DNA of 64,000 nt from Aliiglaciecola sp. LCG003 (lineage in GTDB: Bacteria > Pseudomonadota > Gammaproteobacteria > Enterobacterales > Alteromonadaceae), in assembly GCF_030316135.1 (NCBI RefSeq), contig NZ_CP128185.1, positions 1,364,001 to 1,428,000 on the forward strand, given 5' to 3'. Shown one piece after another: positions 1-64,000 of the stretch (positions are counted from its first letter, which is position 1; every line of letters starts with the position of its first letter). The notes beneath the pieces are model-generated. The model was not told the origin of the DNA. It made no database searches and was given only the letters and a program-made list of their open reading frames with translations. The position numbers and the translations under genes are program-made.

Positions 1-149
1 GGATCAACTATTTGTCCTGCATTGACGGTATTTGGATAATCGACTCCGACATAAGAAAGCAAGTGCAGGGTCCGGCCAGCCTCAGTAGAGGGGTTGGCCA
101 AACAAAATTGAGAAATTAATAGTAGAGTAAGCAGAAACAGGCGTGACAT
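1..149 (-). CDS. FTR1-family iron permease, N-terminal fragment
   Basis: The gene runs off the left edge; only about 49 codons are present. It starts at the ATG complementary to 147-149, behind a good AGGAAG ribosome binding site. The first 18 residues (MSRLFLLTLLLISQFCLA) form a clear signal peptide. They are followed by RTLHLLSYVGVDYPNTVNAG, which matches from memory the LHLLDYIAVDYP-type start of the periplasmic region of bacterial FTR1 iron permeases. Those proteins import ferrous/ferric iron across the inner membrane. A Fur-box-like palindrome lies about 75 bases upstream, which supports an iron-related role. The transmembrane part with the iron-binding REGLE motifs is outside the window, so the call rests on a short segment. 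Confidence 0.6.
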   Translation of the reverse strand, partial: MSRLFLLTLLLISQFCLANPSTEAGRTLHLLSYVGVDYPNTVNAGQIVD

Positions 150-221
150 TACAACTTCCTAGAGAATAAATAGTAAAATTATCAGCCTACAGGCTACGCA
201 AAACTCAAATGAAAATCCAGA

Positions 222-243
222 TGTAAATGATACTCATTTGTAA
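222..243 (-). promoter_or_regulatory. Fur-box-like palindrome
   Basis: AAATGA-TAC-TCATTT at 225-239 is a perfect 6+6 inverted repeat. It closely matches the core of the Fur consensus (AATGATAATCATT). It sits upstream of the iron-permease start, where iron-dependent repression would act. Inferred from sequence only. Confidence 0.6.
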
Positions 244-363
244 TTAAGTGTATTTGCACCGTTAAAATTACGCCTAGTTGCCTTGGCGTAACAAATATAG
301 CTAGATGTTAAACAGTAGGGAATTTATCACTAAGCAAGCGAAGGCTCGCCGTGTGAGTAAAAA

Positions 364-440
364 TGGCGTCCCCTGCTGGATTCGAACCAGCGGCCTCACC
401 CTTAGGAGGGGTGCGCTCTATCCAGCTGAGCTAAGGGGAC
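364..440 (-). tRNA. tRNA-Arg(CCT)
   Basis: The complement folds as a complete tRNA. The acceptor stem GTCCCCT pairs with AGGGGAC. The D-arm contains AGCTCAGCTGG, the anticodon stem CACCC/GGGTG encloses loop CTCCTAA (anticodon CCT, reading AGG), and the T-arm contains GGTTCGAATCC. CCA is encoded at 364-366 and is followed by a T run in the direction of transcription, a likely terminator. Confidence 0.96.
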
Positions 441-552
441 TTTTGCACGTCATTTTGGGTCGCCTATGCTAAGGTATTTTTTAGGTGCTGTCATTTTGCT
501 TTTAAGTACAATTGGTAAATCAGTTGCAATGCGCGCCAAATAGACTCTCATG

Positions 553-1743
553 CTACCGGCGTGAGACAAAGTCGTTTGCTTGTATGTTCCCTAGATAGCT
601 ACCGTCTACGGCAATAGCCATTGCACTTTCTGGGAATATCTCTGACACTCTGACCACAGCCGGATGCAAGCGAAATTGTGCATGGACTTGACCCGCGGTA
701 TCGTGAAATTGTGATACTTGAAATAAGGTAAGTTCGTCGCCTGTTTTAACGCCTTGATTGAGGCCAAGATTGAGTCTTAGAATTTCTCCGTTAACTTCAA
801 GAATTCGACCGTAAGCGGGTAAGCAGGCTAAGGTTTCGTCGACATTTTGAACTACATCCTGCAACACTTCTTTGATCAGCTTGCCATAAGAACTGGCCCA
901 CAAGGCTTGGCTGTTTACATCTACTTGTTGGTGAATATCAAAGTCCCACACTGAGGCGACGTTATAGTATTTCTGCCACACCAAGGCGCCCGTGTAGCCG
1001 TCATAGAGTGCACTTTGGTATGCAAAATTGCGCATGGTGTCAGAGGATTGCCAGAACTGCCAAGACGACTGCTTGGTTTGTTCGGTACTGATGTCTTCGA
1101 TACTTCCAATCAATAGGTACTGGCTACCACTTTTGCGCGCTAAAATTGTTGCGTCAATATCTGAGGTATTATTCGAATATTGATGATAGAAGGGCAGGAC
1201 GGTTTTTATTTTCGAATTGTGGGCATACTCAGTAAAACTATGATCAAGCATATTGGCTAATTTCATACCAATATCAAAAATGCCTCCTGTTGTGGCCTGA
1301 GCTCGATTGCGCAGTGGCTGCCAGGTAGTGGCGATCGTTTTACTGTAATCTCCTGCACGGCAGCTATGTTGTTGGGAAAATATGTCAGCACGAATAGATA
1401 CTGTAATTATGCCATCAGAATGTACTTCGTCGATCAATTCTAAACTATTTACTTCGCCAGAAGAGCGTATCTCCAGCTCGTCATTTTTTAGCAGGCCATT
1501 GGCCATTTTTTGCACGCTGCGCACTGAGGCGCCAGCAAATAATAATGCTTGTTTAATTGCTTCTTGGGTGGCATTTTGCCGCGCCAATTCAATATTGCCG
1601 TCATAAATTGCCGCCTGGCCGCTAGATTCAAACCACGCAGCGTTAGCTCCTGCGTTCATTATCAGCACGAAAGCTGCCAAGCTACATTTTAGTTTGTATC
1701 GGTAGAGGACAATTTTTGATAAAGATTTACGCAATCTGTTCAT
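553..1743 (-). CDS. flgT: FlgT, flagellar H-ring assembly protein
   Basis: FlgT (396 aa) is a periplasmic protein that in Vibrio forms the H-ring around the LP ring and helps hold the stator. The first ~35 residues are a long signal peptide (SLAAFVLIMNAGANA, then AWFESSG). The mature start and the following segment (AAIYDGNIELARQNATQEAIKQAL) are typical of the FlgT N-terminal domain. The C-terminal third (VNGEILRLNLGLNQGVKTGDELTLF) resembles the FlgT C-terminal beta domain. It is divergent from flgP, the usual Vibrio/Alteromonas neighbourhood. The basic n-region before the hydrophobic core is long, so a later start is possible, but no better placed ATG with a ribosome site is evident. Confidence 0.93.
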   Translation of the reverse strand: MNRLRKSLSKIVLYRYKLKCSLAAFVLIMNAGANAAWFESSGQAAIYDGNIELARQNATQEAIKQALLFAGASVRSVQKMANGLLKNDELEIRSSGEVNSLELIDEVHSDGIITVSIRADIFSQQHSCRAGDYSKTIATTWQPLRNRAQATTGGIFDIGMKLANMLDHSFTEYAHNSKIKTVLPFYHQYSNNTSDIDATILARKSGSQYLLIGSIEDISTEQTKQSSWQFWQSSDTMRNFAYQSALYDGYTGALVWQKYYNVASVWDFDIHQQVDVNSQALWASSYGKLIKEVLQDVVQNVDETLACLPAYGRILEVNGEILRLNLGLNQGVKTGDELTLFQVSQFHDTAGQVHAQFRLHPAVVRVSEIFPESAMAIAVDGSYLGNIQANDFVSRR

Positions 1744-2136
1744 TGCACCATCACTAGTTAACGTTTAAGTTCGCAGGCAAATCAGGGGAGGGGCCGATTA
1801 CAGTCCATTTTCCAACCTTTGCCGATTATGATTTATGGCCTCATAACAAATACTGCTAACAGATTTATCATTTAACGCTTATCAGGTTATGCATCTTCCG
1901 TACCTATTTGGCAATAATCAGATTGATATAAAAGGCCAGCTCAACTACATTGACTATCGATACGGAATGATTATTGCTAGCTAAGAAGTAAGTTGAAATA
2001 GAGTAGGCTAGGGATCAGTTTAATTGATCTTGGCCCCAATAGCTTGTGGAGAGTAACGACGAACCGAGTTACTTGGGTTAGATATCGAGATGGTGAATTG
2101 TTACCACCTGTTTAGTGGTATTTATAGGAGACAAAA
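1744..2136. other. Divergent flgT/flgP intergenic region
   Basis: About 390 bases without a gene, holding the divergent control region for flgT and flgP. No convincing sigma-54 (GG-N10-GC with TGGCA/TTGC) or sigma-28 site could be matched for either gene. The flgP ribosome site is TAGGAG at about 2124. flgO, which precedes flgP in Vibrio, is not here. Confidence 0.6.
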
Positions 2137-2601
2137 ATGAAATTGGCTTATGTTGTGATGCTTGGGGTAACTGTGCTTACTGTTAGTGCCTGCCAGAATG
2201 TATTTGATAAACAACTCGAATGGGAAACCATTGAGCCAGATACTTATCCGGTGATCCGTTCTATCGGCTATGCTCCTATCAATGCGCAGCAAGGAGAAAA
2301 TAGGTCATCAAAAATGTTGATGGCACTAAAAGCATCTAAACTAGACGCTTACCGGGAATTGACTGAGCAAGTATACGGACAGAAAATTGACGGTAATCAA
2401 TCTCTAGCCAATCTAGTAGTAACAGATACGAAATTGAAATCCACTGTACAAGGCGTCATAAGGGGGGCACGTGTAGTCAAAAGTTATCCAGTCGGTGAAG
2501 ACTCGTATGCTACTGAATTAGAACTAGACTTTGCCTTGGTGCATGACATATACCTAAGTACTGCTAAGCCCAAACAAGTTAAAAAAGTACGCTACTACTA
2601 A
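2137..2601 (+). CDS. flgP: FlgP, outer-membrane flagellar lipoprotein
   Basis: FlgP (154 aa) is an outer-membrane lipoprotein of the LPP20 family. It is needed for motility and, in Vibrio, for the outer part of the flagellar basal structure. A lipoprotein signal peptide ends in the lipobox VSAC, with the lipidated Cys at residue 19. The body (SIGYAPINAQQGENRSSKMLMALKASKLDAYRELTEQ is the diagnostic region, around residues 44-80) is the conserved FlgP/LPP20 segment. It follows a TAGGAG ribosome site and is convergent with flgN, 85 bases away. Length is close to that of Vibrio FlgP. Confidence 0.9.
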   Translation: MKLAYVVMLGVTVLTVSACQNVFDKQLEWETIEPDTYPVIRSIGYAPINAQQGENRSSKMLMALKASKLDAYRELTEQVYGQKIDGNQSLANLVVTDTKLKSTVQGVIRGARVVKSYPVGEDSYATELELDFALVHDIYLSTAKPKQVKKVRYY

Positions 2602-2686
2602 ATTGGCATAGTGGTAATGACTCACCGCACAGCGGTCCTCACTCTACTTACTCAATACAGCTAAGCTGAAATACTATTGTTGTGGC

Positions 2687-3112
2687 TCAAGCACTAACAC
2701 TTTTACTTGAGTTTCCACCCTTTGGTTTACCACTTTTGTCATAAGTCATGCTCTCTTTAGCGCGCGACTCAAGTAATAATGAGCGTAAGTGTTCAAGGCG
2801 CAACTGTCCTTGCTCTACAGCTTTTTGATTGATTTCTGTTCTAAATTTACATTGGGATAGATTAAGATTGATTTGCTTGAATAACTCGATGACTTGCGCA
2901 TTTTGCATTGGGTCTTCAGCAAGCTCAAAAGCACTTTCAACGGCTTTATCAGTCACCGAAATCTGCTCTAACAACTCGGTCTTATCATTGATGACATGGA
3001 TTAGTGCTTCCGCGTCGCGGCTGCTGATCAGATGTAACTCTGAATCAAGCAGTTCGATGAGTTGGTCGAAGTGACCTTTTTGTTTTTCGAGAATAGATAT
3101 GAGGTTTTTCAT
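2687..3112 (-). CDS. flgN: FlgN, export chaperone for FlgK/FlgL
   Basis: A small, highly charged, all-helical protein (141 aa) of the FlgN family. In the cytoplasm FlgN keeps the hook-filament junction proteins FlgK and FlgL soluble and delivers them to the export gate. Heptad-like leucines run through residues 1-115 and the C-terminus (SGKPKGGNSSKSVSA) is disordered. It is last in the complement-strand operon flgA-flgM-flgN, starting about 53 bases after flgM. Sequence conservation in this family is low, so the call relies on position as well as on the N-terminus. Confidence 0.85.
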   Translation of the reverse strand: MKNLISILEKQKGHFDQLIELLDSELHLISSRDAEALIHVINDKTELLEQISVTDKAVESAFELAEDPMQNAQVIELFKQINLNLSQCKFRTEINQKAVEQGQLRLEHLRSLLLESRAKESMTYDKSGKPKGGNSSKSVSA

Positions 3113-3165
3113 TTAGCTTTGCTTTTGTTATCGGAAGCTAAATGATAGATGGCATCATCAAGTAT

Positions 3166-3498
3166 TTAACTCTTAATGCCAAATATCTGTGCTTCGAGTG
3201 TGCTAATTTTTTGTGCTAAAACTTCTGGGTTAACACGGTACTCACCATTCTGGATGGCTTTTTTCAATTTGTCGACTTTTTCCTGATTGACAGGCGTATC
3301 ATTAGCTTTCTTCTGCACCTGGCTTAACTGCTGGGCAGATTGAGTCAAGGAAACTGAATCTTGCCTTGGCGCGCTGCTCACTTTAGCTTGCTCAGCTGAA
3401 GATTGCGCGGCCGATTGATTTTGGGCTTGTTGTTGATTAACCCTTTGATTGTCTAATTGCGGTTTTTGATTTCCGCCATTTATATTATTAACTGCCAT
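3166..3498 (-). CDS. flgM: FlgM, anti-sigma-28 factor
   Basis: FlgM (110 aa) binds sigma-28 (FliA) and holds flagellin transcription off until the hook is finished and FlgM is exported. The first ~50 residues are Gln/Asn/Ser-rich and disordered. The sigma-binding C-terminal part carries DSVSLTQSAQQLSQVQKK and VDKLKKAIQNGEYRVNPEVLAQKI, the classic FlgM signature. It lies between flgA and flgN and has its own sigma-28 promoter in the 152-base gap after flgA, so it can be made both from the flgA operon and late. Confidence 0.93.
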   Translation of the reverse strand: MAVNNINGGNQKPQLDNQRVNQQQAQNQSAAQSSAEQAKVSSAPRQDSVSLTQSAQQLSQVQKKANDTPVNQEKVDKLKKAIQNGEYRVNPEVLAQKISTLEAQIFGIKS

Positions 3499-3532
3499 AA
3501 AAACCTCGACTACCTATTATTCCTCAAAAGTT

Positions 3533-3559
3533 GTATCGGCTGCTTCAACGAAATCTTTA
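3533..3559 (-). promoter_or_regulatory. sigma-28 promoter for flgM
   Basis: On the complement strand, TAAA (3556-3559), a 15-base spacer and GCCGATAC (3533-3540) match the FliA consensus TAAA-N15-GCCGATAA in all but one base. It lies 35 bases upstream of the flgM start. Confidence 0.85.
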
Positions 3560-3650
3560 GTTAAAATCACAAATAAATATGACTATTTTGCTAAAGCAGG
3601 GTACAGCAGTATCTAACAATTCAGATGTACCTGATTATATGCTATTTTTA

Positions 3651-4382
3651 TTAAATCTGCACTTCTACCTGATGGGTATCTACAACTTGTGCATGGACCA
3701 TTTTATTCGAATTAACATTCTTAACCGCAATGGTATCACCAATGTTTCCATCTTGTTGAGCAATACCTGTGGTTTTAATATTAACGCCTCCTGCATTGGC
3801 TGTTATCAGGATGTTGTCGCCTTTACAGACAAAGCACAACTGGCCAGGTACAACAGGTTGTCCAGCCCTAGAGCGTTTCTTCATCCGCGCTCCCACAACC
3901 GCGTTAGTATCAGCAAAGGTACTGGTGCGAATGAGGTTCTTATCCATCATGACCACACCCACGTGTTGCGATGAGATAATGGTGCCAGGGCCAACTGCAC
4001 GAGTTAGCACTACTACATGTTGCATTCTGGATGCTTTGACAATTAAGTATAAATACCAATCAGTATTCGGGCAACTGGCGCGAACGGTAATATTAGTTTG
4101 TTCCAAGGCCTCGTCACTTGCATGTAGCTTAAGGGGAACAGAACACGTTGGAATGACTAGACGAGGATCTAACTCGGACGCTTTGACCACTAATTCACTT
4201 AGTTCATCTGCAGTTTGATAAGACAATTTGTCCGAAACATATTTTTCCACACTTTCAATAAGTTCGGTTCGTGCTAAATTAATATTCTGGCTAGCCGTTA
4301 CAGTGGCAGAGCTGAAAAATGCCATTAAACAGTAAAAAGAGAGAAAAATAGGTGTTCTGGAAGGATTAAGTAATTTTTTCAT
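3651..4382 (-). CDS. flgA: FlgA, P-ring assembly chaperone
   Basis: FlgA (243 aa) is the periplasmic chaperone that lets FlgI assemble into the P ring. It has a signal peptide over the first ~30 residues (IFLSFYCLMAFFSSATVTA), a middle domain and a C-terminal SAF domain (from about residue 125). The SAF domain includes RAVGPGTIISSQHVGVVMMD and RSRAGQPVVPGQL, both conserved in FlgA. It is the first gene of the flgA-flgM-flgN operon, divergent from cheV, and has a strong sigma-54 site 130 bases upstream. Confidence 0.95.
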   Translation of the reverse strand: MKKLLNPSRTPIFLSFYCLMAFFSSATVTASQNINLARTELIESVEKYVSDKLSYQTADELSELVVKASELDPRLVIPTCSVPLKLHASDEALEQTNITVRASCPNTDWYLYLIVKASRMQHVVVLTRAVGPGTIISSQHVGVVMMDKNLIRTSTFADTNAVVGARMKKRSRAGQPVVPGQLCFVCKGDNILITANAGGVNIKTTGIAQQDGNIGDTIAVKNVNSNKMVHAQVVDTHQVEVQI

Positions 4383-4494
4383 GTTCAGTTGCCACCATTT
4401 TGTCTATGCTTAGTTTTCTATCTTAATAACTGTTGTTTGCGTCAAAAAACCGGCACAAAACAACTGTTCTGGTACATAAGCGTGTATACCGTCA

Positions 4495-4500
4495 TATAAT
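4495..4500 (+). promoter_or_regulatory. Possible sigma-70 -10 box for cheV
   Basis: A perfect TATAAT at 4495-4500 sits 54 bases before cheV, but no good -35 hexamer lies 16-18 bases upstream. No sigma-54 site faces cheV. Weak support. Confidence 0.3.
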
Positions 4501-4512
4501 GTGATCAAGTAA

Positions 4513-4528
4513 CGCAATATTTGTGCCT
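4513..4528 (-). promoter_or_regulatory. sigma-54 promoter for flgA-flgM-flgN
   Basis: The complement reads AGGCACAAATATTGCG: GG-N10-GC with the -24 GGCAC and -12 TTGC elements intact. It points at flgA and leaves a leader of roughly 115-120 bases. Confidence 0.85.
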
Positions 4529-4553
4529 AATTTATTTTTATTTGGGGTGATGT

Positions 4554-5480
4554 ATGTCAGGAATTCTTGACTCAGTTAATCAACGAACACAGCTAGTTGG
4601 ACAGAACCGTTTAGAGCTGTTGCTATTTAAGCTAAATGGCAGACAACGTTTTGGTATTAATGTGTTTAAAGTGCGTGAGGTGCTGCAGTGCCCTCCGTTA
4701 ACCTCTATTCCCAAACAAAATAAATTAGTCAGAGGGGTTGCACACATTCGAGGGCAAACCATCTCAGTCATTGATTTGAGTATGGCTACCGGTGGCCGCA
4801 AAATTGAAGATGTTAGTAATGCTTTTATCGTCATTGCTGAATACAATCGTTCGGTGCAGGGCTTCTTGGTTGGTTCAGTTGAGCGAATTATCAATACCAA
4901 TTGGGATGCAATCATGCCTCCCCCGCAAGGAACCGGTAAAGCAAGTTATTTGACAGCGGTTACAGAAGTCGAAAATGAACTAATTGAAATTCTTGATGTG
5001 GAAAAAATATTAAACGAAATTTCACCACTCAATGCCGAAGTCAGTAGTGAATTGGCCGGTGATTTAGATATTTCGAAAGAGAATATCACCAATAAGATAA
5101 TTTTTATCGCTGATGATTCTTCGGTAGCTAGAAATCAAGTCAAGAAAGCATTAACGGCTTTAGGACTGAATATTGAAGCCGCAAAAAATGGTCTTGAGGC
5201 GTTAAATCGTTTAAAAGAGATAGCCGCAGAAACGGGTGATGTTACCGATAAAGTAGGTGTTTTAGTCTCAGATATTGAAATGCCAGAGATGGACGGCTAT
5301 ACCTTAACCGCTGAGATTAAAAATACCCCTGAACTGCAAAAACTTAAGGTTGTATTACATACTTCACTGAGTGGTGTGTTTAATCAGGCTATGGTTAAGA
5401 AAGTCGGTGCAGATGATTTTATTGCTAAGTTTCATCCAGATGAATTGGCAAGTGCTGTTAAAAAATGGTTTGATAAATAA
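4554..5480 (+). CDS. cheV: CheV, CheW-receiver hybrid chemotaxis coupling protein
   Basis: A chemotaxis coupling protein (308 aa) linking receptors to CheA. Residues ~15-155 are a CheW domain (RFGINVFKVREVLQ, RGVAHIRGQTISVIDL). Residues ~180-305 are a response-regulator receiver domain with the acidic pair D187-D188, the predicted phosphorylated Asp240 in VSDIEMPEMDGYT, and a conserved Thr/Lys region near the end. This two-domain order defines CheV. It lies directly upstream of cheR with a 22-base gap, as in Vibrio, Shewanella and Alteromonas. Confidence 0.96.
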   Translation: MSGILDSVNQRTQLVGQNRLELLLFKLNGRQRFGINVFKVREVLQCPPLTSIPKQNKLVRGVAHIRGQTISVIDLSMATGGRKIEDVSNAFIVIAEYNRSVQGFLVGSVERIINTNWDAIMPPPQGTGKASYLTAVTEVENELIEILDVEKILNEISPLNAEVSSELAGDLDISKENITNKIIFIADDSSVARNQVKKALTALGLNIEAAKNGLEALNRLKEIAAETGDVTDKVGVLVSDIEMPEMDGYTLTAEIKNTPELQKLKVVLHTSLSGVFNQAMVKKVGADDFIAKFHPDELASAVKKWFDK

Positions 5481-5502
5481 ACCTTTAAATTGGATTTTTT
5501 GA

Positions 5503-6336
5503 TTGAACACTAACGAACTTTCACATCAAGACTTCGTTCAATTTGCACAATTTCTTGAACGTCAATGTGGCATTGTATTGAGCGAAAGCAAAGCTTATTT
5601 GGTTAAAAGTCGTTTGATGCCTTTGGTGCGTCAAGAGAATCAACAAGACTTGTCAGCAATGTTGAAGGCTGTTGTAACCGGGCGCAACAGCTTGTTACGC
5701 GAAAAAGTCATTGACGCTATGACAACCAATGAAACCCTTTGGTTCAGAGACAAATATCCATTCGAAATTTTAAGCAAAGATCTTTTTCAAAATCTAACTA
5801 GCCTCAATCGCAAAGTCAGAATATGGAGTGCCGCCTGCTCATCAGGTCAAGAGCCGTATTCTATTGCTATGTTGGTGCAAGAATACAAACGGCAAAATCC
5901 GCGAGCGTTTCCCGCTGGTGTTGAGATTGTTGCAACAGATATATCTGCTGATATGTTACAAAAAGCAAGATTGGCTCAATATGACGGATTGTCATTGGGC
6001 CGAGGTTTGCCAGATGATTTAAAACAGCGTTATTTTACCTCTCTAGACAATGGCAGTATGCAACTTGCTCGTGGAGTAAGTTCTCTAGTTAACTTTCAAG
6101 AGCTTAATCTACTGGGTAGTTTCGCCAACTTAGGCCGCTTCGACATTGTATTTTGCCGCAATGTATTGATTTACTTCTCTCAGCAAAATAAGCGGAAAAT
6201 ACTGCAACAAATTGCCGCCTCCCTGCAAGACAACGGTATATTGTTCCTCGGTGCGTCAGAATCCATCTCTGAAGTAACGGACCAATTTAGTATGATACGT
6301 AATAATCCCGGCTTGTATTATCAGAAAAAACCTTAG
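5503..6336 (+). CDS. cheR: CheR, chemotaxis receptor methyltransferase
   Basis: CheR (277 aa) methylates glutamates of chemoreceptors using S-adenosylmethionine. The N-terminal helical domain (ELSHQDFVQFAQFLERQCGI) is followed by the catalytic domain. That domain has the SAM-binding segment RIWSAACSSGQEPYSIAM and the FCRNVLIYF motif. The only sensible start is TTG at 5503, with GGA about 9 bases before it. No ATG gives the conserved N-terminus. Co-transcribed with cheV. Confidence 0.95.
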   Translation: MNTNELSHQDFVQFAQFLERQCGIVLSESKAYLVKSRLMPLVRQENQQDLSAMLKAVVTGRNSLLREKVIDAMTTNETLWFRDKYPFEILSKDLFQNLTSLNRKVRIWSAACSSGQEPYSIAMLVQEYKRQNPRAFPAGVEIVATDISADMLQKARLAQYDGLSLGRGLPDDLKQRYFTSLDNGSMQLARGVSSLVNFQELNLLGSFANLGRFDIVFCRNVLIYFSQQNKRKILQQIAASLQDNGILFLGASESISEVTDQFSMIRNNPGLYYQKKP

Positions 6337-6392
6337 AAATACAATGATTTAAATATTTCCTTCGCTTCACACCTCGCTGCGTCAATTTTTAT

Positions 6393-6408
6393 TGGCATAT
6401 AGATTGCT
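6393..6408 (+). promoter_or_regulatory. sigma-54 promoter for flgBCDE
   Basis: TGGCATATAGATTGCT fits TGGCA-N-TTGC with exact GG-N10-GC spacing, 39 bases before flgB. This is the expected class of promoter for rod/hook genes in polar-flagellate gammaproteobacteria. Confidence 0.88.
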
Positions 6409-6446
6409 AAACATTTACCAATGAAAGTAATCAATGCGAGCAGACA

Positions 6447-6851
6447 ATGGCAATCAGCTTAGATAAATTGGTGGGTTTGCACCACAAAGCAATGACAGTA
6501 CGGACCAATACGATGGAAGTCATTGCTGGCAACCTCGCTAATGCCAACACGCCTGGCTATAAAGCCCGGGGGATAGATTTCCAAAAAGCAATGCAATCCG
6601 CCCAGCATGATCGTCAGCAATCTATGTCTCGCACGCACGACAAGCATTTTGAAGGTCGTATGCAATCCCAAGCTCAACTCGAGTATCGTATCCCGCTACA
6701 AGCCGATACAGGCGATGGAAATACCGTCGAAGTGCAAGCAGAACGGAACAATTTTTTGGAAAACGGTATGCGCTATCAAGCAGGCATTCAGTTTTTAAAT
6801 GGAAAAATTAAAGGTATGAAAAAAGCGTTATCTGGAGGACAAGGGCAATGA
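6447..6851 (+). CDS. flgB: FlgB, proximal rod protein
   Basis: A rod subunit (134 aa) exported through the flagellar type III system. The N-terminal motif NLANANTPGYKARGIDFQ is the rod/hook family signature. The C-terminus (MRYQAGIQFLNGKIKGMKKAL) forms the second half of the coiled D0 helix pair. It begins the flgBCDE unit, 39 bases after a sigma-54 promoter, and its stop overlaps the flgC start by 4 bases (ATGA). Confidence 0.97.
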   Translation: MAISLDKLVGLHHKAMTVRTNTMEVIAGNLANANTPGYKARGIDFQKAMQSAQHDRQQSMSRTHDKHFEGRMQSQAQLEYRIPLQADTGDGNTVEVQAERNNFLENGMRYQAGIQFLNGKIKGMKKALSGGQGQ

Positions 6852-7270
6852 GTTTATTTAGGGTTATGGATATTGCTTCTACAGGCATGAGTGCAGAAAG
6901 CCTCAGGTTAAACACCACAGCCAGTAATATAGCAAATGCAAATAGTGTCAGCAGCAGTTACGACGAAACTTATAAAGCACGCCACCCGGTCTTCGCCGCT
7001 GAATTACAAAGAGCAACAGAAGGTGCGGCGCAAGGGGCTGGAGTACAGGTGCTAGGTGTAGTTGAAAGCCAGAAACCTTTGCAAATTGAATACAGCCCAG
7101 GTCATCCAATGGCCGATCAAAATGGCTATATATACAAGTCGAACGTCAATGTCGTCGAAGAAATGGCTGACATGATGTCTGCATCCAAAGCCTATGAAAC
7201 GAATGTGCAACTTGCAGATACAACCAAAAGAATATTCAGACGAGTGCTGCAATTAGGCCAAGGTCAATAA
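6848..7270 (+). CDS. flgC: FlgC, proximal rod protein
   Basis: A rod subunit (140 aa). It carries N-terminal LRLNTTASNIANANS and C-terminal VNVVEEMADMMSASKAYETNVQ, both typical of FlgC. It is translationally coupled to flgB and followed by flgD after 26 bases. Length is normal for the family. Confidence 0.97.
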   Translation: MSLFRVMDIASTGMSAESLRLNTTASNIANANSVSSSYDETYKARHPVFAAELQRATEGAAQGAGVQVLGVVESQKPLQIEYSPGHPMADQNGYIYKSNVNVVEEMADMMSASKAYETNVQLADTTKRIFRRVLQLGQGQ

Positions 7271-7296
7271 TTCACTGAATTAGTGAGGATAGTAAC

Positions 7297-7983
7297 GTGG
7301 ACGTAACAAAAAATACGGGTTTGGATCCAAACCTCTATCTGCAACCGGATGCGGTTCCAGTAGATGACGGCAGTAATCAAAGACTGTCCCAGGAAGACTT
7401 TTTTGCCATCTTGACCGAGCAGTTGGCAAATCAGGACCCGACCAAACCTGTGGATAATGATCAAATGGTTTCGCAAATGACCAGCTTTACTATCTCAGAA
7501 GGTATCACTGATTTAAATTCTAAGTTTGACGAATTTGCTACTTCGATGACTTCAAACCAAGCGCTGCAGGCCTCCAGTCTTATCGGTCAAGACGTGTTGC
7601 TAGCAGGGAATGTGGGCTACTTGAACAATGCCGGTGATGGTATCTCAGGTGTTGTCATCACGGATAAAACAACCCAAGAATTAGAGATAACCATTGAAAG
7701 CGAAATAGGTGAGGTGATTAAAACCATCTCTGCAGGCATACAGTCAGCTGGCAATATTGAGTTTAATTGGGATGGTACTGATGCAAACGGCAATGTTTTG
7801 CCTGCTGGCAACTATGTTGTTAGAGCACAAGGTATCCAGTTAGGTGAATCAACCACCTTACCTACAGCGATCAATCGCAATGTAGATAGTGTCAGTCTGG
7901 CAGGCAATAACAACGGTGTCATTTTAAATTTGGATGGCGAAACAAGTGTTAATTTGAGTGAAGTCATTCAAATCGGCGGGTAA
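7297..7983 (+). CDS. flgD: FlgD, hook cap / scaffolding protein
   Basis: FlgD (228 aa) caps the growing hook and is lost at completion. The N-terminal region (LSQEDFFAILTEQLANQDP) is conserved. The C-terminal half carries FLGD Ig-like/Tudor-like domains (SAGNIEFNWDGTDANGNVLPAG region, near residues 145-170). It starts at GTG 7297, preceded by a GTGAGGA ribosome site, because no in-frame ATG lies near the conserved beginning. Confidence 0.95.
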   Translation: MDVTKNTGLDPNLYLQPDAVPVDDGSNQRLSQEDFFAILTEQLANQDPTKPVDNDQMVSQMTSFTISEGITDLNSKFDEFATSMTSNQALQASSLIGQDVLLAGNVGYLNNAGDGISGVVITDKTTQELEITIESEIGEVIKTISAGIQSAGNIEFNWDGTDANGNVLPAGNYVVRAQGIQLGESTTLPTAINRNVDSVSLAGNNNGVILNLDGETSVNLSEVIQIGG

Positions 7984-8009
7984 CCCCAAAAGTTTTAGGA
8001 GAGTAGATA

Positions 8010-9392
8010 ATGTCTTTTAACATAGCATTAAGTGGTGTATCAGCCGCACAACGAGATCTAGATGTAACGGCAAACAACATTGCCAACGTGAATACCGTAG
8101 GTTTTAAAGAATCACGGGCGGAGTTTGGTGACGTTTACGCCGCATCTTTGCTGTCAGGTGGTCGAACTAAAGTCGGTGACGGGGTGTTAACTCAAGAAGT
8201 GGCGCAGCAGTTTTCACAAGGTAGCTTGCAATTTACCAATACAGCACTTGATTTAGCCATAACCGGCAATGGATTTTTTACCACTACGCCGGATATCACC
8301 TCTAGAGATTTTTCTTTTACCCGCGCAGGTCAGTTCAAACTCGATCAAGACAATTTTGTGGTCAACTCGAATGGCGATAACCTTATGGGTTTCCCCGTTA
8401 ATTCAGATGGCACCTCCGCTTCGGTAGCACTTAGCACCACTGTACCGGTGCGAATTCCTGATTCTTCTGGTTCTCCACAAGCCACAACAGAAGTATCACC
8501 ACGTTTCAATTTGCCCGCAGGAGATGATGCCGTTGATGTTACCTTATTCGACCCATCAGACCCGACAACCTATAATGCTGCGACGTCGATTACAGTTTAT
8601 GATTCATTAGGTGACAGCCATGTTATGACCTACTACTTCATGAAAGACGTGTCAGCTACTAATGAATGGGTTGTGGCAACTTATGTTGATGATGTTGGAC
8701 TTGATACTGCCGGTGATACACCAAATGTCGCCGGTGCCGATGCAAATAACATTGCCGGTGCGACCTCTTTAGGGGCGAATGCTGTGTCAGGATTCCGCAT
8801 GCAGTTCAGCAGCGGTGGTGATTTTATTGGTATTCAAAATGGTGACGGTACGCCAGTTGCCACTGGGGATATTACCTCTGTTCAGTTAGGCAACCCACCG
8901 CTGACAAATGGTTCAGATATTACTCAGACTTTAAGAAGCAATTTCGTGCTGGACCCTTTAAGTGCCACTCCTGATGAGCCGACTCAATTTGCCTCTGCTT
9001 TTGAAGTTACCTCGCTGGAACAAGATGGTCTGCCGGTGGGTCGTTTAACTGGCATTGACATCGGTCCTGATGGTCTAGTTCGTGCCACCTTTTCTAACGG
9101 TACGTCTGAGCCTGTGGTGCGCGTAGCACTGGTTCGTTTCTCAAACGAACAAGGCCTAACTCAGCAAAGTAATACTCAGTGGAAAGAAAGTATTTTATCC
9201 GGTGAAGCCCTTGCTGGTGAAGCCACTACCGGAACCTTTGGGGATATCAATTCTTCGGCTCTAGAACAAGCTAACGTGAATCTAACCACCGAGCTAATTG
9301 ATTTGATTATCGCCCAGCGTAACTTCCAAGCGAATTCACGGGCCCTTGAAGTGAATAATCAGTTGAATCAAACCATTCTAAATATCCGATAA
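8010..9392 (+). CDS. flgE: FlgE, hook protein
   Basis: The hook subunit (460 aa). The N-terminus has NNIANVNTVGFKESRAEFGD. The C-terminus has the hook/rod D0 helix (ELIDLIIAQRNFQANSRALE). The Gly/Asp-rich middle is the exposed D1/D2 region. A TTAGGAGAG ribosome site precedes the ATG. The gene is followed by an intrinsic terminator, so the first rod-hook unit ends here. Confidence 0.97.
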   Translation: MSFNIALSGVSAAQRDLDVTANNIANVNTVGFKESRAEFGDVYAASLLSGGRTKVGDGVLTQEVAQQFSQGSLQFTNTALDLAITGNGFFTTTPDITSRDFSFTRAGQFKLDQDNFVVNSNGDNLMGFPVNSDGTSASVALSTTVPVRIPDSSGSPQATTEVSPRFNLPAGDDAVDVTLFDPSDPTTYNAATSITVYDSLGDSHVMTYYFMKDVSATNEWVVATYVDDVGLDTAGDTPNVAGADANNIAGATSLGANAVSGFRMQFSSGGDFIGIQNGDGTPVATGDITSVQLGNPPLTNGSDITQTLRSNFVLDPLSATPDEPTQFASAFEVTSLEQDGLPVGRLTGIDIGPDGLVRATFSNGTSEPVVRVALVRFSNEQGLTQQSNTQWKESILSGEALAGEATTGTFGDINSSALEQANVNLTTELIDLIIAQRNFQANSRALEVNNQLNQTILNIR

Positions 9393-9406
9393 GGAATAAA
9401 AGATAG

Positions 9407-9437
9407 AAAAAAGACCGCATTCGCGGTCTTTTTTTTT
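9407..9437 (+). terminator. Intrinsic terminator after flgE
   Basis: GACCGC-ATTC-GCGGTC stem-loop with flanking A and T runs (nine T from 9429). It separates the flgBCDE unit from flgF. Confidence 0.93.
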
Positions 9438-9475
9438 AAACATTCCACCAGCATTTGCAGATTTTATTAGCTTAA

Positions 9476-9491
9476 TGGCATCTTTATTGCA
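9476..9491 (+). promoter_or_regulatory. sigma-54 promoter for flgFGHIJKL
   Basis: TGGCATCTTTATTGCA has exact GG-N10-GC spacing and lies 37 bases before flgF, just after the flgE terminator. Confidence 0.88.
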
Positions 9492-9528
9492 CATATTTAG
9501 TTAAGTCAAACACAGTCAATAAGTTGTC

Positions 9529-10272
9529 ATGGATAAATTACTCTATATTGCAGCCAGCGGTGCTAAACAAGATCTTCTCGGCACAGCGGTACGCGCCAAC
9601 AATTTAGCCAATGCTCAGACCACAGGCTTCAAAGCCATGTTGGAAAATGCCCGGGCGATGCCTGCCTATGGCGAAGGCATGGCGACTCGTGTGTTTTCGA
9701 TGACTGAATCTCCCTCCAACAATTACGCCGGTGGCGCCATGATCCAGACAGGTCGTGAGCTCGATGCAGCTATTCAAGGAGAGGGTTGGTTCAGCGTGAT
9801 TGATGCTCAAGGAAATGAAGCCTACACCCGAGCAGGTAGTTTGCAAATGGGCGCAGATGGTCGACTTGAAGATGCACATGGCAATACCATCGCAGGTGAC
9901 GCAGGCGCTATATTTTTACCTATTCCGCTGTCTAATGTGAACATTGCTAACGACGGTACTATTTCCGTCAGGCCCCAAGGCGCGCCAGCAACCGTGCTGG
10001 AAGAAGTCGCCAGACTCAAATTTGTTAATCCCAACGTTCGAGATATGGAACGGGGTGAAGACGGTCTTTTCCGCCTAAAGAGTGGTCAAGAAGCGGCAGA
10101 AGATATCAATGTCAGAATACGGACAGGCATGCTTGAGGGCAGTAACGTCAATGCCATCGAAGAAATGGTCAACATGATCAGCTTGCAACGTCACTACGAG
10201 ATGCAGGTCAAGATGATGAAAAAGGCCGATACCTTAGATATGCGCGGTAATCAATTACTCAGAATTATTTAA
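9529..10272 (+). CDS. flgF: FlgF, proximal rod protein
   Basis: A rod subunit (247 aa). NNLANAQTTGFKAM near the N-terminus and NAIEEMVNMISLQRHYEMQVKMM at the C-terminus are the paired D0 helices. FlgF is distinguished from FlgG by its shorter length, lack of a KKDRA segment and position. The first gene of the second rod/ring unit; 36 bases separate it from flgG. Confidence 0.96.
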   Translation: MDKLLYIAASGAKQDLLGTAVRANNLANAQTTGFKAMLENARAMPAYGEGMATRVFSMTESPSNNYAGGAMIQTGRELDAAIQGEGWFSVIDAQGNEAYTRAGSLQMGADGRLEDAHGNTIAGDAGAIFLPIPLSNVNIANDGTISVRPQGAPATVLEEVARLKFVNPNVRDMERGEDGLFRLKSGQEAAEDINVRIRTGMLEGSNVNAIEEMVNMISLQRHYEMQVKMMKKADTLDMRGNQLLRII

Positions 10273-10308
10273 TTACTATTGTTTAGAATTTATTAGCGGA
10301 GGTGAACT

Positions 10309-11097
10309 ATGCACCCAGCATTATGGATAAGTAAAACCGGATTGGATGCGGCACAAACTGATGTTGCAGTAATTTCCAATAATTTGGCAAACGCCAGTAC
10401 CGTGGGATTCAAAAAGGATCGTGCGATATTTGAAGATTTGCTATATCAGAATATTAATCAGCCTGGGGGGCGATCATCCGCTGACACCGAGCTGCCTTCT
10501 GGTTTGATGTTAGGTGCGGGTAGTAAAGTTGTTGCCACTCAAAAATCCCACACCCAAGGCAATATGTTAACTACAGATAACGCCTTGGATATGTCGATAC
10601 AAGGCCAAGGTTTCTTTGAAATTTTGCAGCCGGATGGCTCTATTGCCTATACCCGTAATGGTCAATTTACCTTGAATGATCAAGGCCAGATTGTTACTCC
10701 AGGGGCGGGTTTCTTGCTTCAGCCTAACATTACCATTCCAGAAGATGCGCAGCAAATCACTATTTCTCAAGACGGCGAAGTGTCCGCATCTATTCGAGGC
10801 CAGGCTGATCCTGCAGTGCTTGGTCAGCTTAGTCTGTCTGATTTTATCAACCCTACAGGTTTGCAGCCGATTGGTCAGAACCTATATGTTGAAACCGCAG
10901 TAAGTGGCGCGCCATTGCAAGGTGTGCCGGGATTGGAGGGGATTGGTACCATAATTCAAGGTGCGCTAGAAACGTCCAATGTTAACGTCACCGAAGAATT
11001 GGTTAATTTGATCGAGAGCCAAAGATTGTACGAGATGAACTCGAAAGTTATTTCCTCTGTCGATCAGATGCTAGGTCAGGTCATTCAGCAACTCTAA
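10309..11097 (+). CDS. flgG: FlgG, distal rod protein
   Basis: The main distal rod subunit (262 aa). It has NNLANASTVGFKKDRAIFEDL and the FlgG-specific stretch LYQNINQPGG, and ends with EELVNLIESQRLYEMNSKVI. A GCGGAGG ribosome site precedes the ATG. The stop codon shares a base with the flgH start (TAATG). Confidence 0.97.
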   Translation: MHPALWISKTGLDAAQTDVAVISNNLANASTVGFKKDRAIFEDLLYQNINQPGGRSSADTELPSGLMLGAGSKVVATQKSHTQGNMLTTDNALDMSIQGQGFFEILQPDGSIAYTRNGQFTLNDQGQIVTPGAGFLLQPNITIPEDAQQITISQDGEVSASIRGQADPAVLGQLSLSDFINPTGLQPIGQNLYVETAVSGAPLQGVPGLEGIGTIIQGALETSNVNVTEELVNLIESQRLYEMNSKVISSVDQMLGQVIQQL

Positions 11098-11798
11098 TGG
11101 GTAAAATGATGATGAAACTCGTTTACGTAACTATGTCTTGGGTTGTTCTGTTGTTGACAGGTTGTGCTTCAACAACGCCTTATAGTCCGTTGCCCAACGA
11201 TCCGTTTTACGCGCCGGTAATCCCTGAATTGCCGCGGCAAAAAATTGCCGAAACCGGATCAATTTTTCAACCAGACATGGCTAACAGTATCTACTCAGAC
11301 GTTAAAGCCCGTCGGGTTGGCGATATTATCACCGTGACCCTACAAGAAAATACCAGCGCCACCAAGTCTGCCGGTACGACTACCAGCAAAGATAGTAGCG
11401 TAAATGTCGATCCAGTTTTGGGATTAGGTGGTGAGGCGCTCAATCTTGGTGGTAAAAGTATTCAATTAGGACTTGGCGCGCAAAATGATTTTAGCGGCGA
11501 TGCTCAAGCCAACCAAAGTAATAACCTAAGCGGTAATATCTCCGTCACCGTAATCCAAGTTCTGGCCAATCAAAACTTGGTAGTGCGTGGCGAAAAGTGG
11601 CTGACATTGAATAACGGCGACGAGTACCTTCGATTGACTGGCATTGTAAGACCGGCCGACATCAGTCCAACCAATGAAATCGTATCAACCAAAATTGCCA
11701 ACGCTAGGATCCAATATAGTGGAACCGGTAGCTTTGCCAATGCACAGGAAAAAGGCTGGTTGACCAAATTCTTTTCTTCACAGTGGTGGCCTTTCTAA
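11097..11798 (+). CDS. flgH: FlgH, L-ring lipoprotein
   Basis: FlgH (233 aa) forms the outer-membrane L ring. The signal peptide ends in lipobox LTGC with lipid-modified Cys23. The conserved region [21 protein letters not shown] and the later [20 protein letters not shown] are typical. The start overlaps the flgG stop and the gene overlaps flgI by one base, so translation is probably coupled. Confidence 0.97.
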
Positions 11799-12922
11799 TG
11801 AATTCCTTACGTGCTCTATCTGGAATCTGTTATGCGATGATTTTTTTCATGCTATGTCCTGCCGTATACGCGCAGAGGATCAAAGATTTAGCCAGTATCC
11901 AAGGCGTACGCTCTAACCAGCTAGTGGGTTATGGATTAGTGGTTGGTTTGCCTGGTACCGGTGAGCAGAGTCCTTTTACGGAACAAAGTTTTAGAACCAT
12001 GTTGTCTAATTTTGGTATTAGTCTGTCGTCTAATCTGAAACCTAAAATTAAGAACGTAGCAGCTGTAGCGGTGCATGCGGAATTGCCTGCGTTTATCAAA
12101 CCTGGTCAGACTATTGATATTACCGTGTCGTCTATAGGTGAAGCGGCGAGTTTGCGTGGTGGAACATTATTACAAACCTTTTTGAAAGGATTAGATGGCA
12201 ACATATATGCTATTGCTCAAGGCAGTTTGGTAGTCAGTGGATTCGGTGCTGAAGGAGCGGATGGCTCGCGGATTGTTGCAAATACGCCAACAGTGGGGCG
12301 CATCCCTAATGGTGCTATGGTCGAACGTGCGGTGCCAAGTGGTTTGATGCAAAACGACTTCTTGACTCTAAACCTAAACTATCCTGATTTTTCTACGGCT
12401 AAAGCCTTGGCTGACACCATAAATATGCGTCTTGGTGCTGATCCGGCCAAGGGATTCGCCATAGCCACTCCAATTGATGCAGCGTCGGTTCGGGTGTCTG
12501 CACCTCGTGATGTGGGCCAACGGGTCGGTTTTGTCGCCACCTTAGAAAATTTTAGTTTCACTCCAGCCGATGCGCCGGCCAGAGTTATTATTAATAGTCG
12601 CACTGGCACTATTGTAATCGGCAAGGATGTACGTCTATTACCGGCTGCTATTACCCATGGTGGTTTAACAGTGACGATTTCTGAATACCAAACTGTGTCC
12701 CAACCTAATGCTCTTGCAGAGGGAGACACTGCGGTTACCAATCAATCTATCGTTGACGTTAGTTTAAATGATAGCCGTATGTTCAAGTTTGATCCTGGTG
12801 TGACCTTGGATCAATTAGTACGCGCGGTGAATGAAGTGGGCGCGGCACCCGGCGATCTTATGGCTATCCTTGAAGCCTTGCGTGAAGCAGGTGCGTTACA
12901 AGGTGAGCTCATTGTTATTTAA
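11798..12922 (+). CDS. flgI: FlgI, P-ring protein
   Basis: The periplasmic P-ring subunit (374 aa), assembled with help from FlgA. A signal peptide (residues ~1-25, [20 protein letters not shown]) is followed by the highly conserved [19 protein letters not shown] and [15 protein letters not shown]. The ATG at 11798 is preferred over an in-frame GTG five codons earlier because it overlaps the flgH stop as TAATG, as in the flgG/flgH pair, and gives a normal signal peptide. Confidence 0.97.
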
Positions 12923-12945
12923 CCAATTGGATAACTAAACAGATT

Positions 12946-13926
12946 ATGGATTTGAACAATCACATCAATAGCCAAATAGATATGTCACGTAATGTGAATG
13001 ATATTAAAGGTATTGATCAATTGCGACAGGCAGCACTAAGCGGTGATAAAGGCGCGTTAGATGAAGCCGCCAAGCAGTTTGAAGCGATTTTTGTGCAGAT
13101 GATGCTCAAATCCATGCGTAAGGCGCAAGATGCCTTAGCGGACCAAGATAGTCCCTTTAATTCTCAACAAGTTAAGTTCTACCGAGATATGCATGACCAA
13201 CAGTTGGCGGTGGATTTATCCACCCGTGGCAATATCGGTATAGCGGATATTATTGTTCAGCAACTGAGTCCCGAACAAAGTGGTTTGATGCCGGCCAGTG
13301 CTATCCGTCAGAATGCTAACTTGGCTGGTATGGTTCGCCAGGCCAGCGAGCCTCATTCAATTCGCAGCCAGCAAAGTAGCAATGATACGCCTGATACAGC
13401 GCTCAATACAATTCAGCCGGCTACAAAAAAAGCAGCATTTAGCTCGCCCAGTGATTTTGTAGCTGCCTTGATGCCCCATGCAGAAGCGTTCGCCAATAAG
13501 CTCGGCGTAGACGCTAAGGCCCTATTGGCTCAAGCCGCGGTAGAAACTGGTTGGGGACGATTTATGATCCACGGTAGTGAAGGTCAGAACTCGCACAATT
13601 TGTTTGGGATTAAGGCCGATAAGCGTTGGCAAGGTGATAGTGCTGCAATTAATACAGTGGAATTTGAAGATGGTGTGGCCAAACAGAAAAAGGCCGCATT
13701 CAGATCTTACGACTCCTTCACTGATGCCCTGCAAGACTATGTTGCTTTTGTAAAGGATAATCCTAGATATCAGCAAGCTATGCAAAAAGCCAGCGATCCC
13801 AAAGCTTACTTCGACGCTCTGCAGGACGCAGGCTACGCTACGGATCCTCAATACGCTGACAAAATTATGTCTGTACTTAACAGTGACACCTTTAAAATGG
13901 CCTTGTCATTTGGGCAGGGGGAATAA
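12946..13926 (+). CDS. flgJ: FlgJ, rod cap and peptidoglycan hydrolase
   Basis: A two-domain protein (326 aa). The N-terminal rod-cap domain (residues ~20-105, AAKQFEAIFVQMMLKSMRKA) scaffolds rod assembly. The C-terminal glucosaminidase domain (from ~165) opens the peptidoglycan. It contains AQAAVETGWGR with the predicted catalytic Glu200, and the later NLFGIKADKRWQGD. The linker between them is Ser/Gln-rich. It lies 3 bases before flgK. Confidence 0.96.
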   Translation: MDLNNHINSQIDMSRNVNDIKGIDQLRQAALSGDKGALDEAAKQFEAIFVQMMLKSMRKAQDALADQDSPFNSQQVKFYRDMHDQQLAVDLSTRGNIGIADIIVQQLSPEQSGLMPASAIRQNANLAGMVRQASEPHSIRSQQSSNDTPDTALNTIQPATKKAAFSSPSDFVAALMPHAEAFANKLGVDAKALLAQAAVETGWGRFMIHGSEGQNSHNLFGIKADKRWQGDSAAINTVEFEDGVAKQKKAAFRSYDSFTDALQDYVAFVKDNPRYQQAMQKASDPKAYFDALQDAGYATDPQYADKIMSVLNSDTFKMALSFGQGE

Positions 13927-13929
13927 GCC

Positions 13930-16023
13930 ATGATCCGTCCAACTGACTTATATTCCATTGCCACCAGTGGTGTTCGTGCGAGCAATCAACTGCTGACAAC
14001 AACCAGTAATAATATTGCCAACGTGAATACCGAAGGCTATGTCAGAGAACGCACCAGTTTTACCAGTCAGTTAATTGGCGGAGTGGGGCGAGGCACCACT
14101 GAGCGTGTTATTAATACCTTTGCCCAAAATCAAATGCGTCGTGACACCACACAAGTTGGTGAGTTTGAAACCTATTACCAACGTGCATCTGTACTAGACA
14201 ATGTTTTCGCTAGCGAGGCCAACAGCTTATCAAGCAGCATGAGTCGCTATTTCAGTTCTCTGCAAACTGCCACCGATGAGCCATCGAATATGGCAGCCAG
14301 ACAAGTGGTTTTAGGTGAAGCCAATGCGCTAGTGGGTCAGGTTAGTACGCTGGCGCAATTTATGGACGACAAAGAGAAAGAGTTAAATCTGGAGCTTGAC
14401 GCTAAAATTACCCGAGCCAATGATTTAATTGAGACTATTGCCGAGCTTAACGCCAATATCCGTGTGGTACAGGGCAACAACCGTTTTGAGGAACCTGGAG
14501 CATTAAAAAATGAGCGGGACAGCGCGATTATAGATTTAGCCGAATTGATGTCGATTGAAACCCGGGACAATGGTCAAAATGATGGCACCGTAATGGTTAA
14601 TCTCACCTCCGGTGAGTCTTTGGTATTGCAAGACGGTTCTTTCAATTTATTCCAATTAAGTGGCGAACCTGACGCTGATTACCGTAATTTATTTTTATCG
14701 AGTACCGGAAAACCCACCACTTTGAAGTTGCCAGAGCAGAATATGGGTGGTCAGATAGGCGGTTTATTTCGCTATCGAGATGAGGTTTTGGCCGAGGGAC
14801 AACGTGAGTTGGGGCAAATTGCCATGGCACTGACTTCAGCGATGAACGAACAAAATGGCCTAGGTATGGACTATGATGGTCAATTGGGTGGGAATATTTT
14901 TGCCACTCCAGAATTCCAAGGGTTAAACTACTCAGCTAACTCGGATTTATCCTTAACCATGACTGGCCGCGTGGCGAGTGATGGTGCCTCTACTTTAACC
15001 AGCGCGGACTATTTGGTTGAGATAACCGGCTCTGCGGCCGGCGTGCCAGACACCGTGGATTTTACTGTCACTTTAGTTAATCCAGATGGTTCATTGGTGA
15101 AAGATACCAACGGTAACAGTATTACCCAGAACTATACGGGTATCGATGCCACAGCAGGCACCTTTACGCCTGTGATTGGCGGCTTAGAACTTGAATTCCC
15201 CAATGGTGCAACTTATGCCGCGAATGATCGCTTTTTGTTGCAGCCTACTAAAAGCACCGCCTCATCAATTGAAGTGGTGATGACTCGTCCAGAAGACATT
15301 GCTCTAGCATCACCGTTTCGAGTCGAAAGTGATATTAATAATTTAGGTAATGCCACCTTAACCAATTCCACCACAACCAATACCTTTGTGGACGCCACGC
15401 TAACGGATCCCAAGGCCTCAGCGTTTGATGGTAATGGTGGATTTGTCAGCGGCACTCCAGCTCGAATCGTGTTTAACAGTCCGACAGAGTTTGAAGTATT
15501 TGATGAAGCCAATAATTCATTAGTCGTAGTCAGTGGTGTCAGCGACTACAATAATTTGATGGAACAAGCTGCTGCCGATGCAGGCTGGCCCTTCGTTGCT
15601 CAAACGGATTTCCCCGGCTATGACTTTAGTATGCAAGGAACGCCAAAAGAGGGAGATGAGTTCATAATCAGTTACAACACTGACGGTGTGCATGACAATC
15701 GCAATGGCTTAGAATTGGCAGCGCTGCAGAATAAAGATATTATGCTGCAGAATAATAACGGTAGTAGTAAAATTACTTTTCATGAATCTTACGCGAATAT
15801 CATCAGTGATATAGGTTCGAAAACCGCTTCAGCAGATATTTCATTGCAGGCCGCCGAAGCGATGAAAATTCAGTCGGAGGATTGGTTTCAATCCGTCTCC
15901 GGGGTTAATTTGGATGAAGAGGCGGCCAATTTAGTTAAGTTTCAGCAAACTTATGCGGCCTCAGCGCGGATACTCACAGCAGCCCAATCTATCTTTGATA
16001 CCATCTTTAGTGCAACTAGGTAG
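13930..16023 (+). CDS. flgK: FlgK, hook-filament junction protein 1
   Basis: The first hook-associated protein (697 aa), clearly longer than the ~550 residues of enteric FlgK; the extra length is in the variable middle. The N-terminus carries SNNIANVNTEGYVRERTSF. The C-terminus (VNLDEEAANLVKFQQTYAASARIL) is the flagellin-like D0 helix. FlgN, encoded at 2687-3112, is the likely chaperone. Starts 3 bases after flgJ. Confidence 0.96.
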   Translation: MIRPTDLYSIATSGVRASNQLLTTTSNNIANVNTEGYVRERTSFTSQLIGGVGRGTTERVINTFAQNQMRRDTTQVGEFETYYQRASVLDNVFASEANSLSSSMSRYFSSLQTATDEPSNMAARQVVLGEANALVGQVSTLAQFMDDKEKELNLELDAKITRANDLIETIAELNANIRVVQGNNRFEEPGALKNERDSAIIDLAELMSIETRDNGQNDGTVMVNLTSGESLVLQDGSFNLFQLSGEPDADYRNLFLSSTGKPTTLKLPEQNMGGQIGGLFRYRDEVLAEGQRELGQIAMALTSAMNEQNGLGMDYDGQLGGNIFATPEFQGLNYSANSDLSLTMTGRVASDGASTLTSADYLVEITGSAAGVPDTVDFTVTLVNPDGSLVKDTNGNSITQNYTGIDATAGTFTPVIGGLELEFPNGATYAANDRFLLQPTKSTASSIEVVMTRPEDIALASPFRVESDINNLGNATLTNSTTTNTFVDATLTDPKASAFDGNGGFVSGTPARIVFNSPTEFEVFDEANNSLVVVSGVSDYNNLMEQAAADAGWPFVAQTDFPGYDFSMQGTPKEGDEFIISYNTDGVHDNRNGLELAALQNKDIMLQNNNGSSKITFHESYANIISDIGSKTASADISLQAAEAMKIQSEDWFQSVSGVNLDEEAANLVKFQQTYAASARILTAAQSIFDTIFSATR

Positions 16024-16032
16024 TGAATTGAC

Positions 16033-17262
16033 ATGACCCGAATTTCAACCAATCAATTATACGATAGAAGCATTCAGTCCATCACCCAGAATCAAAGTGA
16101 ATTATCTGATGTGCAGCAACAATTGTCTTCGGGGAAAAAGTTACTACGTCCATCTGATGACCCTGTTGGTGCCGCCCAAGTAGTACGTTTGACAGAAGAC
16201 CTAGATAAAATCACCCAATATAAGCGCAACACAGATTTATTACGAAATGCCCTAGAACAAGAAGAGGTGATAATGGGCAACATCAATAATGCGTTGGATA
16301 AAGCGCGAACATTGATGATTCAATCGGGCAACGGGATTTATGATAAGAGCGATTTAGAAGCTATAGGGATAGAAATTGGCTCTATACGCGATGAAGTATT
16401 TGGTTTAATGAATTCGCAAAACTCCAACGGCGAATATATATTTGCCGGATTCCAGTCTGAGTCTGAAGCCTTTACTTACAATCCATCTGCCAGCGGCAAT
16501 AAATATAGTTTTGCCGGTGATGACGGCGTGAACCGAATACAAGTGTCAGACGCGGTATCAATTCAACGTAATAGCTCTGGCAAATCAGTGTTTGAAAATG
16601 TAGCTGCTAGATTGACCAGCACAGTCACAGCACAAAGTGGCATTACCTCTGTTTCATCGATGATCACAGAACAAAGTAAATTTGATAGTTTCCACCGCAA
16701 TAATTACGATGCTGTTACATCAGCCAACAATGATTTCAGAGCCACCATCTTAGCCGGAAATCAGATTCAAATAGATAACCTAGGTACCGGTGTTACCTTT
16801 GCAACTCTGCCGTTTGAATCAGGTAAGGCTTTTGTTTTCAACGGTATAGAGTTTAAAGTAAGTGGCACTACAGGCAATTCATTTGATTTCCAGTTAGATC
16901 CGCCCGAAAAGAAAAACGTAGTTGAGACACTGAATGATTTTTACAATGCTTTGAACGATGAAACGCTGTCCAGTAGTGAATTTAACGAAGCCCTGTCGGA
17001 TGCTTTAATCGGCATCGATAACGGTGCTAAGGTACTAGCCAATGCTACTTCGTCATTAGGCGGTAGAATAAACGTTGCCCAATCTGTGCATGAATCTAAT
17101 CTTGATCTAGAAATTGCCAACAAATCCGCCCGTTCAGTTATCCAAGATGTGGATTATGCTGAGGCGGTGTCCGAATTGAGTAAGCAAGAAACAGCATTGC
17201 AAGCTGCGCAAGCGACTTTTTCTCGCGTGACCGGATTGTCGCTGTTCGATTATATTAGTTAA
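16033..17262 (+). CDS. flgL: FlgL, hook-filament junction protein 2
   Basis: The second hook-associated protein (409 aa). The N-terminus (QLYDRSIQSITQNQSELSDV; SGKKLLRPSDDPVGAAQVVR) and C-terminus (DVDYAEAVSELSKQETALQA) are the conserved helical ends. It begins 9 bases after the flgK stop. Last gene of the flgF-flgL unit, convergent with the next gene after 26 bases. Confidence 0.96.
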   Translation: MTRISTNQLYDRSIQSITQNQSELSDVQQQLSSGKKLLRPSDDPVGAAQVVRLTEDLDKITQYKRNTDLLRNALEQEEVIMGNINNALDKARTLMIQSGNGIYDKSDLEAIGIEIGSIRDEVFGLMNSQNSNGEYIFAGFQSESEAFTYNPSASGNKYSFAGDDGVNRIQVSDAVSIQRNSSGKSVFENVAARLTSTVTAQSGITSVSSMITEQSKFDSFHRNNYDAVTSANNDFRATILAGNQIQIDNLGTGVTFATLPFESGKAFVFNGIEFKVSGTTGNSFDFQLDPPEKKNVVETLNDFYNALNDETLSSSEFNEALSDALIGIDNGAKVLANATSSLGGRINVAQSVHESNLDLEIANKSARSVIQDVDYAEAVSELSKQETALQAAQATFSRVTGLSLFDYIS

Positions 17263-17288
17263 CTTTCAACCGCAGGCCGATACCCCGT

Positions 17289-18221
17289 TTAGATTGCGAT
17301 GACTTTGCTCAAATAGATACTGCTTTGTTGATCTATATGGCTAGAGTAATAGCCTACATACAAGCTGTCATTCCGTCTTACCAATCCAGGATAACTGCTG
17401 TCACCCGCTGAAGGAAGTTCGGCTTCGAATTGTAATTTTTTATGCTGAGTATCTAAGCTCCACAGGGCGGTTTTAAATTGGCGATTATGCCAACGGCGAC
17501 CACTAATTATCAGCTTGTTACTATCCCACAACAACACTGCGGGCCCACCAATATACTGTTCTAAATCATGCCACTTCCATTGTCGATACGGAAAATCTGA
17601 CTGTCCAAATTGCGCGCTAAAGGTATCTGCATCACGACGCACTACAGCAAAGGCAGTGCCTTGTTGGTTAAAACACAGATCCGTTTCGTTAGGATAACCC
17701 AAACCATGGCTTTGCAGCCCGAGCAAATTAGACTTCTCACAGTGGAAACTGCGTAGTGGATCCCCTTGGTAGAGTCGAATGGATTCAGTTGCTCGATTAT
17801 AGCCCATGCCATAGGCGATACCTTGATGCCAGGTTAAACGCCATACCCACCAGTTTTGATCGCCGAACCAATGACAACTTGACCAACTTTTAAGATCTTG
17901 GCTAAACCAGCACAAAGAACGACTATGAGTCCAATTACCATTGGCATCGTAACAACGTGCATAAGCATTCATCAGCAATTTTCCATCAGGCATGATAGAT
18001 AATTTAGGATCGCGCAGATCACAATTTGGCATTTTAATCGAGCTGGAATGCAAGACCCTGCCGTTAAAGTCGCAGCTAACCACTTTTAAGCTGCCATCTA
18101 TACCCATGTGATCACTGGCTTGTCTAAAACTACAGACTAGTTGGCCTTGATATTCACAAAGATCGGTAAATGCGCAGTGTTTTTTGCTCTTCCACAGGCT
18201 TTTTGTCCACTCAATCTGCAT
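17289..18221 (-). CDS. Sialidase-superfamily-like beta-propeller protein
   Basis: A cytoplasm-type protein (310 aa, no signal peptide) that looks like a sialidase/BNR-fold glycosidase. What is visible: an early Arg in CSFRQASDH, DLRDPKLSIMPDGKLLMNAY, Asp-box-like SQDLKSW and SDFPYRQW, and many Trp/Tyr-rich short strands as in six-bladed propellers. It sits alone on the complement strand between flgL and the flagellin array, some 10 kb from a pseudaminic-acid (sialic-acid-like) glycosylation locus. A link to nonulosonic acid turnover is an inference; family membership is by motif recall only. The ATG at 18221 has only a weak ribosome site. Confidence 0.55.
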   Translation of the reverse strand: MQIEWTKSLWKSKKHCAFTDLCEYQGQLVCSFRQASDHMGIDGSLKVVSCDFNGRVLHSSSIKMPNCDLRDPKLSIMPDGKLLMNAYARCYDANGNWTHSRSLCWFSQDLKSWSSCHWFGDQNWWVWRLTWHQGIAYGMGYNRATESIRLYQGDPLRSFHCEKSNLLGLQSHGLGYPNETDLCFNQQGTAFAVVRRDADTFSAQFGQSDFPYRQWKWHDLEQYIGGPAVLLWDSNKLIISGRRWHNRQFKTALWSLDTQHKKLQFEAELPSAGDSSYPGLVRRNDSLYVGYYSSHIDQQSSIYLSKVIAI

Positions 18222-18295
18222 TTTTTTTATATCCGCTTAAATCTGGGTAACTCATTGAATCTCAATTAATTAGATATTGCAAAGGCGGCATGATT

Positions 18296-18320
18296 TTGCC
18301 GTATTTAAAAAAAACGGCAA
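18296..18320. other. Inverted repeat upstream of flagellin 1 promoter
   Basis: TTGCCGT and ACGGCAA (7+7) flank an 11-base A/T-rich loop, 9 bases before the sigma-28 promoter. Could be a regulator site or a weak terminator; no T run follows in the forward direction. Confidence 0.4.
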
Positions 18321-18328
18321 TATTTTGT

Positions 18329-18355
18329 TAAAGGGATTTTTAATATCGTCGATAC
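18329..18355 (+). promoter_or_regulatory. sigma-28 promoter for flagellin 1
   Basis: TAAA (18329-18332), a 15-base spacer and GTCGATAC (18348-18355) match TAAA-N15-GCCGATAA in 10 of 12 positions. The leader to the ATG is about 120 bases and includes the perfect hairpin CCAGCG-AAA-CGCTGG at 18444-18458, ten bases before the ribosome site TAGGAGA. Confidence 0.88.
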
Positions 18356-18481
18356 CCTTACTTGAGAGAGCCAGTAACACCAACTTTAGTATTTTTAAGT
18401 TGTTGTTCTTGAATGTGTTTTTAACCGCCGATTTATTCGGTTGCCAGCGAAACGCTGGACTGAGAGTGTAGGAGAGATCCC

Positions 18482-19306
18482 ATGGGATTATTCGTCAATA
18501 CCAACGTTTCGTCTTTAAATGCGCAACGTCAATTATTCGATGTTTCAAATAAATTAGGCACGTCTTTCGAGCGTTTGTCTTCAGGTTTCCGTATCAACCG
18601 AGCGGCAGATGATGCTGCCGGTCTACAAATCACCGACCGTCTGACCACACAGGTTCAGGGTCTTAATCAAGCTGTGCGTAACGCAAATGATGCCATCTCT
18701 TTAGCGCAAACCGCTGAAGGTGCATTAGGTGAAGTGACAAACTCACTTCAACGTATCCGTACACTCGCTGTGCAGTCACAGAACGGTATTAATACCTCTG
18801 CTGATAGACTAGCACTACAAAAAGAAGTATCAGCCCTTAAAACTGAAATCTCGCGTATCTCTACCACGTCACAATTCGCTGGTGTAGATATTCTTGCCGG
18901 TGCGTTCTCCGCAGCCTTCCTAGTAGGGGCTAACGGTGGACAAACTATTTCGGTTAACTTGTCACGTACCGGTGGGTTTGGTGCATCAGGTTTAGGTGTA
19001 GGTACCCTTTCAGTAGCAAGTGTAGCTGACGCTTCAGCAGCATTAACTGCAGTAACTACAGCCATTTCAACTATCGGTTCAACCCGAGCTGATTTGGGTG
19101 CCCTGCAAAACCGTTTCCAATCTACGATTCGTAACCTAAGTAACATTTCTGAAAATGTTGCTGGTGCGCGTTCACGTATTAAAGATACAGATTTTGCGAC
19201 TGAAACTGCAAATTTAACCCGTAATCAGATTGTTCAGCAGGCGAGTTTGACAGTATTGTCTCAGGCTAACCAGCGTCCACAATCAGCTTTATCATTACTT
19301 GGTTAA
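18482..19306 (+). CDS. fliC: Flagellin 1 (class A)
   Basis: A filament subunit of 274 aa. The conserved N-terminal D0/D1 ([32 protein letters not shown]) and C-terminal D1/D0 ([35 protein letters not shown]) are complete. The central variable part (about residues 140-190) is short and Ser/Gly/Ala-rich, so there are no D2/D3 domains. Its Ser/Thr residues are plausible sites for pseudaminic-acid-type glycosylation by the downstream maf locus. It is most like flagellin 4 (both start [18 protein letters not shown]). FlaG, FliD and FliS genes follow the array. Confidence 0.97.
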
Positions 19307-19330
19307 TAAAAAAATACGAATGGGATCGTA

Positions 19331-19410
19331 AAGCCAGGAGGTAGTGTTTCTGATTTAATGGCCCAACTCGTAGAGAGTCCGCTCACTCTCTCCTAACGTA
19401 AGAGCGTTTA
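19331..19410 (+). ncRNA. Structured flagellin 1 3' UTR with exposed anti-SD-like segment (candidate)
   Basis: After flagellin 1 the transcript carries AAGCCAGGAGGTAGTG (19331-19346), a hairpin AGAGAGT/ACTCTCT (19372-19391) and CTCCTAACGT (19390-19399). The last lies between GCTC (19381) and GAGC (19402). The intrinsic terminator follows. TCTCCTAACG (19389-19398) is a perfect 10-base complement of the ribosome site of flagellin 2 (CGTTAGGAGA, 19658-19667). A similar motif lies after flagellin 3. A regulatory RNA role is hypothetical. Confidence 0.35.
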
Positions 19411-19435
19411 GCCGACTCATTGAGTCGGCTTTTTT
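19411..19435 (+). terminator. Intrinsic terminator after flagellin 1
   Basis: GCCGACTCA / TGAGTCGGC stem followed by six T. Strong rho-independent terminator. Confidence 0.93.
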
Positions 19436-19489
19436 GAATGTCTAACTTGTTGATAATTATGACTTTAAAATATTAGATAAAAATTAGTC

Positions 19490-19517
19490 TAAAGGATTTT
19501 TACGATCCGAACGATAC
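19490..19517 (+). promoter_or_regulatory. sigma-28-like promoter for flagellin 2
   Basis: TAAA at 19490-19493 and AACGATAC at 19510-19517 with a 16-base spacer. This is one base too long and two mismatches from GCCGATAA, so it is weaker than the promoters of flagellins 1 and 4. Confidence 0.5.
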
Positions 19518-19673
19518 AGTTTGCAAGAGCCATGTACCACTAAAAAAAATAATAAGTACAGGCCTAAATATGTGACGCAAAACAATAATAAATAGCGCAC
19601 GTTAATGCCCCAAAAACCATCAAATTATAAAAATAGGTTGGGGTACTTTGCATAAATCGTTAGGAGAAATAAA

Positions 19674-20516
19674 ATGTCTTTATATGTCAACACTAATGTG
19701 TCGTCGTTGAATGCAAGACGTCAGCTATTCACGTCGAACAACGAACTAAGTACGGCCTTTGAAAGGTTGTCGTCTGGATTCCGCATTAACAATGCAAAGG
19801 ACGATGCTGCTGGTCTACAAATATCAAACCGTCTAACCACTCAAATATTGGGTTTAGATATGGCGGTAAGAAACGCCAACGATGGTATTTCTTTAGCTCA
19901 AACTGCTGAAGGTGCATTAGCTGAAACAACCTCTGCGTTGCAAAGAATACGTGTGCTTGCAGTCCAATCTCAAAATGGTATCAATGGCTCTGCAGACCGT
20001 TTAGCGCTGCAAAAGGAAGTCTCTGCACTTAAGGCTGAAGTTAGTCGTATAGCTGCAACTTCTCAGTTTGGTGGCGTTAATATTCTTGGTGGTGCATTCT
20101 CATCTGCATTCTTGGTGGGGGCTAACTCTGGTCAAACAATCAGTGTAAATATCTCCCGTCCAGGCGGCTATGGCACCTCAGGTTTGTTTGGTAACCAAAG
20201 CGTCGCGGGCAATAATATCAATGTATTGACTGAAGCGGATGCTTCTCGGGCTATGACAGCGGTATTAGGCGCAATTTCTATCATAGATGCCAAACGTGCC
20301 GACTTGGGTGCGATTCAAAACCGTTTCCAATCTACTATTCGTAACCTAAGTAATATTTCTGAAAACGTCTCGGCTGCAAGATCCCGTATCCGTGATACAG
20401 ATTTTGCCACTGAAACGGCAAATCTAACCCGCTACCAAATTATCCAACAGGCCAGTATCACAGTACTGAGCCAGGCTAATCAGCGCCCACAATCAGCGTT
20501 GAGCTTGTTGCAATAG
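19674..20516 (+). CDS. fliC: Flagellin 2 (class B)
   Basis: A filament subunit of 280 aa. It begins [20 protein letters not shown] and has [20 protein letters not shown] and [20 protein letters not shown]. The middle (GNQSVAGNNINVLTEADAS) is slightly longer than in the other copies. It shares the MxLYVNTN start, LARRQ, NAKDD and TRYQII signatures with flagellin 3 and not with 1 and 4. The ribosome site is CGTTAGGAGA, 6 bases before the ATG. Confidence 0.96.
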   Translation: MSLYVNTNVSSLNARRQLFTSNNELSTAFERLSSGFRINNAKDDAAGLQISNRLTTQILGLDMAVRNANDGISLAQTAEGALAETTSALQRIRVLAVQSQNGINGSADRLALQKEVSALKAEVSRIAATSQFGGVNILGGAFSSAFLVGANSGQTISVNISRPGGYGTSGLFGNQSVAGNNINVLTEADASRAMTAVLGAISIIDAKRADLGAIQNRFQSTIRNLSNISENVSAARSRIRDTDFATETANLTRYQIIQQASITVLSQANQRPQSALSLLQ

Positions 20517-20976
20517 GGATAGATACATGAAAAACAATGATGCTAAGCAAGCAAAGGGGCAGGCTGCAACGTTGAAGAATGGTTAGAAAATAAAACGGTC
20601 GGATTGCAAATTGTGGGGGCAGGCTGCAACCGACCGAAGAACGACACTTTTGTTAGACATTATAAAGAGCAACTAAGTATTGGAGTGTATTAATGCTGTT
20701 TAAACACGCGGCCCGTGGGCTTTTGTGTTTAGTCGGCTGACAGAATAGAAGCCAGGAGGTAGTGAGAGGTATTGAGGTATAGGCCATCAATCCTGTCCGC
20801 CGACCAGAGCTTTAACACTCTACGAACACTTTATTGCCGGTTTTTTAATGCCAGACAAATTGCAAGTCAAAACATTGACTTACCTCTCAGTATTAGCATT
20901 ATACGTGCCAACTGAGTGTAAGCGGCAGCAAACCACAAAAAAATAATAATGGTTTGCCAAAGTTAGGAGAAAAATC
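20517..20976 (+). other. Structured intergenic region between flagellins 2 and 3
   Basis: About 460 bases. It contains a 15-base direct repeat GGGGCAGGCTGCAAC (20556-20570, 20616-20630). The second copy forms part of a 12-bp stem (CGGTCGG-A-TTGCA with TGCAA-CCGACCG, 20596-20636). A possible 15-codon ORF runs 20693-20740 behind TTGGAG. The inverted pair GTCGGCTGACAG / CTGTCCGCCGAC spans 20732-20804 and encloses a second copy of AAGCCAGGAGGTAGTG (20749-20764). No clear sigma-28 promoter for flagellin 3 and no strong intrinsic terminator are visible. Confidence 0.6.
20693..20740 (+). CDS. Possible 15-residue leader peptide ORF
   Basis: ATG at 20693 with TTGGAG 7-9 bases before it; reads MLFKHAARGLLCLVG and then stop. 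The ORF overlaps a nested hairpin (TAAACAC/GTGTTTA, 20701-20731) and abuts a longer inverted repeat. It could be a leader peptide or chance; no homology is recognised. Confidence 0.2.
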   Translation: MLFKHAARGLLCLVG

Positions 20977-21807
20977 ATGACATTATATGTTAATACCAAT
21001 ATCTCTTCTTTGAACGCTCGGCGACAATTATTTACCTCAAGCGCACATCTTAGTACTGCGTTTGAACGTTTATCTTCTGGTTTCAGAATAAACGGCGCTA
21101 AAGATGATGCTGCAGGATTGCAAATTTCAAATAGATTGACGACTCAAATTCTCGGCTTGAACATGGCTGTGCGAAACGCTAATGACGGTATCTCGTTGGC
21201 TCAAACCGCAGAGGGTGCCTTGGCCGAGACAACCGCTGCTCTGCAGCGTATACGGGTGCTAGCAGTGCAATCACAAAATGGCATTAATGGTTCTTCAGAC
21301 CGCTTTGCTCTGCAAAAAGAAGTGTCAGCACTGAAAGTTGAGATTAGCCGTATCTCTGCCACGTCTCAATTTGGTGGAGTGAATATACTCGACGGCGCTT
21401 ACTCTTCAGCATTTTTAGTCGGTGCTAACGCTGGGCAAACTATAAGTGTGAATATCTCTCGGATTGGGGGCTATGGTACATCTGGATTATTTGCAGGCGA
21501 AAATATTTCAGTGATCACCGAAGCACAAGCATCCAGAACAATGCAATTAGTATCCAACGCTATATCGATTATTGATGCCAAGCGTGCTGATTTAGGTGCG
21601 ATTCAAAATCGCTTTCAATCGACTATTAGAAACCTGAGTAATATTTCGGAGAATGTAGCAGCGGCAAGATCTCGCATTCGCGATACAGATTTTGCCACCG
21701 AAACGGCAGAATTAACCCGCTACCAAATTATTCAACAAGCCAGTATTACAGTGCTTTCGCAAGCAAATCAACGTCCACAATCTGCGTTGCAATTGTTGGG
21801 GGGCTAA
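20977..21807 (+). CDS. fliC: Flagellin 3 (class B)
   Basis: A filament subunit of 276 aa, close paralogue of flagellin 2 ([58 protein letters not shown]). The ends are intact, and the central region (YGTSGLFAGENISVITEAQAS) is a few residues shorter than in flagellin 2. Its ribosome site GTTAGGAGA (20962-20970) is nearly identical to that of flagellin 2. The transcript ends at the terminator at 22045. Confidence 0.96.
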   Translation: MTLYVNTNISSLNARRQLFTSSAHLSTAFERLSSGFRINGAKDDAAGLQISNRLTTQILGLNMAVRNANDGISLAQTAEGALAETTAALQRIRVLAVQSQNGINGSSDRFALQKEVSALKVEISRISATSQFGGVNILDGAYSSAFLVGANAGQTISVNISRIGGYGTSGLFAGENISVITEAQASRTMQLVSNAISIIDAKRADLGAIQNRFQSTIRNLSNISENVAAARSRIRDTDFATETAELTRYQIIQQASITVLSQANQRPQSALQLLGG

Positions 21808-21895
21808 CGAAATTTCTAGAGGGTAGGAGATGAGAGGCCACCCTTGCATAATCTAAGGATAGATTGTGCTGGTTATGCGCAAGGAAGAAACGGAT

Positions 21896-21919
21896 GCCCA
21901 ATGCCATATGGCATTGGGC
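21896..21919. repeat. 24-base perfect palindrome in flagellin 3 3' UTR
   Basis: GCCCAATGCCAT followed at once by ATGGCATTGGGC: every base pairs across the centre. It lies 89 bases after the flagellin 3 stop. A second imperfect stem (CCTTGCATAA / TTATGCGCAAGG) precedes it at about 21842-21883. Confidence 0.7.
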
Positions 21920-22018
21920 GAAAGAAAACGCCGACTAACAAGACCGAGAGTGTAGAAGTTTTGGTTGAGAGGCCAGTATTCATTCTCTAACCCTGCCAGC
22001 CGGACAGAAACAGTATTT

Positions 22019-22039
22019 GCTCGTACTCCTAACGTGAGC
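22019..22039 (+). ncRNA. Hairpin displaying CTCCTAACGT in flagellin 3 3' UTR (candidate)
   Basis: GCTC (22019-22022) and GAGC (22036-22039) enclose CTCCTAACGT (22026-22035). This is the same 10-base motif, with the same GCTC/GAGC flanks, as after flagellin 1 (19381-19405). The terminator follows directly. CTCCTAACG can pair with CGTTAGGAG at the flagellin 2 ribosome site. Confidence 0.3.
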
Positions 22040-22044
22040 ATGTT

Positions 22045-22072
22045 GGCCAGGTCATTTGATCTGGCCTTTTTT
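22045..22072 (+). terminator. Intrinsic terminator after flagellin 3
   Basis: GGCCAGGTC-ATTT-GATCTGGCC stem (one G-T pair) followed by six T. Confidence 0.9.
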
Positions 22073-22308
22073 ATTGTTATGCCAGAATCTTGACTAATGC
22101 AAGCCTACTTACGTTGTCTCTAAAATAAAGCAATAGCTATGCCAAATAATTAGAAAGCAAAAAATATCTTGTTTAGTAGGGCATATGTATTTAACTGTGT
22201 GGCTGTTTTAAAGTTGCTACGACCACGTCCCCTATGCCTAGCATTCTTAATTCCGGAAAATGATACTCCTTCTTTGTCATCTGTCTTTCTATTTGTACGG
22301 TGAGAGTA

Positions 22309-22323
22309 ATTTAATGGTGGGTG
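22309..22323 (+). repeat. Left part of 27-bp hairpin repeat interrupted by the IS
   Basis: ATTTAATGGTGGGTG, identical to 23857-23871. Joined to TCCATGTAAACG at 23845-23856 it rebuilds a full unit identical to the intact copy at 23857-23883. Confidence 0.8.
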
Positions 22324-22407
22324 ATGAGATGGACGCTCCCCAATACGGCGTCAATGCGCCAAAATAGTAGTTCTTAAACAAGACTATTTACATAGGGAAC
22401 GTCCAAT

Positions 22408-23433
22408 ATGAAGCTTAAAACAATTACCATCGATTTGGCAAAGACTGTATTTCAAGTGTGCGGAGTAAATGAACATATTAAACCGCAATTTAATAAGAAA
22501 TTAAAACGGACTGAGCTACTTGATTTTATGCGCCAACAACCACCTACGTTGGTGGTGATGGAAGCCTGTTATTCATCGCATTACTGGGGGCGTGAAATTG
22601 CTAAATTAGGTCATGATACCAAGCTTATACCAGCCCAACATGTCACGCCTTTTGTGCGAGGCAACAAGAATGACCATAACGATGCTTTTGCCATAGCAGA
22701 AGCCAGCCAGCGCTCACATATCCGCTTTGTCCCCGTAAAATCTGAGCAACAGCAAGAAATTAATTGCTTGCATCGAATTCGAGAGCGCTTAATTAGAAAC
22801 AAAACGGCCCTGAGTAACCAGATACGCGGGTTGTTAAGTGAATTTGGGGTAATATTTCCTTGTGGCCACGTGGCCTTGTGTGCAGGATTAGCCCAAGTAA
22901 TTGATAGCGAACAACGCAGTAACCAGTTGAGAACCATGATGCGCGCGTTAAAGGCAGAATATGAAGACACACGCTCTCGCATCAAGGCCATTGAGCAGCA
23001 ATTGCATCACTTTGTTAATAACAGTGAAAGTGGCAAAATATTGCTCAGCATCCCAGGGATTGGTTTCATTAATGCCTCAGCGTTTTTAGCCGCCATTGAT
23101 AAAGGCCAGGCGTTTAATAATCCCAAAGAATTTGCCGTGTGGTTAGGGCTGACGCCTAAACAACACGCCTCAGGCAATATCAGTAAGATGGGCGGCATTA
23201 CCAAACGCGGAGACCGTTATTTACGTAAACAACTGGTACATGGTGCGCGGTCTGTCGTGAGTCGTGCCGCGCAAAGAACTGATCCGTTATCACTGTGGGC
23301 CACTAAACTTCGCGTTACCAAGCCGTTTAATAAAGTGGCAGTCGCCGTCGCCCATCGTTTAGCACGTTTAATCTGGATATTGCTCACACGTCAGGAGCAC
23401 TATCGCGTTACGTCCTCACAAGTGAGCGCATAA
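22408..23433 (+). CDS. IS110-family DEDD transposase
   Basis: A transposase of 341 aa, full length for the family. The N-terminal RuvC-like DEDD domain shows D9 (TIDLAKTVF), E52 (VVMEACYSS), D89 and D92 (NKNDHND). A coiled middle (residues ~110-205) leads to the C-terminal Tnp2 domain. That domain has the PGIG turn (216-219) and the Ser255 region HASGNISKMGG that supplies the proposed catalytic serine. Members act with an RNA encoded in the element's own noncoding end. Confidence 0.95.
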   Translation: MKLKTITIDLAKTVFQVCGVNEHIKPQFNKKLKRTELLDFMRQQPPTLVVMEACYSSHYWGREIAKLGHDTKLIPAQHVTPFVRGNKNDHNDAFAIAEASQRSHIRFVPVKSEQQQEINCLHRIRERLIRNKTALSNQIRGLLSEFGVIFPCGHVALCAGLAQVIDSEQRSNQLRTMMRALKAEYEDTRSRIKAIEQQLHHFVNNSESGKILLSIPGIGFINASAFLAAIDKGQAFNNPKEFAVWLGLTPKQHASGNISKMGGITKRGDRYLRKQLVHGARSVVSRAAQRTDPLSLWATKLRVTKPFNKVAVAVAHRLARLIWILLTRQEHYRVTSSQVSA

Positions 23434-23826
23434 CATGAATCACTTTACGTTATCCCTGTCGAGCTCAATTCCGTGTAGGACAAAGGCACCAAGCCTGTGT
23501 GGGTGTTGTGGAAGGCAAGACACGGGATAACACTTACTTTACCTACCCCGCTTAGTCATAAAATGATGAAGAAAACGGTCTACCTACCTCATCAAAGCCA
23601 GACTTAGACACGGATAACAATCCGACTGGGTGTTTTTAGGCGATAAGGTTCGGAGTTCATCAGAGGCCAGCGTTGATTAAACCAACGCTAATAAAGAGCC
23701 TGAATATATGTCAGAACTAAGCCATTTTAGACTGCCTTCAAGACAACAGACTAGCGGTAATAGAATAGTAAAAACGTAATTCGTGCAGAAAATCAGCACG
23801 AAGGGGCAATTAGTACGTTGACATCA
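23434..23826 (+). ncRNA. IS tail: candidate seekRNA/bridge RNA region
   Basis: About 390 noncoding bases between the transposase stop and the right inverted repeat, the place where IS1111-type elements encode their guide RNA. Visible structure: hairpins AGCGTTG/CAACGCT (23669-23689) and TTCGTGC/GCACGAA (23780-23802). GTGGGTGT at 23499-23506 equals the sequence spanning the insertion point in the target repeat. RNA boundaries cannot be set by eye. Confidence 0.5.
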
Positions 23827-23844
23827 GGGGAGCGTCCATATATG

Positions 23845-23883
23845 TCCATGTAAACGATTTAATGGTGGGTGTCCATGTAAACG
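23845..23883 (+). repeat. Remainder of split repeat plus one intact 27-bp unit
   Basis: TCCATGTAAACG (23845-23856) completes the split unit; 23857-23883 is a whole copy. Each unit can fold as TTTA-ATGG / CCAT-TAAA with loop TGGGTGT and one bulged G, a REP-like hairpin. Confidence 0.75.
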
Positions 23884-24136
23884 TTCCATTGAACAGCGAT
23901 CCATCCAGACAAATCAGCCTCTATCGGTAAAAATTCCGTAACGACATCCTACATTATTTATTGCACCCCCCTTTGTGAGTGAAATTCAAATAGTCACAAC
24001 AAAACTGAAATAGTTGAACCACTTAAAAGCCTAAAACATCATGCTTATTCAAACTATTTTTAATTAAAAATTTTAGTTAATTAAAAATTACAATTAAATC
24101 AGCTGGTTAGTGTTAAATAAAAATTCAAAAAAAAAC
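23884..24136 (+). other. A/T-rich spacer before the flagellin 4 promoter
   Basis: No gene. Ends in a low-complexity A/T stretch (about 24050-24136) with TTTTTAATTAAAAA-type palindromes, typical of an UP-element-like or bent region upstream of a strong promoter. Nothing else recognised. Confidence 0.4.
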
Positions 24137-24163
24137 TAAAGAAACTCAAGATGCTGTCGATAA
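24137..24163 (+). promoter_or_regulatory. sigma-28 promoter for flagellin 4
   Basis: TAAA (24137-24140), 15 bases, GTCGATAA (24156-24163): one mismatch from the FliA consensus. It is the best sigma-28 match in the window. Leader about 165 bases. Confidence 0.92.
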
Positions 24164-24177
24164 CCTTAGTTGAGGGG

Positions 24178-24195
24178 AATTCTATTCGTAGAATT
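24178..24195 (+). other. 5'-UTR hairpin with TTCG loop (flagellin 4)
   Basis: AATTCTA-TTCG-TAGAATT, a perfect 7-bp stem placed near the predicted transcript 5' end. It is followed by a second possible stem, TTGAAA / TTTTCAA. Such 5' stems can protect long-lived mRNAs. Confidence 0.5.
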
Positions 24196-24336
24196 TTATG
24201 TTTGAAAGTCGGTAGAGGTGCTGATTTTCAAAACAAGTGAGGCGACTTTGAAGACGAATGTCATTAAAAGTCGAAATTGAGGCGAGCTACCGTTGGACAA
24301 CAATAATAATCCGGCAGTGGTTCTCAGGAGGTAAAT

Positions 24337-25161
24337 ATGGGTTTATTTGTAAACACCAACGTTTCGTCTTTGAATGCACAACGCCAATTGGCAGGTTCAG
24401 GACAAGCGCTAAGTACATCATTTGAAAGATTGTCTTCTGGTTTTCGTATTAACCGTGCTGCAGATGATGCGGCTGGTCTACAAATTTCAGATCGTTTAAC
24501 TACTCAGGTTCAAGGTTTGAACCAAGCAGTACGTAATGCTAACGATGCAATCTCTTTGTCACAAACTGCTGAAGGTGCATTAGGCGAAGTAACTAGCTCT
24601 TTGCAACGTATTCGTACGCTTGCTGTACAATCGCAAAATGGTATCAACTCTTCATCTGACCGTTTGGCACTACAAAAAGAAGTTTCGGCACTTAAAACAG
24701 AGATCTCACGTATATCTACTGATTCTCAGTTTGCCGGTGTTGATATATTAACTGGTAGTTTCTCTGCAGCATTTCTAGTAGGTGCAAATGGCGGACAAAC
24801 TATCTCTGTTAACCTGTCACGCTCTGGTGGTTACGGTTCTTCTGGTTTGTCAATTGGCACATTAACAGTAGCGTCAATTACTGGTGCATCTGCTGCATTG
24901 ACTGCAATTGATACCGCAATTTCAACCGTTGGTGCTGTTCGTGCCGATTTGGGTGCATTGCAAAACCGTTTCCAATCTACCATTCGTAACTTAAGCAACA
25001 TTTCTGAAAACATTGCCGGTGCACGTTCACGTATTCGTGATACCGACTTTGCAACAGAAACGGCTGAATTGACCCGGAACCAGATTGTTCAACAGGCTTC
25101 ATTGTCTGTTTTAAGTCAGGCTAACCAGCGTCCACAGTCGGCGCTATCATTACTTGGTTAA
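24337..25161 (+). CDS. fliC: Flagellin 4 (class A)
   Basis: A filament subunit of 274 aa, paralogue of flagellin 1 (same start [46 protein letters not shown]). It has the strongest sigma-28 promoter and a near-perfect ribosome site (CAGGAGGT), so it is probably the most abundant flagellin. The central region (YGSSGLSIGTLTVASITGAS) is Ser/Thr-rich and a candidate glycosylation segment. It is followed by flaG. Confidence 0.97.
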   Translation: MGLFVNTNVSSLNAQRQLAGSGQALSTSFERLSSGFRINRAADDAAGLQISDRLTTQVQGLNQAVRNANDAISLSQTAEGALGEVTSSLQRIRTLAVQSQNGINSSSDRLALQKEVSALKTEISRISTDSQFAGVDILTGSFSAAFLVGANGGQTISVNLSRSGGYGSSGLSIGTLTVASITGASAALTAIDTAISTVGAVRADLGALQNRFQSTIRNLSNISENIAGARSRIRDTDFATETAELTRNQIVQQASLSVLSQANQRPQSALSLLG

Positions 25162-25199
25162 TTCTAAACAGAACACCAAGTTAGGTTAACTATGATAAT

Positions 25200-25226
25200 G
25201 CCACTATACTTTTAATAGATAGTGGC
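25200..25226 (+). other. Hairpin between flagellin 4 and flaG
   Basis: GCCACTAT / ATAGTGGC, perfect 8-bp stem with an 11-base loop and no following T run. It could be a processing or attenuation site that lowers flaG-fliD expression relative to flagellin. Confidence 0.5.
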
Positions 25227-25251
25227 TAATCATTATTTGTGGAGGTGGAAG

Positions 25252-25683
25252 ATGGACATTAATTTTTCACAGATTGGCCAGAATTTTGCTAACCAAGAAG
25301 CATCAGTTGCTAAATCTGCGGATTCTGTTGAACAGCAATTACTCAAGCAGCAAGGTACTGAAAAGGCTGTTGAAGTTCAAAGTGGTAAAGAAAATTCAGA
25401 ATTTGCCGATAACAATGAAAGAGATTCGCAACAAGAAACCGAAGACAACATCGAAAGTGCTGTAAAAGAAATCACTGATTTCATTCAGGCTAGGAACAGG
25501 CAGTTGGCTTTTTCGGTAGATGAAAAAAGTGAAAGATCTGTGGTAAAAGTAACAGATTCCGAATCAGGTGAAGTGATCCGTCAAATCCCATCTGAAGAAG
25601 TTCTGGCCTTATCCGAAAGGATCAAAGAGTTACAGGTCGATGTTGGCAGCGCAGTGGGAGTGTTGTTTAACAAACAAGCTTAA
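25252..25683 (+). CDS. flaG: FlaG, filament-length control protein
   Basis: FlaG family (143 aa), thought to limit filament length in polar flagella. The N-terminal half is acidic and disordered. The conserved FlaG core lies at the C-terminus (AVKEITDFIQARNRQLAFSV; VKVTDSESGEVIRQIPSEEV). The ATG at 25252 follows GGAGGTGG; an in-frame GTG ten codons upstream is rejected because it lies before this ribosome site. 22 bases before fliD. Confidence 0.92.
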   Translation: MDINFSQIGQNFANQEASVAKSADSVEQQLLKQQGTEKAVEVQSGKENSEFADNNERDSQQETEDNIESAVKEITDFIQARNRQLAFSVDEKSERSVVKVTDSESGEVIRQIPSEEVLALSERIKELQVDVGSAVGVLFNKQA

Positions 25684-25705
25684 ATTAATTTTAAAGAGGG
25701 TCGTC

Positions 25706-27169
25706 ATGAGTATCCAATCGTTAGGTGTAGGTTCTGGATTGGCATTGGATGATTTGGTCAGTCAGCTTATTGATGCTGAACGCGCGCCAAAGCAACAACG
25801 CCTTGATGCTAAAGAAGAGTCTCTCGATGCGCAGATCTCAGGCGTCGGTCAATTAAAATCCAAAATGAGCGATTTCCTCGACTCGGTCGATAAGTTACGC
25901 AGTGATTTCAATTTACAAGGCCGCGAACCGACCATCGACAACCCCGACGAAAATGTCGAGCCGTTTACTGCAGAAGCAGCCAATAGTGCTGTAAAAGCTG
26001 ACTATCAAGTGGCTATTAATCGTTTAGCCAGCGGCAGTCGTATTGAGTCTCAAAATGCCGTCGACGGTGGATTCACATCCTCTAATGATTCGGTTTTATC
26101 CGCAGGCTCAGGCAGCTTAACCTTCAAAGTCAACACCACAGGTGACAGTTTCAACATCAACGTCACAGCAGGCCAAACACTGCAACAACTGGCCAACGCT
26201 ATTAACAGCTCTGAAGATAACTTTGGTGTAAATGCCAGTATTATTGCTACGGGTACTGTTGATGGTGGGGCAAAGTTAGTGCTTACCTCAAGTACCACTG
26301 GCGATGGTAATGATTTGGTGGTGGTGAATAATAATAATTTAGCCGATTTAGACCGGGTTTCTACTACTGACTCAACAGAAACTAACACCTACTTAACACC
26401 CGTAGTATCAGCCCAGAACGCTAGGGCAACAATTGATGGCATCGCTGTAGAGTCCACCACCAACGAGTTTGAGAATACTATTTCTGGGGTATCTTTTGAA
26501 GCTACCGCAGTATCCGCCAAAGCTGCTGATGGGATTACAACACTAGCCTCTAAACTGACCATAGGCTTTGATACTCAGGGCTTGGATAAAAAAATCCGCG
26601 ACTTCGTAGATAATTTCAATAATTTAGTTAAAGAAATCGGGACCTTGACCCGATACGGTACTTCAGATTTAGAAGAAGATGGTGCCTTAGCGGGTGATTT
26701 TATGGCCCGAAGTATTAGCTCGGGCTTATCTAATATTATTGCCTCAAACGTTCCAGGCTCAGCACTGGGCAGTTTATTTGCTATCGGTGTAGAGCTAAAC
26801 GACGACGGTGAGTTAGAAATTAGTTCCGATAATGAATATGGAATCGGCAGTGGTGAAGATCGTCTCAAAGATGCGCTGAAAGATAATTACGATGAAATAG
26901 CCGCGCTTTTTACCGACTCTGAAAATGGTGTTGCCGCGCGCCTTTATAGCTACACCAAAGAATACACAACGTTTAGTGGGTTATTGTCGACTCGTGAACG
27001 TTCAATGAAAGATGAAAAAGATCAACTCGGCACAGAAAGAGAACAGTTCGAACTTCGCATGTCTAGTTTTGAGCAAATCCTACGGGATAAGTACCTCAAT
27101 CTTGACTTAACCGTTGCAAAACTGAATTCTACCGGTAGCGCATTGATGGCTTCACTAGGACAGGGGTAA
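25706..27169 (+). CDS. fliD: FliD, filament cap protein
   Basis: The distal cap that folds flagellin at the tip (487 aa). The N-terminal domain (LGVGSGLALDDLVSQLIDAERAP) and C-terminal domain (the ERSMKDEKDQLGTEREQFE coiled segment and MSSFEQILRDKYLNLD) are conserved. The ATG at 25706 has AAAGAGGG upstream and gives the usual MSIQSLGVGSG start; upstream in-frame codons overlap flaG and are not used. Confidence 0.96.
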   Translation: MSIQSLGVGSGLALDDLVSQLIDAERAPKQQRLDAKEESLDAQISGVGQLKSKMSDFLDSVDKLRSDFNLQGREPTIDNPDENVEPFTAEAANSAVKADYQVAINRLASGSRIESQNAVDGGFTSSNDSVLSAGSGSLTFKVNTTGDSFNINVTAGQTLQQLANAINSSEDNFGVNASIIATGTVDGGAKLVLTSSTTGDGNDLVVVNNNNLADLDRVSTTDSTETNTYLTPVVSAQNARATIDGIAVESTTNEFENTISGVSFEATAVSAKAADGITTLASKLTIGFDTQGLDKKIRDFVDNFNNLVKEIGTLTRYGTSDLEEDGALAGDFMARSISSGLSNIIASNVPGSALGSLFAIGVELNDDGELEISSDNEYGIGSGEDRLKDALKDNYDEIAALFTDSENGVAARLYSYTKEYTTFSGLLSTRERSMKDEKDQLGTEREQFELRMSSFEQILRDKYLNLDLTVAKLNSTGSALMASLGQG

Positions 27170-27179
27170 GGAATTTATA

Positions 27180-27611
27180 ATGGCACTCAAAGGCATTAAC
27201 GCATATAAAAAAGGCAGCTTGAAACAAGACGTGGCCAATGCAGACCCGCATAAAATTACTCTAATGCTAATGCAAGGTGCATTGGATCGCATGGCGTACG
27301 GAAAGGGCTGCATAGAGCGTAAAGATTATGAAGGTAAGTCGGAGCACCTTTCCCGAGTATCTTCTATTTTGATGAATTTGCGTGATACGCTAGATATGAG
27401 TATTGAGAGCGAAGTCAGTCAAAACTTGTATGATCTATATGATTATATGATTCAGCGTATAACCGATGCAAATATTCAGAATGACTTGAACATTATGGAT
27501 GAAGTGATTAATCTATTACTTCCGATTAAAACGGCTTGGGCGAATATACCTGAAGATGCGAAACAGCAAGCATATGAGGCTCAACGGCAGAAACGTCAAG
27601 CGGCAGTGTGA
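27180..27611 (+). CDS. fliS: FliS, flagellin export chaperone
   Basis: FliS (143 aa) is a helical cytoplasmic chaperone that binds the flagellin C-terminus. The conserved start MALKGINAYKKGSLKQDVANADPHKITLML region (residues 1-30) and DLYDYMIQRITDANIQND are typical. Starts 10 bases after fliD and overlaps the next gene by 4 bases. Confidence 0.96.
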   Translation: MALKGINAYKKGSLKQDVANADPHKITLMLMQGALDRMAYGKGCIERKDYEGKSEHLSRVSSILMNLRDTLDMSIESEVSQNLYDLYDYMIQRITDANIQNDLNIMDEVINLLLPIKTAWANIPEDAKQQAYEAQRQKRQAAV

Positions 27612-27916
27612 ATAAGCTTAAACTCAATCATAAGCAAACCCCCCAAGAACTTGTTGATATTAATCTGCAGTTAGAAGCGTTGCTAGAGGCAGATAGTCTA
27701 GATGATGCGAAGTTGAAGTCTGTTGTAGATCTCCGCGATACTTTCATTTTGAGTCACTTGAAATCTCAGCCATCAGAAGAGCTAAAAAGCTTTGCGGAGC
27801 AGGAGCTTGTAATAAATAATATGTTATCTTCTTTGATTGAAAAGCAATTGAGTGACTCACTAAGTCAATTAAGTGGCTTACTCAGAGGTAGAAAAGCAGT
27901 CAATAAGTATAAATAA
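27608..27916 (+). CDS. FliT-like small helical protein
   Basis: A charged, all-helical protein of 102 aa. It starts at GTG 27608, overlapping the fliS stop as GTGA. Position immediately after fliS and size match FliT, the FliD chaperone and FlhDC/FlhB-interacting protein of enterics, but sequence similarity in this family is too low to judge by eye. It lies 3' of the fliD-fliS unit, so a chaperone function is likely. Confidence 0.65.
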   Translation: MNKLKLNHKQTPQELVDINLQLEALLEADSLDDAKLKSVVDLRDTFILSHLKSQPSEELKSFAEQELVINNMLSSLIEKQLSDSLSQLSGLLRGRKAVNKYK

Positions 27917-28109
27917 ATACGGGAAAATACAATTGAGCATAGCAATCTAATTATTTTCTCAATCAATTCCAATTTTAATCTGAAAATTCCTTTAAAATTC
28001 AACAGACGCAGTGGCAAAAATCGATAAGGTTAGAGCGCTTTGTGCAGATTCTGTTACCCTTAATAAAAAGTGGCAATTACTAGCATGGTCAAAAAATTGA
28101 ACAACATCA

Positions 28110-28125
28110 TGGCGAGAAAATTGCA
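28110..28125 (+). promoter_or_regulatory. sigma-54 promoter for the pse operon
   Basis: TGGCGAGAAAATTGCA: GG-N10-GC with strong -24 (TGGC) and -12 (TTGCA) elements, 78 bases before pseB. The rest of the 286-base gap after the fliT-like gene shows no other feature. Confidence 0.82.
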
Positions 28126-28202
28126 GGCAGTGCTTTTAATACGTTTAGGGATTATTCCCATACTTGCTTCACTTTTTGAAGCGCATACAGCTAGGATTCA
28201 AC

Positions 28203-29201
28203 ATGTTTGCTAATAAATCGATTCTTATTACTGGCGGTACCGGTTCATTTGGAAAGCGGTTTGTGTCTCATTTGCTCAAACACGATACCCCTAGAAAGTT
28301 AATAATTTACTCCCGTGATGAGTTAAAACAATTTGAAATGCAGCAGCAGTTTGATGCATCTTGCATGCGCTATTTTATCGGTGATGTGAGAGATGTAAAC
28401 CGCTTGAAGTCAGCCATGAAAGATGTTGATTACGTGATCCACGCTGCAGCCCTTAAACAAGTACCGGCCGCCGAGTACAATCCCAATGAGTGCATCAAAA
28501 CTAATATTAATGGTGCTCAAAATGTTATAGATGCAGCTATTGAGACCAATGTACGACGAGTAATTGCCTTATCGACAGACAAAGCCGCAAACCCAGTAAA
28601 TTTATACGGTGCGACTAAACTTGCTTCAGATAAATTGTTCGTCGCGGCAAACAATATGTCAGGTGCCAGTGGCCCCAGATTTTCGGTGGTCCGTTATGGT
28701 AATGTAGTAGGCTCTCGAGGATCAGTGGTGCCGTTTTATCGTAAACTGCTAGCCGAAGGAAAGTCGTGTTTGCCAGTCACCCACGCTGAGATGACCCGTT
28801 TTTGGATCACTTTGGAAGAAGGCGTTGAGTTTGTTATCAAGAATTTTCAACGAATGCATGGTGGTGAAATCTTTGTGCCTAAAATTCCATCTATTCGGAT
28901 TCTTGATCTTGTTGAAGCAATGACTGGCAAGCGTGAGCATCACATTATAGGTATTCGACCAGGTGAAAAGCTGCATGAAGTGATGGTGCCAGAGGAAATG
29001 GCACATCATTCCCTAGAATTTGACAATCATTTTGTGATCACACCGGCGATTAAGTTTTTTGATAAAACTGTAAATTATAAGATCAATAAGTTAGGTGAAA
29101 CAGGCAAGCCGGTAACGGACAAATTTGAATATCATTCGGGTACCAATCCACACTTCCTATCTGTTGAAGAGTTGCGTGAGCTTGACAAAATTACGCTATA
29201 G
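28203..29201 (+). CDS. pseB: PseB, UDP-GlcNAc C6-dehydratase/C5-epimerase
   Basis: First step of pseudaminic acid synthesis: inverting 4,6-dehydration of UDP-GlcNAc. The protein (332 aa) has NAD(P)-binding TGGTGSFG (residues 10-17) and the catalytic set D126-K127 and Y135-xxx-K139 in STDKAANPVNLYGATK. These align with D132, K133, Y141 and K145 of Helicobacter FlaA1. KQVPAAEYNPNECIKTN is a family signature. The ATG at 28203 has TAGGA 8-12 bases before it; an earlier in-frame TTG is rejected. Followed 11 bases later by pseC. Confidence 0.96.
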   Translation: MFANKSILITGGTGSFGKRFVSHLLKHDTPRKLIIYSRDELKQFEMQQQFDASCMRYFIGDVRDVNRLKSAMKDVDYVIHAAALKQVPAAEYNPNECIKTNINGAQNVIDAAIETNVRRVIALSTDKAANPVNLYGATKLASDKLFVAANNMSGASGPRFSVVRYGNVVGSRGSVVPFYRKLLAEGKSCLPVTHAEMTRFWITLEEGVEFVIKNFQRMHGGEIFVPKIPSIRILDLVEAMTGKREHHIIGIRPGEKLHEVMVPEEMAHHSLEFDNHFVITPAIKFFDKTVNYKINKLGETGKPVTDKFEYHSGTNPHFLSVEELRELDKITL

Positions 29202-29212
29202 AGAAGATTAAC

Positions 29213-30376
29213 ATGGCAGACTCGCAAGCCTTTATTCCTTACGGGCGGCATCACATCGACGATAAAGATATCGATGCTGTGATAGATGTGCTTAAAAATC
29301 AATTTCTAACTCAGGGCGCTAAAGCCCCTGAGTTTGAGCAGGCTTTATGCGCTTACACAGGCGCTAAATATGCAACGGCAGTGAACAGCGCAACGTCGGG
29401 TTTGCACGTGGCTTGTTTGGCGTTAGGAGTCGGTTCAGGCGATACTGTATGGACTGTCCCTAACTCTTTTGTCGCCTCTGCCAATTGCGCGTTGTATTGC
29501 AATGCTCAGATTGACTTTGTGGACATCGATCCTGTCACACGCAATATCAGTATTGAAGCGCTGCAGGACAAGCTTAAAAAGGCCAAGTCGCGCAACAAAC
29601 TCCCAAAAGTTCTGATACCAGTGCACTTTTCCGGCGTAAGCTGTGACATGCGTGCGATTGCTCTGCTTGCCAAAGAATATGGGTTTAGTGTTATTGAAGA
29701 TGCTGCTCATGGTCTGGGTGGCAATTATCTGGATCACAAAATAGGCAGTTGTGAATTTAGTGACATTACGGTTTTGAGTTTTCATCCGGTCAAGTCTATT
29801 ACCACCGCTGAAGGTGGCGCACTATTAACAAACGATGCCGGCTTGGACAAAAAAGCTAAGCTGATTGCAAAACATGGTGTGACCCGAGATCCTGAATTGA
29901 TGGAAGGGGAGTCGGAAGGTCCTTGGTATTATCAACAGGTCGCACTGGGGTTCAATTACCGTATGAGTGATTTGCATGCCGCTTTAGGGATCACTCAACT
30001 GCAAAAACTTGACGATTTTGTAACACAACGACGAGCTATTGTTGCTAGATATAATCAAGCATTAAACTCATTACCGCTGAAATTGCCGCTGCCTGAAACA
30101 CTTTCATCCAGTGCTTGGCATCTATACATGATTGAACTAACAGATCACGATCGTAAAGCAACCTATCAGGCATTGCATGCCAAGGGTATCGGCGTAAATG
30201 TCCATTATATACCCATCCACTTACAACCCTATTACCAGCAGCTTGGATTCAAAGCCGGCGAATACCCACAGGCCGAAGCCTTTTATAAAAATGCGCTAAC
30301 TTTACCTTTATTTCCTGGTCTGACGGCCGATGAACAAGACCGAGTTATCCAAGCATTAAATGAGGTACTGGCTTGA
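29213..30376 (+). CDS. pseC: PseC, UDP-4-keto-sugar aminotransferase
   Basis: A PLP enzyme (387 aa) of the DegT/DnrJ/EryC1 family that aminates C4 of the PseB product. The predicted PLP lysine is K194 in SFHPVKSITTAEGG, and EDAAHGLGG (162-170) contacts the cofactor. The N-terminus FIPYGRHHIDDKDIDAV is the PseC form. The stop overlaps the TTG start of pseF. Confidence 0.95.
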   Translation: MADSQAFIPYGRHHIDDKDIDAVIDVLKNQFLTQGAKAPEFEQALCAYTGAKYATAVNSATSGLHVACLALGVGSGDTVWTVPNSFVASANCALYCNAQIDFVDIDPVTRNISIEALQDKLKKAKSRNKLPKVLIPVHFSGVSCDMRAIALLAKEYGFSVIEDAAHGLGGNYLDHKIGSCEFSDITVLSFHPVKSITTAEGGALLTNDAGLDKKAKLIAKHGVTRDPELMEGESEGPWYYQQVALGFNYRMSDLHAALGITQLQKLDDFVTQRRAIVARYNQALNSLPLKLPLPETLSSSAWHLYMIELTDHDRKATYQALHAKGIGVNVHYIPIHLQPYYQQLGFKAGEYPQAEAFYKNALTLPLFPGLTADEQDRVIQALNEVLA

Positions 30377-31071
30377 ATTTGGCAATCATACCCGCTCGCG
30401 GGGGAAGTAAACGCATACCCAACAAAAACATCAAGGAGTTCGCTGGCAAACCTTTGATAGCTTATTCTATCGAAGCGGCGCAGCAATCAGGTTTATTTGA
30501 GCATATATGGGTTTCTACTGATTCTCAGCAAGTTGCTGATGTGGCGCGTCAATACGGTGCCGAAGTACCGTTTATGCGTCCGGATGAATTATCCAATGAT
30601 TTTATTGGCACCCGTCCAGTAACGAATCACGGCATAGATTATTGTATCGAGAATTTTGCAAAACCTGAGTTTTGTTGTTGTATCTATGCCACTGCGCCTT
30701 TTTTGCAAGCCGAATATTTGCAGCAGGGTTTAACTCAACTGCAAAACAATCTTGATAAGTCTTTTGCTTTTTCGGTCACCAGTTTTCCTTTTCCAATCCA
30801 ACGGGCGCTTAGTATAGAACAAGGCCTTGTCGCGCCGATGTTTGCCGAGAAAATTAATCAACGTTCACAAGATTTACCCGAGGCCTATCATGACGCCGGG
30901 CAGTTTTATTGGGGACGAACAGATGATTACTTGTCCAGCAAAGGGATCTTTTCTAAACATAGTCTGCCAGTAGTTTTACCCCGACACCTTGTACAGGATA
31001 TAGATACGGTAGAGGACTGGGATCGCGCCGAGTTGATGTATCAGGCATACATGGGTGGGAAGCAATCATGA
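30373..31071 (+). CDS. pseF: PseF, CMP-pseudaminic acid synthetase
   Basis: A cytidylyltransferase (232 aa) that activates pseudaminic acid with CTP. The N-terminal signature LAIIPARGGSKRIPNKNI is diagnostic. The middle ATAPFLQ and the final PRHLVQDIDTVEDWDRAE also match. Starts at TTG 30373 in the arrangement TTGA with the pseC stop; the next gene starts as ATGA on its own stop. Confidence 0.94.
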   Translation: MNLAIIPARGGSKRIPNKNIKEFAGKPLIAYSIEAAQQSGLFEHIWVSTDSQQVADVARQYGAEVPFMRPDELSNDFIGTRPVTNHGIDYCIENFAKPEFCCCIYATAPFLQAEYLQQGLTQLQNNLDKSFAFSVTSFPFPIQRALSIEQGLVAPMFAEKINQRSQDLPEAYHDAGQFYWGRTDDYLSSKGIFSKHSLPVVLPRHLVQDIDTVEDWDRAELMYQAYMGGKQS

Positions 31072-32027
31072 GTCGCATTTTATTGATCCGCATGTTGGAG
31101 ATGGGTGATGTGGCAAGTATTGCCGTGCCTGCCATTCGATACCTACTAAAAAAGTATCCCGATACCAGTATCGATTTACTTACCCGTGAACCAGGCTGCG
31201 AAATACTTAAATTAGCGGCACCTGAGGTGCAAACACTGACACTGGAGAACGATTGGTGGCCAGATAATATTCTGACGGCAATGGAAGCTTTCTTGGGATT
31301 AGCCGAGAAAATTATCGGCCACGAATATCAGAAAATAATTAATCTAGATACGGCTTTTATGCCTTGCTTTTTAGCGCGCTTTTTAAAAGATGCGGGTGAG
31401 CCGGTTGAAGGTAATATGTTGTCTATCTCGGTGCAGCAACTGATAGATCGGGTACACAATCAAAGCTTGCAACCAGAGTACGTAAATAACCAACAAAATT
31501 ACATGCAAAGCACCTATTTTGGTATGTACAAATGGCATACGCCATGGTGGGAAGGTGCGGTTCAACCTGACAAGGGTTACCCCGAATTTTACCTAAAAGC
31601 CTGCTGTGGCTGGACGGATCTCGAGATGGATTGGGATATCGCGGTCCCAATGAAGCAGTCTTCGGGTCGTGGCAACATCAAAAAAGTAACCTTAGCGGTC
31701 TGCTCGTCTGAGTATCAATATCCTCAACAAGATGAATTGACCAGGCTGCTTAAGCAGCAGGGGGTTGAAGTGGCAGTTAATGATCCTAACCAAAGCATTG
31801 CTGAGCAATTAGCGGGGCTAAAATCCAGTGATTTGTTAGTGACGCTGCCTTTAGGAGTATTTGCACTGGCCAATAGCGTCGCGTGTCCTACTTTACTGCT
31901 TTGCGGTCAGGTGGATCCTCGCATGTTAATGCCGGACTATGCTACCGATATGGCAAATGAGCTGCCTGACGCCGCCTCCTTGTGTGAAAGTATTATGTCT
32001 ATTTTTAGTGAGGACCAGCATGACTGA
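31068..32027 (+). CDS. GT9/heptosyltransferase-like protein in the pse operon
   Basis: A protein of 319 aa beginning MSRILLIRMLEMGDVASIAVPAIRYL, which resembles the start of ADP-heptose:LPS heptosyltransferases (ILIIR-GD-x3-PAI). The C-terminal part (SSDLLVTLPLGVFALANSV; PTLLLCGQVDP) fits a GT-B donor-binding half, though degenerate. It overlaps pseF and pseI, so it belongs to the operon. It is not a known step of CMP-Pse synthesis; it may transfer a second sugar or be a Maf-independent flagellin glycosyltransferase. The acceptor is unknown. Confidence 0.6.
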   Translation: MSRILLIRMLEMGDVASIAVPAIRYLLKKYPDTSIDLLTREPGCEILKLAAPEVQTLTLENDWWPDNILTAMEAFLGLAEKIIGHEYQKIINLDTAFMPCFLARFLKDAGEPVEGNMLSISVQQLIDRVHNQSLQPEYVNNQQNYMQSTYFGMYKWHTPWWEGAVQPDKGYPEFYLKACCGWTDLEMDWDIAVPMKQSSGRGNIKKVTLAVCSSEYQYPQQDELTRLLKQQGVEVAVNDPNQSIAEQLAGLKSSDLLVTLPLGVFALANSVACPTLLLCGQVDPRMLMPDYATDMANELPDAASLCESIMSIFSEDQHD

Positions 32028-33081
32028 ATTTTATATTGGTAAGCGCCTGATTGGTTCAAGTCAGCCGCCGTTTATCATTGCCGAGCTAAGTGGTAACCAT
32101 AGTCAGGATTTTTCACTGGCGTGTAAAATGGTTGATGCTGCTGCTCAGGCAGGAGCTCATGCAATTAAATTGCAGACATATACTGCCGACTCGATGACCC
32201 TTAATGTTGCCAGTGATGATTTTGTAATCCAAGAAAAAGACAGTCTTTGGTACGGCGAATCATTACACGGCTTATATGCAAAGGCGGCCACACCCTATGA
32301 GTGGCACAAACCATTATTTGAGCGTGCTAACGCCTTGGGAATGGAGGCCTTCAGTTCTCCTTTTGATGAGGATGCGGTTGATTTCTTAGCTGAGCTGGAT
32401 GTGCCATGTTTTAAAATTGCCTCATTTGAGTTGACCGATTTACCCCTTATCAAGCGGGCTGCCAGTAAAGGCAAGCCGCTAATTATGTCCACTGGCATGG
32501 CTAGTATTAGTGAAATAGAACAAGCTGTTGAGACGGCTAGGGCGCAGGGCTGCAAAGATATAGTGTTATTAAAGTGCACCAGCACTTACCCCGCACTAGC
32601 AAATAACACTAACCTTAACACTATCCCTAATATGCGAGACGCATTTGCTGTGCCCGTTGGATTGTCTGATCATTCCGCTGGAGTGGGCGTATCTGTCGCG
32701 GCAACCGCCTTGGGCGCACCTGTCATAGAAAAGCACTTTGTACTGGACAGAAATGCGGGTGGCGTCGATGCGGCCTTTTCATTAGAGCCGGATGAATTGG
32801 CATCCCTGGTAGTCGAAACCGAGCGTGCTTGGCAAGCAATGGGTTCGGTGGTTTATGGCGGCACGGTTGCGGAAGAAAAATCGAAGTACTATCGCCGTAG
32901 TATTTTCGTAAGCGAAAACATTAAGAAAGGCGAACGGCTGACTAAGCAAAACCTAAGAATCGTTCGTCCTGCTAGTGGCTTGGCTCCCAAGCATTGGGAG
33001 CAAGTGCTAGGCAAAGTGGCCAGCGTGGACATGTCAGCAGGTGAGCCGTTAAGCTGGCAAAGTGTTGATGCTAAAAACTAA
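32020..33081 (+). CDS. pseI: PseI, pseudaminic acid synthase
   Basis: A NeuB-family enzyme (353 aa) condensing phosphoenolpyruvate with the 6-deoxy-sugar to give pseudaminic acid. TIM-barrel signatures: FIIAELSGNHSQDFSLA, AGAHAIKLQTYTADSMT and LSDHSAGVGVSVAA. The C-terminal antifreeze-like SAF domain (residues ~290-350) carries SIFVSENIKKGERLTKQNLR. The ATG at 32020 follows GAGGACC and overlaps the previous gene by 8 bases; earlier in-frame codons are rejected. Confidence 0.95.
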   Translation: MTEFYIGKRLIGSSQPPFIIAELSGNHSQDFSLACKMVDAAAQAGAHAIKLQTYTADSMTLNVASDDFVIQEKDSLWYGESLHGLYAKAATPYEWHKPLFERANALGMEAFSSPFDEDAVDFLAELDVPCFKIASFELTDLPLIKRAASKGKPLIMSTGMASISEIEQAVETARAQGCKDIVLLKCTSTYPALANNTNLNTIPNMRDAFAVPVGLSDHSAGVGVSVAATALGAPVIEKHFVLDRNAGGVDAAFSLEPDELASLVVETERAWQAMGSVVYGGTVAEEKSKYYRRSIFVSENIKKGERLTKQNLRIVRPASGLAPKHWEQVLGKVASVDMSAGEPLSWQSVDAKN

Positions 33082-33083
33082 CT

Positions 33084-34148
33084 ATGTGGCAAACTGATGC
33101 TAGCAAAGTAATGCTCCGTGTGGATGCTTCAAGCCAAATTGGACTGGGGCATTTAATGCGTTGTATTTCCCTGGCTGAGGCATTGACTAAGCAAGGGCTT
33201 AGTTGTCATTTTGCGGTCAATCAACAGGCCGTTGATATTTGTCAATCACGGCCTGATTGGGGTTGGGAGATCAGTGTGGTGCCTTACCTTGATGATACCG
33301 AAAAACAACTTCAATGGTTGCAGCAACAGCTCGAAGCAGGGCATTTTAGCGCTTTGGTATTGGATGGCTACCACTTTGACCAGTCGTTTCGTCAAGCCCT
33401 TAACCAAATCCACTGCTTTCATGTCTGTTTTGATGATACTAATCAATTATCCCAACTGCATACGGATTTAGTTATTAATGGTGCAAGCAATGCTGAAAAG
33501 CTCAACTATCAAAGCACTGCAACAGATGCCGTGCTTTGTTTAGGTGAGCAGTATCGTGTTCTGCGTGGCGAGTTTACTCAGCCTGCCACCTTTACCTTAA
33601 AGGAACGCTCATACCTTACCATTACAATGGGAGGCAGCGATCCTTTCGATTTGACCCTGCCGTTGTTACAGCAACTACAACGAGCAGGCTTCGGCGATAC
33701 TATTCAGCTGATAACTGGAGCGGCGTACCCCGTACTTGCTCAACTGAATGAATTTTTGCAGCAATCTAGATTGAAGGTGAAACATAGCCATAATTGTCAA
33801 AGCATGGCGCAAATATTTAATCAATCGAGACTAGTGATTTCTGCCGCGGGAGGCAGTCAGTTTGAGCTTCAGGCCTGTGGTTGCCCAAGTTTACTCTTGG
33901 TTGTTGCCGACAACCAATTCAATGCCACCAATCAGGCTGCCACTCAGGGCTGGTGCGAATTGTGGGATATGCGCAGGTCAGATAAAGCCGAGCAAATTGA
34001 AGTACTGGTTGAGCATCTTATGATCTTATGGCAACAACAGCAGTTATTAGAGAAAATGAGTCAGCGAGCCTATCAAACACGGGATATACAGGGGGCTCAA
34101 CGGGTCGCAAATGCGATTATTTTGGGTATAGAACAAAATGAACAATAG
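33084..34148 (+). CDS. pseG: PseG, UDP-sugar hydrolase
   Basis: Removes UDP from UDP-2,4-diacetamido-2,4,6-trideoxy-altrose (354 aa). The N-terminus RVDASSQIGLGHLMRCISLA carries the predicted catalytic His23. The C-terminal GT-B-like half has ISAAGGSQFELQACGCPSLL and DNQFNA, which hold the nucleotide. Starts 3 bases after pseI and overlaps pseH by 11 bases. Confidence 0.94.
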   Translation: MWQTDASKVMLRVDASSQIGLGHLMRCISLAEALTKQGLSCHFAVNQQAVDICQSRPDWGWEISVVPYLDDTEKQLQWLQQQLEAGHFSALVLDGYHFDQSFRQALNQIHCFHVCFDDTNQLSQLHTDLVINGASNAEKLNYQSTATDAVLCLGEQYRVLRGEFTQPATFTLKERSYLTITMGGSDPFDLTLPLLQQLQRAGFGDTIQLITGAAYPVLAQLNEFLQQSRLKVKHSHNCQSMAQIFNQSRLVISAAGGSQFELQACGCPSLLLVVADNQFNATNQAATQGWCELWDMRRSDKAEQIEVLVEHLMILWQQQQLLEKMSQRAYQTRDIQGAQRVANAIILGIEQNEQ

Positions 34149-34710
34149 CGATACGGCACCAACCCTAGAAGGCTATGGTGTTAAGCTCAGGCCGGTCGGT
34201 GCTGATGATTTGGAACAATTACGCCAATGGCGCAATGACCCGCAGGTCAGTCAGTTTATGTTGTCGCAAAAGCCGATTAGCGCAGAGCAACAAAGTGCTT
34301 GGTTCGCGCATATTCAGCGCGCCACAAATCAGCTGCACTTTGTGATTGAATATAAAGGTAGTGCAATAGGCAGTGCCAATATCAAAACCCGAGGCGGGGT
34401 AAAATCACTTAGCGGTGCGCACTCCATAGAGCCGGGGTTATATATCGGTGAGCCCAAGTATAGACAAAATATAATTGCATTCTCACCCACTTTATTACTC
34501 AATGATTACTGTTTCGACGTGTTGAAGTGTCAACATCTAAGAGCCATTGTGAAAGCGAACAATCAAGCGGCATTAAACTATAATCAAAAATTAGGTTATC
34601 GAACCGTTCAAAGTGGAGATCTGATTGAAATTGAATTGAATTTCGAGGATTATCAAAGATGTAGTGTTACTTTGAAATCTCTGCTGTCACGCAATAAAAC
34701 TAGAAATTAA
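34138..34710 (+). CDS. pseH: PseH, sugar N4-acetyltransferase
   Basis: A GNAT acyltransferase (190 aa) that acylates the 4-amino group added by PseC. Visible: LRPVGADDLEQLRQWRNDPQVSQFM, typical of RimJ/PseH types, and the acetyl-CoA region with LNDYCFDVLKCQHLRAIV, then NQAALNYNQKLGYR. Given the acyl-carrier genes that follow, the natural donor might be something other than acetyl-CoA; this is speculative. Confidence 0.88.
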   Translation: MNNSDTAPTLEGYGVKLRPVGADDLEQLRQWRNDPQVSQFMLSQKPISAEQQSAWFAHIQRATNQLHFVIEYKGSAIGSANIKTRGGVKSLSGAHSIEPGLYIGEPKYRQNIIAFSPTLLLNDYCFDVLKCQHLRAIVKANNQAALNYNQKLGYRTVQSGDLIEIELNFEDYQRCSVTLKSLLSRNKTRN

Positions 34711-34741
34711 TCGCCATCAAAAACTTTATTCAGGATGTTCT

Positions 34742-34987
34742 ATGAGTCATAACGAAACTTTACGACAGACATTTTCAACTAGTCTAGGCATTGAACTAGA
34801 TGCGATCAATGACCAGCTTAGCTATAACAGTATTCCTCAGTGGGACTCTACTGCTCATATGATCCTTATCGCAGAATTGGAAAATCAATTTAACGTCATG
34901 TTGGATACAGACGATATAATTGATATGAGTTCCGTGGCTAAAGCTAAAGAAATATTAGCCAAATATGATATTCAATTCGATGCTTAA
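34742..34987 (+). CDS. Acyl carrier protein
   Basis: A small acidic protein of 81 aa with the phosphopantetheine attachment motif as QWDSTAHM (Ser36), in place of the usual DSL. The helix after it (ILIAELENQFNVMLDTDDI) is typical of ACP/PCP domains. It overlaps the next SDR by 8 bases and lies one gene before an AMP-forming ligase that could charge it. A dedicated carrier for a glycan acyl group is the likely role. Confidence 0.9.
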   Translation: MSHNETLRQTFSTSLGIELDAINDQLSYNSIPQWDSTAHMILIAELENQFNVMLDTDDIIDMSSVAKAKEILAKYDIQFDA

Positions 34988-35705
34988 TGATAGGATTATT
35001 CTTGTCACAGGTGCCACAGGCGACATCGGTCAAGCAACCGCGATTAAATGTGCCGAACAAGGTGCATTTTTATATTTAGCGGGACGAAATAGCGAAACAC
35101 TCCATGCTCTAAGTGAACGAGTTGGGCAATCAGCAGTTTTAAGTTACGACGTTACTGATGAACGCCAAGTTAAACAGGCCTTTGCCACCATCATGCAGAA
35201 TTCCGGTGAATTGCACGGCGTGGTGAATGCAGCTGGCGTGATGTTTGAAGCCCCCTTTGCAATGACTCGTCTAACCGATCTACAACAGCAACTTAACGTC
35301 AATACTGTATCTGCTTATATTCACTGTCAGTTGGGGGCGCGGCTGATGACCCGCAATCGTCGTGGTAGCCTGATTAATCTATGTTCAGTGGTTGGTGAGC
35401 AAGGCAGCGCTGGACAAAGTGCGTATGCTACAAGTAAAGCCGCTTTGACGGGACTCACTCGCTCTATAGCAAAGGAATTAGGTCATCTCGGAATTAGAGT
35501 AAATGCAGTCACACCTGGTTTTATTGATACCGCTATGACAGCCAATTACCAAGGTGATAAGCGTCAATCAATCATAAATAAAACCATGTTGGGCCGGATT
35601 GGCAATGCCAATGAGGTAGCCGATTTGATTTGTTTTCTATTATCTGAGCAAGCAAGCTACATAACTGGCCAAGTAATCGGTGTGGACGGTGGGTTGAGGC
35701 TTTAA
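34980..35705 (+). CDS. SDR (FabG-like 3-oxoacyl reductase)
   Basis: A short-chain dehydrogenase of 241 aa with TGATGDIG (residues ~10-17), NAAG, the catalytic S-Y-K (SVVGEQGSAGQSAYATSK) and the FabG-like end ITGQVIGVDGGLRL. ATG 34980 is preferred over 34965 because the shorter start gives the usual LNDRIILVTGA beginning. Its place between an ACP and an AMP ligase suggests it reduces an ACP-bound oxoacyl group. Confidence 0.88.
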   Translation: MLNDRIILVTGATGDIGQATAIKCAEQGAFLYLAGRNSETLHALSERVGQSAVLSYDVTDERQVKQAFATIMQNSGELHGVVNAAGVMFEAPFAMTRLTDLQQQLNVNTVSAYIHCQLGARLMTRNRRGSLINLCSVVGEQGSAGQSAYATSKAALTGLTRSIAKELGHLGIRVNAVTPGFIDTAMTANYQGDKRQSIINKTMLGRIGNANEVADLICFLLSEQASYITGQVIGVDGGLRL

Positions 35706-35708
35706 GCT

Positions 35709-37103
35709 ATGTTTTTCAATGACCTATATAAACATTCTGGCAAATTGGCGCTCATCGATGGTAGTGTTAAATTGACTTACTCGCAGCTCGATGAAACCTG
35801 CACGAAATTACAAAGTGAAATTGAAGATCAAATTGGAAAGACTAAGCAATTGATCTTGCTTAAAGCCGCAAATACAAGTGCTACACTGATTGCATATCTG
35901 AGTTGCTTGCGCTTGGGACATGCCATCATGCTAGTTAACCCTGATATAGAAGAGTTGCAGTTAAACCACATTCAGCAAAACTTTAGTGCAAGTTTGCTAG
36001 TCTGTGGCACTGAAAATCAGACTACTAAGTTAATTAAATACCAAAATACTCAGCCAGTGACGCGAGCAGAATTAGCCTTACTATTACCTACATCTGGTTC
36101 TACCGGTGGTGCCAAACATGTTGCACTAAGCTATCAAAACCTTGATGCTAATGCAGAATCGATAGGTCAATATTTGCCTATTGAGGCTAACGATCTTACG
36201 TTGTGTGCATTACCTTTTTTTTATTCTTATGGCTTATCGGTGATCAATAGCCATTTACGTAAAGGAGCTTGTTGCGTTTTCACACGCTCCAGCCCAATGA
36301 CCCGTGAATATTGGCAATTATTTGAACTACACAAAATTTCCAGTTTTGCTGGGGTTCCCTTTGTGTATGACATGTTATTGAGATTGCGTTTTACCCAAAA
36401 GGATTTACCACACTTGCGTTATTTCACTCAAGCAGGTGGTAAGTTAGATGAAGAAAAAGTCAAAATACTAGCTAATTATGCTAGGAGCAATGGCAAACAG
36501 TTTTATGTAATGTATGGACAAACAGAAGCAACAGCAAGAATGGCATATTTGGCACCGGATCAGGTTGCTATCAAACCTAGCGCAATAGGAAAAGCCATAC
36601 CTGGCGGTAAGTTTGAGCTTATAGGGAAACAGGGGCAGGTTATTAGCGCCGTGAACCAAGTAGGCGAGCTCAAGTATTTTGGTCCTAATATTATGTTGGG
36701 ATATGTCAATCAAGATAGCGATTTTGATAGATTGGCACCCCTTCCTTTTTTGATGACAGGGGATCTGGCCTTTCGCGACCAACAAGGTGATTATTTTATT
36801 AGTGGCCGCAAGTCTCGTTTAATTAAATTATTTGGCAAAAGAATCGAATTGGACGAAGTTGAAAGTGAGCTACAGGCACAGGGACTAATTACCTATTGTG
36901 GGGGGAGCGACAAAGGTTTGATTGTTGCTGTTACACAACAAAATTTGACGGCCAAAGACCTTTCTGACGCAGATTTGCAACGCATAGTAGCTGATAAATT
37001 AGCCGTGCATATTAGCGCGGTAGAAGTGAGGCTCTTAACTGAGCTGCCACGAACTGTGGCAGGTAAAAAAGATTACAGTAGCCTATTGAATAGAACTAAG
37101 TGA
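35709..37103 (+). CDS. AMP-forming acyl ligase
   Basis: An ANL-superfamily enzyme of 464 aa, slightly short. It has the P-loop-like LLLPTSGSTGGAKHVALSY (Thr/Ser/Gly-rich), YGQTEATARM, the TGDLAFRDQQGDYF motif and the C-terminal GRKSRLIKLFGKRIELDEVE and PRTVAGKKDY with the catalytic Lys. It should adenylate a carboxylic acid and load it on the neighbouring ACP or CoA. Last gene of the pse operon; a 293-base gap without recognised features follows (37104-37396). Confidence 0.9.
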   Translation: MFFNDLYKHSGKLALIDGSVKLTYSQLDETCTKLQSEIEDQIGKTKQLILLKAANTSATLIAYLSCLRLGHAIMLVNPDIEELQLNHIQQNFSASLLVCGTENQTTKLIKYQNTQPVTRAELALLLPTSGSTGGAKHVALSYQNLDANAESIGQYLPIEANDLTLCALPFFYSYGLSVINSHLRKGACCVFTRSSPMTREYWQLFELHKISSFAGVPFVYDMLLRLRFTQKDLPHLRYFTQAGGKLDEEKVKILANYARSNGKQFYVMYGQTEATARMAYLAPDQVAIKPSAIGKAIPGGKFELIGKQGQVISAVNQVGELKYFGPNIMLGYVNQDSDFDRLAPLPFLMTGDLAFRDQQGDYFISGRKSRLIKLFGKRIELDEVESELQAQGLITYCGGSDKGLIVAVTQQNLTAKDLSDADLQRIVADKLAVHISAVEVRLLTELPRTVAGKKDYSSLLNRTK

Positions 37104-37396
37104 TAGTGATTATGCTGATTCTCAACTTAGCAGTTATTGCTTCTTAGTTTGCCTTGGCCAGCGGATGAATTCAACATTTTGCAGTAACCGTACAGCGGAA
37201 TTTAAATGGCTTGACCACGTCGTGGTGCAAAATGCACAATATATATTAGATTAGCAGGCTCAGTCGCGCTTTTGGTTAGTGAAAAACCGGTTAATTACCT
37301 TGTATTTATCAAGTGAGCGGTTATTAAATTACCCAGATTAAACTTTAGCGAGAGTGTGTCAAATGACAAAATTGCAAATTCTGAAAAGCGGCATAC

Positions 37397-40300
37397 ATGC
37401 TTAAAAATATTCGACTTCACATTGAACAAGATGAAGAAAAACAAGAAATACTAGAAACGCAATTAGCACAGCATATCTATGTTACTCAGCGTGAGAGCAT
37501 TAATGCTTTTCAACGTCAAATACCTAGCCTTGTGCCTATTATCTCTCAGATTAAAAGTCAGAATATTTCATTATTCTGCAACAAGTTCGGTAAATTCAAT
37601 ATAGTAGATTACGGACTTGGGCGAGTGCTATATGGATTTGATCCTGAACAAGAGGTTTTGGAGCAAGCCAATCAATTTTTTGAGCATAGCCCGTATATAA
37701 ATATTTTAGACGATGCGTCTAGTGTTATTGATCAAAACGAGCCTCTTCATAAAGTTCATTTAGATTTTCCGTCATATCAACAATTTGAACAATATTCACC
37801 GCTGCCTGAAAAAGTTGATTTGTTGGTAGTACTAGGTTTGGGCTTGGGTTTTCATATAAAGCACCTGCTGCTCCACAGCGACATAAAATATCTCATCATA
37901 TATGAACCGGAATTACAGTATTTTAGTAGTTCATCGATGGTAACATCTTGGCGCGAGATTTTAGATATAGCGAAGGCAAAAAATACTACTTTGTTTTTTC
38001 AGCTGCAAAAAGACGGCAGAGACATAATTAAAGATGTGGCTGAACTTCAGCAGCATGCTGATGTTAGTGGGTTTTACCTTTATCAACATTACAATAGTCC
38101 AGTGTTCTCATCTTTGAGCTACCAGCTTAAAAATCAGCCTTGGCGTAAGTTGCGTGACCATGGTTTATCATTGAAGACTAGTAGTGCTCGAGGTGAATTT
38201 GAACCTCTTTGGATGCCGCCCATTGTGTTGTCACAATATTCAACTTTGACCTCAGACAACGAAAAGTTTCAAAATAATTTAGCTGCTTTTAAAAAGTATT
38301 TTCCTGATATTTACACTGAGTTCTTCGAATATCAGCCGGAAACGTGGATCCCTGTTGTGTCTGAGTCTGGGCGCTGTAATCTCATTAATAAAAAAACACT
38401 AAATGCTTGGTATGGAAATGATCCTATCGCAGAGGCTAAATTATCGTTTGATTCTTACTCTCAATATCCAAACAAGGATGGATTAGTACTTGGCTATAAG
38501 GGTACTAAGCTACGTCATTATCTACACTACAAATTTGTAATAGAAAGTGAATCTTTATTAGAAAAATTACACGAATCTGAAGGGGCTTTGCCGCAAACAA
38601 TTAAATCGATTATTTTATTTGGTGTTGGGTTGGGTTATCAGCTTGAGGAAATGCAACATATCCATCAAATAGAAAAGCTGTTTTTGTGTGAACCCAATCG
38701 CGATTTTTTCTATGCGTCTTTATTTGCCATAGATTGGGCCAAAATTCTAGATGAAACCGACCAAAAGGGCTATCGAATATATATAAATATCGGCGATGAC
38801 GGGGCACATTTATTCCGGGATCTGTTAAATCAATTTTACGCGATTGGTCCTTATAATCTGGCTCACACATACTTTTATCAAAGCTATTACAATGCTGCTC
38901 TGAATTCGGCAATAGGCCAATTACGTGAGCAATTGCAGATTGTCATTTCGATGGGCGAGTACTTCGATCATGCTTTTTATGGCATCAATCAAACAGTGGA
39001 AGGGCTGAGTCGAGGATATGCCCACTTAACCAGTAATCCGCATAAAAAGCTCAATTTCGAGTCCCAAGAATGCCCGGTTTTTATACTGGGAAATGGTCCT
39101 TCTTTAGATTATTCCATTGAAGTGATAAAAGAGTTTCGAGATCGAGCCATCGTGGTTAGTTGTGGAACATCTTTACAGGTGTTGCATAAACACGGAATTA
39201 CCCCAGATTTTCATGCTGAAATTGAGCAAAACCGTTCGACCTACGATTGGGCTGTAAGGTTAGGTTGTCTTGATTATTTGAAAGAGGTCGTGTTGTTGTC
39301 ATGCAACGGTATTCATCCTGACACCTGTAGCTTGTATAAAGATGTTCTCATTGCCTTTAAGGACGGTGAGTCTTCTACGGTTTCGAATTTGAGAGTGTTG
39401 GGTGAACAAAATTATGCGACGCTGAAGTTTGCTTTCCCAACGGTGAGTAATTTTGCTTTGAATTTGTTTAAGACCCTTGGCTTTAAACAACTTTATTTAT
39501 TCGGTATCGATTTAGGCTTCGTGGACAAAGCTCATCATCACTCAAAGTCATCCGGTTATTACGATGAAACAGGTGCAGCATTGTATGATTATGACGAGAA
39601 AAACAATACTGCGCTAATCGTTCCGGGTAACTTCCGCAAAGTAGTCAACACTAAACATGAATTTAAAGTCTCAAAGGTGGTCATGGAAGATTTATTGAGA
39701 GACTTCGATGGTGACTGTTACAACACCAGTGATGGTGCAAGAATAAGTGCAACCGTGCCCCTTAATATTGATGATTTGCTGATCCTTTCCCAACCATCGG
39801 ACAAAGAGAAAGCTTGCGAAGGGATTATGCAAGAAACATTTCAGAAACCAATGGTAGATGATTATCGTGACCGTTTTTTTACTCATTATGACAAAAATAG
39901 ATTAGCCAAAGAGTTAGCCGTGATAGGCGCAGAAATTTCCAAGGTTCGGGAAGGTGAGGAAGATATTCATTGGTTAATTGATTACTTGAAGAATACTTTG
40001 TTTTCTTCATATGCAGAGAATAAATCCCTGCTGTTCTATTATTTATACGGCACTATAAACTTCGCAAATGCTTTTTTACTTAAATTGTCTTTTGCAAGTG
40101 ACACCTCACAAAACGAAGCGTTACAACAAGCGCTGGATATCGTGTTGAAGAGATTTACACAATTTAGCGACAAAATAAACTCAAGTGATTTTAGCTTCGA
40201 TGTAACCTCATCTTTCAGTGGTTTACGGGAGCGTGAATATTTGCGCAAGCTGCAAAACCCACCGATTATTCCATTGGTCAAAAAGTTTGCTGGGGTCACG

Positions 40301-40906
40301 CAGCATTTTGACTTCGATTTTAGTAATTGGTTTGAAATTGAGACTTCTCGAAACTCCATGCCAGAAAAAGGGATTACTCTGTCTGACGATATAGAACTAC
40401 TCAATAGTATCGCGCTTTCAGAGCAAAAGCAGCTCAGAGTGCTAGGGTTGGTTACTAATGAGTTAAACTGGTCACCGCAATACGATGATTCGGTAATATG
40501 CAGCAAGGTCATCCCGCTACCTTCTTTTTCAACTGATGATCAAGCTATTCGAGCAGGTAGGTTACCAGTGATGAATATGAAAATGTACGCTGTACTGCTT
40601 AAAAAATGCTATTTGTGTACTAACAATCCGCAATGGATTATTCCACGCTTTGATTTTGTCATCGGCAATCAACCTGCTTCAGAGGTATGGTTACAGAGTT
40701 ATCTTGATGCGCTCCCTGCATATGATTATTTCATTCAGTTTCCCACTTATATAGCAATTCCCAGAGATGGTCAGGACGACAGTTTGGTTGATTCGTTAGG
40801 AAATCGAGGGGAATTAATTTGTTCCCGTATTGGGCTTGATAATCTAAGTGCGGGGTTTATGAGCGAAAGTGAGTATCGCAATATAAGCAAAATTTTTATC
40901 GAGTAA
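37397..40906 (+). CDS. maf: Maf-type flagellin glycosyltransferase, extended
   Basis: Motility-associated factor (DUF115/MAF_flag10) of 1169 aa, nearly twice the usual 600-700. The conserved core starts near residue 559 (PVFILGNGPSLDYSI; GITPDFHAEIEQNRS) and extends to about 800 (LFGIDLGFVDKAHHHSKSSG). Maf proteins transfer CMP-activated nonulosonic acids to flagellin Ser/Thr in the cytoplasm. The N-terminal half contains two related segments, about residues 139-188 and 401-450 (VVLGLGLGFHIKHLL and ILFGVGLGYQLEEMQ, each ending W-x-x-IL). This is an internal domain duplication. It stands alone between two gaps without visible sigma-54 site. Confidence 0.92.
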   Translation: MLKNIRLHIEQDEEKQEILETQLAQHIYVTQRESINAFQRQIPSLVPIISQIKSQNISLFCNKFGKFNIVDYGLGRVLYGFDPEQEVLEQANQFFEHSPYINILDDASSVIDQNEPLHKVHLDFPSYQQFEQYSPLPEKVDLLVVLGLGLGFHIKHLLLHSDIKYLIIYEPELQYFSSSSMVTSWREILDIAKAKNTTLFFQLQKDGRDIIKDVAELQQHADVSGFYLYQHYNSPVFSSLSYQLKNQPWRKLRDHGLSLKTSSARGEFEPLWMPPIVLSQYSTLTSDNEKFQNNLAAFKKYFPDIYTEFFEYQPETWIPVVSESGRCNLINKKTLNAWYGNDPIAEAKLSFDSYSQYPNKDGLVLGYKGTKLRHYLHYKFVIESESLLEKLHESEGALPQTIKSIILFGVGLGYQLEEMQHIHQIEKLFLCEPNRDFFYASLFAIDWAKILDETDQKGYRIYINIGDDGAHLFRDLLNQFYAIGPYNLAHTYFYQSYYNAALNSAIGQLREQLQIVISMGEYFDHAFYGINQTVEGLSRGYAHLTSNPHKKLNFESQECPVFILGNGPSLDYSIEVIKEFRDRAIVVSCGTSLQVLHKHGITPDFHAEIEQNRSTYDWAVRLGCLDYLKEVVLLSCNGIHPDTCSLYKDVLIAFKDGESSTVSNLRVLGEQNYATLKFAFPTVSNFALNLFKTLGFKQLYLFGIDLGFVDKAHHHSKSSGYYDETGAALYDYDEKNNTALIVPGNFRKVVNTKHEFKVSKVVMEDLLRDFDGDCYNTSDGARISATVPLNIDDLLILSQPSDKEKACEGIMQETFQKPMVDDYRDRFFTHYDKNRLAKELAVIGAEISKVREGEEDIHWLIDYLKNTLFSSYAENKSLLFYYLYGTINFANAFLLKLSFASDTSQNEALQQALDIVLKRFTQFSDKINSSDFSFDVTSSFSGLREREYLRKLQNPPIIPLVKKFAGVTQHFDFDFSNWFEIETSRNSMPEKGITLSDDIELLNSIALSEQKQLRVLGLVTNELNWSPQYDDSVICSKVIPLPSFSTDDQAIRAGRLPVMNMKMYAVLLKKCYLCTNNPQWIIPRFDFVIGNQPASEVWLQSYLDALPAYDYFIQFPTYIAIPRDGQDDSLVDSLGNRGELICSRIGLDNLSAGFMSESEYRNISKIFIE

Positions 40907-41226
40907 AAGCTGCTACTTACCGGTCGTTTGAATAACGCACTGGTTGAGTCGGTTATTTGTTCGATTGAGTGTGAATAGTGGTTTTGAAAGTGCGGGGGAG
41001 GAGAGTGAATGATATAGTTTGAGGTATTAATTTCACAATATCGCAATATGTGAATTGAGAGAAATAACTATTAAACCAAAGCGTTAATTACCATGTTGAG
41101 AAAAACGGTGCAAAATCATCCAACTGGTTTCAGCTTTTTTATTCAAGTGGGTAGCAGCGTCTGCCGATAAACATCCTGCGTTCTGTCTGCAATTCGGCGG
41201 GCTGAAATTAATGAGGCTCGGTTTTG
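40907..41226 (+). other. Gap between maf and the LuxE-like gene
   Basis: About 320 bases without a supported gene. It holds a sigma-28-like site at 41143-41170 and nothing else recognised. Confidence 0.5.
41143..41170 (+). promoter_or_regulatory. sigma-28-like promoter before LuxE-like gene
   Basis: A perfect -10 GCCGATAA at 41163-41170 with TCAA 16 bases upstream (41143-41146). The -35 is one mismatch and the spacer one base long. It would place the following genes in the late, flagellin-co-expressed class. Confidence 0.5.
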
Positions 41227-42309
41227 ATGTTACATTACACCCAACTACTAACTGAGCTTTTTGCTCAACCGGTTTATCAATTACCGCAAGCTAAAAAAGA
41301 AGCACTATTACTACCTATCTTTGCACAATTGCATCAACACCATCAGCAACATTGTCAACCTTACCGCCATATTACATCGAGTGCATCGGATGACTGGAGA
41401 ACGCTCAATGAGATACCTTATTTAGCGGTACGCTTATTCAAACTCCTAGCGTTAAAAAGTATTGATGACTCCGATGTGTTCAAAACACTTCAATCCTCAG
41501 GAACCACTTCACAAACACCAGCTCGAATTTTTTTGGATAGAGTTACCAGTTCCAATCAGTCAAAAGCATTAGTCAACATATTGCAACATTCAATTGGCAA
41601 ACAGCGTTTGCCAATGCTGATTATTGACAGTCCAGCTATTTTGAAAGATCGCAACAAATTTAGCGCTCGTAGCGCGGGTATTCAAGGTCTAGCGTTTTTC
41701 GGCCGTGACCATACCTATGCTTTAAATGATGATATGCAGCCAGATTGGGATGTAATTGAGCAATTTGTTGATAAATACCCTGATCAACCTGTGTTGCTAT
41801 TTGGTTTTACCTTTATGGTTTGGCAACATTTTATACAGATGGCGACACAGCAGAATAAATATTTAAAGATACCTAAAGGGATTTTACTTCACAGCGGCGG
41901 TTGGAAAAAACTTGAGGCGCAGAAAGTCGATAATCTAACATTTAAAGCGCGCATTAAGGCACATACTGCAATATCTCAAGTAGTGAATTTTTACGGTATG
42001 GCAGAGCAGGTCGGCTCTATCTTTGTCGAATGTAAACAAGGTCATTTACATGCGCCTCTATTGGCTGACATTATAATTCGTGAACCTTATACTCTGGAAG
42101 AATGCACTAACAAGCAAGTCGGTTTGATTCAGGTTTTGTCGGTCTTACCTTTTAGTTATCCCGGGTATAGCATTTTGACTGAAGACATGGGGCAAATACT
42201 CGGTGTCGACGATTGTTGCTGTGGTCGCAAAGGAAAATACTTCGAAGTGCATGGAAGATTACCTAAAACAGAAATACGTGGCTGTAGCGATACCCAAGGT
42301 GATATGTAA
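41227..42309 (+). CDS. LuxE-like acyl-protein synthetase
   Basis: A protein of 360 aa resembling LuxE, which adenylates a fatty acid and passes it to LuxC. Visible: LQSSGTTSQTPARIFLDR (nucleotide loop), LLFGFTFMVWQHFI, ILLHSGGWKKLEAQKV and VNFYGMAEQVGSIFVEC, all LuxE-type. The ATG at 41227 is chosen over the adjoining in-frame TTG. It is 1 base from the LuxC-like gene. There is no luxA/B/D here, so the activity is not bioluminescence; glycan acylation is a better guess from context. Confidence 0.85.
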   Translation: MLHYTQLLTELFAQPVYQLPQAKKEALLLPIFAQLHQHHQQHCQPYRHITSSASDDWRTLNEIPYLAVRLFKLLALKSIDDSDVFKTLQSSGTTSQTPARIFLDRVTSSNQSKALVNILQHSIGKQRLPMLIIDSPAILKDRNKFSARSAGIQGLAFFGRDHTYALNDDMQPDWDVIEQFVDKYPDQPVLLFGFTFMVWQHFIQMATQQNKYLKIPKGILLHSGGWKKLEAQKVDNLTFKARIKAHTAISQVVNFYGMAEQVGSIFVECKQGHLHAPLLADIIIREPYTLEECTNKQVGLIQVLSVLPFSYPGYSILTEDMGQILGVDDCCCGRKGKYFEVHGRLPKTEIRGCSDTQGDM

Positions 42310-42310
42310 A

Positions 42311-43486
42311 ATGAGTAAATTAAAGGTCTTGGTGCCAAGCAGTGGCAGTGAATTGACTGACTGTTTAGAGTCATATCCTATGCAGCCTTTTTGCCCTGAA
42401 ATTTTGGCATTTATTCAGGCTCTTTCTCAGAGCTTGATGACAGACGTGAACTGTAAAAAACTTCCAGAGTTAGTCGCGCTGGCTTTCTGGCTTCGCAGCA
42501 GCCGCATTAAGCAACTTCAATTAGAGCAGCCAAAAGGTATCTCCAAAGCCTTAGGGCTGGTGATACATTTTACCCCTTCGAATGTTGATACCATGTTTAT
42601 TTACAGTTGGGTTTGCTCATTGTTGATGGGCAACAAAAATATTGTTCGAGTTGCCAGCGCAGATTCTGAATCGAAGAGCATGTTATTGGCACAGCTAAAT
42701 CATTTATTCGCCAAATCTGAATTTAAACTACTAGCGAGTAACAATTTGTTTGTCAGTTATGACAAACAATCCAATATTAGTGCTGATTTATCGAAATTAG
42801 CCGACGCAAGGGTTATTTGGGGTGGCGATGATAGTGTTAATGCGATTCGTGCTTTACCGACACCGCCACGATGCAGAGATATAAGTTTTGCCGACAGATA
42901 CTCAGCAACGCTGATAAATGGCAATGCATTGACAGACACCTCTCAAGCCAAAGAACTTGCATTATTACTGTGGCGTGATGTTCAGCCATACGCGCAACAG
43001 GCTTGCTCATCACCCAGAAGCGTTTTTTGGCTAGGTGATAAAACATTGCAATTAGCCGTTTTCGAAATACTAAATAGGCTTGCTGTTGGGCATGGAGCTG
43101 AGATCACACAAGTCAATGATCATCTTGTAACCACTCAGCTATTATTGAGTACTGGTTTGGTTGATACACCGCTTGTCCAACAGCATATTTGCGCTATACC
43201 AGTTCGCCAAATGAATGCTCAATTTTTGGATTGGCATTTGGGCGGGGGATTGTTATTGATTCAGAGCTTAAATAGCATAACAGAACTGACCGGTAGGTTA
43301 GATGCCAAGCTACAAACTTTAAGTTATTGGCAGGTGGACAAAACCGACTTATTAAAGCTTATAGCGGATCCGTCGATAAAAGGTGTAGATAGAGTAGTTC
43401 CAGTTGGACAAGCATTGGATTTTTCCGTCAATTGGGACGGATATGCCTTGTTAAGCCAGCTATCACGATTAGTTGAATTTGGCTAG
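42311..43486 (+). CDS. LuxC-like acyl-CoA reductase
   Basis: A protein of 391 aa of the LuxC family (aldehyde-dehydrogenase fold), which forms a Cys-acyl intermediate and reduces it to aldehyde with NADPH. The predicted nucleophile is Cys232 in YAQQACSSPRSVFW, matching the LuxC QQACSSPQ motif. VIHFTPSNVDTMFIYSW and SLLMGNKNIVRV are further family signatures. The ATG at 42311 directly follows the upstream stop. Its acyl donor would come from the LuxE-like protein. Confidence 0.88.
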   Translation: MSKLKVLVPSSGSELTDCLESYPMQPFCPEILAFIQALSQSLMTDVNCKKLPELVALAFWLRSSRIKQLQLEQPKGISKALGLVIHFTPSNVDTMFIYSWVCSLLMGNKNIVRVASADSESKSMLLAQLNHLFAKSEFKLLASNNLFVSYDKQSNISADLSKLADARVIWGGDDSVNAIRALPTPPRCRDISFADRYSATLINGNALTDTSQAKELALLLWRDVQPYAQQACSSPRSVFWLGDKTLQLAVFEILNRLAVGHGAEITQVNDHLVTTQLLLSTGLVDTPLVQQHICAIPVRQMNAQFLDWHLGGGLLLIQSLNSITELTGRLDAKLQTLSYWQVDKTDLLKLIADPSIKGVDRVVPVGQALDFSVNWDGYALLSQLSRLVEFG

Positions 43487-43508
43487 ATCAACGCTTAGGG
43501 CTGATATT

Positions 43509-44399
43509 TTGAAACAGAAAATCGTCATTTTTGGCGCTGGACAAGCTGGTATCGCAGCGAATAAAAATCTACAAGCGACCTATCAGGTGGTCGCTTTTTG
43601 CGATAATGACCATACGAAGGTCGGCAGTTTCTTAGAGCAGATCCCAGTAATATCACCACAGCAATTAGATGAAATTCAATTCGATCTTATTATGATTGCC
43701 AGTGAGTATTTTGAACAAATCCGTTTGCAACTTGAGCAACAAGAAAGTGTACCAGTGGCTAAAATTCACATACTGGCTGCAACTCAAATAAAACCTTTCC
43801 ATTTTGGTGATAGCGAGAGTGTCAAACAAACGGCAGAACAAATATTGCTGGTTTTATGTGAGACATTGAGCGCCTGCGGTATCAAGTATCATGTGGATGC
43901 GGGAACCTTGTTGGGTATTTACCGAGATAATGCATTGATCCCTTGGGATGATGATTTAGATTTTGCTGTGCCAAGTGACTGTATTGAAATCATTAATGGT
44001 CATCAAGATAGATTACTAGCAGCCTTAGAACGTGTCACCCAACAATCATGGAAAATGACTCAATATTACGCCACACAGCCTTTTGGCTTGGTGAATGTTG
44101 GTGCTACTCGCAGTTTTAAACTCGCACCGATAAATACCGATAGGCAACTTCCATTAATTGACTTTTTTGTTAAGTATTTAGACCAAGATGTGATGGACTA
44201 TGTGATAGCGTCACGAGGTTTCTCAATGCCCAGTAGACATATGCATAGTTTAGACTCTTATACTTTTCGTGGCCAAGATGTTTATATTCCAAGCGATGTT
44301 GAGGGGTATTTAAGTAGCCATTATGGCGACTGGCAAACACCAAAATCGGACTGGGCATTAGATGATGTTCAATCTGCCACTGTGTTTAAGGGCCTTTAA
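43509..44399 (+). CDS. Rossmann-LicD fusion, phosphotransferase-like
   Basis: A two-part protein of 296 aa. Residues 1-94 are a Rossmann-like nucleotide-binding module (KIVIFGAGQAGIAANKN; FCDNDHTKVGSFLEQIPVIS). Residues ~105-296 are a LicD domain with YHVDAGTLLGIYRDNALIPW and the metal-binding DDDLD at 147-151. LicD proteins move phosphocholine or other phosphoalcohols from CDP carriers to glycans. The next gene makes a CDP-alcohol, so the pair forms a donor/transferase unit. Starts at TTG 43509 with TAGGG upstream; a TTG 12 codons earlier is less likely. Confidence 0.85.
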   Translation: MKQKIVIFGAGQAGIAANKNLQATYQVVAFCDNDHTKVGSFLEQIPVISPQQLDEIQFDLIMIASEYFEQIRLQLEQQESVPVAKIHILAATQIKPFHFGDSESVKQTAEQILLVLCETLSACGIKYHVDAGTLLGIYRDNALIPWDDDLDFAVPSDCIEIINGHQDRLLAALERVTQQSWKMTQYYATQPFGLVNVGATRSFKLAPINTDRQLPLIDFFVKYLDQDVMDYVIASRGFSMPSRHMHSLDSYTFRGQDVYIPSDVEGYLSSHYGDWQTPKSDWALDDVQSATVFKGL

Positions 44400-44400
44400 G

Positions 44401-44859
44401 ATGAAGACAATATTAACTTACGGCACCTTTGATTTATTGCATGTTGGCCATCTCAATATGCTTGAGCGTCTCAAATCTATGGGAGATAAGCTTATCGTCG
44501 GGGTATCTACTGATGAATTTAATCAGCAAAAGGGTAAGCAAAGTATATTCTCGTTTGACGAACGCGCCCGGATTATCAATGCTTTGAGCTGTGTGGATGA
44601 AGTAATCCCAGAAAAAAATTGGCAGCAAAAACCTGAAGATATTCACAAGTATAATGTCGATATATTTGGTATCGGTGATGATTGGCAAGGAAAATTCGAT
44701 AGTTTAAATGAATTTTGTGAAGTGCATTATTTGTCCAGAACTAAGGACATTTCATCGACAAGCTTGAAACAAGCACTGTCCAATATTGACAAAGAGTTTA
44801 TCCGCCAAATTAAGGATAATCTCGATCATATGTTCACCATTGTTAAGGCTATGGAATAA
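44401..44859 (+). CDS. tagD: TagD-like glycerol-3-phosphate cytidylyltransferase
   Basis: A small nucleotidyltransferase of 152 aa with YGTFDLLHVGH (HxGH at 14-17) and RTKDISSTSLK (the ISSTxxK motif). FDERARIINALSCVDEVIPE is typical of TagD, which makes CDP-glycerol from CTP and glycerol-3-phosphate. It begins 1 base after the LicD gene. The extension after residue ~130 is predicted helical. Substrate could instead be another phosphoalcohol. Confidence 0.9.
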   Translation: MKTILTYGTFDLLHVGHLNMLERLKSMGDKLIVGVSTDEFNQQKGKQSIFSFDERARIINALSCVDEVIPEKNWQQKPEDIHKYNVDIFGIGDDWQGKFDSLNEFCEVHYLSRTKDISSTSLKQALSNIDKEFIRQIKDNLDHMFTIVKAME

Positions 44860-44920
44860 GCTGAACAAGCTATTTAGTGGAATTTAATTTAGTCATGAAG
44901 TTAAACAGGGTATCTTGAAC

Positions 44921-47212
44921 ATGTCAGAAAGGGTCATGAATTTACGTCAATTTATTCACAATGAAGGCATTAAAACTGTCTCATTCGACGTGTTTGATAC
45001 CATAGTGTTTCGTCGAGTTGCTCGTCCTGTCGAAGTCTTTACTGCAGCATTTGACCATTTCAGTTTGACCAATGAGCTGACGATGAGTGCCGATGAATTC
45101 AAAGAGCTTCGTGTCTATGTTGAGAAGCAAGTCAAACGTCAAGCCATCCATGGTGAGGTATCCCTTGAGGATATATTCTCCAGTATGCCGTTCTCTTTAG
45201 AGGTGGTTGATGGTTTAAAACAAGCAGAACTGGATATTGAAAAAAGGCTGGGATTTATTTATCAGCCTATGAATGATTTTATTGCCGCCTTAGTTGAACA
45301 AGGGATTCAAGTTTTTTTGGTGTCAGATATGTATTTAAGTAAGGCCCAAATACGGCAGTGCTTCTTTGCTGATTATCCATTGCTGCAATCTTTACCTCTG
45401 CATGTTTCGTCAGAGTATAAGTTAAATAAGTCATCGGGATTGATGTTCGACCACTTGGCTGAGCAATATAGTATTGAGAAGTCCAGTTGGCTGCATTTAG
45501 GTGACAATTTGCTATCAGATTTTACGATGCCCAAGCAAAAACAGTTGCTTGCGCAATGTTTGTCAACTGAGTTGGATGTGAATAGCATTTTTCACCTTGA
45601 AAGCACACTATTCCCTGAGAGCCAGAGCTTCAACTCTGCTCGTATGCTCGCCTCTACACATTTCCAAGCTCAGTCTGATGCAGTTGCATTTAATATTGGA
45701 TCACTTATTTGGGGGCCTATACTATTTTCTTTTACTGATTGGGTAATCGATCAAACCATAAAAGCGAAAAGTTCTTGCATATTATGCCTAATGCGCGAAG
45801 CAGAAGTATTTGCTCCTCTGATTGAGAATCGTCTGCAACAACGTAATTTAACCGATATCGTAGTTAAGAAGCTTTATGCATCACGAAAATCTACTTTTTG
45901 GCCTGCTATCGATACTCAACACGAATCCTGGTTTGAAGATCTCATTTATGTGCTAGTGCAAAGAAGAGGTTACACGGTAGATGACTTTTATCGAGATTTT
46001 TTGCTGTCCCATGACGAAGTGCATTCTGCTCATAAGAACGTTTTGGTCCGAGACACAGATGGCTTGTTCTTTCAGGGTCAAAACTTGTTAAAACTACTAA
46101 CAGACGCCGCTCGCGCAAATAGCCAACAATTAAAAGATTATGTGCATTTGCAAAGAGCGCTTTTCAGCCGTTACTTTACTCATCACATTGGTGAGAGTCT
46201 TGATACCTGTACAGTCGTTGATCTAGGCAATGGCGGCACCATTCAACATCAGATAGAAGCTATTCTGAATTGTAAAAGTGCAGGCAATTTGCTGTTTTAT
46301 TCATCCGAGAGGATTTATCGTTTCTCTGCGTCCACGCGATACAGCAGTTTTATCAATGCCCATTCAGATAGCCGCAATTTACGTCAGCTTTTATCCCGTT
46401 CGCCAGAATGTATCGAACCGTTTTTAGTCGGTGACTGTGGAACAACTTTGGGCTATCAAGATGACACAACCGGTACACCAATTCTAGCCGCACATTTACC
46501 AGATAATTCAGCTCCCGTGAACGATTTTCTAAATGGGGTTGTAGTTTATTTTAGGCTACATCATCAACTTGGATTTGGTCAGATCAGTACCAAACAAATT
46601 ATTCCCATTTTGTATCGCTATATTCAGCTTCCTAGCAAATTAGAAGCACAGCTTTTTACGCGAATTTTGCATCAGGATAACTTTGGTTCAAATGATGCCT
46701 ATCCGATTATCACTGATCATCAGCGAGAAGAAATTGAACAATGGGGACTAGCCGATTTTTATCAAGAATTTTGCCAATACCCAAAGGTTAAAGTTGGGAA
46801 AATCCATTGGCCACAGGCAGTAATTACGCTGATCTCTGAGCGATTTCTGGCCAGACAATTAGGTTTAATGTCAATGGATACTGACAGTGATGTGTTGAAT
46901 TTGGTCGAACGTTTACTTGAGCATAAATGGCGCCGTTTTTCGGTCTATGGTGCAGGGTTGTTTTTCGAAAAATTATTACCTTATTTACAAAAAAATAATC
47001 TACAGATTGACTATTTGATTGACCGCAAGGCTGACATTTCAGGCCCTTATAACGTTGCTGGTTTCGAAGTCGTTAGCCTAGATACTGCCTTAGCTGGTGG
47101 TACTGATAAAGTTCTAATTTCTTCTTATGCATTTAAGGATGAAATAGCTAGAAACATTTATGAACAGTCTATTATGCACAATTCACACGCTATCGACGTG
47201 TTAAGCCTATAA
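44921..47212 (+). CDS. HAD-superfamily protein with C-terminal Rossmann module
   Basis: A large protein of 763 aa. The HAD-fold N-terminus has SFDVFDTIVFRR (nucleophile Asp23, Phe in place of the second Asp), VFLVSDMYLSK and WLHLGDNLLSDF. The middle resembles the long HAD-related proteins found in surface polysaccharide loci. Residues ~665-763 form a Rossmann-like module (SVYGAGLFFEKLLPYLQ; DYLIDRKAD). The exact reaction is unknown; a sugar phosphatase or glycosyl-processing role fits the context. The ATG at 44921 follows ACAGGG. Confidence 0.75.
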   Translation: MSERVMNLRQFIHNEGIKTVSFDVFDTIVFRRVARPVEVFTAAFDHFSLTNELTMSADEFKELRVYVEKQVKRQAIHGEVSLEDIFSSMPFSLEVVDGLKQAELDIEKRLGFIYQPMNDFIAALVEQGIQVFLVSDMYLSKAQIRQCFFADYPLLQSLPLHVSSEYKLNKSSGLMFDHLAEQYSIEKSSWLHLGDNLLSDFTMPKQKQLLAQCLSTELDVNSIFHLESTLFPESQSFNSARMLASTHFQAQSDAVAFNIGSLIWGPILFSFTDWVIDQTIKAKSSCILCLMREAEVFAPLIENRLQQRNLTDIVVKKLYASRKSTFWPAIDTQHESWFEDLIYVLVQRRGYTVDDFYRDFLLSHDEVHSAHKNVLVRDTDGLFFQGQNLLKLLTDAARANSQQLKDYVHLQRALFSRYFTHHIGESLDTCTVVDLGNGGTIQHQIEAILNCKSAGNLLFYSSERIYRFSASTRYSSFINAHSDSRNLRQLLSRSPECIEPFLVGDCGTTLGYQDDTTGTPILAAHLPDNSAPVNDFLNGVVVYFRLHHQLGFGQISTKQIIPILYRYIQLPSKLEAQLFTRILHQDNFGSNDAYPIITDHQREEIEQWGLADFYQEFCQYPKVKVGKIHWPQAVITLISERFLARQLGLMSMDTDSDVLNLVERLLEHKWRRFSVYGAGLFFEKLLPYLQKNNLQIDYLIDRKADISGPYNVAGFEVVSLDTALAGGTDKVLISSYAFKDEIARNIYEQSIMHNSHAIDVLSL

Positions 47213-47255
47213 CAACAAGGTGATTGCATGTGCCAGACTAACTTGGACCGTTAAA

Positions 47256-49499
47256 ATGAATTTATCCAAAGACTTAAGTCTTCCCAGTGTGCCCTTAAGT
47301 GAAGGCCTAAGGTTCTTAGTATTCACTGCTGAGGACAAGCGTTGCTTTCAAGCACTGTTTCCAGCAGAGGCGATTGATTACATCGAAAATGCAACCTTGA
47401 CCGAAGGTCACGTGCTGTGTAGCGTAGCGACGTTATCGGAGAATCTCGAAAAAATCGAAGATCACTATCGTTATCAGTTACATCATGATGTGTTTGTGAC
47501 AGTGATGAAGTCAGATGGTGAAAGCGTCAGGCAAAAAGATATCGAACAGCAAATGTATGCCCAAGGCTATCATCTTAATGGCTATGAATGGTTTAACCGT
47601 GATTACCAATCGCTAAAAGATGATCGAACTTTTATAACGACAACCTTTAAGAAAGTCCGCCAAACTGGGCATAAGCTAACCGTGATGCAGAACTTGTTAG
47701 CTGAGCGTGATTTACATATGGACATGTTGAGGGAGTTTTCATGTCGGTCAGATGCTCATGTATTCCGCTATGTTTTTGCTCATCAGTATATACGGCCCAA
47801 TGATAGAGTACTCGATTGTGCCTGTGGTTTGGGTTACGGCAGTTATCTGCTATCAACAAATGATCATGTAGCAAGTGTCACAGCAGTAGATATTTGCCCT
47901 GACAGTGTGGCCTATGCAAATGGGGTGTACGGCAACGACAGACTTGATTATCAAGTGCTGGATATAGATGAATACCAATCTACCGATTTTAAACTATTTG
48001 ATTTAATTACATCTTTTGAAACCATTGAGCACGTTACCGATTTCCATTCGTTTTTCAAATTATGTTTGAAAAGTTTAAAGCCTGATGGTCGATTGATTGC
48101 CAGCGTGCCGTACTTATGGGTTGATGAAACAGGTAAAGATCCGAACCCTTATCACTTTCATGAGTTTGATTGGCATAAATTCGCCAGTCTGTTATCGGAT
48201 TACGGCTTTATTCTCGAAGCGCGATACCACCAGACAGCACCTGGGGGATTCAAATTGACAAGTGCGCCTCGCAGGTTCGAACAAATAAGCTTAGATTCCA
48301 AAGAAGTCGATACAGAGTGGTTAGTCATAGTCGCTACGCCCAATTTGAGTAGTCCTTTGTGGCAAAACCATAAAAACACTGAATATGTTAACTCACAGTA
48401 TCCGCAAGCTGCTTTACCCATTTACGTGGATTTTGCCAGCGGTTATGACAACCCTTGGTTGCACAGACAACTAGTGCAAGTGGGACAACGGATCGAAGAT
48501 AATAAAGTACGTGCTGATTATGTGGCCCAGTTGTTAGCTACTAGCAGTGACGATAGGTTAATGCTAAAAACAGTACAAGGTTATGCATTAGAGTCATCTT
48601 CTGAAGGATTCATCAATCAGTGGATCCTAGATGCTGAGTCTCTACTAGAAAATACTTCAAACCATGATTTAGCACAAAATCCCTTTGTGTTACGTTGGTA
48701 TGTGTCTTTATCTTTTCTAATCGCAAAGCGTCTGTTTGACGCCGGTAATTTGGCTGCTTCTGCATGCCATTTCGGTCGGATACTGACCCTTAATTGCAGT
48801 GATTTTTGTCCGGTATTGTGCATAAAAGCCATAGAAAGTGATTACTACTTAGCTAAGATCTGTCTATATAGTCAAAATCCCAAAAATGCCAGACAGCATT
48901 TAATCTCTGGTAAAAATCGAGTATTTGCGGCTACCGAAGTATTCCGTCAAGAAGTTGCTGGGGAGCACGACCAGATTGCGCCTTTCCTATGGTCTGAGAT
49001 GGCTGAATTATATGACGCTGGTGCTTTACTGAATCAACTGCTGATAGCTATCGATAACACTAAAAGCGTCGCAAATATCTTTACTAAAGCAGAAAAACTT
49101 GAAAATAATAAGCGTTTCGGACTGTTTAATTTGGTTCAGAAATATCGTTCTTCGCCTGATTTGACGTACCAAGCCGACATGCAATTGCTGGCCCAGTCTT
49201 ATATCAATAAACTTATTAGCAAGGTTTCAAACTGTAGCAGTGTTGACAATCTCTATATTTGGGGAACAGGCGTTGCCGCCAAACAGGTCTGCAAGCAGTT
49301 AACGACAAAGCACATAAAAGTAGTGGGTTTTATCGACTCTAATGCCACTCAGGGACAGAGTTGCATGGATAAACCCGTCATTACTCCCGCTGATATTCAG
49401 GCTACGCAAATCGGGCTTATAGTACTTACATCTGTCGGCTCTTCAGACAAGATTGCCGCTGATATACCAAAACATATTCAATGTGTTTATGTGGCTTAA
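47256..49499 (+). CDS. Class I methyltransferase with C-terminal Rossmann module
   Basis: A protein of 747 aa. The SAM-dependent methyltransferase domain (residues ~165-330) shows VLDCACGLGYGSYLLS, VTAVDICPDSVAYANG and the SFETIEHV segment. After a helical middle, residues ~675-747 form a Rossmann-like module (LYIWGTGVAAKQVCKQL; VVGFIDSNA). The ATG at 47256 is preferred to a GTG at 47220 whose ribosome site would be too close. The substrate is probably a sugar or sugar-lipid. Confidence 0.8.
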   Translation: MNLSKDLSLPSVPLSEGLRFLVFTAEDKRCFQALFPAEAIDYIENATLTEGHVLCSVATLSENLEKIEDHYRYQLHHDVFVTVMKSDGESVRQKDIEQQMYAQGYHLNGYEWFNRDYQSLKDDRTFITTTFKKVRQTGHKLTVMQNLLAERDLHMDMLREFSCRSDAHVFRYVFAHQYIRPNDRVLDCACGLGYGSYLLSTNDHVASVTAVDICPDSVAYANGVYGNDRLDYQVLDIDEYQSTDFKLFDLITSFETIEHVTDFHSFFKLCLKSLKPDGRLIASVPYLWVDETGKDPNPYHFHEFDWHKFASLLSDYGFILEARYHQTAPGGFKLTSAPRRFEQISLDSKEVDTEWLVIVATPNLSSPLWQNHKNTEYVNSQYPQAALPIYVDFASGYDNPWLHRQLVQVGQRIEDNKVRADYVAQLLATSSDDRLMLKTVQGYALESSSEGFINQWILDAESLLENTSNHDLAQNPFVLRWYVSLSFLIAKRLFDAGNLAASACHFGRILTLNCSDFCPVLCIKAIESDYYLAKICLYSQNPKNARQHLISGKNRVFAATEVFRQEVAGEHDQIAPFLWSEMAELYDAGALLNQLLIAIDNTKSVANIFTKAEKLENNKRFGLFNLVQKYRSSPDLTYQADMQLLAQSYINKLISKVSNCSSVDNLYIWGTGVAAKQVCKQLTTKHIKVVGFIDSNATQGQSCMDKPVITPADIQATQIGLIVLTSVGSSDKIAADIPKHIQCVYVA

Positions 49500-49509
49500 G
49501 AGGTAAAAG

Positions 49510-50799
49510 ATGGGACTAGCTATGAGTGCATCTGCCAAGCAAAAAGTCGCAGTGGTGGGGACAGGGGGGAGTGCTCAACAGTATCTTGATTCTCATGCTC
49601 TGCGAAATTGCATGGAGTTTTTCAATTCAACAGGAAAAGGTGACTTCAATGGTCGGAGTATCCGGCCGTTAACAGAATTGAATGTAGGGGATTACGATAA
49701 AGTAGTCATAGCTATATATCGCTATGATGAGGTACTTCATCTTATCGATAAAATAGATAGTGTACCTGTGTATTGGTTTAATGCTTTGGATGGGAGCCTC
49801 AAGCAACTAAGTGATTTGTTCGCTGATAATAATGACAATTTCATCACAAATCAGCAGAGATTAACCGTTATTTATGACCTGCGAATATCACCACCTACGT
49901 ATGATTTCTTGACGTTTCTGGTAAAATGTCAACTTGAAGCCGAAAAACGTAAACTCTGTTCATTGAGTGTTATTATTTGCCCTGGGGACAAGCACGGCTT
50001 TAGGAGCGATATCGATTTTTTTAGTTTGGATGAAATGAACTTTCGTGTCACCCACCTACTGTTTCCATTAGTGAAATTAGTTGACCCAAAAGCAAGCTTG
50101 CATTACTGCAGTGATCGTTTTGAAGCAAGACGTTTGTTTAACTTTGCGACTCACAAGTTTCCGGAGCAGCATAATTTTGTGAAACCTGTAGCTCGACACT
50201 ATTACTATGAATTCTTCGATGACATAAATTCAGGCGTGGAACATCGCAAAATAACGTCTAGTGATTTTTACCGAGAAAAAATTTCCCAATGGTTTGACAA
50301 TAATAATATCAATCGCGATAAAGTCGTTACCATTACCTTGCGCGAATCGACCGCACATTCGGAAAGAAACAGTGCTCTTTTGGAATGGAAAAAAGTGGCG
50401 GAAATCCTTTCTGTTAATGGCTACTGCGTTGTAATCATTAGAGATACAGACCAAGCTTTAATGTCCATTGAATGGGACAATGTGTCAGAATTTAGTGCGG
50501 CAGCAATGGATGTTGAATTACGAACGGCACTTTATGAATCAAGTTTGATCAATTTAGGTGTCTGTAATGGCCCTGCAATATTGTGTTTTTTATCCACAAA
50601 ATGTCGATATTTATTTTTTGGAATGTATCAGAAATCTTGTACGTCCAATACCTATGAGCACCTTGAGCGGGTAGGTATTTCAAAAGGAAAAAATCAAATT
50701 AGAGGCGCATCAGAAGATCAGTATATATCTTGGCTTGATGAAACGAGTGTGAACATAATCAGCGAAGTGAATAAGTATTTTGGAGTAAATATATCATGA
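49510..50799 (+). CDS. GT-B-like protein with N-terminal Rossmann module
   Basis: A protein of 429 aa. The beginning (KVAVVGTGGSAQQYLDS; DYDKVVIAIYRYDE) is a Rossmann-like module as in its neighbours. The rest (VVTITLRESTAHSERNSALLEW; VIIRDTD; SLINLGVCNGPAILCFLSTKC) resembles the donor half of GT-B glycosyltransferases. No precise family is recognised. It overlaps the next gene by 4 bases. Confidence 0.5.
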   Translation: MGLAMSASAKQKVAVVGTGGSAQQYLDSHALRNCMEFFNSTGKGDFNGRSIRPLTELNVGDYDKVVIAIYRYDEVLHLIDKIDSVPVYWFNALDGSLKQLSDLFADNNDNFITNQQRLTVIYDLRISPPTYDFLTFLVKCQLEAEKRKLCSLSVIICPGDKHGFRSDIDFFSLDEMNFRVTHLLFPLVKLVDPKASLHYCSDRFEARRLFNFATHKFPEQHNFVKPVARHYYYEFFDDINSGVEHRKITSSDFYREKISQWFDNNNINRDKVVTITLRESTAHSERNSALLEWKKVAEILSVNGYCVVIIRDTDQALMSIEWDNVSEFSAAAMDVELRTALYESSLINLGVCNGPAILCFLSTKCRYLFFGMYQKSCTSNTYEHLERVGISKGKNQIRGASEDQYISWLDETSVNIISEVNKYFGVNIS

Positions 50800-51734
50800 A
50801 AGTTTTAGTTACCGGTGCGTGCGGATATAAAGGGTCGGTGTTAGTCCCTAAGCTGTTGGCTAAGGGGCATAGCGTCGTAGCTCTTGACACCCAATGGTTT
50901 GGCAATTTTTTACCGGAACATGCCAAGCTAACTGTGTTAAAACAGGACGTCAGACAGGTCGCTGAAATTGATTTAGATGGGATTGACAGTATCGTTCATC
51001 TTGCTTCGGTAGCCAATGACCCATGTGGAGATTTAGATCCCAAGTTGACATGGGAAATTAGTGCATTGGCTACGATGCAATTGGCCGATATGGCCTACAG
51101 GAAAGGTATTAAACATTTTGTTTATGCGTCTTCGGGCAGTGTTTACGGTGTCAAAGATGAGGCACAGGTAACAGAGGATTTAGTGTTAGAGCCTATCTCC
51201 GAATACAATAAAACCAAAATGGTTTCAGAGCGGGTATTGCTCAGTTACGCTGATAAAATGGCTGTACAGATAGTAAGGCCAGCCACAGTATGCGGTTTGT
51301 CGCCACGGATGCGCTTAGATGTTTCTGTCAACATGTTAACCATGCAGGCATTGAAAAATGGTGTTATCACCGTGTTTGGTGGGGATCAGACCCGACCCAA
51401 TATCCATATAGATGACATCACAGACTTATATGTTTTCTTGTTGGAAAATCCGCAACACACTGGTGTTTACAACGCTGGCTTCGAAAATATTTCAATTTTA
51501 GATATTGCCCATATGGTCAGCCAAAAAATAAAAGCAAAAATCGAAGTGACACCATCAAATGATCCGCGCTCTTACCGGATCAATTCGGATAAATTACTAG
51601 CTACTGGATTTAAACCTAAGAAAACGGTTAGCGATGCTATCGATGAAATTATTAATCGTTACCAGCAAGGTGAATTAGTTGATCAAGACCGCTGGTACAA
51701 CCTTAAGTGGATGCAACAGGAAGTATTGAAATGA
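50796..51734 (+). CDS. NDP-sugar epimerase/dehydratase (extended SDR)
   Basis: An extended short-chain dehydrogenase of 312 aa with VTGACGYKGS (NAD binding), SSGSVYG and the YxxxK pair as EYNKTK, then RPATVCGLSPRMR and NIHIDDI. Such proteins epimerise or dehydrate nucleotide-linked sugars. Its ATG overlaps the previous stop; it overlaps the next gene as well. The substrate cannot be inferred. Confidence 0.85.
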   Translation: MKVLVTGACGYKGSVLVPKLLAKGHSVVALDTQWFGNFLPEHAKLTVLKQDVRQVAEIDLDGIDSIVHLASVANDPCGDLDPKLTWEISALATMQLADMAYRKGIKHFVYASSGSVYGVKDEAQVTEDLVLEPISEYNKTKMVSERVLLSYADKMAVQIVRPATVCGLSPRMRLDVSVNMLTMQALKNGVITVFGGDQTRPNIHIDDITDLYVFLLENPQHTGVYNAGFENISILDIAHMVSQKIKAKIEVTPSNDPRSYRINSDKLLATGFKPKKTVSDAIDEIINRYQQGELVDQDRWYNLKWMQQEVLK

Positions 51735-52294
51735 AATCGCTAATTGCATCTTATCAAGCCGCTTTATGTGAGCAGCTAACCTTACTTGACACAGATACCA
51801 TAGAAAGACTAGCCCAGCACCTGCTGGATTGCTGCATGAACAAGAAAAACGTTTATATTTGCGGTAATGGTGGTAGTGCTGGAAATGCTATTCATTTAGC
51901 TAATGACTATTTATATGGAATTGACCCCACCGGCAACCACAGTCTTAATGTAGAGGCACTCCCTGCTAATAGCAGCGTGCTGACATGCTTGGGTAATGAT
52001 ATCGGCTATGAAAGAATTTTCTCCCATCAACTGACCGTAAAGGCCAAACCTGATGATGTACTGATTGTGCTGTCCGGGAGCGGAAACTCCAACAACATTA
52101 TTCAGGCACTTAAACAAGCAAAAGAAATAGGCATGATCAGCTATGCTATTTTAGGGTATAGCGGTGGTAAGGCAAAAACATTGGCAGATCACTCCATTCA
52201 TAATGACATAACCGATATGCAAATTTCCGAAGATTTGCAACTTATCGTAGGCCATATGTTAATGCAATACATGGCCAAGGAACTCGCTGCATGA
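51731..52294 (+). CDS. gmhA: SIS-domain phosphosugar isomerase, GmhA-like
   Basis: An SIS-domain protein of 187 aa with CGNGGSAGNAIHLANDYLYG, corresponding to the CGNGGSAADAQHFA motif of GmhA (sedoheptulose-7-phosphate isomerase), and LSGSGNSNNII. ATG 51731 overlaps the previous stop (ATGA); an earlier ATG inside the upstream gene is rejected. With the PfkB kinase and nucleotidyltransferase at the end of the window it could provide an activated heptose. Confidence 0.82.
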   Translation: MKSLIASYQAALCEQLTLLDTDTIERLAQHLLDCCMNKKNVYICGNGGSAGNAIHLANDYLYGIDPTGNHSLNVEALPANSSVLTCLGNDIGYERIFSHQLTVKAKPDDVLIVLSGSGNSNNIIQALKQAKEIGMISYAILGYSGGKAKTLADHSIHNDITDMQISEDLQLIVGHMLMQYMAKELAA

Positions 52295-53280
52295 CCAATA
52301 CTATAGCCGTCATTGGCAGTAATTCATTTTCAGGCGCTAGCTTCTGCAAGCATATGTTAGAGCAAGGCTATGAGGTAATCGCTCTAAGCCGATCTGCGCA
52401 GCCTATCAAGGCGCTTTTGCCATATAAATGGGGAGATTCTACAAAGTTGAATTTCCATCAATTGGATATAAACCACGATTTGGAAAATATTGAGCAATTG
52501 CTAGATAATCGTCAAGTTGGAAATGTGTATAACTTTGCCGCACAAAGCATGGTGGGACAAAGTTGGGAGTTTCCCGAACATTGGTTCATGACCAATGCGG
52601 TATCTACTATCAAATTGCATAATATATTGCGTCATAAAGACTACTTAGACAAATATATACATATCTCTACTCCAGAGGTCTACGGCTCAGTGAGCGGCTT
52701 TGTGAACGAGTCACAGAACTTTAATCCGAGCACTCCGTATGCGGTCTCTCGAGCAGCAGCAGATATGAGTCTGAAAACATTCTTCGCTGTACATGATTTT
52801 CCTGTTGTGACAACTCGAGCAGCCAATGTCTACGGTCCTGGCCAGCAGCTATATCGTATAATTCCTAAGACAGTGCTAAGTATCATGATGGGGCGTAAAT
52901 TGCCTCTGCATGGTGGCGGGGTATCAGAACGCTCGTTTATTCATATTGATGATGTTTCGTCAGCAACTCAGTCTATTGGCGAGCAAGGCACTAATGGTGA
53001 CACTTATCATATATCTACCTTAGATACAGTTTCTATCCGGCAGTTGGTCGAGCTTATCTGCCAAAAAATGCAACGAGATATTCACCAAGTATGTGAGATT
53101 TCAGCGGACCGTCCTGGGAAAGACGCAGCTTACTTGTTAGATTCTAGTAAAGTTCGAAACGAATTTGCATGGCACGATAAAATATCCCTTGAACAGGGAA
53201 TAGAACAAACTATTGATTGGGCAAAGCTAAACTTCGAGCAACTTAAGTCGATGCCTTTAGATTATATTCATAAGCAGTAA
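52291..53280 (+). CDS. NDP-sugar 4,6-dehydratase-like SDR with altered catalytic residues
   Basis: An extended SDR of 329 aa similar to RmlB/Gmd-type enzymes: VIGSNSFSGASF, FAAQSMVGQSWEFPEHWF and TRAANVYGPGQQLYRIIP. Two active-site positions are unusual: STPEVYG where dehydratases have STDEVYG or similar, and YAVSR where YxxxK is expected (codon CGA, Arg). It may have a changed reaction or be a non-catalytic partner. Overlaps gmhA by 4 bases. Confidence 0.8.
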   Translation: MTNTIAVIGSNSFSGASFCKHMLEQGYEVIALSRSAQPIKALLPYKWGDSTKLNFHQLDINHDLENIEQLLDNRQVGNVYNFAAQSMVGQSWEFPEHWFMTNAVSTIKLHNILRHKDYLDKYIHISTPEVYGSVSGFVNESQNFNPSTPYAVSRAAADMSLKTFFAVHDFPVVTTRAANVYGPGQQLYRIIPKTVLSIMMGRKLPLHGGGVSERSFIHIDDVSSATQSIGEQGTNGDTYHISTLDTVSIRQLVELICQKMQRDIHQVCEISADRPGKDAAYLLDSSKVRNEFAWHDKISLEQGIEQTIDWAKLNFEQLKSMPLDYIHKQ

Positions 53281-53297
53281 ATGAGGAATTTCAATCA

Positions 53298-53951
53298 ATG
53301 GAAATAGATTTATTAAGAAATTACCCTAAAACGAATCGAAATACGCAGGCGCGTAGTGAAGAAAAAACCGATGTAGTACGTGAAATTGCTCGGCGATTTG
53401 GCCAGCAGTTCTTTGATGGCGAACGCCAATATGGCTATGGTGGTTTTAAATATTTTCCACGCTTTTGGCAGCCTGTGGTACCAGATATCCAACACCAGTA
53501 TGGATTGACTGAACACAGTGCTGTGCTCGATGTAGGCTGTGCTAAAGGCTTTTTTCTATACGATCTCCAGCAATTGATACCAGGGATTACAGCCAAAGGA
53601 ATCGATATTTCAGAATATGCAATTGCGAATGCTAAAGATGAAATCAAAAATGATGTGGTATGCGGATGCGCAACTCAGCTACCTTATGCAGACAAAAGCT
53701 TTGATTTTGTTATGAGTGTAAATACCGTGCATAACCTCGATAGGCAAGAGTGTGGACAAGCTTTGCAAGAAATTATGCGTGTCAGTAAAGGTAATGCCTT
53801 TATCACGGTGGATGCTTATCGCAATGCCGAAGAAGAAGCTAGAATGTATGAATGGAATTTGACCGCCAAAACAATAATGCATGTTGATGAATGGAAGGCT
53901 TTTTTTGACGAAGTTGGTTATACCGGCGATTATTATTGGTTTATCCCATGA
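53298..53951 (+). CDS. Class I SAM methyltransferase
   Basis: A methyltransferase of 217 aa with AVLDVGCAKGFFLYDLQQLIPG and ATQLPYADKSFDFVMSVN. The region before it (YGYGGFKYFPRFWQPVVPDI) is shared by small methyltransferases in sugar clusters. Probably methylates a sugar hydroxyl. Starts 17 bases after the dehydratase; its stop overlaps the next start (ATGA). Confidence 0.82.
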   Translation: MEIDLLRNYPKTNRNTQARSEEKTDVVREIARRFGQQFFDGERQYGYGGFKYFPRFWQPVVPDIQHQYGLTEHSAVLDVGCAKGFFLYDLQQLIPGITAKGIDISEYAIANAKDEIKNDVVCGCATQLPYADKSFDFVMSVNTVHNLDRQECGQALQEIMRVSKGNAFITVDAYRNAEEEARMYEWNLTAKTIMHVDEWKAFFDEVGYTGDYYWFIP

Positions 53952-54907
53952 GTTTATTACTGTCTTATTACCAAGATATCTTGCGTATCCGTTTGGTAGA
54001 GGAAGCTATTGCAGCGCGCTATTCTGAACAAAAGATGCGTTGCCCAACTCATTTGTCCATTGGACAAGAGGCTGTTGCTGTTGGTGTATCAGCTTCTTTA
54101 AGCCATAAAGATAAAGCGTATAGTTCACATCGCGCCCATGCTCATTATCTGGCTAAAGGCGGAGATTTAAAAAAGTTGATTGCCGAGCTATATGGTAAAG
54201 AAACCGGCTGTACAGGCGGACGTGGTGGTTCAATGCATTTAACCGATTTGGATGCTGGGTTTGTTGCTAGTACTGCGATAGTCGGCAACAGTATTCCGCT
54301 TGCAGTGGGAAATGCTCTGCATCAACAAGTTCAGAAATTGGACGAGATTTCTGTAGCATATTTCGGTGAGGGTGCAACAGAGGAAGGCGCGTTTTACGAG
54401 TCGGCTAACTTTGCTGCATTAAAGGGATTACCAATATTATTTGTGTGTGAAAACAACGGTTATTCAGTCTACAGTCCGTTGCATGTTAGACAACCAAAAG
54501 GTCGCTCAATTACTAAACTAGCTGAGGCTATTGGTGTTCAGGCTGTTGAGGTGGACGGTAATGATGTCATACAAGTTGCCGACGTAGCGGCCAAAAATAT
54601 AGATAATATTCGCTCTGGGGCTGGTCCAGTTCTAATGGAGTGCCACACCTATCGTCATCGCGAGCATTGCGGTCCAAATTGGGATGATGATCTTGCTTAT
54701 CGTCCATCATGGGAAGTGTCAAAATGGCTTGAACGAGATCCAGTAAACTTGCTCGAAAGCCAACTGCTGCGCGAAAATCCCGCAAATGACAAAGCCATCG
54801 TTCTGGCTAAGCAAACTATCCAGATGGAAATAAATCAAGCCTTCGATTTTGCTGAAGATTCAAGGTTTCCAACTGCTCAACACAATAGTAGATTTGTATA
54901 TGCCTGA
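53948..54907 (+). CDS. 2-oxoacid dehydrogenase E1 alpha-like, TPP dependent
   Basis: A protein of 319 aa related to the alpha subunit of pyruvate/acetoin-type E1. Visible: LRIRLVEEAIAARYSEQKMRCPTHL region (residues ~10-35), SSHRAHAHYLAKGG, and the TPP/Mg motif from FGEGATEEGAFYESANFAAL to ENNGYS. ATG 53948 is used; an upstream TTG is ignored. There is no lipoyl E2 or E3 here, so it likely acts with the next gene as a stand-alone acyl-transferring enzyme on a sugar. Confidence 0.88.
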   Translation: MSLLLSYYQDILRIRLVEEAIAARYSEQKMRCPTHLSIGQEAVAVGVSASLSHKDKAYSSHRAHAHYLAKGGDLKKLIAELYGKETGCTGGRGGSMHLTDLDAGFVASTAIVGNSIPLAVGNALHQQVQKLDEISVAYFGEGATEEGAFYESANFAALKGLPILFVCENNGYSVYSPLHVRQPKGRSITKLAEAIGVQAVEVDGNDVIQVADVAAKNIDNIRSGAGPVLMECHTYRHREHCGPNWDDDLAYRPSWEVSKWLERDPVNLLESQLLRENPANDKAIVLAKQTIQMEINQAFDFAEDSRFPTAQHNSRFVYA

Positions 54908-55964
54908 CTCTCATTCAAAAGTTACTAGCTTCGCAAAACAAGTAAACTCAGCGCAACATCAAGCTATGCAAAACGATCCAGCTATGCTCAGCTTTGGTTT
55001 AGGAATTGATGATCCTAAAAGCATCTTTGATACGACCAGTGGCCTAGTCCAAGCATTTGGCAACGAGCGGGTTTTCGATATGCCAACCTCTGAAAATGCC
55101 ATGACAGGTATTGGGATAGGAGCCGCGTTATCTGGTAGCCGAGTATTGATGACCCATCAACGACTGGACTTCTTTTTGTTAGCGATGGATCAACTAGTTA
55201 ATAATGCCGCCAAATGGCATTACATGTTCAATGGCCAGATGAAAGTGCCGCTGACCATTCGCTTAATTGTCGGAAGAGGGTGGGGGCAGGGGCCTACTCA
55301 TGCACAAAATTTACAAGCATGGTTTGCGCATATTCCGGGTCTAAAAGTGGTGATCCCAAGTAAAACCGACTCGGTAGCTCAGCAACTTTATCAGGCTATC
55401 ATGGATGACAATCCTGTTTTGTTCATAGAGCACCGCTGGTTGCACAATCAGCAATGCGATGAGTCTGAATTGGTTGATTTAACCCAGCCACTTGATAAAG
55501 TCAGGCATCATAAGCAGGGTGGAAATATCACTCTAGTAGCAAATAGTTACATGTTATTAGAAGCTTTGCTAGCCGCAGATAAACTGGCTGAAAAGGGGAT
55601 TAACTGTGAAGTCCTAGAAACTGTTCAAACTGATAAAGCAGGCTGGCAGCCAATTTACGACTCAGTAAATAAAACTGGGAATTTTTTGGTTTGTGACAGT
55701 GCTCATAAAAGCTTTTCTGTGGCTGCTGAATTGGTCGCTAGTGTGACTGAAAATTGTTTTGGGAGTCTTAAAGTAGCTCCACGAAGGTTAGGATTACCCG
55801 ACCACCCAGAACCAACAAGCTATGGAATGACTAAAGATTTTTACAACAATGCAGATACTATTACTAATAGTGTTTGCGAAATGCTTGGGTTAGAAAAGGT
55901 CGATGTGATTGAAGTCGGCGGGGCGCACGATATTCCAGGCAAATGGTTTAAAGGACCATTCTAA
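54900..55964 (+). CDS. 2-oxoacid dehydrogenase E1 beta-like
   Basis: A protein of 354 aa similar to E1 beta subunits: FDMPTSENAMTGIGIGAALSG, MTHQRLDFFLLAMDQLVNNA and RLIVGRGWGQGPTHAQNLQ. The C-terminal transketolase-like domain includes SYMLLEALLAADKLAEKGI. It overlaps E1 alpha by 8 bases and must form a heterotetramer with it. The ATG at 54900 is chosen. Confidence 0.88.
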   Translation: MPDSHSKVTSFAKQVNSAQHQAMQNDPAMLSFGLGIDDPKSIFDTTSGLVQAFGNERVFDMPTSENAMTGIGIGAALSGSRVLMTHQRLDFFLLAMDQLVNNAAKWHYMFNGQMKVPLTIRLIVGRGWGQGPTHAQNLQAWFAHIPGLKVVIPSKTDSVAQQLYQAIMDDNPVLFIEHRWLHNQQCDESELVDLTQPLDKVRHHKQGGNITLVANSYMLLEALLAADKLAEKGINCEVLETVQTDKAGWQPIYDSVNKTGNFLVCDSAHKSFSVAAELVASVTENCFGSLKVAPRRLGLPDHPEPTSYGMTKDFYNNADTITNSVCEMLGLEKVDVIEVGGAHDIPGKWFKGPF

Positions 55965-55968
55965 TCAT

Positions 55969-56748
55969 ATGAATTTAAAAATTGAACATAAACTTGCAGT
56001 TGTGACTGGGGCTTCTGGTGGCTTGGGTATGGCTATAGCCCAATCACTTGCTCAAGAGGGTGCTGACGTTATTTGGGTTGCTAGAAATACTGATAAATTA
56101 GCAAAATTAACTGAACAGGCATCTGCACAATATAACAATAATAACCGTTACTTCAGTGTCGATTTAAAAGCCATTGATGGTCCGAAAATACTGTTGGACT
56201 GGCTTTCGTCTAAAAACTTACAGCCTGATATTGTGATCAACAATGTTGGTGGAAATTTGGGTGTGACAGATCCATTAAGTCCAGTTGAAGCTTGGCGAGA
56301 TGTAATGCAATTCAATTTGCTCAATGCGATAGAGATAAATAATGCATTGTTACCATCAATGCGTGCTAAAAAATGGGGGCGAATTTGTCATATCTCCTCT
56401 ATTGCCTCGTTAGAAAATCAAGGAACCCCTATGTATTGTGCAGCTAAGGCTGCGCTTAATGCATATGTTCGCAGTGTCGGGCGCTACGTTTCGAAAGACA
56501 ATGTTGTTATGACAGCTGTTTTACCCGGTGCAGTATTTACCGAAGGGGGTTATTGGGATGAGACGCTTAAATCGCGGCCTGAACATGTCGAAAAATACTT
56601 GTCAGAAAGAATGGCAATAAAACGGTTTGGTACTCCTGAAGAAATTAGTGAGTTTGTGGCCTTCCTAGTATCCGATAAAGCTTCTTTTGCAATTGGAACA
56701 TCCGTATTGCTTGATGGTGGCCAAGGAAGAGTGTTTTTTGAGGGGTAA
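55969..56748 (+). CDS. SDR oxidoreductase
   Basis: A classical short-chain dehydrogenase of 259 aa: TGASGGLG, NNVGG (for NNAG), HISSIASLENQGTPMYCAAK (S-Y-K) and FAIGTSVLLDGGQGRVFF. Starts 5 bases after E1 beta. Lies between the E1 pair and the transketolase, so it may reduce a ketosugar or acyl product. Confidence 0.87.
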   Translation: MNLKIEHKLAVVTGASGGLGMAIAQSLAQEGADVIWVARNTDKLAKLTEQASAQYNNNNRYFSVDLKAIDGPKILLDWLSSKNLQPDIVINNVGGNLGVTDPLSPVEAWRDVMQFNLLNAIEINNALLPSMRAKKWGRICHISSIASLENQGTPMYCAAKAALNAYVRSVGRYVSKDNVVMTAVLPGAVFTEGGYWDETLKSRPEHVEKYLSERMAIKRFGTPEEISEFVAFLVSDKASFAIGTSVLLDGGQGRVFFEG

Positions 56749-56752
56749 ACCA

Positions 56753-57526
56753 GTGCTAAACAAAGATTTGCGAAAAAGAATTGTAGAGATAGTCACTAAA
56801 GCAAAAGAAGGGCATATCCCGAGTTCTTTTTCTATAGTAGATATTATCGACCATCTATACGGGCAAGTTCTACGCTTCGACGCAGCCGACCCTAATTGGT
56901 CAGAACGAGATATATTTGTACTATCAAAAGGACATGGATGTGCAGGTTTGTACGTTGTACTGGAAAAATACAAATTATTGAGCTCTGCCGATTTAGATAA
57001 CTACTCGCAGCCCAGAGGGGTATTGGGTGGTCATCCAGATAGAACAAAAGTACCTTTTATCGAGGCTTCAACCGGCTCCCTTGGTCATGGATTTCCTTTC
57101 TCCGTAGGGATCGCTATCGGTAACAAAATTAAGCAGAAAAAATCCCGAGTTATCGCCTTGCTTGGTGACGGTGAATGTCATGAAGGAACTATATGGGAAG
57201 CTGCCCATGTCGCTGCGAATCGAGGCTTAGATAATTTGGTTGCGATTGTCGACTGGAATTTATCTGGTGCTCAATTGTGCCCTGTAGATGATCTTCCTGC
57301 AAAATGGGCAAGTTTTGGTTGGGAGGTTCATGTCTTTGATGGGCACAACCAAAATAGCATTAGCGATGCTTTTAAACGCATAGAACAAGCCAGCAAACCC
57401 ATCGCATTAATTGGCAAAAATACCAAAGGGTACGGTGTGAAACTCGTGGAAGGACATGGTAGGTGGCATCATCGAATTCCCAACCAGCAGGAATTTGAGC
57501 AAATAATGGAAGCGCTAGAAGTATGA
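56753..57526 (+). CDS. Transketolase-like N-terminal (TPP-binding) subunit
   Basis: A protein of 257 aa equivalent to the PP domain of transketolase: FVLSKGHGCAGLYVVLEKY, ASTGSLGHGFPFSVGIAIG and LLGDGECHEGTIWEAAHVAA (GDG motif), then VDWNLSG. The start is GTG 56753 behind GAGGGG. In many bacteria transketolase-like enzymes are split into two genes, as here. Moves two-carbon ketol units. Confidence 0.87.
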   Translation: MLNKDLRKRIVEIVTKAKEGHIPSSFSIVDIIDHLYGQVLRFDAADPNWSERDIFVLSKGHGCAGLYVVLEKYKLLSSADLDNYSQPRGVLGGHPDRTKVPFIEASTGSLGHGFPFSVGIAIGNKIKQKKSRVIALLGDGECHEGTIWEAAHVAANRGLDNLVAIVDWNLSGAQLCPVDDLPAKWASFGWEVHVFDGHNQNSISDAFKRIEQASKPIALIGKNTKGYGVKLVEGHGRWHHRIPNQQEFEQIMEALEV

Positions 57527-58452
57527 AAGGTTTAAGAGAGCAATTTGCCGACACTATGCTTGATATTGGTCGTCAAAACGATGACTTGGTGGTGATGGTT
57601 GGTGACATCAGCCATGGTATTTTACAACCCTTTGCGCAAGCCTGCCCTGGGCGATATTTTAATATTGGCATTTGTGAGCCAGCTATGGTTTCTATAGCGG
57701 CGGGTATGGCAAAACAGGGCTTAATTCCTGTGACTCATACAATAGCTCCATTTTTGATTGAGCGTTCATTTGAACAAATTAAGTTAGATTTTGGCTATCA
57801 AGGGTTTGCGGGTAATTTTATTTCAGTTGGAGGAGCATTCGACTATGCTCAACTTGGCTGTAGCCATCATTGTTATGCTGATGTATCGCTCATGTCCCAT
57901 ATTCCTAATAGTCAGGTGTTTTGTCCTGGTTCAGCAACAGAATTCGATGAGTTGTTTCGCGCCCAATACAATAGCGGAAAGATCAACTATTTTAAATTGA
58001 CTGAAAACCCACATGGTGTTGAGTTCGAACAACCCATAGAGGCTGGTAAAATTATTCAAGTTACCGAAGGAAGCGATATCAGTGTTATCGTGTTGGGCCC
58101 GCAACTTAAAAACGCCATTGAAGCCACCAAAGAGCTTAGTGAAAAGCATGGTGTGAATGTGGATTTGTTGTATGTTCATAGCGTCAAGCCCTTTGACTCT
58201 GCCCGGGTTATTGACAGTCTTAGTAGAACGGGACGTGCCCTAGTAGTTGAAGAGCTTTCAGCGCAAGATGGGATATATAACTTAGTGATGCGGAGTTGGA
58301 ATAGCAGGGATCGGGCTGACATACGACAACTGGCCATTGATGATTTTGTCCATGAGTATGGGGAGTATTCTACCTTATGCGAAGTGAGTGGGCTCACAGC
58401 GAGCAATATCGTTAAAACCGCAATCGAGACGTTAAGTAATGCGCAACGTTGA
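57523..58452 (+). CDS. Transketolase-like C-terminal subunit
   Basis: A protein of 309 aa equivalent to the Pyr and C domains of transketolase: MVGDISHG, NIGICEPAMVSIAAGMA (with the catalytic Glu activating TPP), and HSVKPFDSARVIDSL in the C-terminal domain. ATGA overlap with the N-terminal subunit ensures matched synthesis. The pair is distinct from a housekeeping transketolase, which is a single polypeptide. Confidence 0.87.
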   Translation: MKGLREQFADTMLDIGRQNDDLVVMVGDISHGILQPFAQACPGRYFNIGICEPAMVSIAAGMAKQGLIPVTHTIAPFLIERSFEQIKLDFGYQGFAGNFISVGGAFDYAQLGCSHHCYADVSLMSHIPNSQVFCPGSATEFDELFRAQYNSGKINYFKLTENPHGVEFEQPIEAGKIIQVTEGSDISVIVLGPQLKNAIEATKELSEKHGVNVDLLYVHSVKPFDSARVIDSLSRTGRALVVEELSAQDGIYNLVMRSWNSRDRADIRQLAIDDFVHEYGEYSTLCEVSGLTASNIVKTAIETLSNAQR

Positions 58453-59605
58453 TAAATGTAAAGTATGCCAAAGTGAGCAGTTAGATTCGCTATTAGAATT
58501 ACCGGGTTTGCCATTATCTGAAACTTATGGGGTGTATGAACCTGATTTTAAAAACTTTGACCAAGGCATTGATATATGCGCTTGTTGTGGGCACGTGCAA
58601 CTAGCCTTTCAGTTGCCCCCTAGTGTCCTTTACAATGAATCTGATTACAATTACTCGACGGCTAAATCCTCTTCAACAATCAAACGCTTCAATAGTTTCA
58701 GAGAGTTCATCGGACAAACCATGAGCCATCAAACTGAGTCGATCATTGATATTGGCGGTAATGATATAAGTTTATTGTCGTTGTTCGATGTTGAGCATAA
58801 ATATTTAGTCGACCCTAGTGTTGCTAAGCATATTGACTATCAGGATGTTAAGACGATAAAGGGCTTTGTTGAGGATATCGATTTGGCGCAAATATCGCCG
58901 CAGGTAGTCGTCTGCTCTCATGCTTTGGAGCACATCGCTGAGCCACGTAAATTTATCCAAACTCTGTTAGATAAATGTGACGAAAATACGTTGTTTTATT
59001 TTGAGGTTCCTTGTTTTGAAAAACAGATAGCGGCGCTTCGATTTGACGCTTTCTTTCATCAGCATTTTCATTATTTCCATCCTACATCTATCCATAAGTT
59101 AGTAGATAGTTGTGATGGAGAACTGATTTCTATTCAATATAATGCCTATCCAACATGCGGCGGTGCGGTAATGTTTGCTTTTAAAAGAAGGTTAAAGGGC
59201 ACCAAAGCCTCGGTACCATTAGAATATCCTATTCAAAGCGTTGCGAGCTTGAAGCAGGCGTTTCACGCTAACTATGCGACGTTTAAGAAGCAAAATATTC
59301 AAATCTCCAAATGGCTAACACAACACTCAAAAGTATATGGCTATGGTGCAAGTTTATTATTGCCAGTCATCCTTTATCATATTGGTGAAGCAGCGAAAAA
59401 AATCACACTTGTATTTGATGACGATCAGTCCAAAACTGGATTTACCTATAAAAACATACAGGATTTGAAAGTTGATACACCATCGGGTTATCAGATTTCC
59501 GAGCTTGATGGCATACTGATTACGTCATACGAAAACATACCAATATTGGACCATATGATTAAAAAGCGCTTCGTCGCCGAACGCTTTGAGGGTTTTACTA
59601 TATGA
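58439..59605 (+). CDS. Sugar C-methyltransferase-like protein
   Basis: A protein of 388 aa with the three-part layout of C-methyltransferases such as NovU/TylCIII. The N-terminal zinc site is CKVCQSEQLDSLLELPGLPLSET in residues 6-28, with ICACCGHVQLAF. The SAM domain has SIIDIGGNDISLLSLF. The C-terminal domain is VYGYGASLLLPVILYHIG, then LVFDDDQSKTG. It would add a methyl branch to a 4-ketosugar. Overlaps the transketolase gene by 14 bases. Confidence 0.83.
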   Translation: MRNVDKCKVCQSEQLDSLLELPGLPLSETYGVYEPDFKNFDQGIDICACCGHVQLAFQLPPSVLYNESDYNYSTAKSSSTIKRFNSFREFIGQTMSHQTESIIDIGGNDISLLSLFDVEHKYLVDPSVAKHIDYQDVKTIKGFVEDIDLAQISPQVVVCSHALEHIAEPRKFIQTLLDKCDENTLFYFEVPCFEKQIAALRFDAFFHQHFHYFHPTSIHKLVDSCDGELISIQYNAYPTCGGAVMFAFKRRLKGTKASVPLEYPIQSVASLKQAFHANYATFKKQNIQISKWLTQHSKVYGYGASLLLPVILYHIGEAAKKITLVFDDDQSKTGFTYKNIQDLKVDTPSGYQISELDGILITSYENIPILDHMIKKRFVAERFEGFTI

Positions 59606-60459
59606 ACATATTCGCTTCTTTGTTTGAAATGCTTAAAGAAACTAAAAGTTTTCATGCTCATTCTAAACACTTTCATGCATTTAGTAGTGAAGTCTGTACC
59701 AAGTTGATCGAACAGAGCGGATTTTCTTCCAATGAAGAGGTTGCAGTTGATTTTGGTCCCTTTGGACATATTGTTTTTCCATATTATTCAATGGGAAATA
59801 TAGATTCATTGAAGTTGTTTGGGCTTGATGAACTGATACTATTCTCTTTTTATCATGCCAATCAATGTCGCTACAAACGCACTGCAGATATGGGCGCAAA
59901 TATAGGTTTGCACAGTATATTGATGTCTCGATTGGGCTGGCATGTGACCGCATTTGAGCCAGATCCAATACATGTAGCCAAAATAAAGCAACATGCTGAA
60001 CTTAATTCTATTTCAACTATTAATATTAGAGAAAATGCGGTCTCCAATGAATCTGGAACTTTAGTTTTTACGCGGCTCAAAGGTAATCGAACAGGAAGTC
60101 ATCTTAAGGGTAAAAAGAGCAACGTATATGGGGATATCGATGAATTTGAGGTTCAATGCGTTGCACTGACGGATGTGATGGCTGAGTTTGATTTTATTAA
60201 AATGGACATTGAAGGCGCAGAAGTAGACGCTATTTGTTCAACCTCAAAGCAACATTGGCAAAATACCGACATGATGCTGGAAGTGGGTAGTGAAGAAAAT
60301 GCATGCCGAATTCTGAAGCATATTCACGAACTTGAATTGCATGCATATAGTCAGAAAATGGGTTGGAGAAAAGTTGAAAATATTAACCATATGCCGTTTG
60401 GTTATAAAGAAGGAAGTTTATTTATCTCTGCGCAAGCTCAATTAGTCTGGGATATATAG
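59602..60459 (+). CDS. FkbM-family methyltransferase
   Basis: A protein of 285 aa: TADMGANIGLHSILMSRLGW, VTAFEPDPIHVAKIKQHAEL and FIKMDIEGAEVDAICST are FkbM-type O-methyltransferase motifs. Probably caps a sugar hydroxyl. Its start overlaps the previous stop by 4 bases. Confidence 0.88.
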   Translation: MNIFASLFEMLKETKSFHAHSKHFHAFSSEVCTKLIEQSGFSSNEEVAVDFGPFGHIVFPYYSMGNIDSLKLFGLDELILFSFYHANQCRYKRTADMGANIGLHSILMSRLGWHVTAFEPDPIHVAKIKQHAELNSISTINIRENAVSNESGTLVFTRLKGNRTGSHLKGKKSNVYGDIDEFEVQCVALTDVMAEFDFIKMDIEGAEVDAICSTSKQHWQNTDMMLEVGSEENACRILKHIHELELHAYSQKMGWRKVENINHMPFGYKEGSLFISAQAQLVWDI

Positions 60460-60469
60460 AGGCCTTACG

Positions 60470-61279
60470 TTGGAGCACAACAAAGTTGTTGGAGTCTGGG
60501 ACTTTGATTCAGTTGATAGTCGAATAGGCAGTTTATATATATTTATACATGAGCTGGAATATTATCACAGAGATATTCGAACAATCGCGGTCAAAAATTA
60601 CCGCCCCGCTTATGAACCTATGCTGAATATTTTAAAGCGCTTTTCATCCCACAATATCGCCATCGATAGTGAGCGGGTTGAGTCAGGATTAATTCATGAC
60701 TTGATTGAGCCCGAAAGGACGAGTAGGCGAGGAAGTACTCGCTGGATTGCTGATTTACTTGGGGAGTTTGGAGGGCGATACCCCCATTCAAACAAGAGGT
60801 TATTATTAAAAGATAAGCCAGAAAAAATTATAATTAGTGTTCATCTTAAAAATAACCAAACAGACCCTCAAAGTAATGCTAATCAGCAAAATTGGCATAG
60901 CTTTTTTAGCCGATGGTGCGAAACATCTCCTGAAGTGAATTTTATTTTAGTCGGTGATGACTCGATCGAGCACAGGATTTTGTCTCTAAGCAACGTGCAC
61001 GCTTTTGAGGGGCAATTGGCAGACTACTTCTCCGTAGTGTGTGAAAGCGACTGTTTCATCGGAATGTCCAGTGCATTCTGTGCAGCTGCTATATTGGGCG
61101 GTAAACCATATCGCATTTGGAAGCATGTAGGTCACCATACAAGAGAAATGGCGCTGGAGTTAGACCAGCAAAAGCAATTTCCCTTTCGATGCAAAAATCA
61201 AAAGCTACTAACTGCTACAGATACCCTAGAATCCGTCAACCAAGAGTGCAGAGAAATGTTGCAAGAAATGGGATTATAA
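60470..61279 (+). CDS. GT-B-like protein, unknown family
   Basis: A protein of 269 aa starting at TTG 60470 (GAGG about 8 bases before it). The second half (KIIISVHLKNNQ, FILVGDDSIEHRIL, CFIGMSSAFCAAAILGGKPY) follows the layout of the donor domain of GT-B glycosyltransferases and resembles the end of the protein at 49510-50799. No family can be named. Likely a glycosyltransferase of this locus. Confidence 0.45.
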   Translation: MEHNKVVGVWDFDSVDSRIGSLYIFIHELEYYHRDIRTIAVKNYRPAYEPMLNILKRFSSHNIAIDSERVESGLIHDLIEPERTSRRGSTRWIADLLGEFGGRYPHSNKRLLLKDKPEKIIISVHLKNNQTDPQSNANQQNWHSFFSRWCETSPEVNFILVGDDSIEHRILSLSNVHAFEGQLADYFSVVCESDCFIGMSSAFCAAAILGGKPYRIWKHVGHHTREMALELDQQKQFPFRCKNQKLLTATDTLESVNQECREMLQEMGL

Positions 61280-61282
61280 AAA

Positions 61283-62080
61283 ATGCCTAATACTCAATTA
61301 TTAAAACATAAGGTTGCTTTGGTTACGGGCGGGAGTAGTGGTATTGGAGCCGAAATATGCAAACAACTAAATCTTGCTGGCGCTAAAGTTATTATAGTCG
61401 ACCTAAATAAGCCCCAAAATTTCGATGGGAAAGAAGTGAGTTGGATTAATTGCGATTTAACAGATGAGATAGCGTTACAAAACTTAATTCCTCAGCAGTT
61501 GAAGGCTCATACTAGTATTGATATCCTGATTAATACTGCTCGAGGACCGCGGGGTAATAAACCTTTAGTCGAATCATCAACTTCGTTTCAGCATGCTCTA
61601 GATGTCGGTCTTAAAGCTCCTCTGCTATTGTCTCAGTCTTTTATTCAACACGTTGCAAATAAGTCAGAAGAGAAAGCAATTGTGAACATTTCTTCTATCT
61701 GCGCACAACAGATATCCAAAGAAAGTGCGGCATATCACCTAGCGAAAGCCGGTTTGGATTCACTTACTCGTTATCTAGCTGTTCATGCAGGAGAACAAGG
61801 CGTTAGAGTAAATGGGGTTGCACCTGGCTTTATTGTAGCTGATCAGCACCTTGAGCGATTTCACAGCCAAGATAACTTAGAATATCGAAAAAGAGCCGAG
61901 CACGCGCATCCGCTCAAAAAGGTTGGGGTGGATATAGACGTTGCAAACGCTGTTATATTTTTATGCTCCCCGATGTCGAGTTTTATTACAGGACAAACCA
62001 TCGTAGTCGATGGTGGGCTGGGGCTGCGTGATGGTTGGCATCAACTCAATTATCTTGCGAATAATAGAAAGGGTGACTAA
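61283..62080 (+). CDS. SDR oxidoreductase
   Basis: A classical SDR of 265 aa: [16 protein letters not shown] (NAG replaced by NTA), [21 protein letters not shown] (S-Y-K) and [19 protein letters not shown]. It shares one stop/start base with the following SDR (TAATG). Substrate unknown. Confidence 0.87.
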
Positions 62081-62877
62081 TGTTAGCAGCACAAAAATGG
62101 GCACTAATAACGGGGGCAAGTGAAGGGATAGGAAAGCAATGCGCAATCGCTTTGGCCTCAAGCGGTTTTTCACTGCTGTTGGTCGCCCGGCGTCAAGACA
62201 AACTTGAGCGTTTAGCAAAAAATATTATTGATGAATATTCAGTAGAGTGTGAATTTCTGAGTTGCGATCTCACTGAGGTAGCTAGTATCGATCGAATATA
62301 TGATTGGCTTAATCATTCTCAACGGTCAATCCAAGTCCTGCTGAATAATGCTGGTGGGGCTAAAAAAAATGCGCCCTTACACAAATTAGACAGAGACGAT
62401 TGGCAGCATGCATTTGTACTCAACCTTTTTTCAATTGTTGATTTGACTAACAAGATACTGCCGCTAATTGATAAGCAAGGGAGAGGGCGGATTATTAATA
62501 TCTCCAGTATTAATGCGAACTCTCCGGGATTTTTCAACCCGCATTATTCAGCTGCAAAAGCGGCGCTAAATAACTTTAGCAAACATTTATCTAAACAGCT
62601 TGCTAGTAGTCAGGTGACAGTTAATACCGTATCGCCTGGCATAATAGAAACTGAAGGCTGGCATGGACATATGCAAAAAGTGGCGTTGGATGTCAATTTG
62701 CCCGTAAAGCATGTAGTTGATGAAGCAAAAACCAACGCCAGTAAAAGGATTCCATTGGGACGTATGGGGACTGTCAACGATGTGGCATCCCTAGTTAACT
62801 TTTTGGCAAGTGAATCAGCTGGTTATATTACAGGTTCAGACTTCACAGTTGATGGTGGCAAAAGGCATGAAATGTAA
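62080..62877 (+). CDS. SDR oxidoreductase
   Basis: A classical SDR of 265 aa: TGASEGIG, LLNNAGG, ISSINANSPGFFNPHYSAAK (S-Y-K) and YITGSDFTVDGGKRHEM. Last gene of the long operon; a bidirectional hairpin separates it from the convergent nucleotidyltransferase. Confidence 0.88.
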   Translation: MLAAQKWALITGASEGIGKQCAIALASSGFSLLLVARRQDKLERLAKNIIDEYSVECEFLSCDLTEVASIDRIYDWLNHSQRSIQVLLNNAGGAKKNAPLHKLDRDDWQHAFVLNLFSIVDLTNKILPLIDKQGRGRIINISSINANSPGFFNPHYSAAKAALNNFSKHLSKQLASSQVTVNTVSPGIIETEGWHGHMQKVALDVNLPVKHVVDEAKTNASKRIPLGRMGTVNDVASLVNFLASESAGYITGSDFTVDGGKRHEM

Positions 62878-62887
62878 GGTGCGTAAG

Positions 62888-62943
62888 TTGATATCCACTT
62901 CAATAGGTGATTGAGAAGGATTGGCAATCCGATATCAATTTTT
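62888..62943. terminator. Bidirectional terminator-like hairpin
   Basis: TTGATATC (62888-62895) pairs with GATATCAA (62931-62938), with inner stem GGATTG/CAATCC. A TTTTT run follows on the + strand at 62939. The right arm overlaps the last codon of the convergent gene. Confidence 0.55.
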
Positions 62944-63648
62944 ATTCAATACTCTTTTAATTTCTTGCTGGGCGAGTGTATAACTCGAAGGCGTACCTAT
63001 GTCACGGTGATAGGTCTGATTGACCCATCCAAAAATTTTTTCAAAATAGCTGGGCAATAATTCAGTGCTGATATCAGTGATCGCGCTACATTTAAGTGTT
63101 TCTATTACCTGTTTAGAAAAAATATAGACAGCACCATTAGCCAGATTCCCAGGTGGATTAGCGACTTTTTCATGCATGTTGGTTACTACGCCATGGGCAT
63201 CTACTTCGACGATGCCGCATGACTGGGGTGTATCTGTGGCAAATAACATCATAGTGATTTCACATTCCTTCGGTCGATTTCTATGAGCAGCAATAAAATC
63301 GTCCATATCAAAGACCGATAAATTATCAGCATGGATCACCATCACGTCGTCTTCAGTTAGTTGTGAAACATTGCGTATAAGAGTGCCAGCAGTGCCTAAA
63401 AGATTGTCTTCGTGCCAACAATATAGGTTATCGAGATGGTTCCAATTCCTCACGATATGTCGCACTACTTTGTCTGCTAAGTAGTGCAGGTTAAGGTAAA
63501 TTTGATTGACTGATTCGGCCGGAGCCAGCGCGTTAAGCCAAAAGTCGAGTAGCGGCACACCATTAATCGGGACTAGACATTTGGGGATGGTATTGGTAAT
63601 CGGACGCAAACGAGTCCCCTCGCCAGCGGCTAATAATACTACTTTCAT
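62935..63648 (-). CDS. Sugar-1-phosphate nucleotidyltransferase (HddC/RmlA-like)
   Basis: A protein of 237 aa with VVLLAAGEGTRLRPITNTIPK, the nucleotide-binding signature of this family. It also has LGTAGTLIRN, HADNLSVFDMDDFI and YHRDIGTPSSYTLAQQE. It resembles HddC, which activates heptose-1-phosphate with GTP. Its ATG overlaps the stop of the upstream kinase gene (ATGA). Confidence 0.85.
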   Translation of the reverse strand: MKVVLLAAGEGTRLRPITNTIPKCLVPINGVPLLDFWLNALAPAESVNQIYLNLHYLADKVVRHIVRNWNHLDNLYCWHEDNLLGTAGTLIRNVSQLTEDDVMVIHADNLSVFDMDDFIAAHRNRPKECEITMMLFATDTPQSCGIVEVDAHGVVTNMHEKVANPPGNLANGAVYIFSKQVIETLKCSAITDISTELLPSYFEKIFGWVNQTYHRDIGTPSSYTLAQQEIKRVLNKN

Positions 63649-64000
63649 CCTAGCAAATTACTCATTTTTTCAAAAATTGCGGGCTTGGTAATTGGAATGT
63701 TACCGCGCACGTTTACCTGTATGGAGGAGCTCACACTGCCTACAAATGCTGCTTGCCAAATACTCGCTCCTGATGCGAGCATTAAAGCTGTAGTGACGAA
63801 CATAGCGTCTCCTGCTCCGGCGGTATCAATAGCGCTGTCGGCTAAAGCAGGAAGATTATCGGTATCTAGTATTCCTTGGGAATTCAAATGACGAATTAAT
63901 ATCCCTTCTGCACCTAATGTAACAATCACATTTTGTGCGCTGAGCTTTTCGGCTAAATCTTTTGATACTTGAATTAAGCCATTTGAATCATCTTGAGTGG
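63645..64000 (-). CDS. PfkB-family carbohydrate kinase, C-terminal fragment
   Basis: Runs off the right edge; about 118 codons are present and the frame stays open to 64000. VIVTLGAEGILIRH, and the PfkB signature DTAGAGDAMFVTTALMLASG with the catalytic Asp, are clear. HldE-type heptose-7-phosphate kinases belong to this family, and the coupled nucleotidyltransferase and the gmhA-like gene support a heptose substrate, but other sugars are possible. Confidence 0.88.
   Translation of the reverse strand, partial: TQDDSNGLIQVSKDLAEKLSAQNVIVTLGAEGILIRHLNSQGILDTDNLPALADSAIDTAGAGDAMFVTTALMLASGASIWQAAFVGSVSSSIQVNVRGNIPITKPAIFEKMSNLLG

Follow-up and report, generated by a model that had tools for sequence, protein, structure and literature searches.

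The window (the whole stretch of 64,000 nucleotides from Aliiglaciecola sp. LCG003 that was analysed) carries, alongside the pse genes, a set of five genes for an acyl carrier protein (ACP), a FabG-like SDR, an AMP-forming acid ligase and LuxE-like and LuxC-like enzymes. Three points on this set are new here: it is conserved within a single stretch across a sample of the bacterial family, it switches together with the PseH-like GNAT gene that precedes it, and its parts resemble the tetronate pathway proposed for Vibrio cholerae O1, with a fitting sugar mass in Aeromonas AH-3. We propose that the cassette serves as a donor module for the GNAT, probably making the acyl donor with which this enzyme would N-acylate a pseudaminic acid precursor, a reading drawn from gene content and gene trees. 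Taken overall, the best explanation, with about an even chance of being right, is that the five genes, together with the GNAT, are a portable cassette for an acyl donor that has been added to the pse operon.

Gene content of the locus

The genes of the locus are listed in table 1. As the preliminary description had it, the ACP, SDR and ligase genes close the pse operon, and the LuxE-like and LuxC-like genes follow Maf. The GNAT gene is to be counted with these five. Maf has been inserted next to them: it separates the ligase gene from LuxE here and in no more than 2 of the other 50 genomes with LuxE in the family sample. The polar flagellin neighbourhood, with three flagellins, FlaG and FliD, lies at 18482-27169. 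The gene next to LuxC is LicD-like (Rossmann and LicD matches in Pfam), and a large block of sugar-modifying genes extends downstream of the cassette. Between 34600 and 44000, promoter-like sites show no excess (23 against 25.6 in shuffled sequences), and terminator-like sites number 15 against 7.6.

Table 1. Genes of the pse operon and the acyl cassette, in window coordinates
Feature	Position	Strand	Basis
PseB	28164-29201	+	Pfam (Polysacc_synt_2) and gene order
PseC	29213-30376	+	Pfam (DegT) and gene order
PseF	30373-31071	+	Pfam (CTP_transf_3) and gene order
GT9-like ORF	31068-32027	+	without Pfam match
PseI	31939-33081	+	Pfam (NeuB and SAF) and gene order
PseG-like	33084-34148	+	weak: Glyco_tran_28_C 20.2 bits, under the cut-off of 22; gene order
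PseH-like GNAT	34138-34710	+	PF13302; directly before ACP
Acyl carrier protein (ACP)	34742-34987	+	PF00550, 21.6 bits, barely above the cut-off of 20.8
FabG-like SDR	34965-35705	+	PF13561, 205 bits
AMP-forming acid ligase	35709-37103	+	PF00501, 165.5 bits
Maf flagellin glycosyltransferase	37397-40906	+	PF20157 and PF01973; inside the cassette in the window
LuxE-like acyl-protein synthetase	41224-42309	+	PF04443, 161.6 bits, cut-off 24.9
LuxC-like acyl reductase	42311-43486	+	PF05893, 108 bits, cut-off 21; 391 aa from the ATG at 42311

Catalytic residues and placement of LuxC and LuxE

The catalytic residues of all five proteins are intact and invariant among the cassettes compared. This holds for Ser36 of the ACP, within a WDS motif (40/40), for Ser141, Tyr154 and Lys158 of the SDR (33/33) and for TSG 128-130 and Lys453 of the ligase (38/38). 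In LuxE, SSGT 91-94 and the C-terminal Cys354, which we take to be catalytic by analogy with lux LuxE, are present in all 40 sequences, and the catalytic cysteine of LuxC in all 39. The latter is Cys232 when the protein is read from the ATG at 42311, and it aligns with the QQAC motif of Photobacterium LuxC (7xc6), in agreement with the residue named previously. In two genomes ligase and LuxE are fused into one ORF, of 877 and 935 aa.

The window LuxE-like sequence matches the LuxE of 7xc6 (E 1.9e-10), and the best Foldseek match of the predicted LuxC model is the LuxC of that structure (E 2.8e-16, TM 0.69 by query length), the model being poorly defined (pLDDT < 50) at 233-238, the stretch that holds the catalytic cysteine. 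Both genes belong to the respective families in the wide sense, with Pfam scores above cut-off and the catalytic cysteine present, the PF05893 match spanning only profile positions 88-247 of 401. The scores fall far short of the NCBIfam cut-offs for the lux equivalogs (41.1 against 750 bits and 51.9 against 550). The pair shares folds and catalytic residues with the bioluminescence fatty acid reductase LuxC-LuxE, whereas the window LuxC, at 391 aa, is shorter than the 477 aa of its counterpart in 7xc6, and the window is without luciferase. A search of the organism's own genome for the Bac_luciferase family found no luxA or luxB beside LuxC and LuxE, its sole match (140 bits) lying 530 kb before the window, so the reported absence of luciferase genes here is borne out.

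Distribution in the bacterial family

The family sample comprises 196 genomes, of which 51 bear LuxE (50 fetched plus the window) and 145 do not. ACP, ligase, LuxE and LuxC fall within one stretch of ~19.5 kb in 49 of the 51, and in 45 of the 51 that stretch also contains PseI and the window-type GNAT. The cassette keeps its place behind pseG, and the genes after LuxC vary. Three of the 49 cassettes have neither pse genes nor GNAT in the stretch read, one of them (G029) on a contig of 19.6 kb. The SDR, at a threshold of at least 36% identity, is absent from 7 of the 49. An iron alcohol dehydrogenase was considered as its stand-in and rejected: in 10 genomes, the seven SDR-less ones included, the contig that carries LuxC has none within ~85 kb of it. 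These SDR-less cassettes count against the route proposed below. The cassette contains no ketosynthase, in the window or in the gene orders of its relatives.

The preliminary description had suggested co-occurrence with maf as a check, and the association is strong: a Maf match is found in 50/51 LuxE-bearing genomes against 84/145 others (Fisher p 4.5e-9). The LuxE matches in G020, G022, G272, G389, G418 and G292 do not belong to a cassette of this type, judging by gene order. A genome-wide count of LuxC was set aside: PF05893 matches 148 of the 196 genomes, only 51 at 49 bits or more, and the rest were taken for aldehyde dehydrogenases.

Joint switching of the GNAT and the cassette

No other gene in the organism's own genome matches PseH strongly (64.8 bits for the GNAT, 29.2 for the next). 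Its top sequence match among solved structures is PseH (4xpk, E 8.5e-11), and another PseH (4ri1) is the second Foldseek match of its predicted model. It has the fold and the pathway position of the PseH N-acetyltransferase in common with these proteins, but differs in its score against TIGR03585 (64.9 bits, below the PseH cut-off of 93.1) and in sitting on a branch of the GNAT tree that goes with the cassette.

For comparison, 50 of the 84 Maf-positive, LuxE-negative genomes were examined and 20 loci fetched, which together with G050 gave 21 cassette-free operons. The window-type GNAT occurs in 35/35 cassette operons and in 0/21 cassette-free ones, six of the latter having no detectable GNAT; these six are counted as lacking the window type and are left out of the GNAT tree. 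In that tree, which has long branches, 37 cassette rows fall on one side of a single branch (1 change, SH-aLRT 97). In the PseI tree, by contrast, the cassette state needs 12 changes and a single cassette clade is rejected (p-AU 8e-68). All five independent supported switches agree in that GNAT type goes with the cassette (5/5; sign test p 0.0625). PseG, compared by presence, occurs in both kinds of operon. The three cassette-free operons examined in full have ligase, SDR and GNAT genes of their own, different from those of the cassette, with an ACP-like ORF at one locus. Since the GNAT switches with the cassette and PseI does not, the acyl donor of the GNAT is probably a product of the cassette.

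The trees leave out six loci that duplicate other sampled genomes (L004, L005, L007, L008, L012 and L013) and the 17 last fetched (L139-L155). Cassette loci without GNAT or PseI drop from the respective trees (L079, L094 and L102; L003 and L106 for PseI). A 339-aa ORF in L094 that looks like a GNAT-ACP fusion was discounted, because its upstream portion reads as an extension out of frame.

The cassette outside flagellar loci

The set also occurs away from flagellar genes. Among plasmid records with a LuxE match, 5 of 35 were examined, and the set is present on Deinococcus and Ponticoccus plasmids. In Deinococcus it sits amid glycosyltransferase genes and a PglD-like acyltransferase, which suggests a portable acyl module; in Rhizobium it stands beside an aminotransferase gene. 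A Salmonella plasmid match is not this cassette, having a different LuxE (28%) and a LuxC fused to an AMP-binding domain.

A possible route and its alternatives

We infer the reactions, the acyl group and its attachment site as follows. LuxE would use ATP to activate the carboxyl of a small acid or diacid and pass the acyl group to the LuxC cysteine, LuxC would reduce it to the aldehyde, and the SDR or another reductase would convert the aldehyde to a hydroxy acid. The AMP ligase would load this acid onto the dedicated ACP, from which the PseH-like GNAT would transfer the acyl group to the UDP-sugar precursor at its 4-amino nitrogen (the later N-7 of pseudaminic acid), and Maf would place the completed sugar on flagellin. 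The likeliest acyl group, with rather less than an even chance, may be 2,4-dihydroxybutyryl (3-deoxy-tetronyl, from malate), after the proposal for Vibrio cholerae O1 perosamine. The computed mass of Pse5Ac + C4H6O3 is 376.148 Da. This increment fits O-methylglyceryl as well, and the total has isobars in two lactyl groups, hydroxybutyryl + glycolyl, glyceryl + propionyl and formyl + dimethylglyceryl. Flagellin of A. piscicola AH-3, whose island has the five genes, is reported to carry a 376.14 Da pseudaminic derivative, which remains when an fgi-1 mutant loses the outer glycan (PMC7874193). That mass agrees with Pse5Ac + C4H6O3, in a comparison that comes from AH-3 and admits the isobars. The AH-3 glycan is also described as terminating in a 102 Da unit of unassigned structure (PMC7874193). 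Against a link of this mass to the cassette, a figure legend for Aeromonas AH-1, a strain given as carrying a small island of group I or III, also names a "376 Da sugar", though the reported AH-1 glycan is 403 Da. We tentatively suggest that the pseudaminic acid of this family comes in cassette-set chemotypes, where a mobile GNAT-ACP-SDR-ligase-LuxE-LuxC module from O-antigen or exopolysaccharide chemistry would replace an N-acetyl group by 2,4-dihydroxybutyryl, with malate reduced by LuxE and LuxC; this might explain the Aeromonas 376 Da sugar and perhaps the 102 Da cap.

The cassette could instead acylate another amino sugar of a long glycan, one whose synthesis genes lie further down the island. 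Where it stands apart from pse operons, the set adjoins other sugar genes, as in Deinococcus and Rhizobium, the glycan described for AH-3 ends in the 102 Da unit besides its 376 Da sugar, and the window has its large sugar-modifying block. This possibility is unlikely, for it leaves unexplained both the co-switching of the PseH-like GNAT and the fixed position behind pseG while the genes past LuxC vary. Alternatively, recombination replaces adjacent genes together, and PseH is the best-scoring match of the GNAT, which might then be an ordinary acetyl-CoA PseH linked merely as a neighbour to a cassette with an unrelated product. The score under the PseH cut-off (64.9 against 93.1) and the presence in both operon kinds of PseG, which flanks the GNAT just as closely on its other side, make this improbable.

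Lipidation of the glycan, in which a long-chain fatty acid would be activated and attached to a sugar (a "liposugar"), has been proposed for these genes (PMC4875605, PMC7874193), and LuxC, LuxE, ACP and FabG are fatty-acid-type families. We regard it as quite improbable, given a cassette without ketosynthase and a chain whose mass would be expected to show, when the masses in the excerpts on the cassette-bearing AH-3 glycan are the 376 Da sugar and the 102 Da unit, with no long acyl among them. The preliminary description had the genes make and transfer an unusual acyl or aldehyde group. Its idea that the genes work as a unit with the pse operon stands, probably with an unusual acyl for pseudaminic acid, but we found no evidence for an aldehyde on the filament. 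Direct attachment of the LuxE/LuxC aldehyde to pseudaminic acid or filament would fit the intact cysteines of both enzymes and the structural match of LuxC to fatty acid reductase; a free aldehyde, however, would need no ACP, AMP ligase or switching GNAT, and no aldehyde-capturing gene was recognised adjoining LuxC, so that this route is highly improbable.

A donor module for small acyl groups, if correct, would give a chemical role to a luciferase-free LuxC/LuxE pair, provide a candidate structure for two masses seen in Aeromonas flagellin, 376 Da and 102 Da, and make the type of pseudaminic acid predictable from gene content.

Comparison with known systems

The genes wbeKLMNO/rfbKLMNO of V. 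cholerae O1, whose roles were reportedly described by Morona in 1995, have been proposed to synthesise 2,4-dihydroxybutyrate (3-deoxy-tetronate) and to N-acylate an amino sugar with it. This tetronate set resembles parts of the cassette, as likened by gene descriptions, and acts on O-antigen perosamine, whereas the window genes accompany flagellar pseudaminic acid. Its alcohol dehydrogenase is presumably of the iron type and its acyltransferase another one than the GNAT; the cassette has an SDR, with no match to the iron alcohol dehydrogenase family near LuxC in the 10 genomes. V. cholerae O1 perosamine is reported to be N-acylated with tetronate (PMC3441752), RfbN to carry a LuxE domain (PMC4772473) and WbeL to have 471 aa and an ATP-binding domain (PMC3441752, PMC4772473). 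The Vibrio marker PF09308 matched none of 274 genomes, controls included, and is hence uninformative on presence in Vibrio.

The association of the five genes with flagellin glycosylation is already known from Aeromonas and Enterobacteriaceae, contrary to the earlier impression that a LuxCE route on flagellin was undescribed. Published islands include ACP, 3-oxoacyl-ACP reductase, AMP-dependent synthetase, luxE and luxC in Aeromonas (98 strains; PMC7874193), LuxE/LuxC/ACP/FabG/CaiC in Enterobacteriaceae (PMC4875605) and the five-gene set in Dickeya zeae EC2 (PMC7575072). In the accounts available to us the cassette is listed as "fatty acid" genes, with a lipid sugar suggested and its function so far a proposal. 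The Enterobacteriaceae and Dickeya islands resemble the window in having ACP, FabG, a CoA-type ligase, LuxE and LuxC, but the Dickeya cluster is reported with tktA-tktB and an aminotransferase (VioA) in place of the pse genes (PMC7575072). In the Aeromonas group II (AH-3) island, as described, the five genes lie between pseBC and pseHFGI and the GT-2 glycosyltransferase fgi-1 directly follows luxC, whereas in the window they come after the pse core with Maf inside the cassette and the LicD-like gene in the place of fgi-1. The window has the five genes with pse genes in a polar flagellin neighbourhood, and it shares with that island the linked Maf (maf-2 there) and the variable sugar genes after luxC.

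Gene Content of the Locus

Every gene named in the preliminary description was recovered where it had been placed. From the PseH-like GNAT gene onward (table), the order is ACP, FabG-like SDR, AMP ligase, Maf, LuxE-like, and LuxC-like. The numbering of the LuxC cysteine as Cys232 agrees with the preferred start, ATG 42311, and the window is indeed free of luciferase genes, the sole Bac_luciferase-family match of the genome lying outside it.

Features of the flagellin glycosylation locus and its surroundings (window coordinates)
Feature	Coordinates	Position or content
Three flagellins, FlaG, FliD	18482-27169	Upstream of pse operon
IS110-type transposase	22408-23433	Between flagellin genes
pse operon		Upstream of GNAT; PseB, C, F, GT9-like ORF, PseI, PseG
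PseH-like GNAT	34138-34710	Directly after pse operon
LicD-type phosphotransferase and glycerol-3-phosphate cytidylyltransferase (TagD-like)	43473-44859	Side by side
Four neighbors	43473-50799	LicD-like, HAD-like, methyltransferase, 429-aa ORF
Sugar-modifying block	53936-62877	E1 alpha/beta-like pair, zinc-binding-type methyltransferase, FkbM methyltransferase, SDRs, split transketolase
Split transketolase halves	56687-57526, 57523-58452	In sugar-modifying block

Among cassette copies, the LuxC Cys (39/39), the LuxE SSGT and C-terminal Cys (40/40), the ACP Ser (40/40), the ligase TSG and Lys (38/38), and the SDR Ser/Tyr/Lys (33/33) are invariant. We take the LuxE, ACP, ligase, and SDR residues to be catalytic from family knowledge; the LuxC cysteine was aligned with the Photobacterium LuxC-LuxE structure 7xc6. 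The LuxC of 7xc6 is also the top Foldseek match of the predicted LuxC structure, whose pLDDT is 83.6 (12 sequences), yet below 50 at residues 233-238 around the cysteine.

By eye, the translations of the four downstream neighbors seem to have one terminal Rossmann-like nucleotide-binding module in common. The adjacency of the LicD-type phosphotransferase and the TagD-like cytidylyltransferase, a pair also found after LuxC in several relatives, suggests that phosphoglycerol decorates the glycan. Four other fetched stretches (L095, L100, L102, and L136) have transketolase-like ORFs close to the cassette, and the accessible description of a Dickeya LuxE cluster (PMC7575072) lists tktA, tktB, fkbM, and fabG, the same kinds of parts as the sugar-modifying block.

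Distribution of the Cassette

LuxE exceeded its cut-off in 51 of 196 sampled Alteromonadaceae genomes, all but one of which (G022) had a LuxC match of at least 49 bits. The proposed co-occurrence with maf was borne out: a Maf match was present in 50/51 LuxE-bearing versus 84/145 LuxE-free genomes (Fisher p 4.5e-9, a generous value since the sampled genomes are kin; one match, in genome G039, is weak). Approximately 19.5 kb around LuxE were read in all 50 other LuxE-bearing genomes. ACP, ligase, LuxE, and LuxC share this stretch in 48 (49/51 with the window), the window-type GNAT joins these four in 45, and GNAT together with PseI in 44; an SDR of at least 36% identity is found in 41 stretches, and Maf in 16. 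The commonest order is PseB-C-F-(GT9)-I-G-GNAT-ACP-SDR-ligase-LuxE-LuxC, and in two genomes the ligase and LuxE are fused (L075:8838-11471 and L076:6470-9277; 877 and 935 aa). In the class sample LuxE exceeded the cut-off in 7/369 genomes, two of them from the family; two of the remaining five carry the cassette, one with pse genes.

The cassette is not flagellin-specific. A plasmid of Deinococcus sp. NW-56, from a genus not known to have flagella, carries ACP-SDR-ligase-LuxE-LuxC followed by a PglD-like acyltransferase, amid glycosyltransferase genes. Ponticoccus has ACP-SDR-ligase-LuxE with LuxC close by on the opposite strand, Rhizobium a split version of the set with transketolase halves, and Nonomuraea the five genes close to PseB- and PseC-like ORFs. 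Thus, the terminal acyltransferase differs from one setting to the next, which is what a donor module would lead one to expect. Another luciferase-free LuxC/LuxE set lies on a Salmonella plasmid (L138:8419-14177), where the LuxC carries a fused AMP-binding domain and is accompanied by a LuxE-like protein, a GNAT, and a phenylacetate-CoA-ligase-like protein.

The GNAT Switches with the Cassette

As a comparison set we took 21 Alteromonadaceae pse operons that lack the cassette (20 plus that of genome G050). Identity to the window GNAT is 34-65% for cassette GNATs and 24-31% for cassette-free ones, with PseI and PseB similarly conserved in both. In quick trees, one branch (SH-aLRT 97) separates 37 cassette GNATs from 15 others, long branches being present, while the PseI tree (35 vs. 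21 rows) needs 12 changes and rejects a single cassette clade (p-AU 8e-68). The window-type GNAT occurs in 35/35 cassette and 0/21 cassette-free operons; five independent supported switches all agree (p 0.0625, five being too few to reach 0.05). The window GNAT is also the top PseH-like match of its own genome (64.8 bits; next 29.2). Since the GNAT switches with the cassette while PseI does not, we infer that the cassette probably feeds an acyl donor to the PseH-like GNAT.

Three cassette-free operons read in detail (L114, L121, and L128) have a different ligase, SDR, and GNAT, with an ACP-like ORF in L121. The G050 operon (L093) has a LuxC-like gene (28% identity), then Maf; neither LuxE nor ACP was detected there.

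Earlier Descriptions and the Acyl Group

The novelty implied by the preliminary description does not stand, the gene association being already in print. In the accessible text of two papers, acp, 3-oxoacyl-ACP reductase, AMP-dependent synthetase, luxE, and luxC are reported from Aeromonas group II flagellin glycosylation islands across 98 strains (PMC7874193), and ACP, LuxE, LuxC, CaiC, and FabG from Enterobacteriaceae islands (PMC4875605); there, both propose a "liposugar" and neither reports a test of the five genes' function. The cassette is therefore real and its association known; what is new is the specific, testable mechanism proposed here.

A precedent for the acyl group is Vibrio cholerae O1, whose perosamine bears tetronate as its N-acyl substituent (PMC3441752) and whose RfbN has a LuxE domain (PMC4772473). 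The flagellin of Aeromonas piscicola AH-3 is, to our knowledge, the sole cassette-bearing one with a measured mass. The accessible text gives a pseudaminic mass of 376.14, retained in an fgi-1 mutant without outer glycan, and a further 102 Da glycan unit (PMC7874193). Pse5Ac plus C4H6O3 computes to 376.148, which fits this value. The acyl group might be tetronyl (2,4-dihydroxybutyryl), a reading we hold tentatively and with some doubt. Against it, isobaric alternatives also meet 376.148, the SDR is absent from 7/49 cassettes (no iron alcohol dehydrogenase was found near these seven), and a "376 Da sugar" is named in a figure legend for AH-1. The accessible text names that strain to illustrate the small group I or III islands (PMC7874193), and a 403 Da glycan is reported for it; the reported sugar of A. 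caviae is Pse5Ac7Ac9Ac. A full-text literature search, with subscription papers mostly outside it, returned no paper combining pseudaminic acid and tetronate, and those matching "dihydroxybut" and "flagellin" were unrelated by title and opening of the abstract. The tetronate set of V. cholerae, which we take to comprise an ACP, a ligase, an alcohol dehydrogenase, a LuxC/LuxE-like protein, and an acyltransferase, follows the same logic as the set of the window, a likeness drawn from gene roles.
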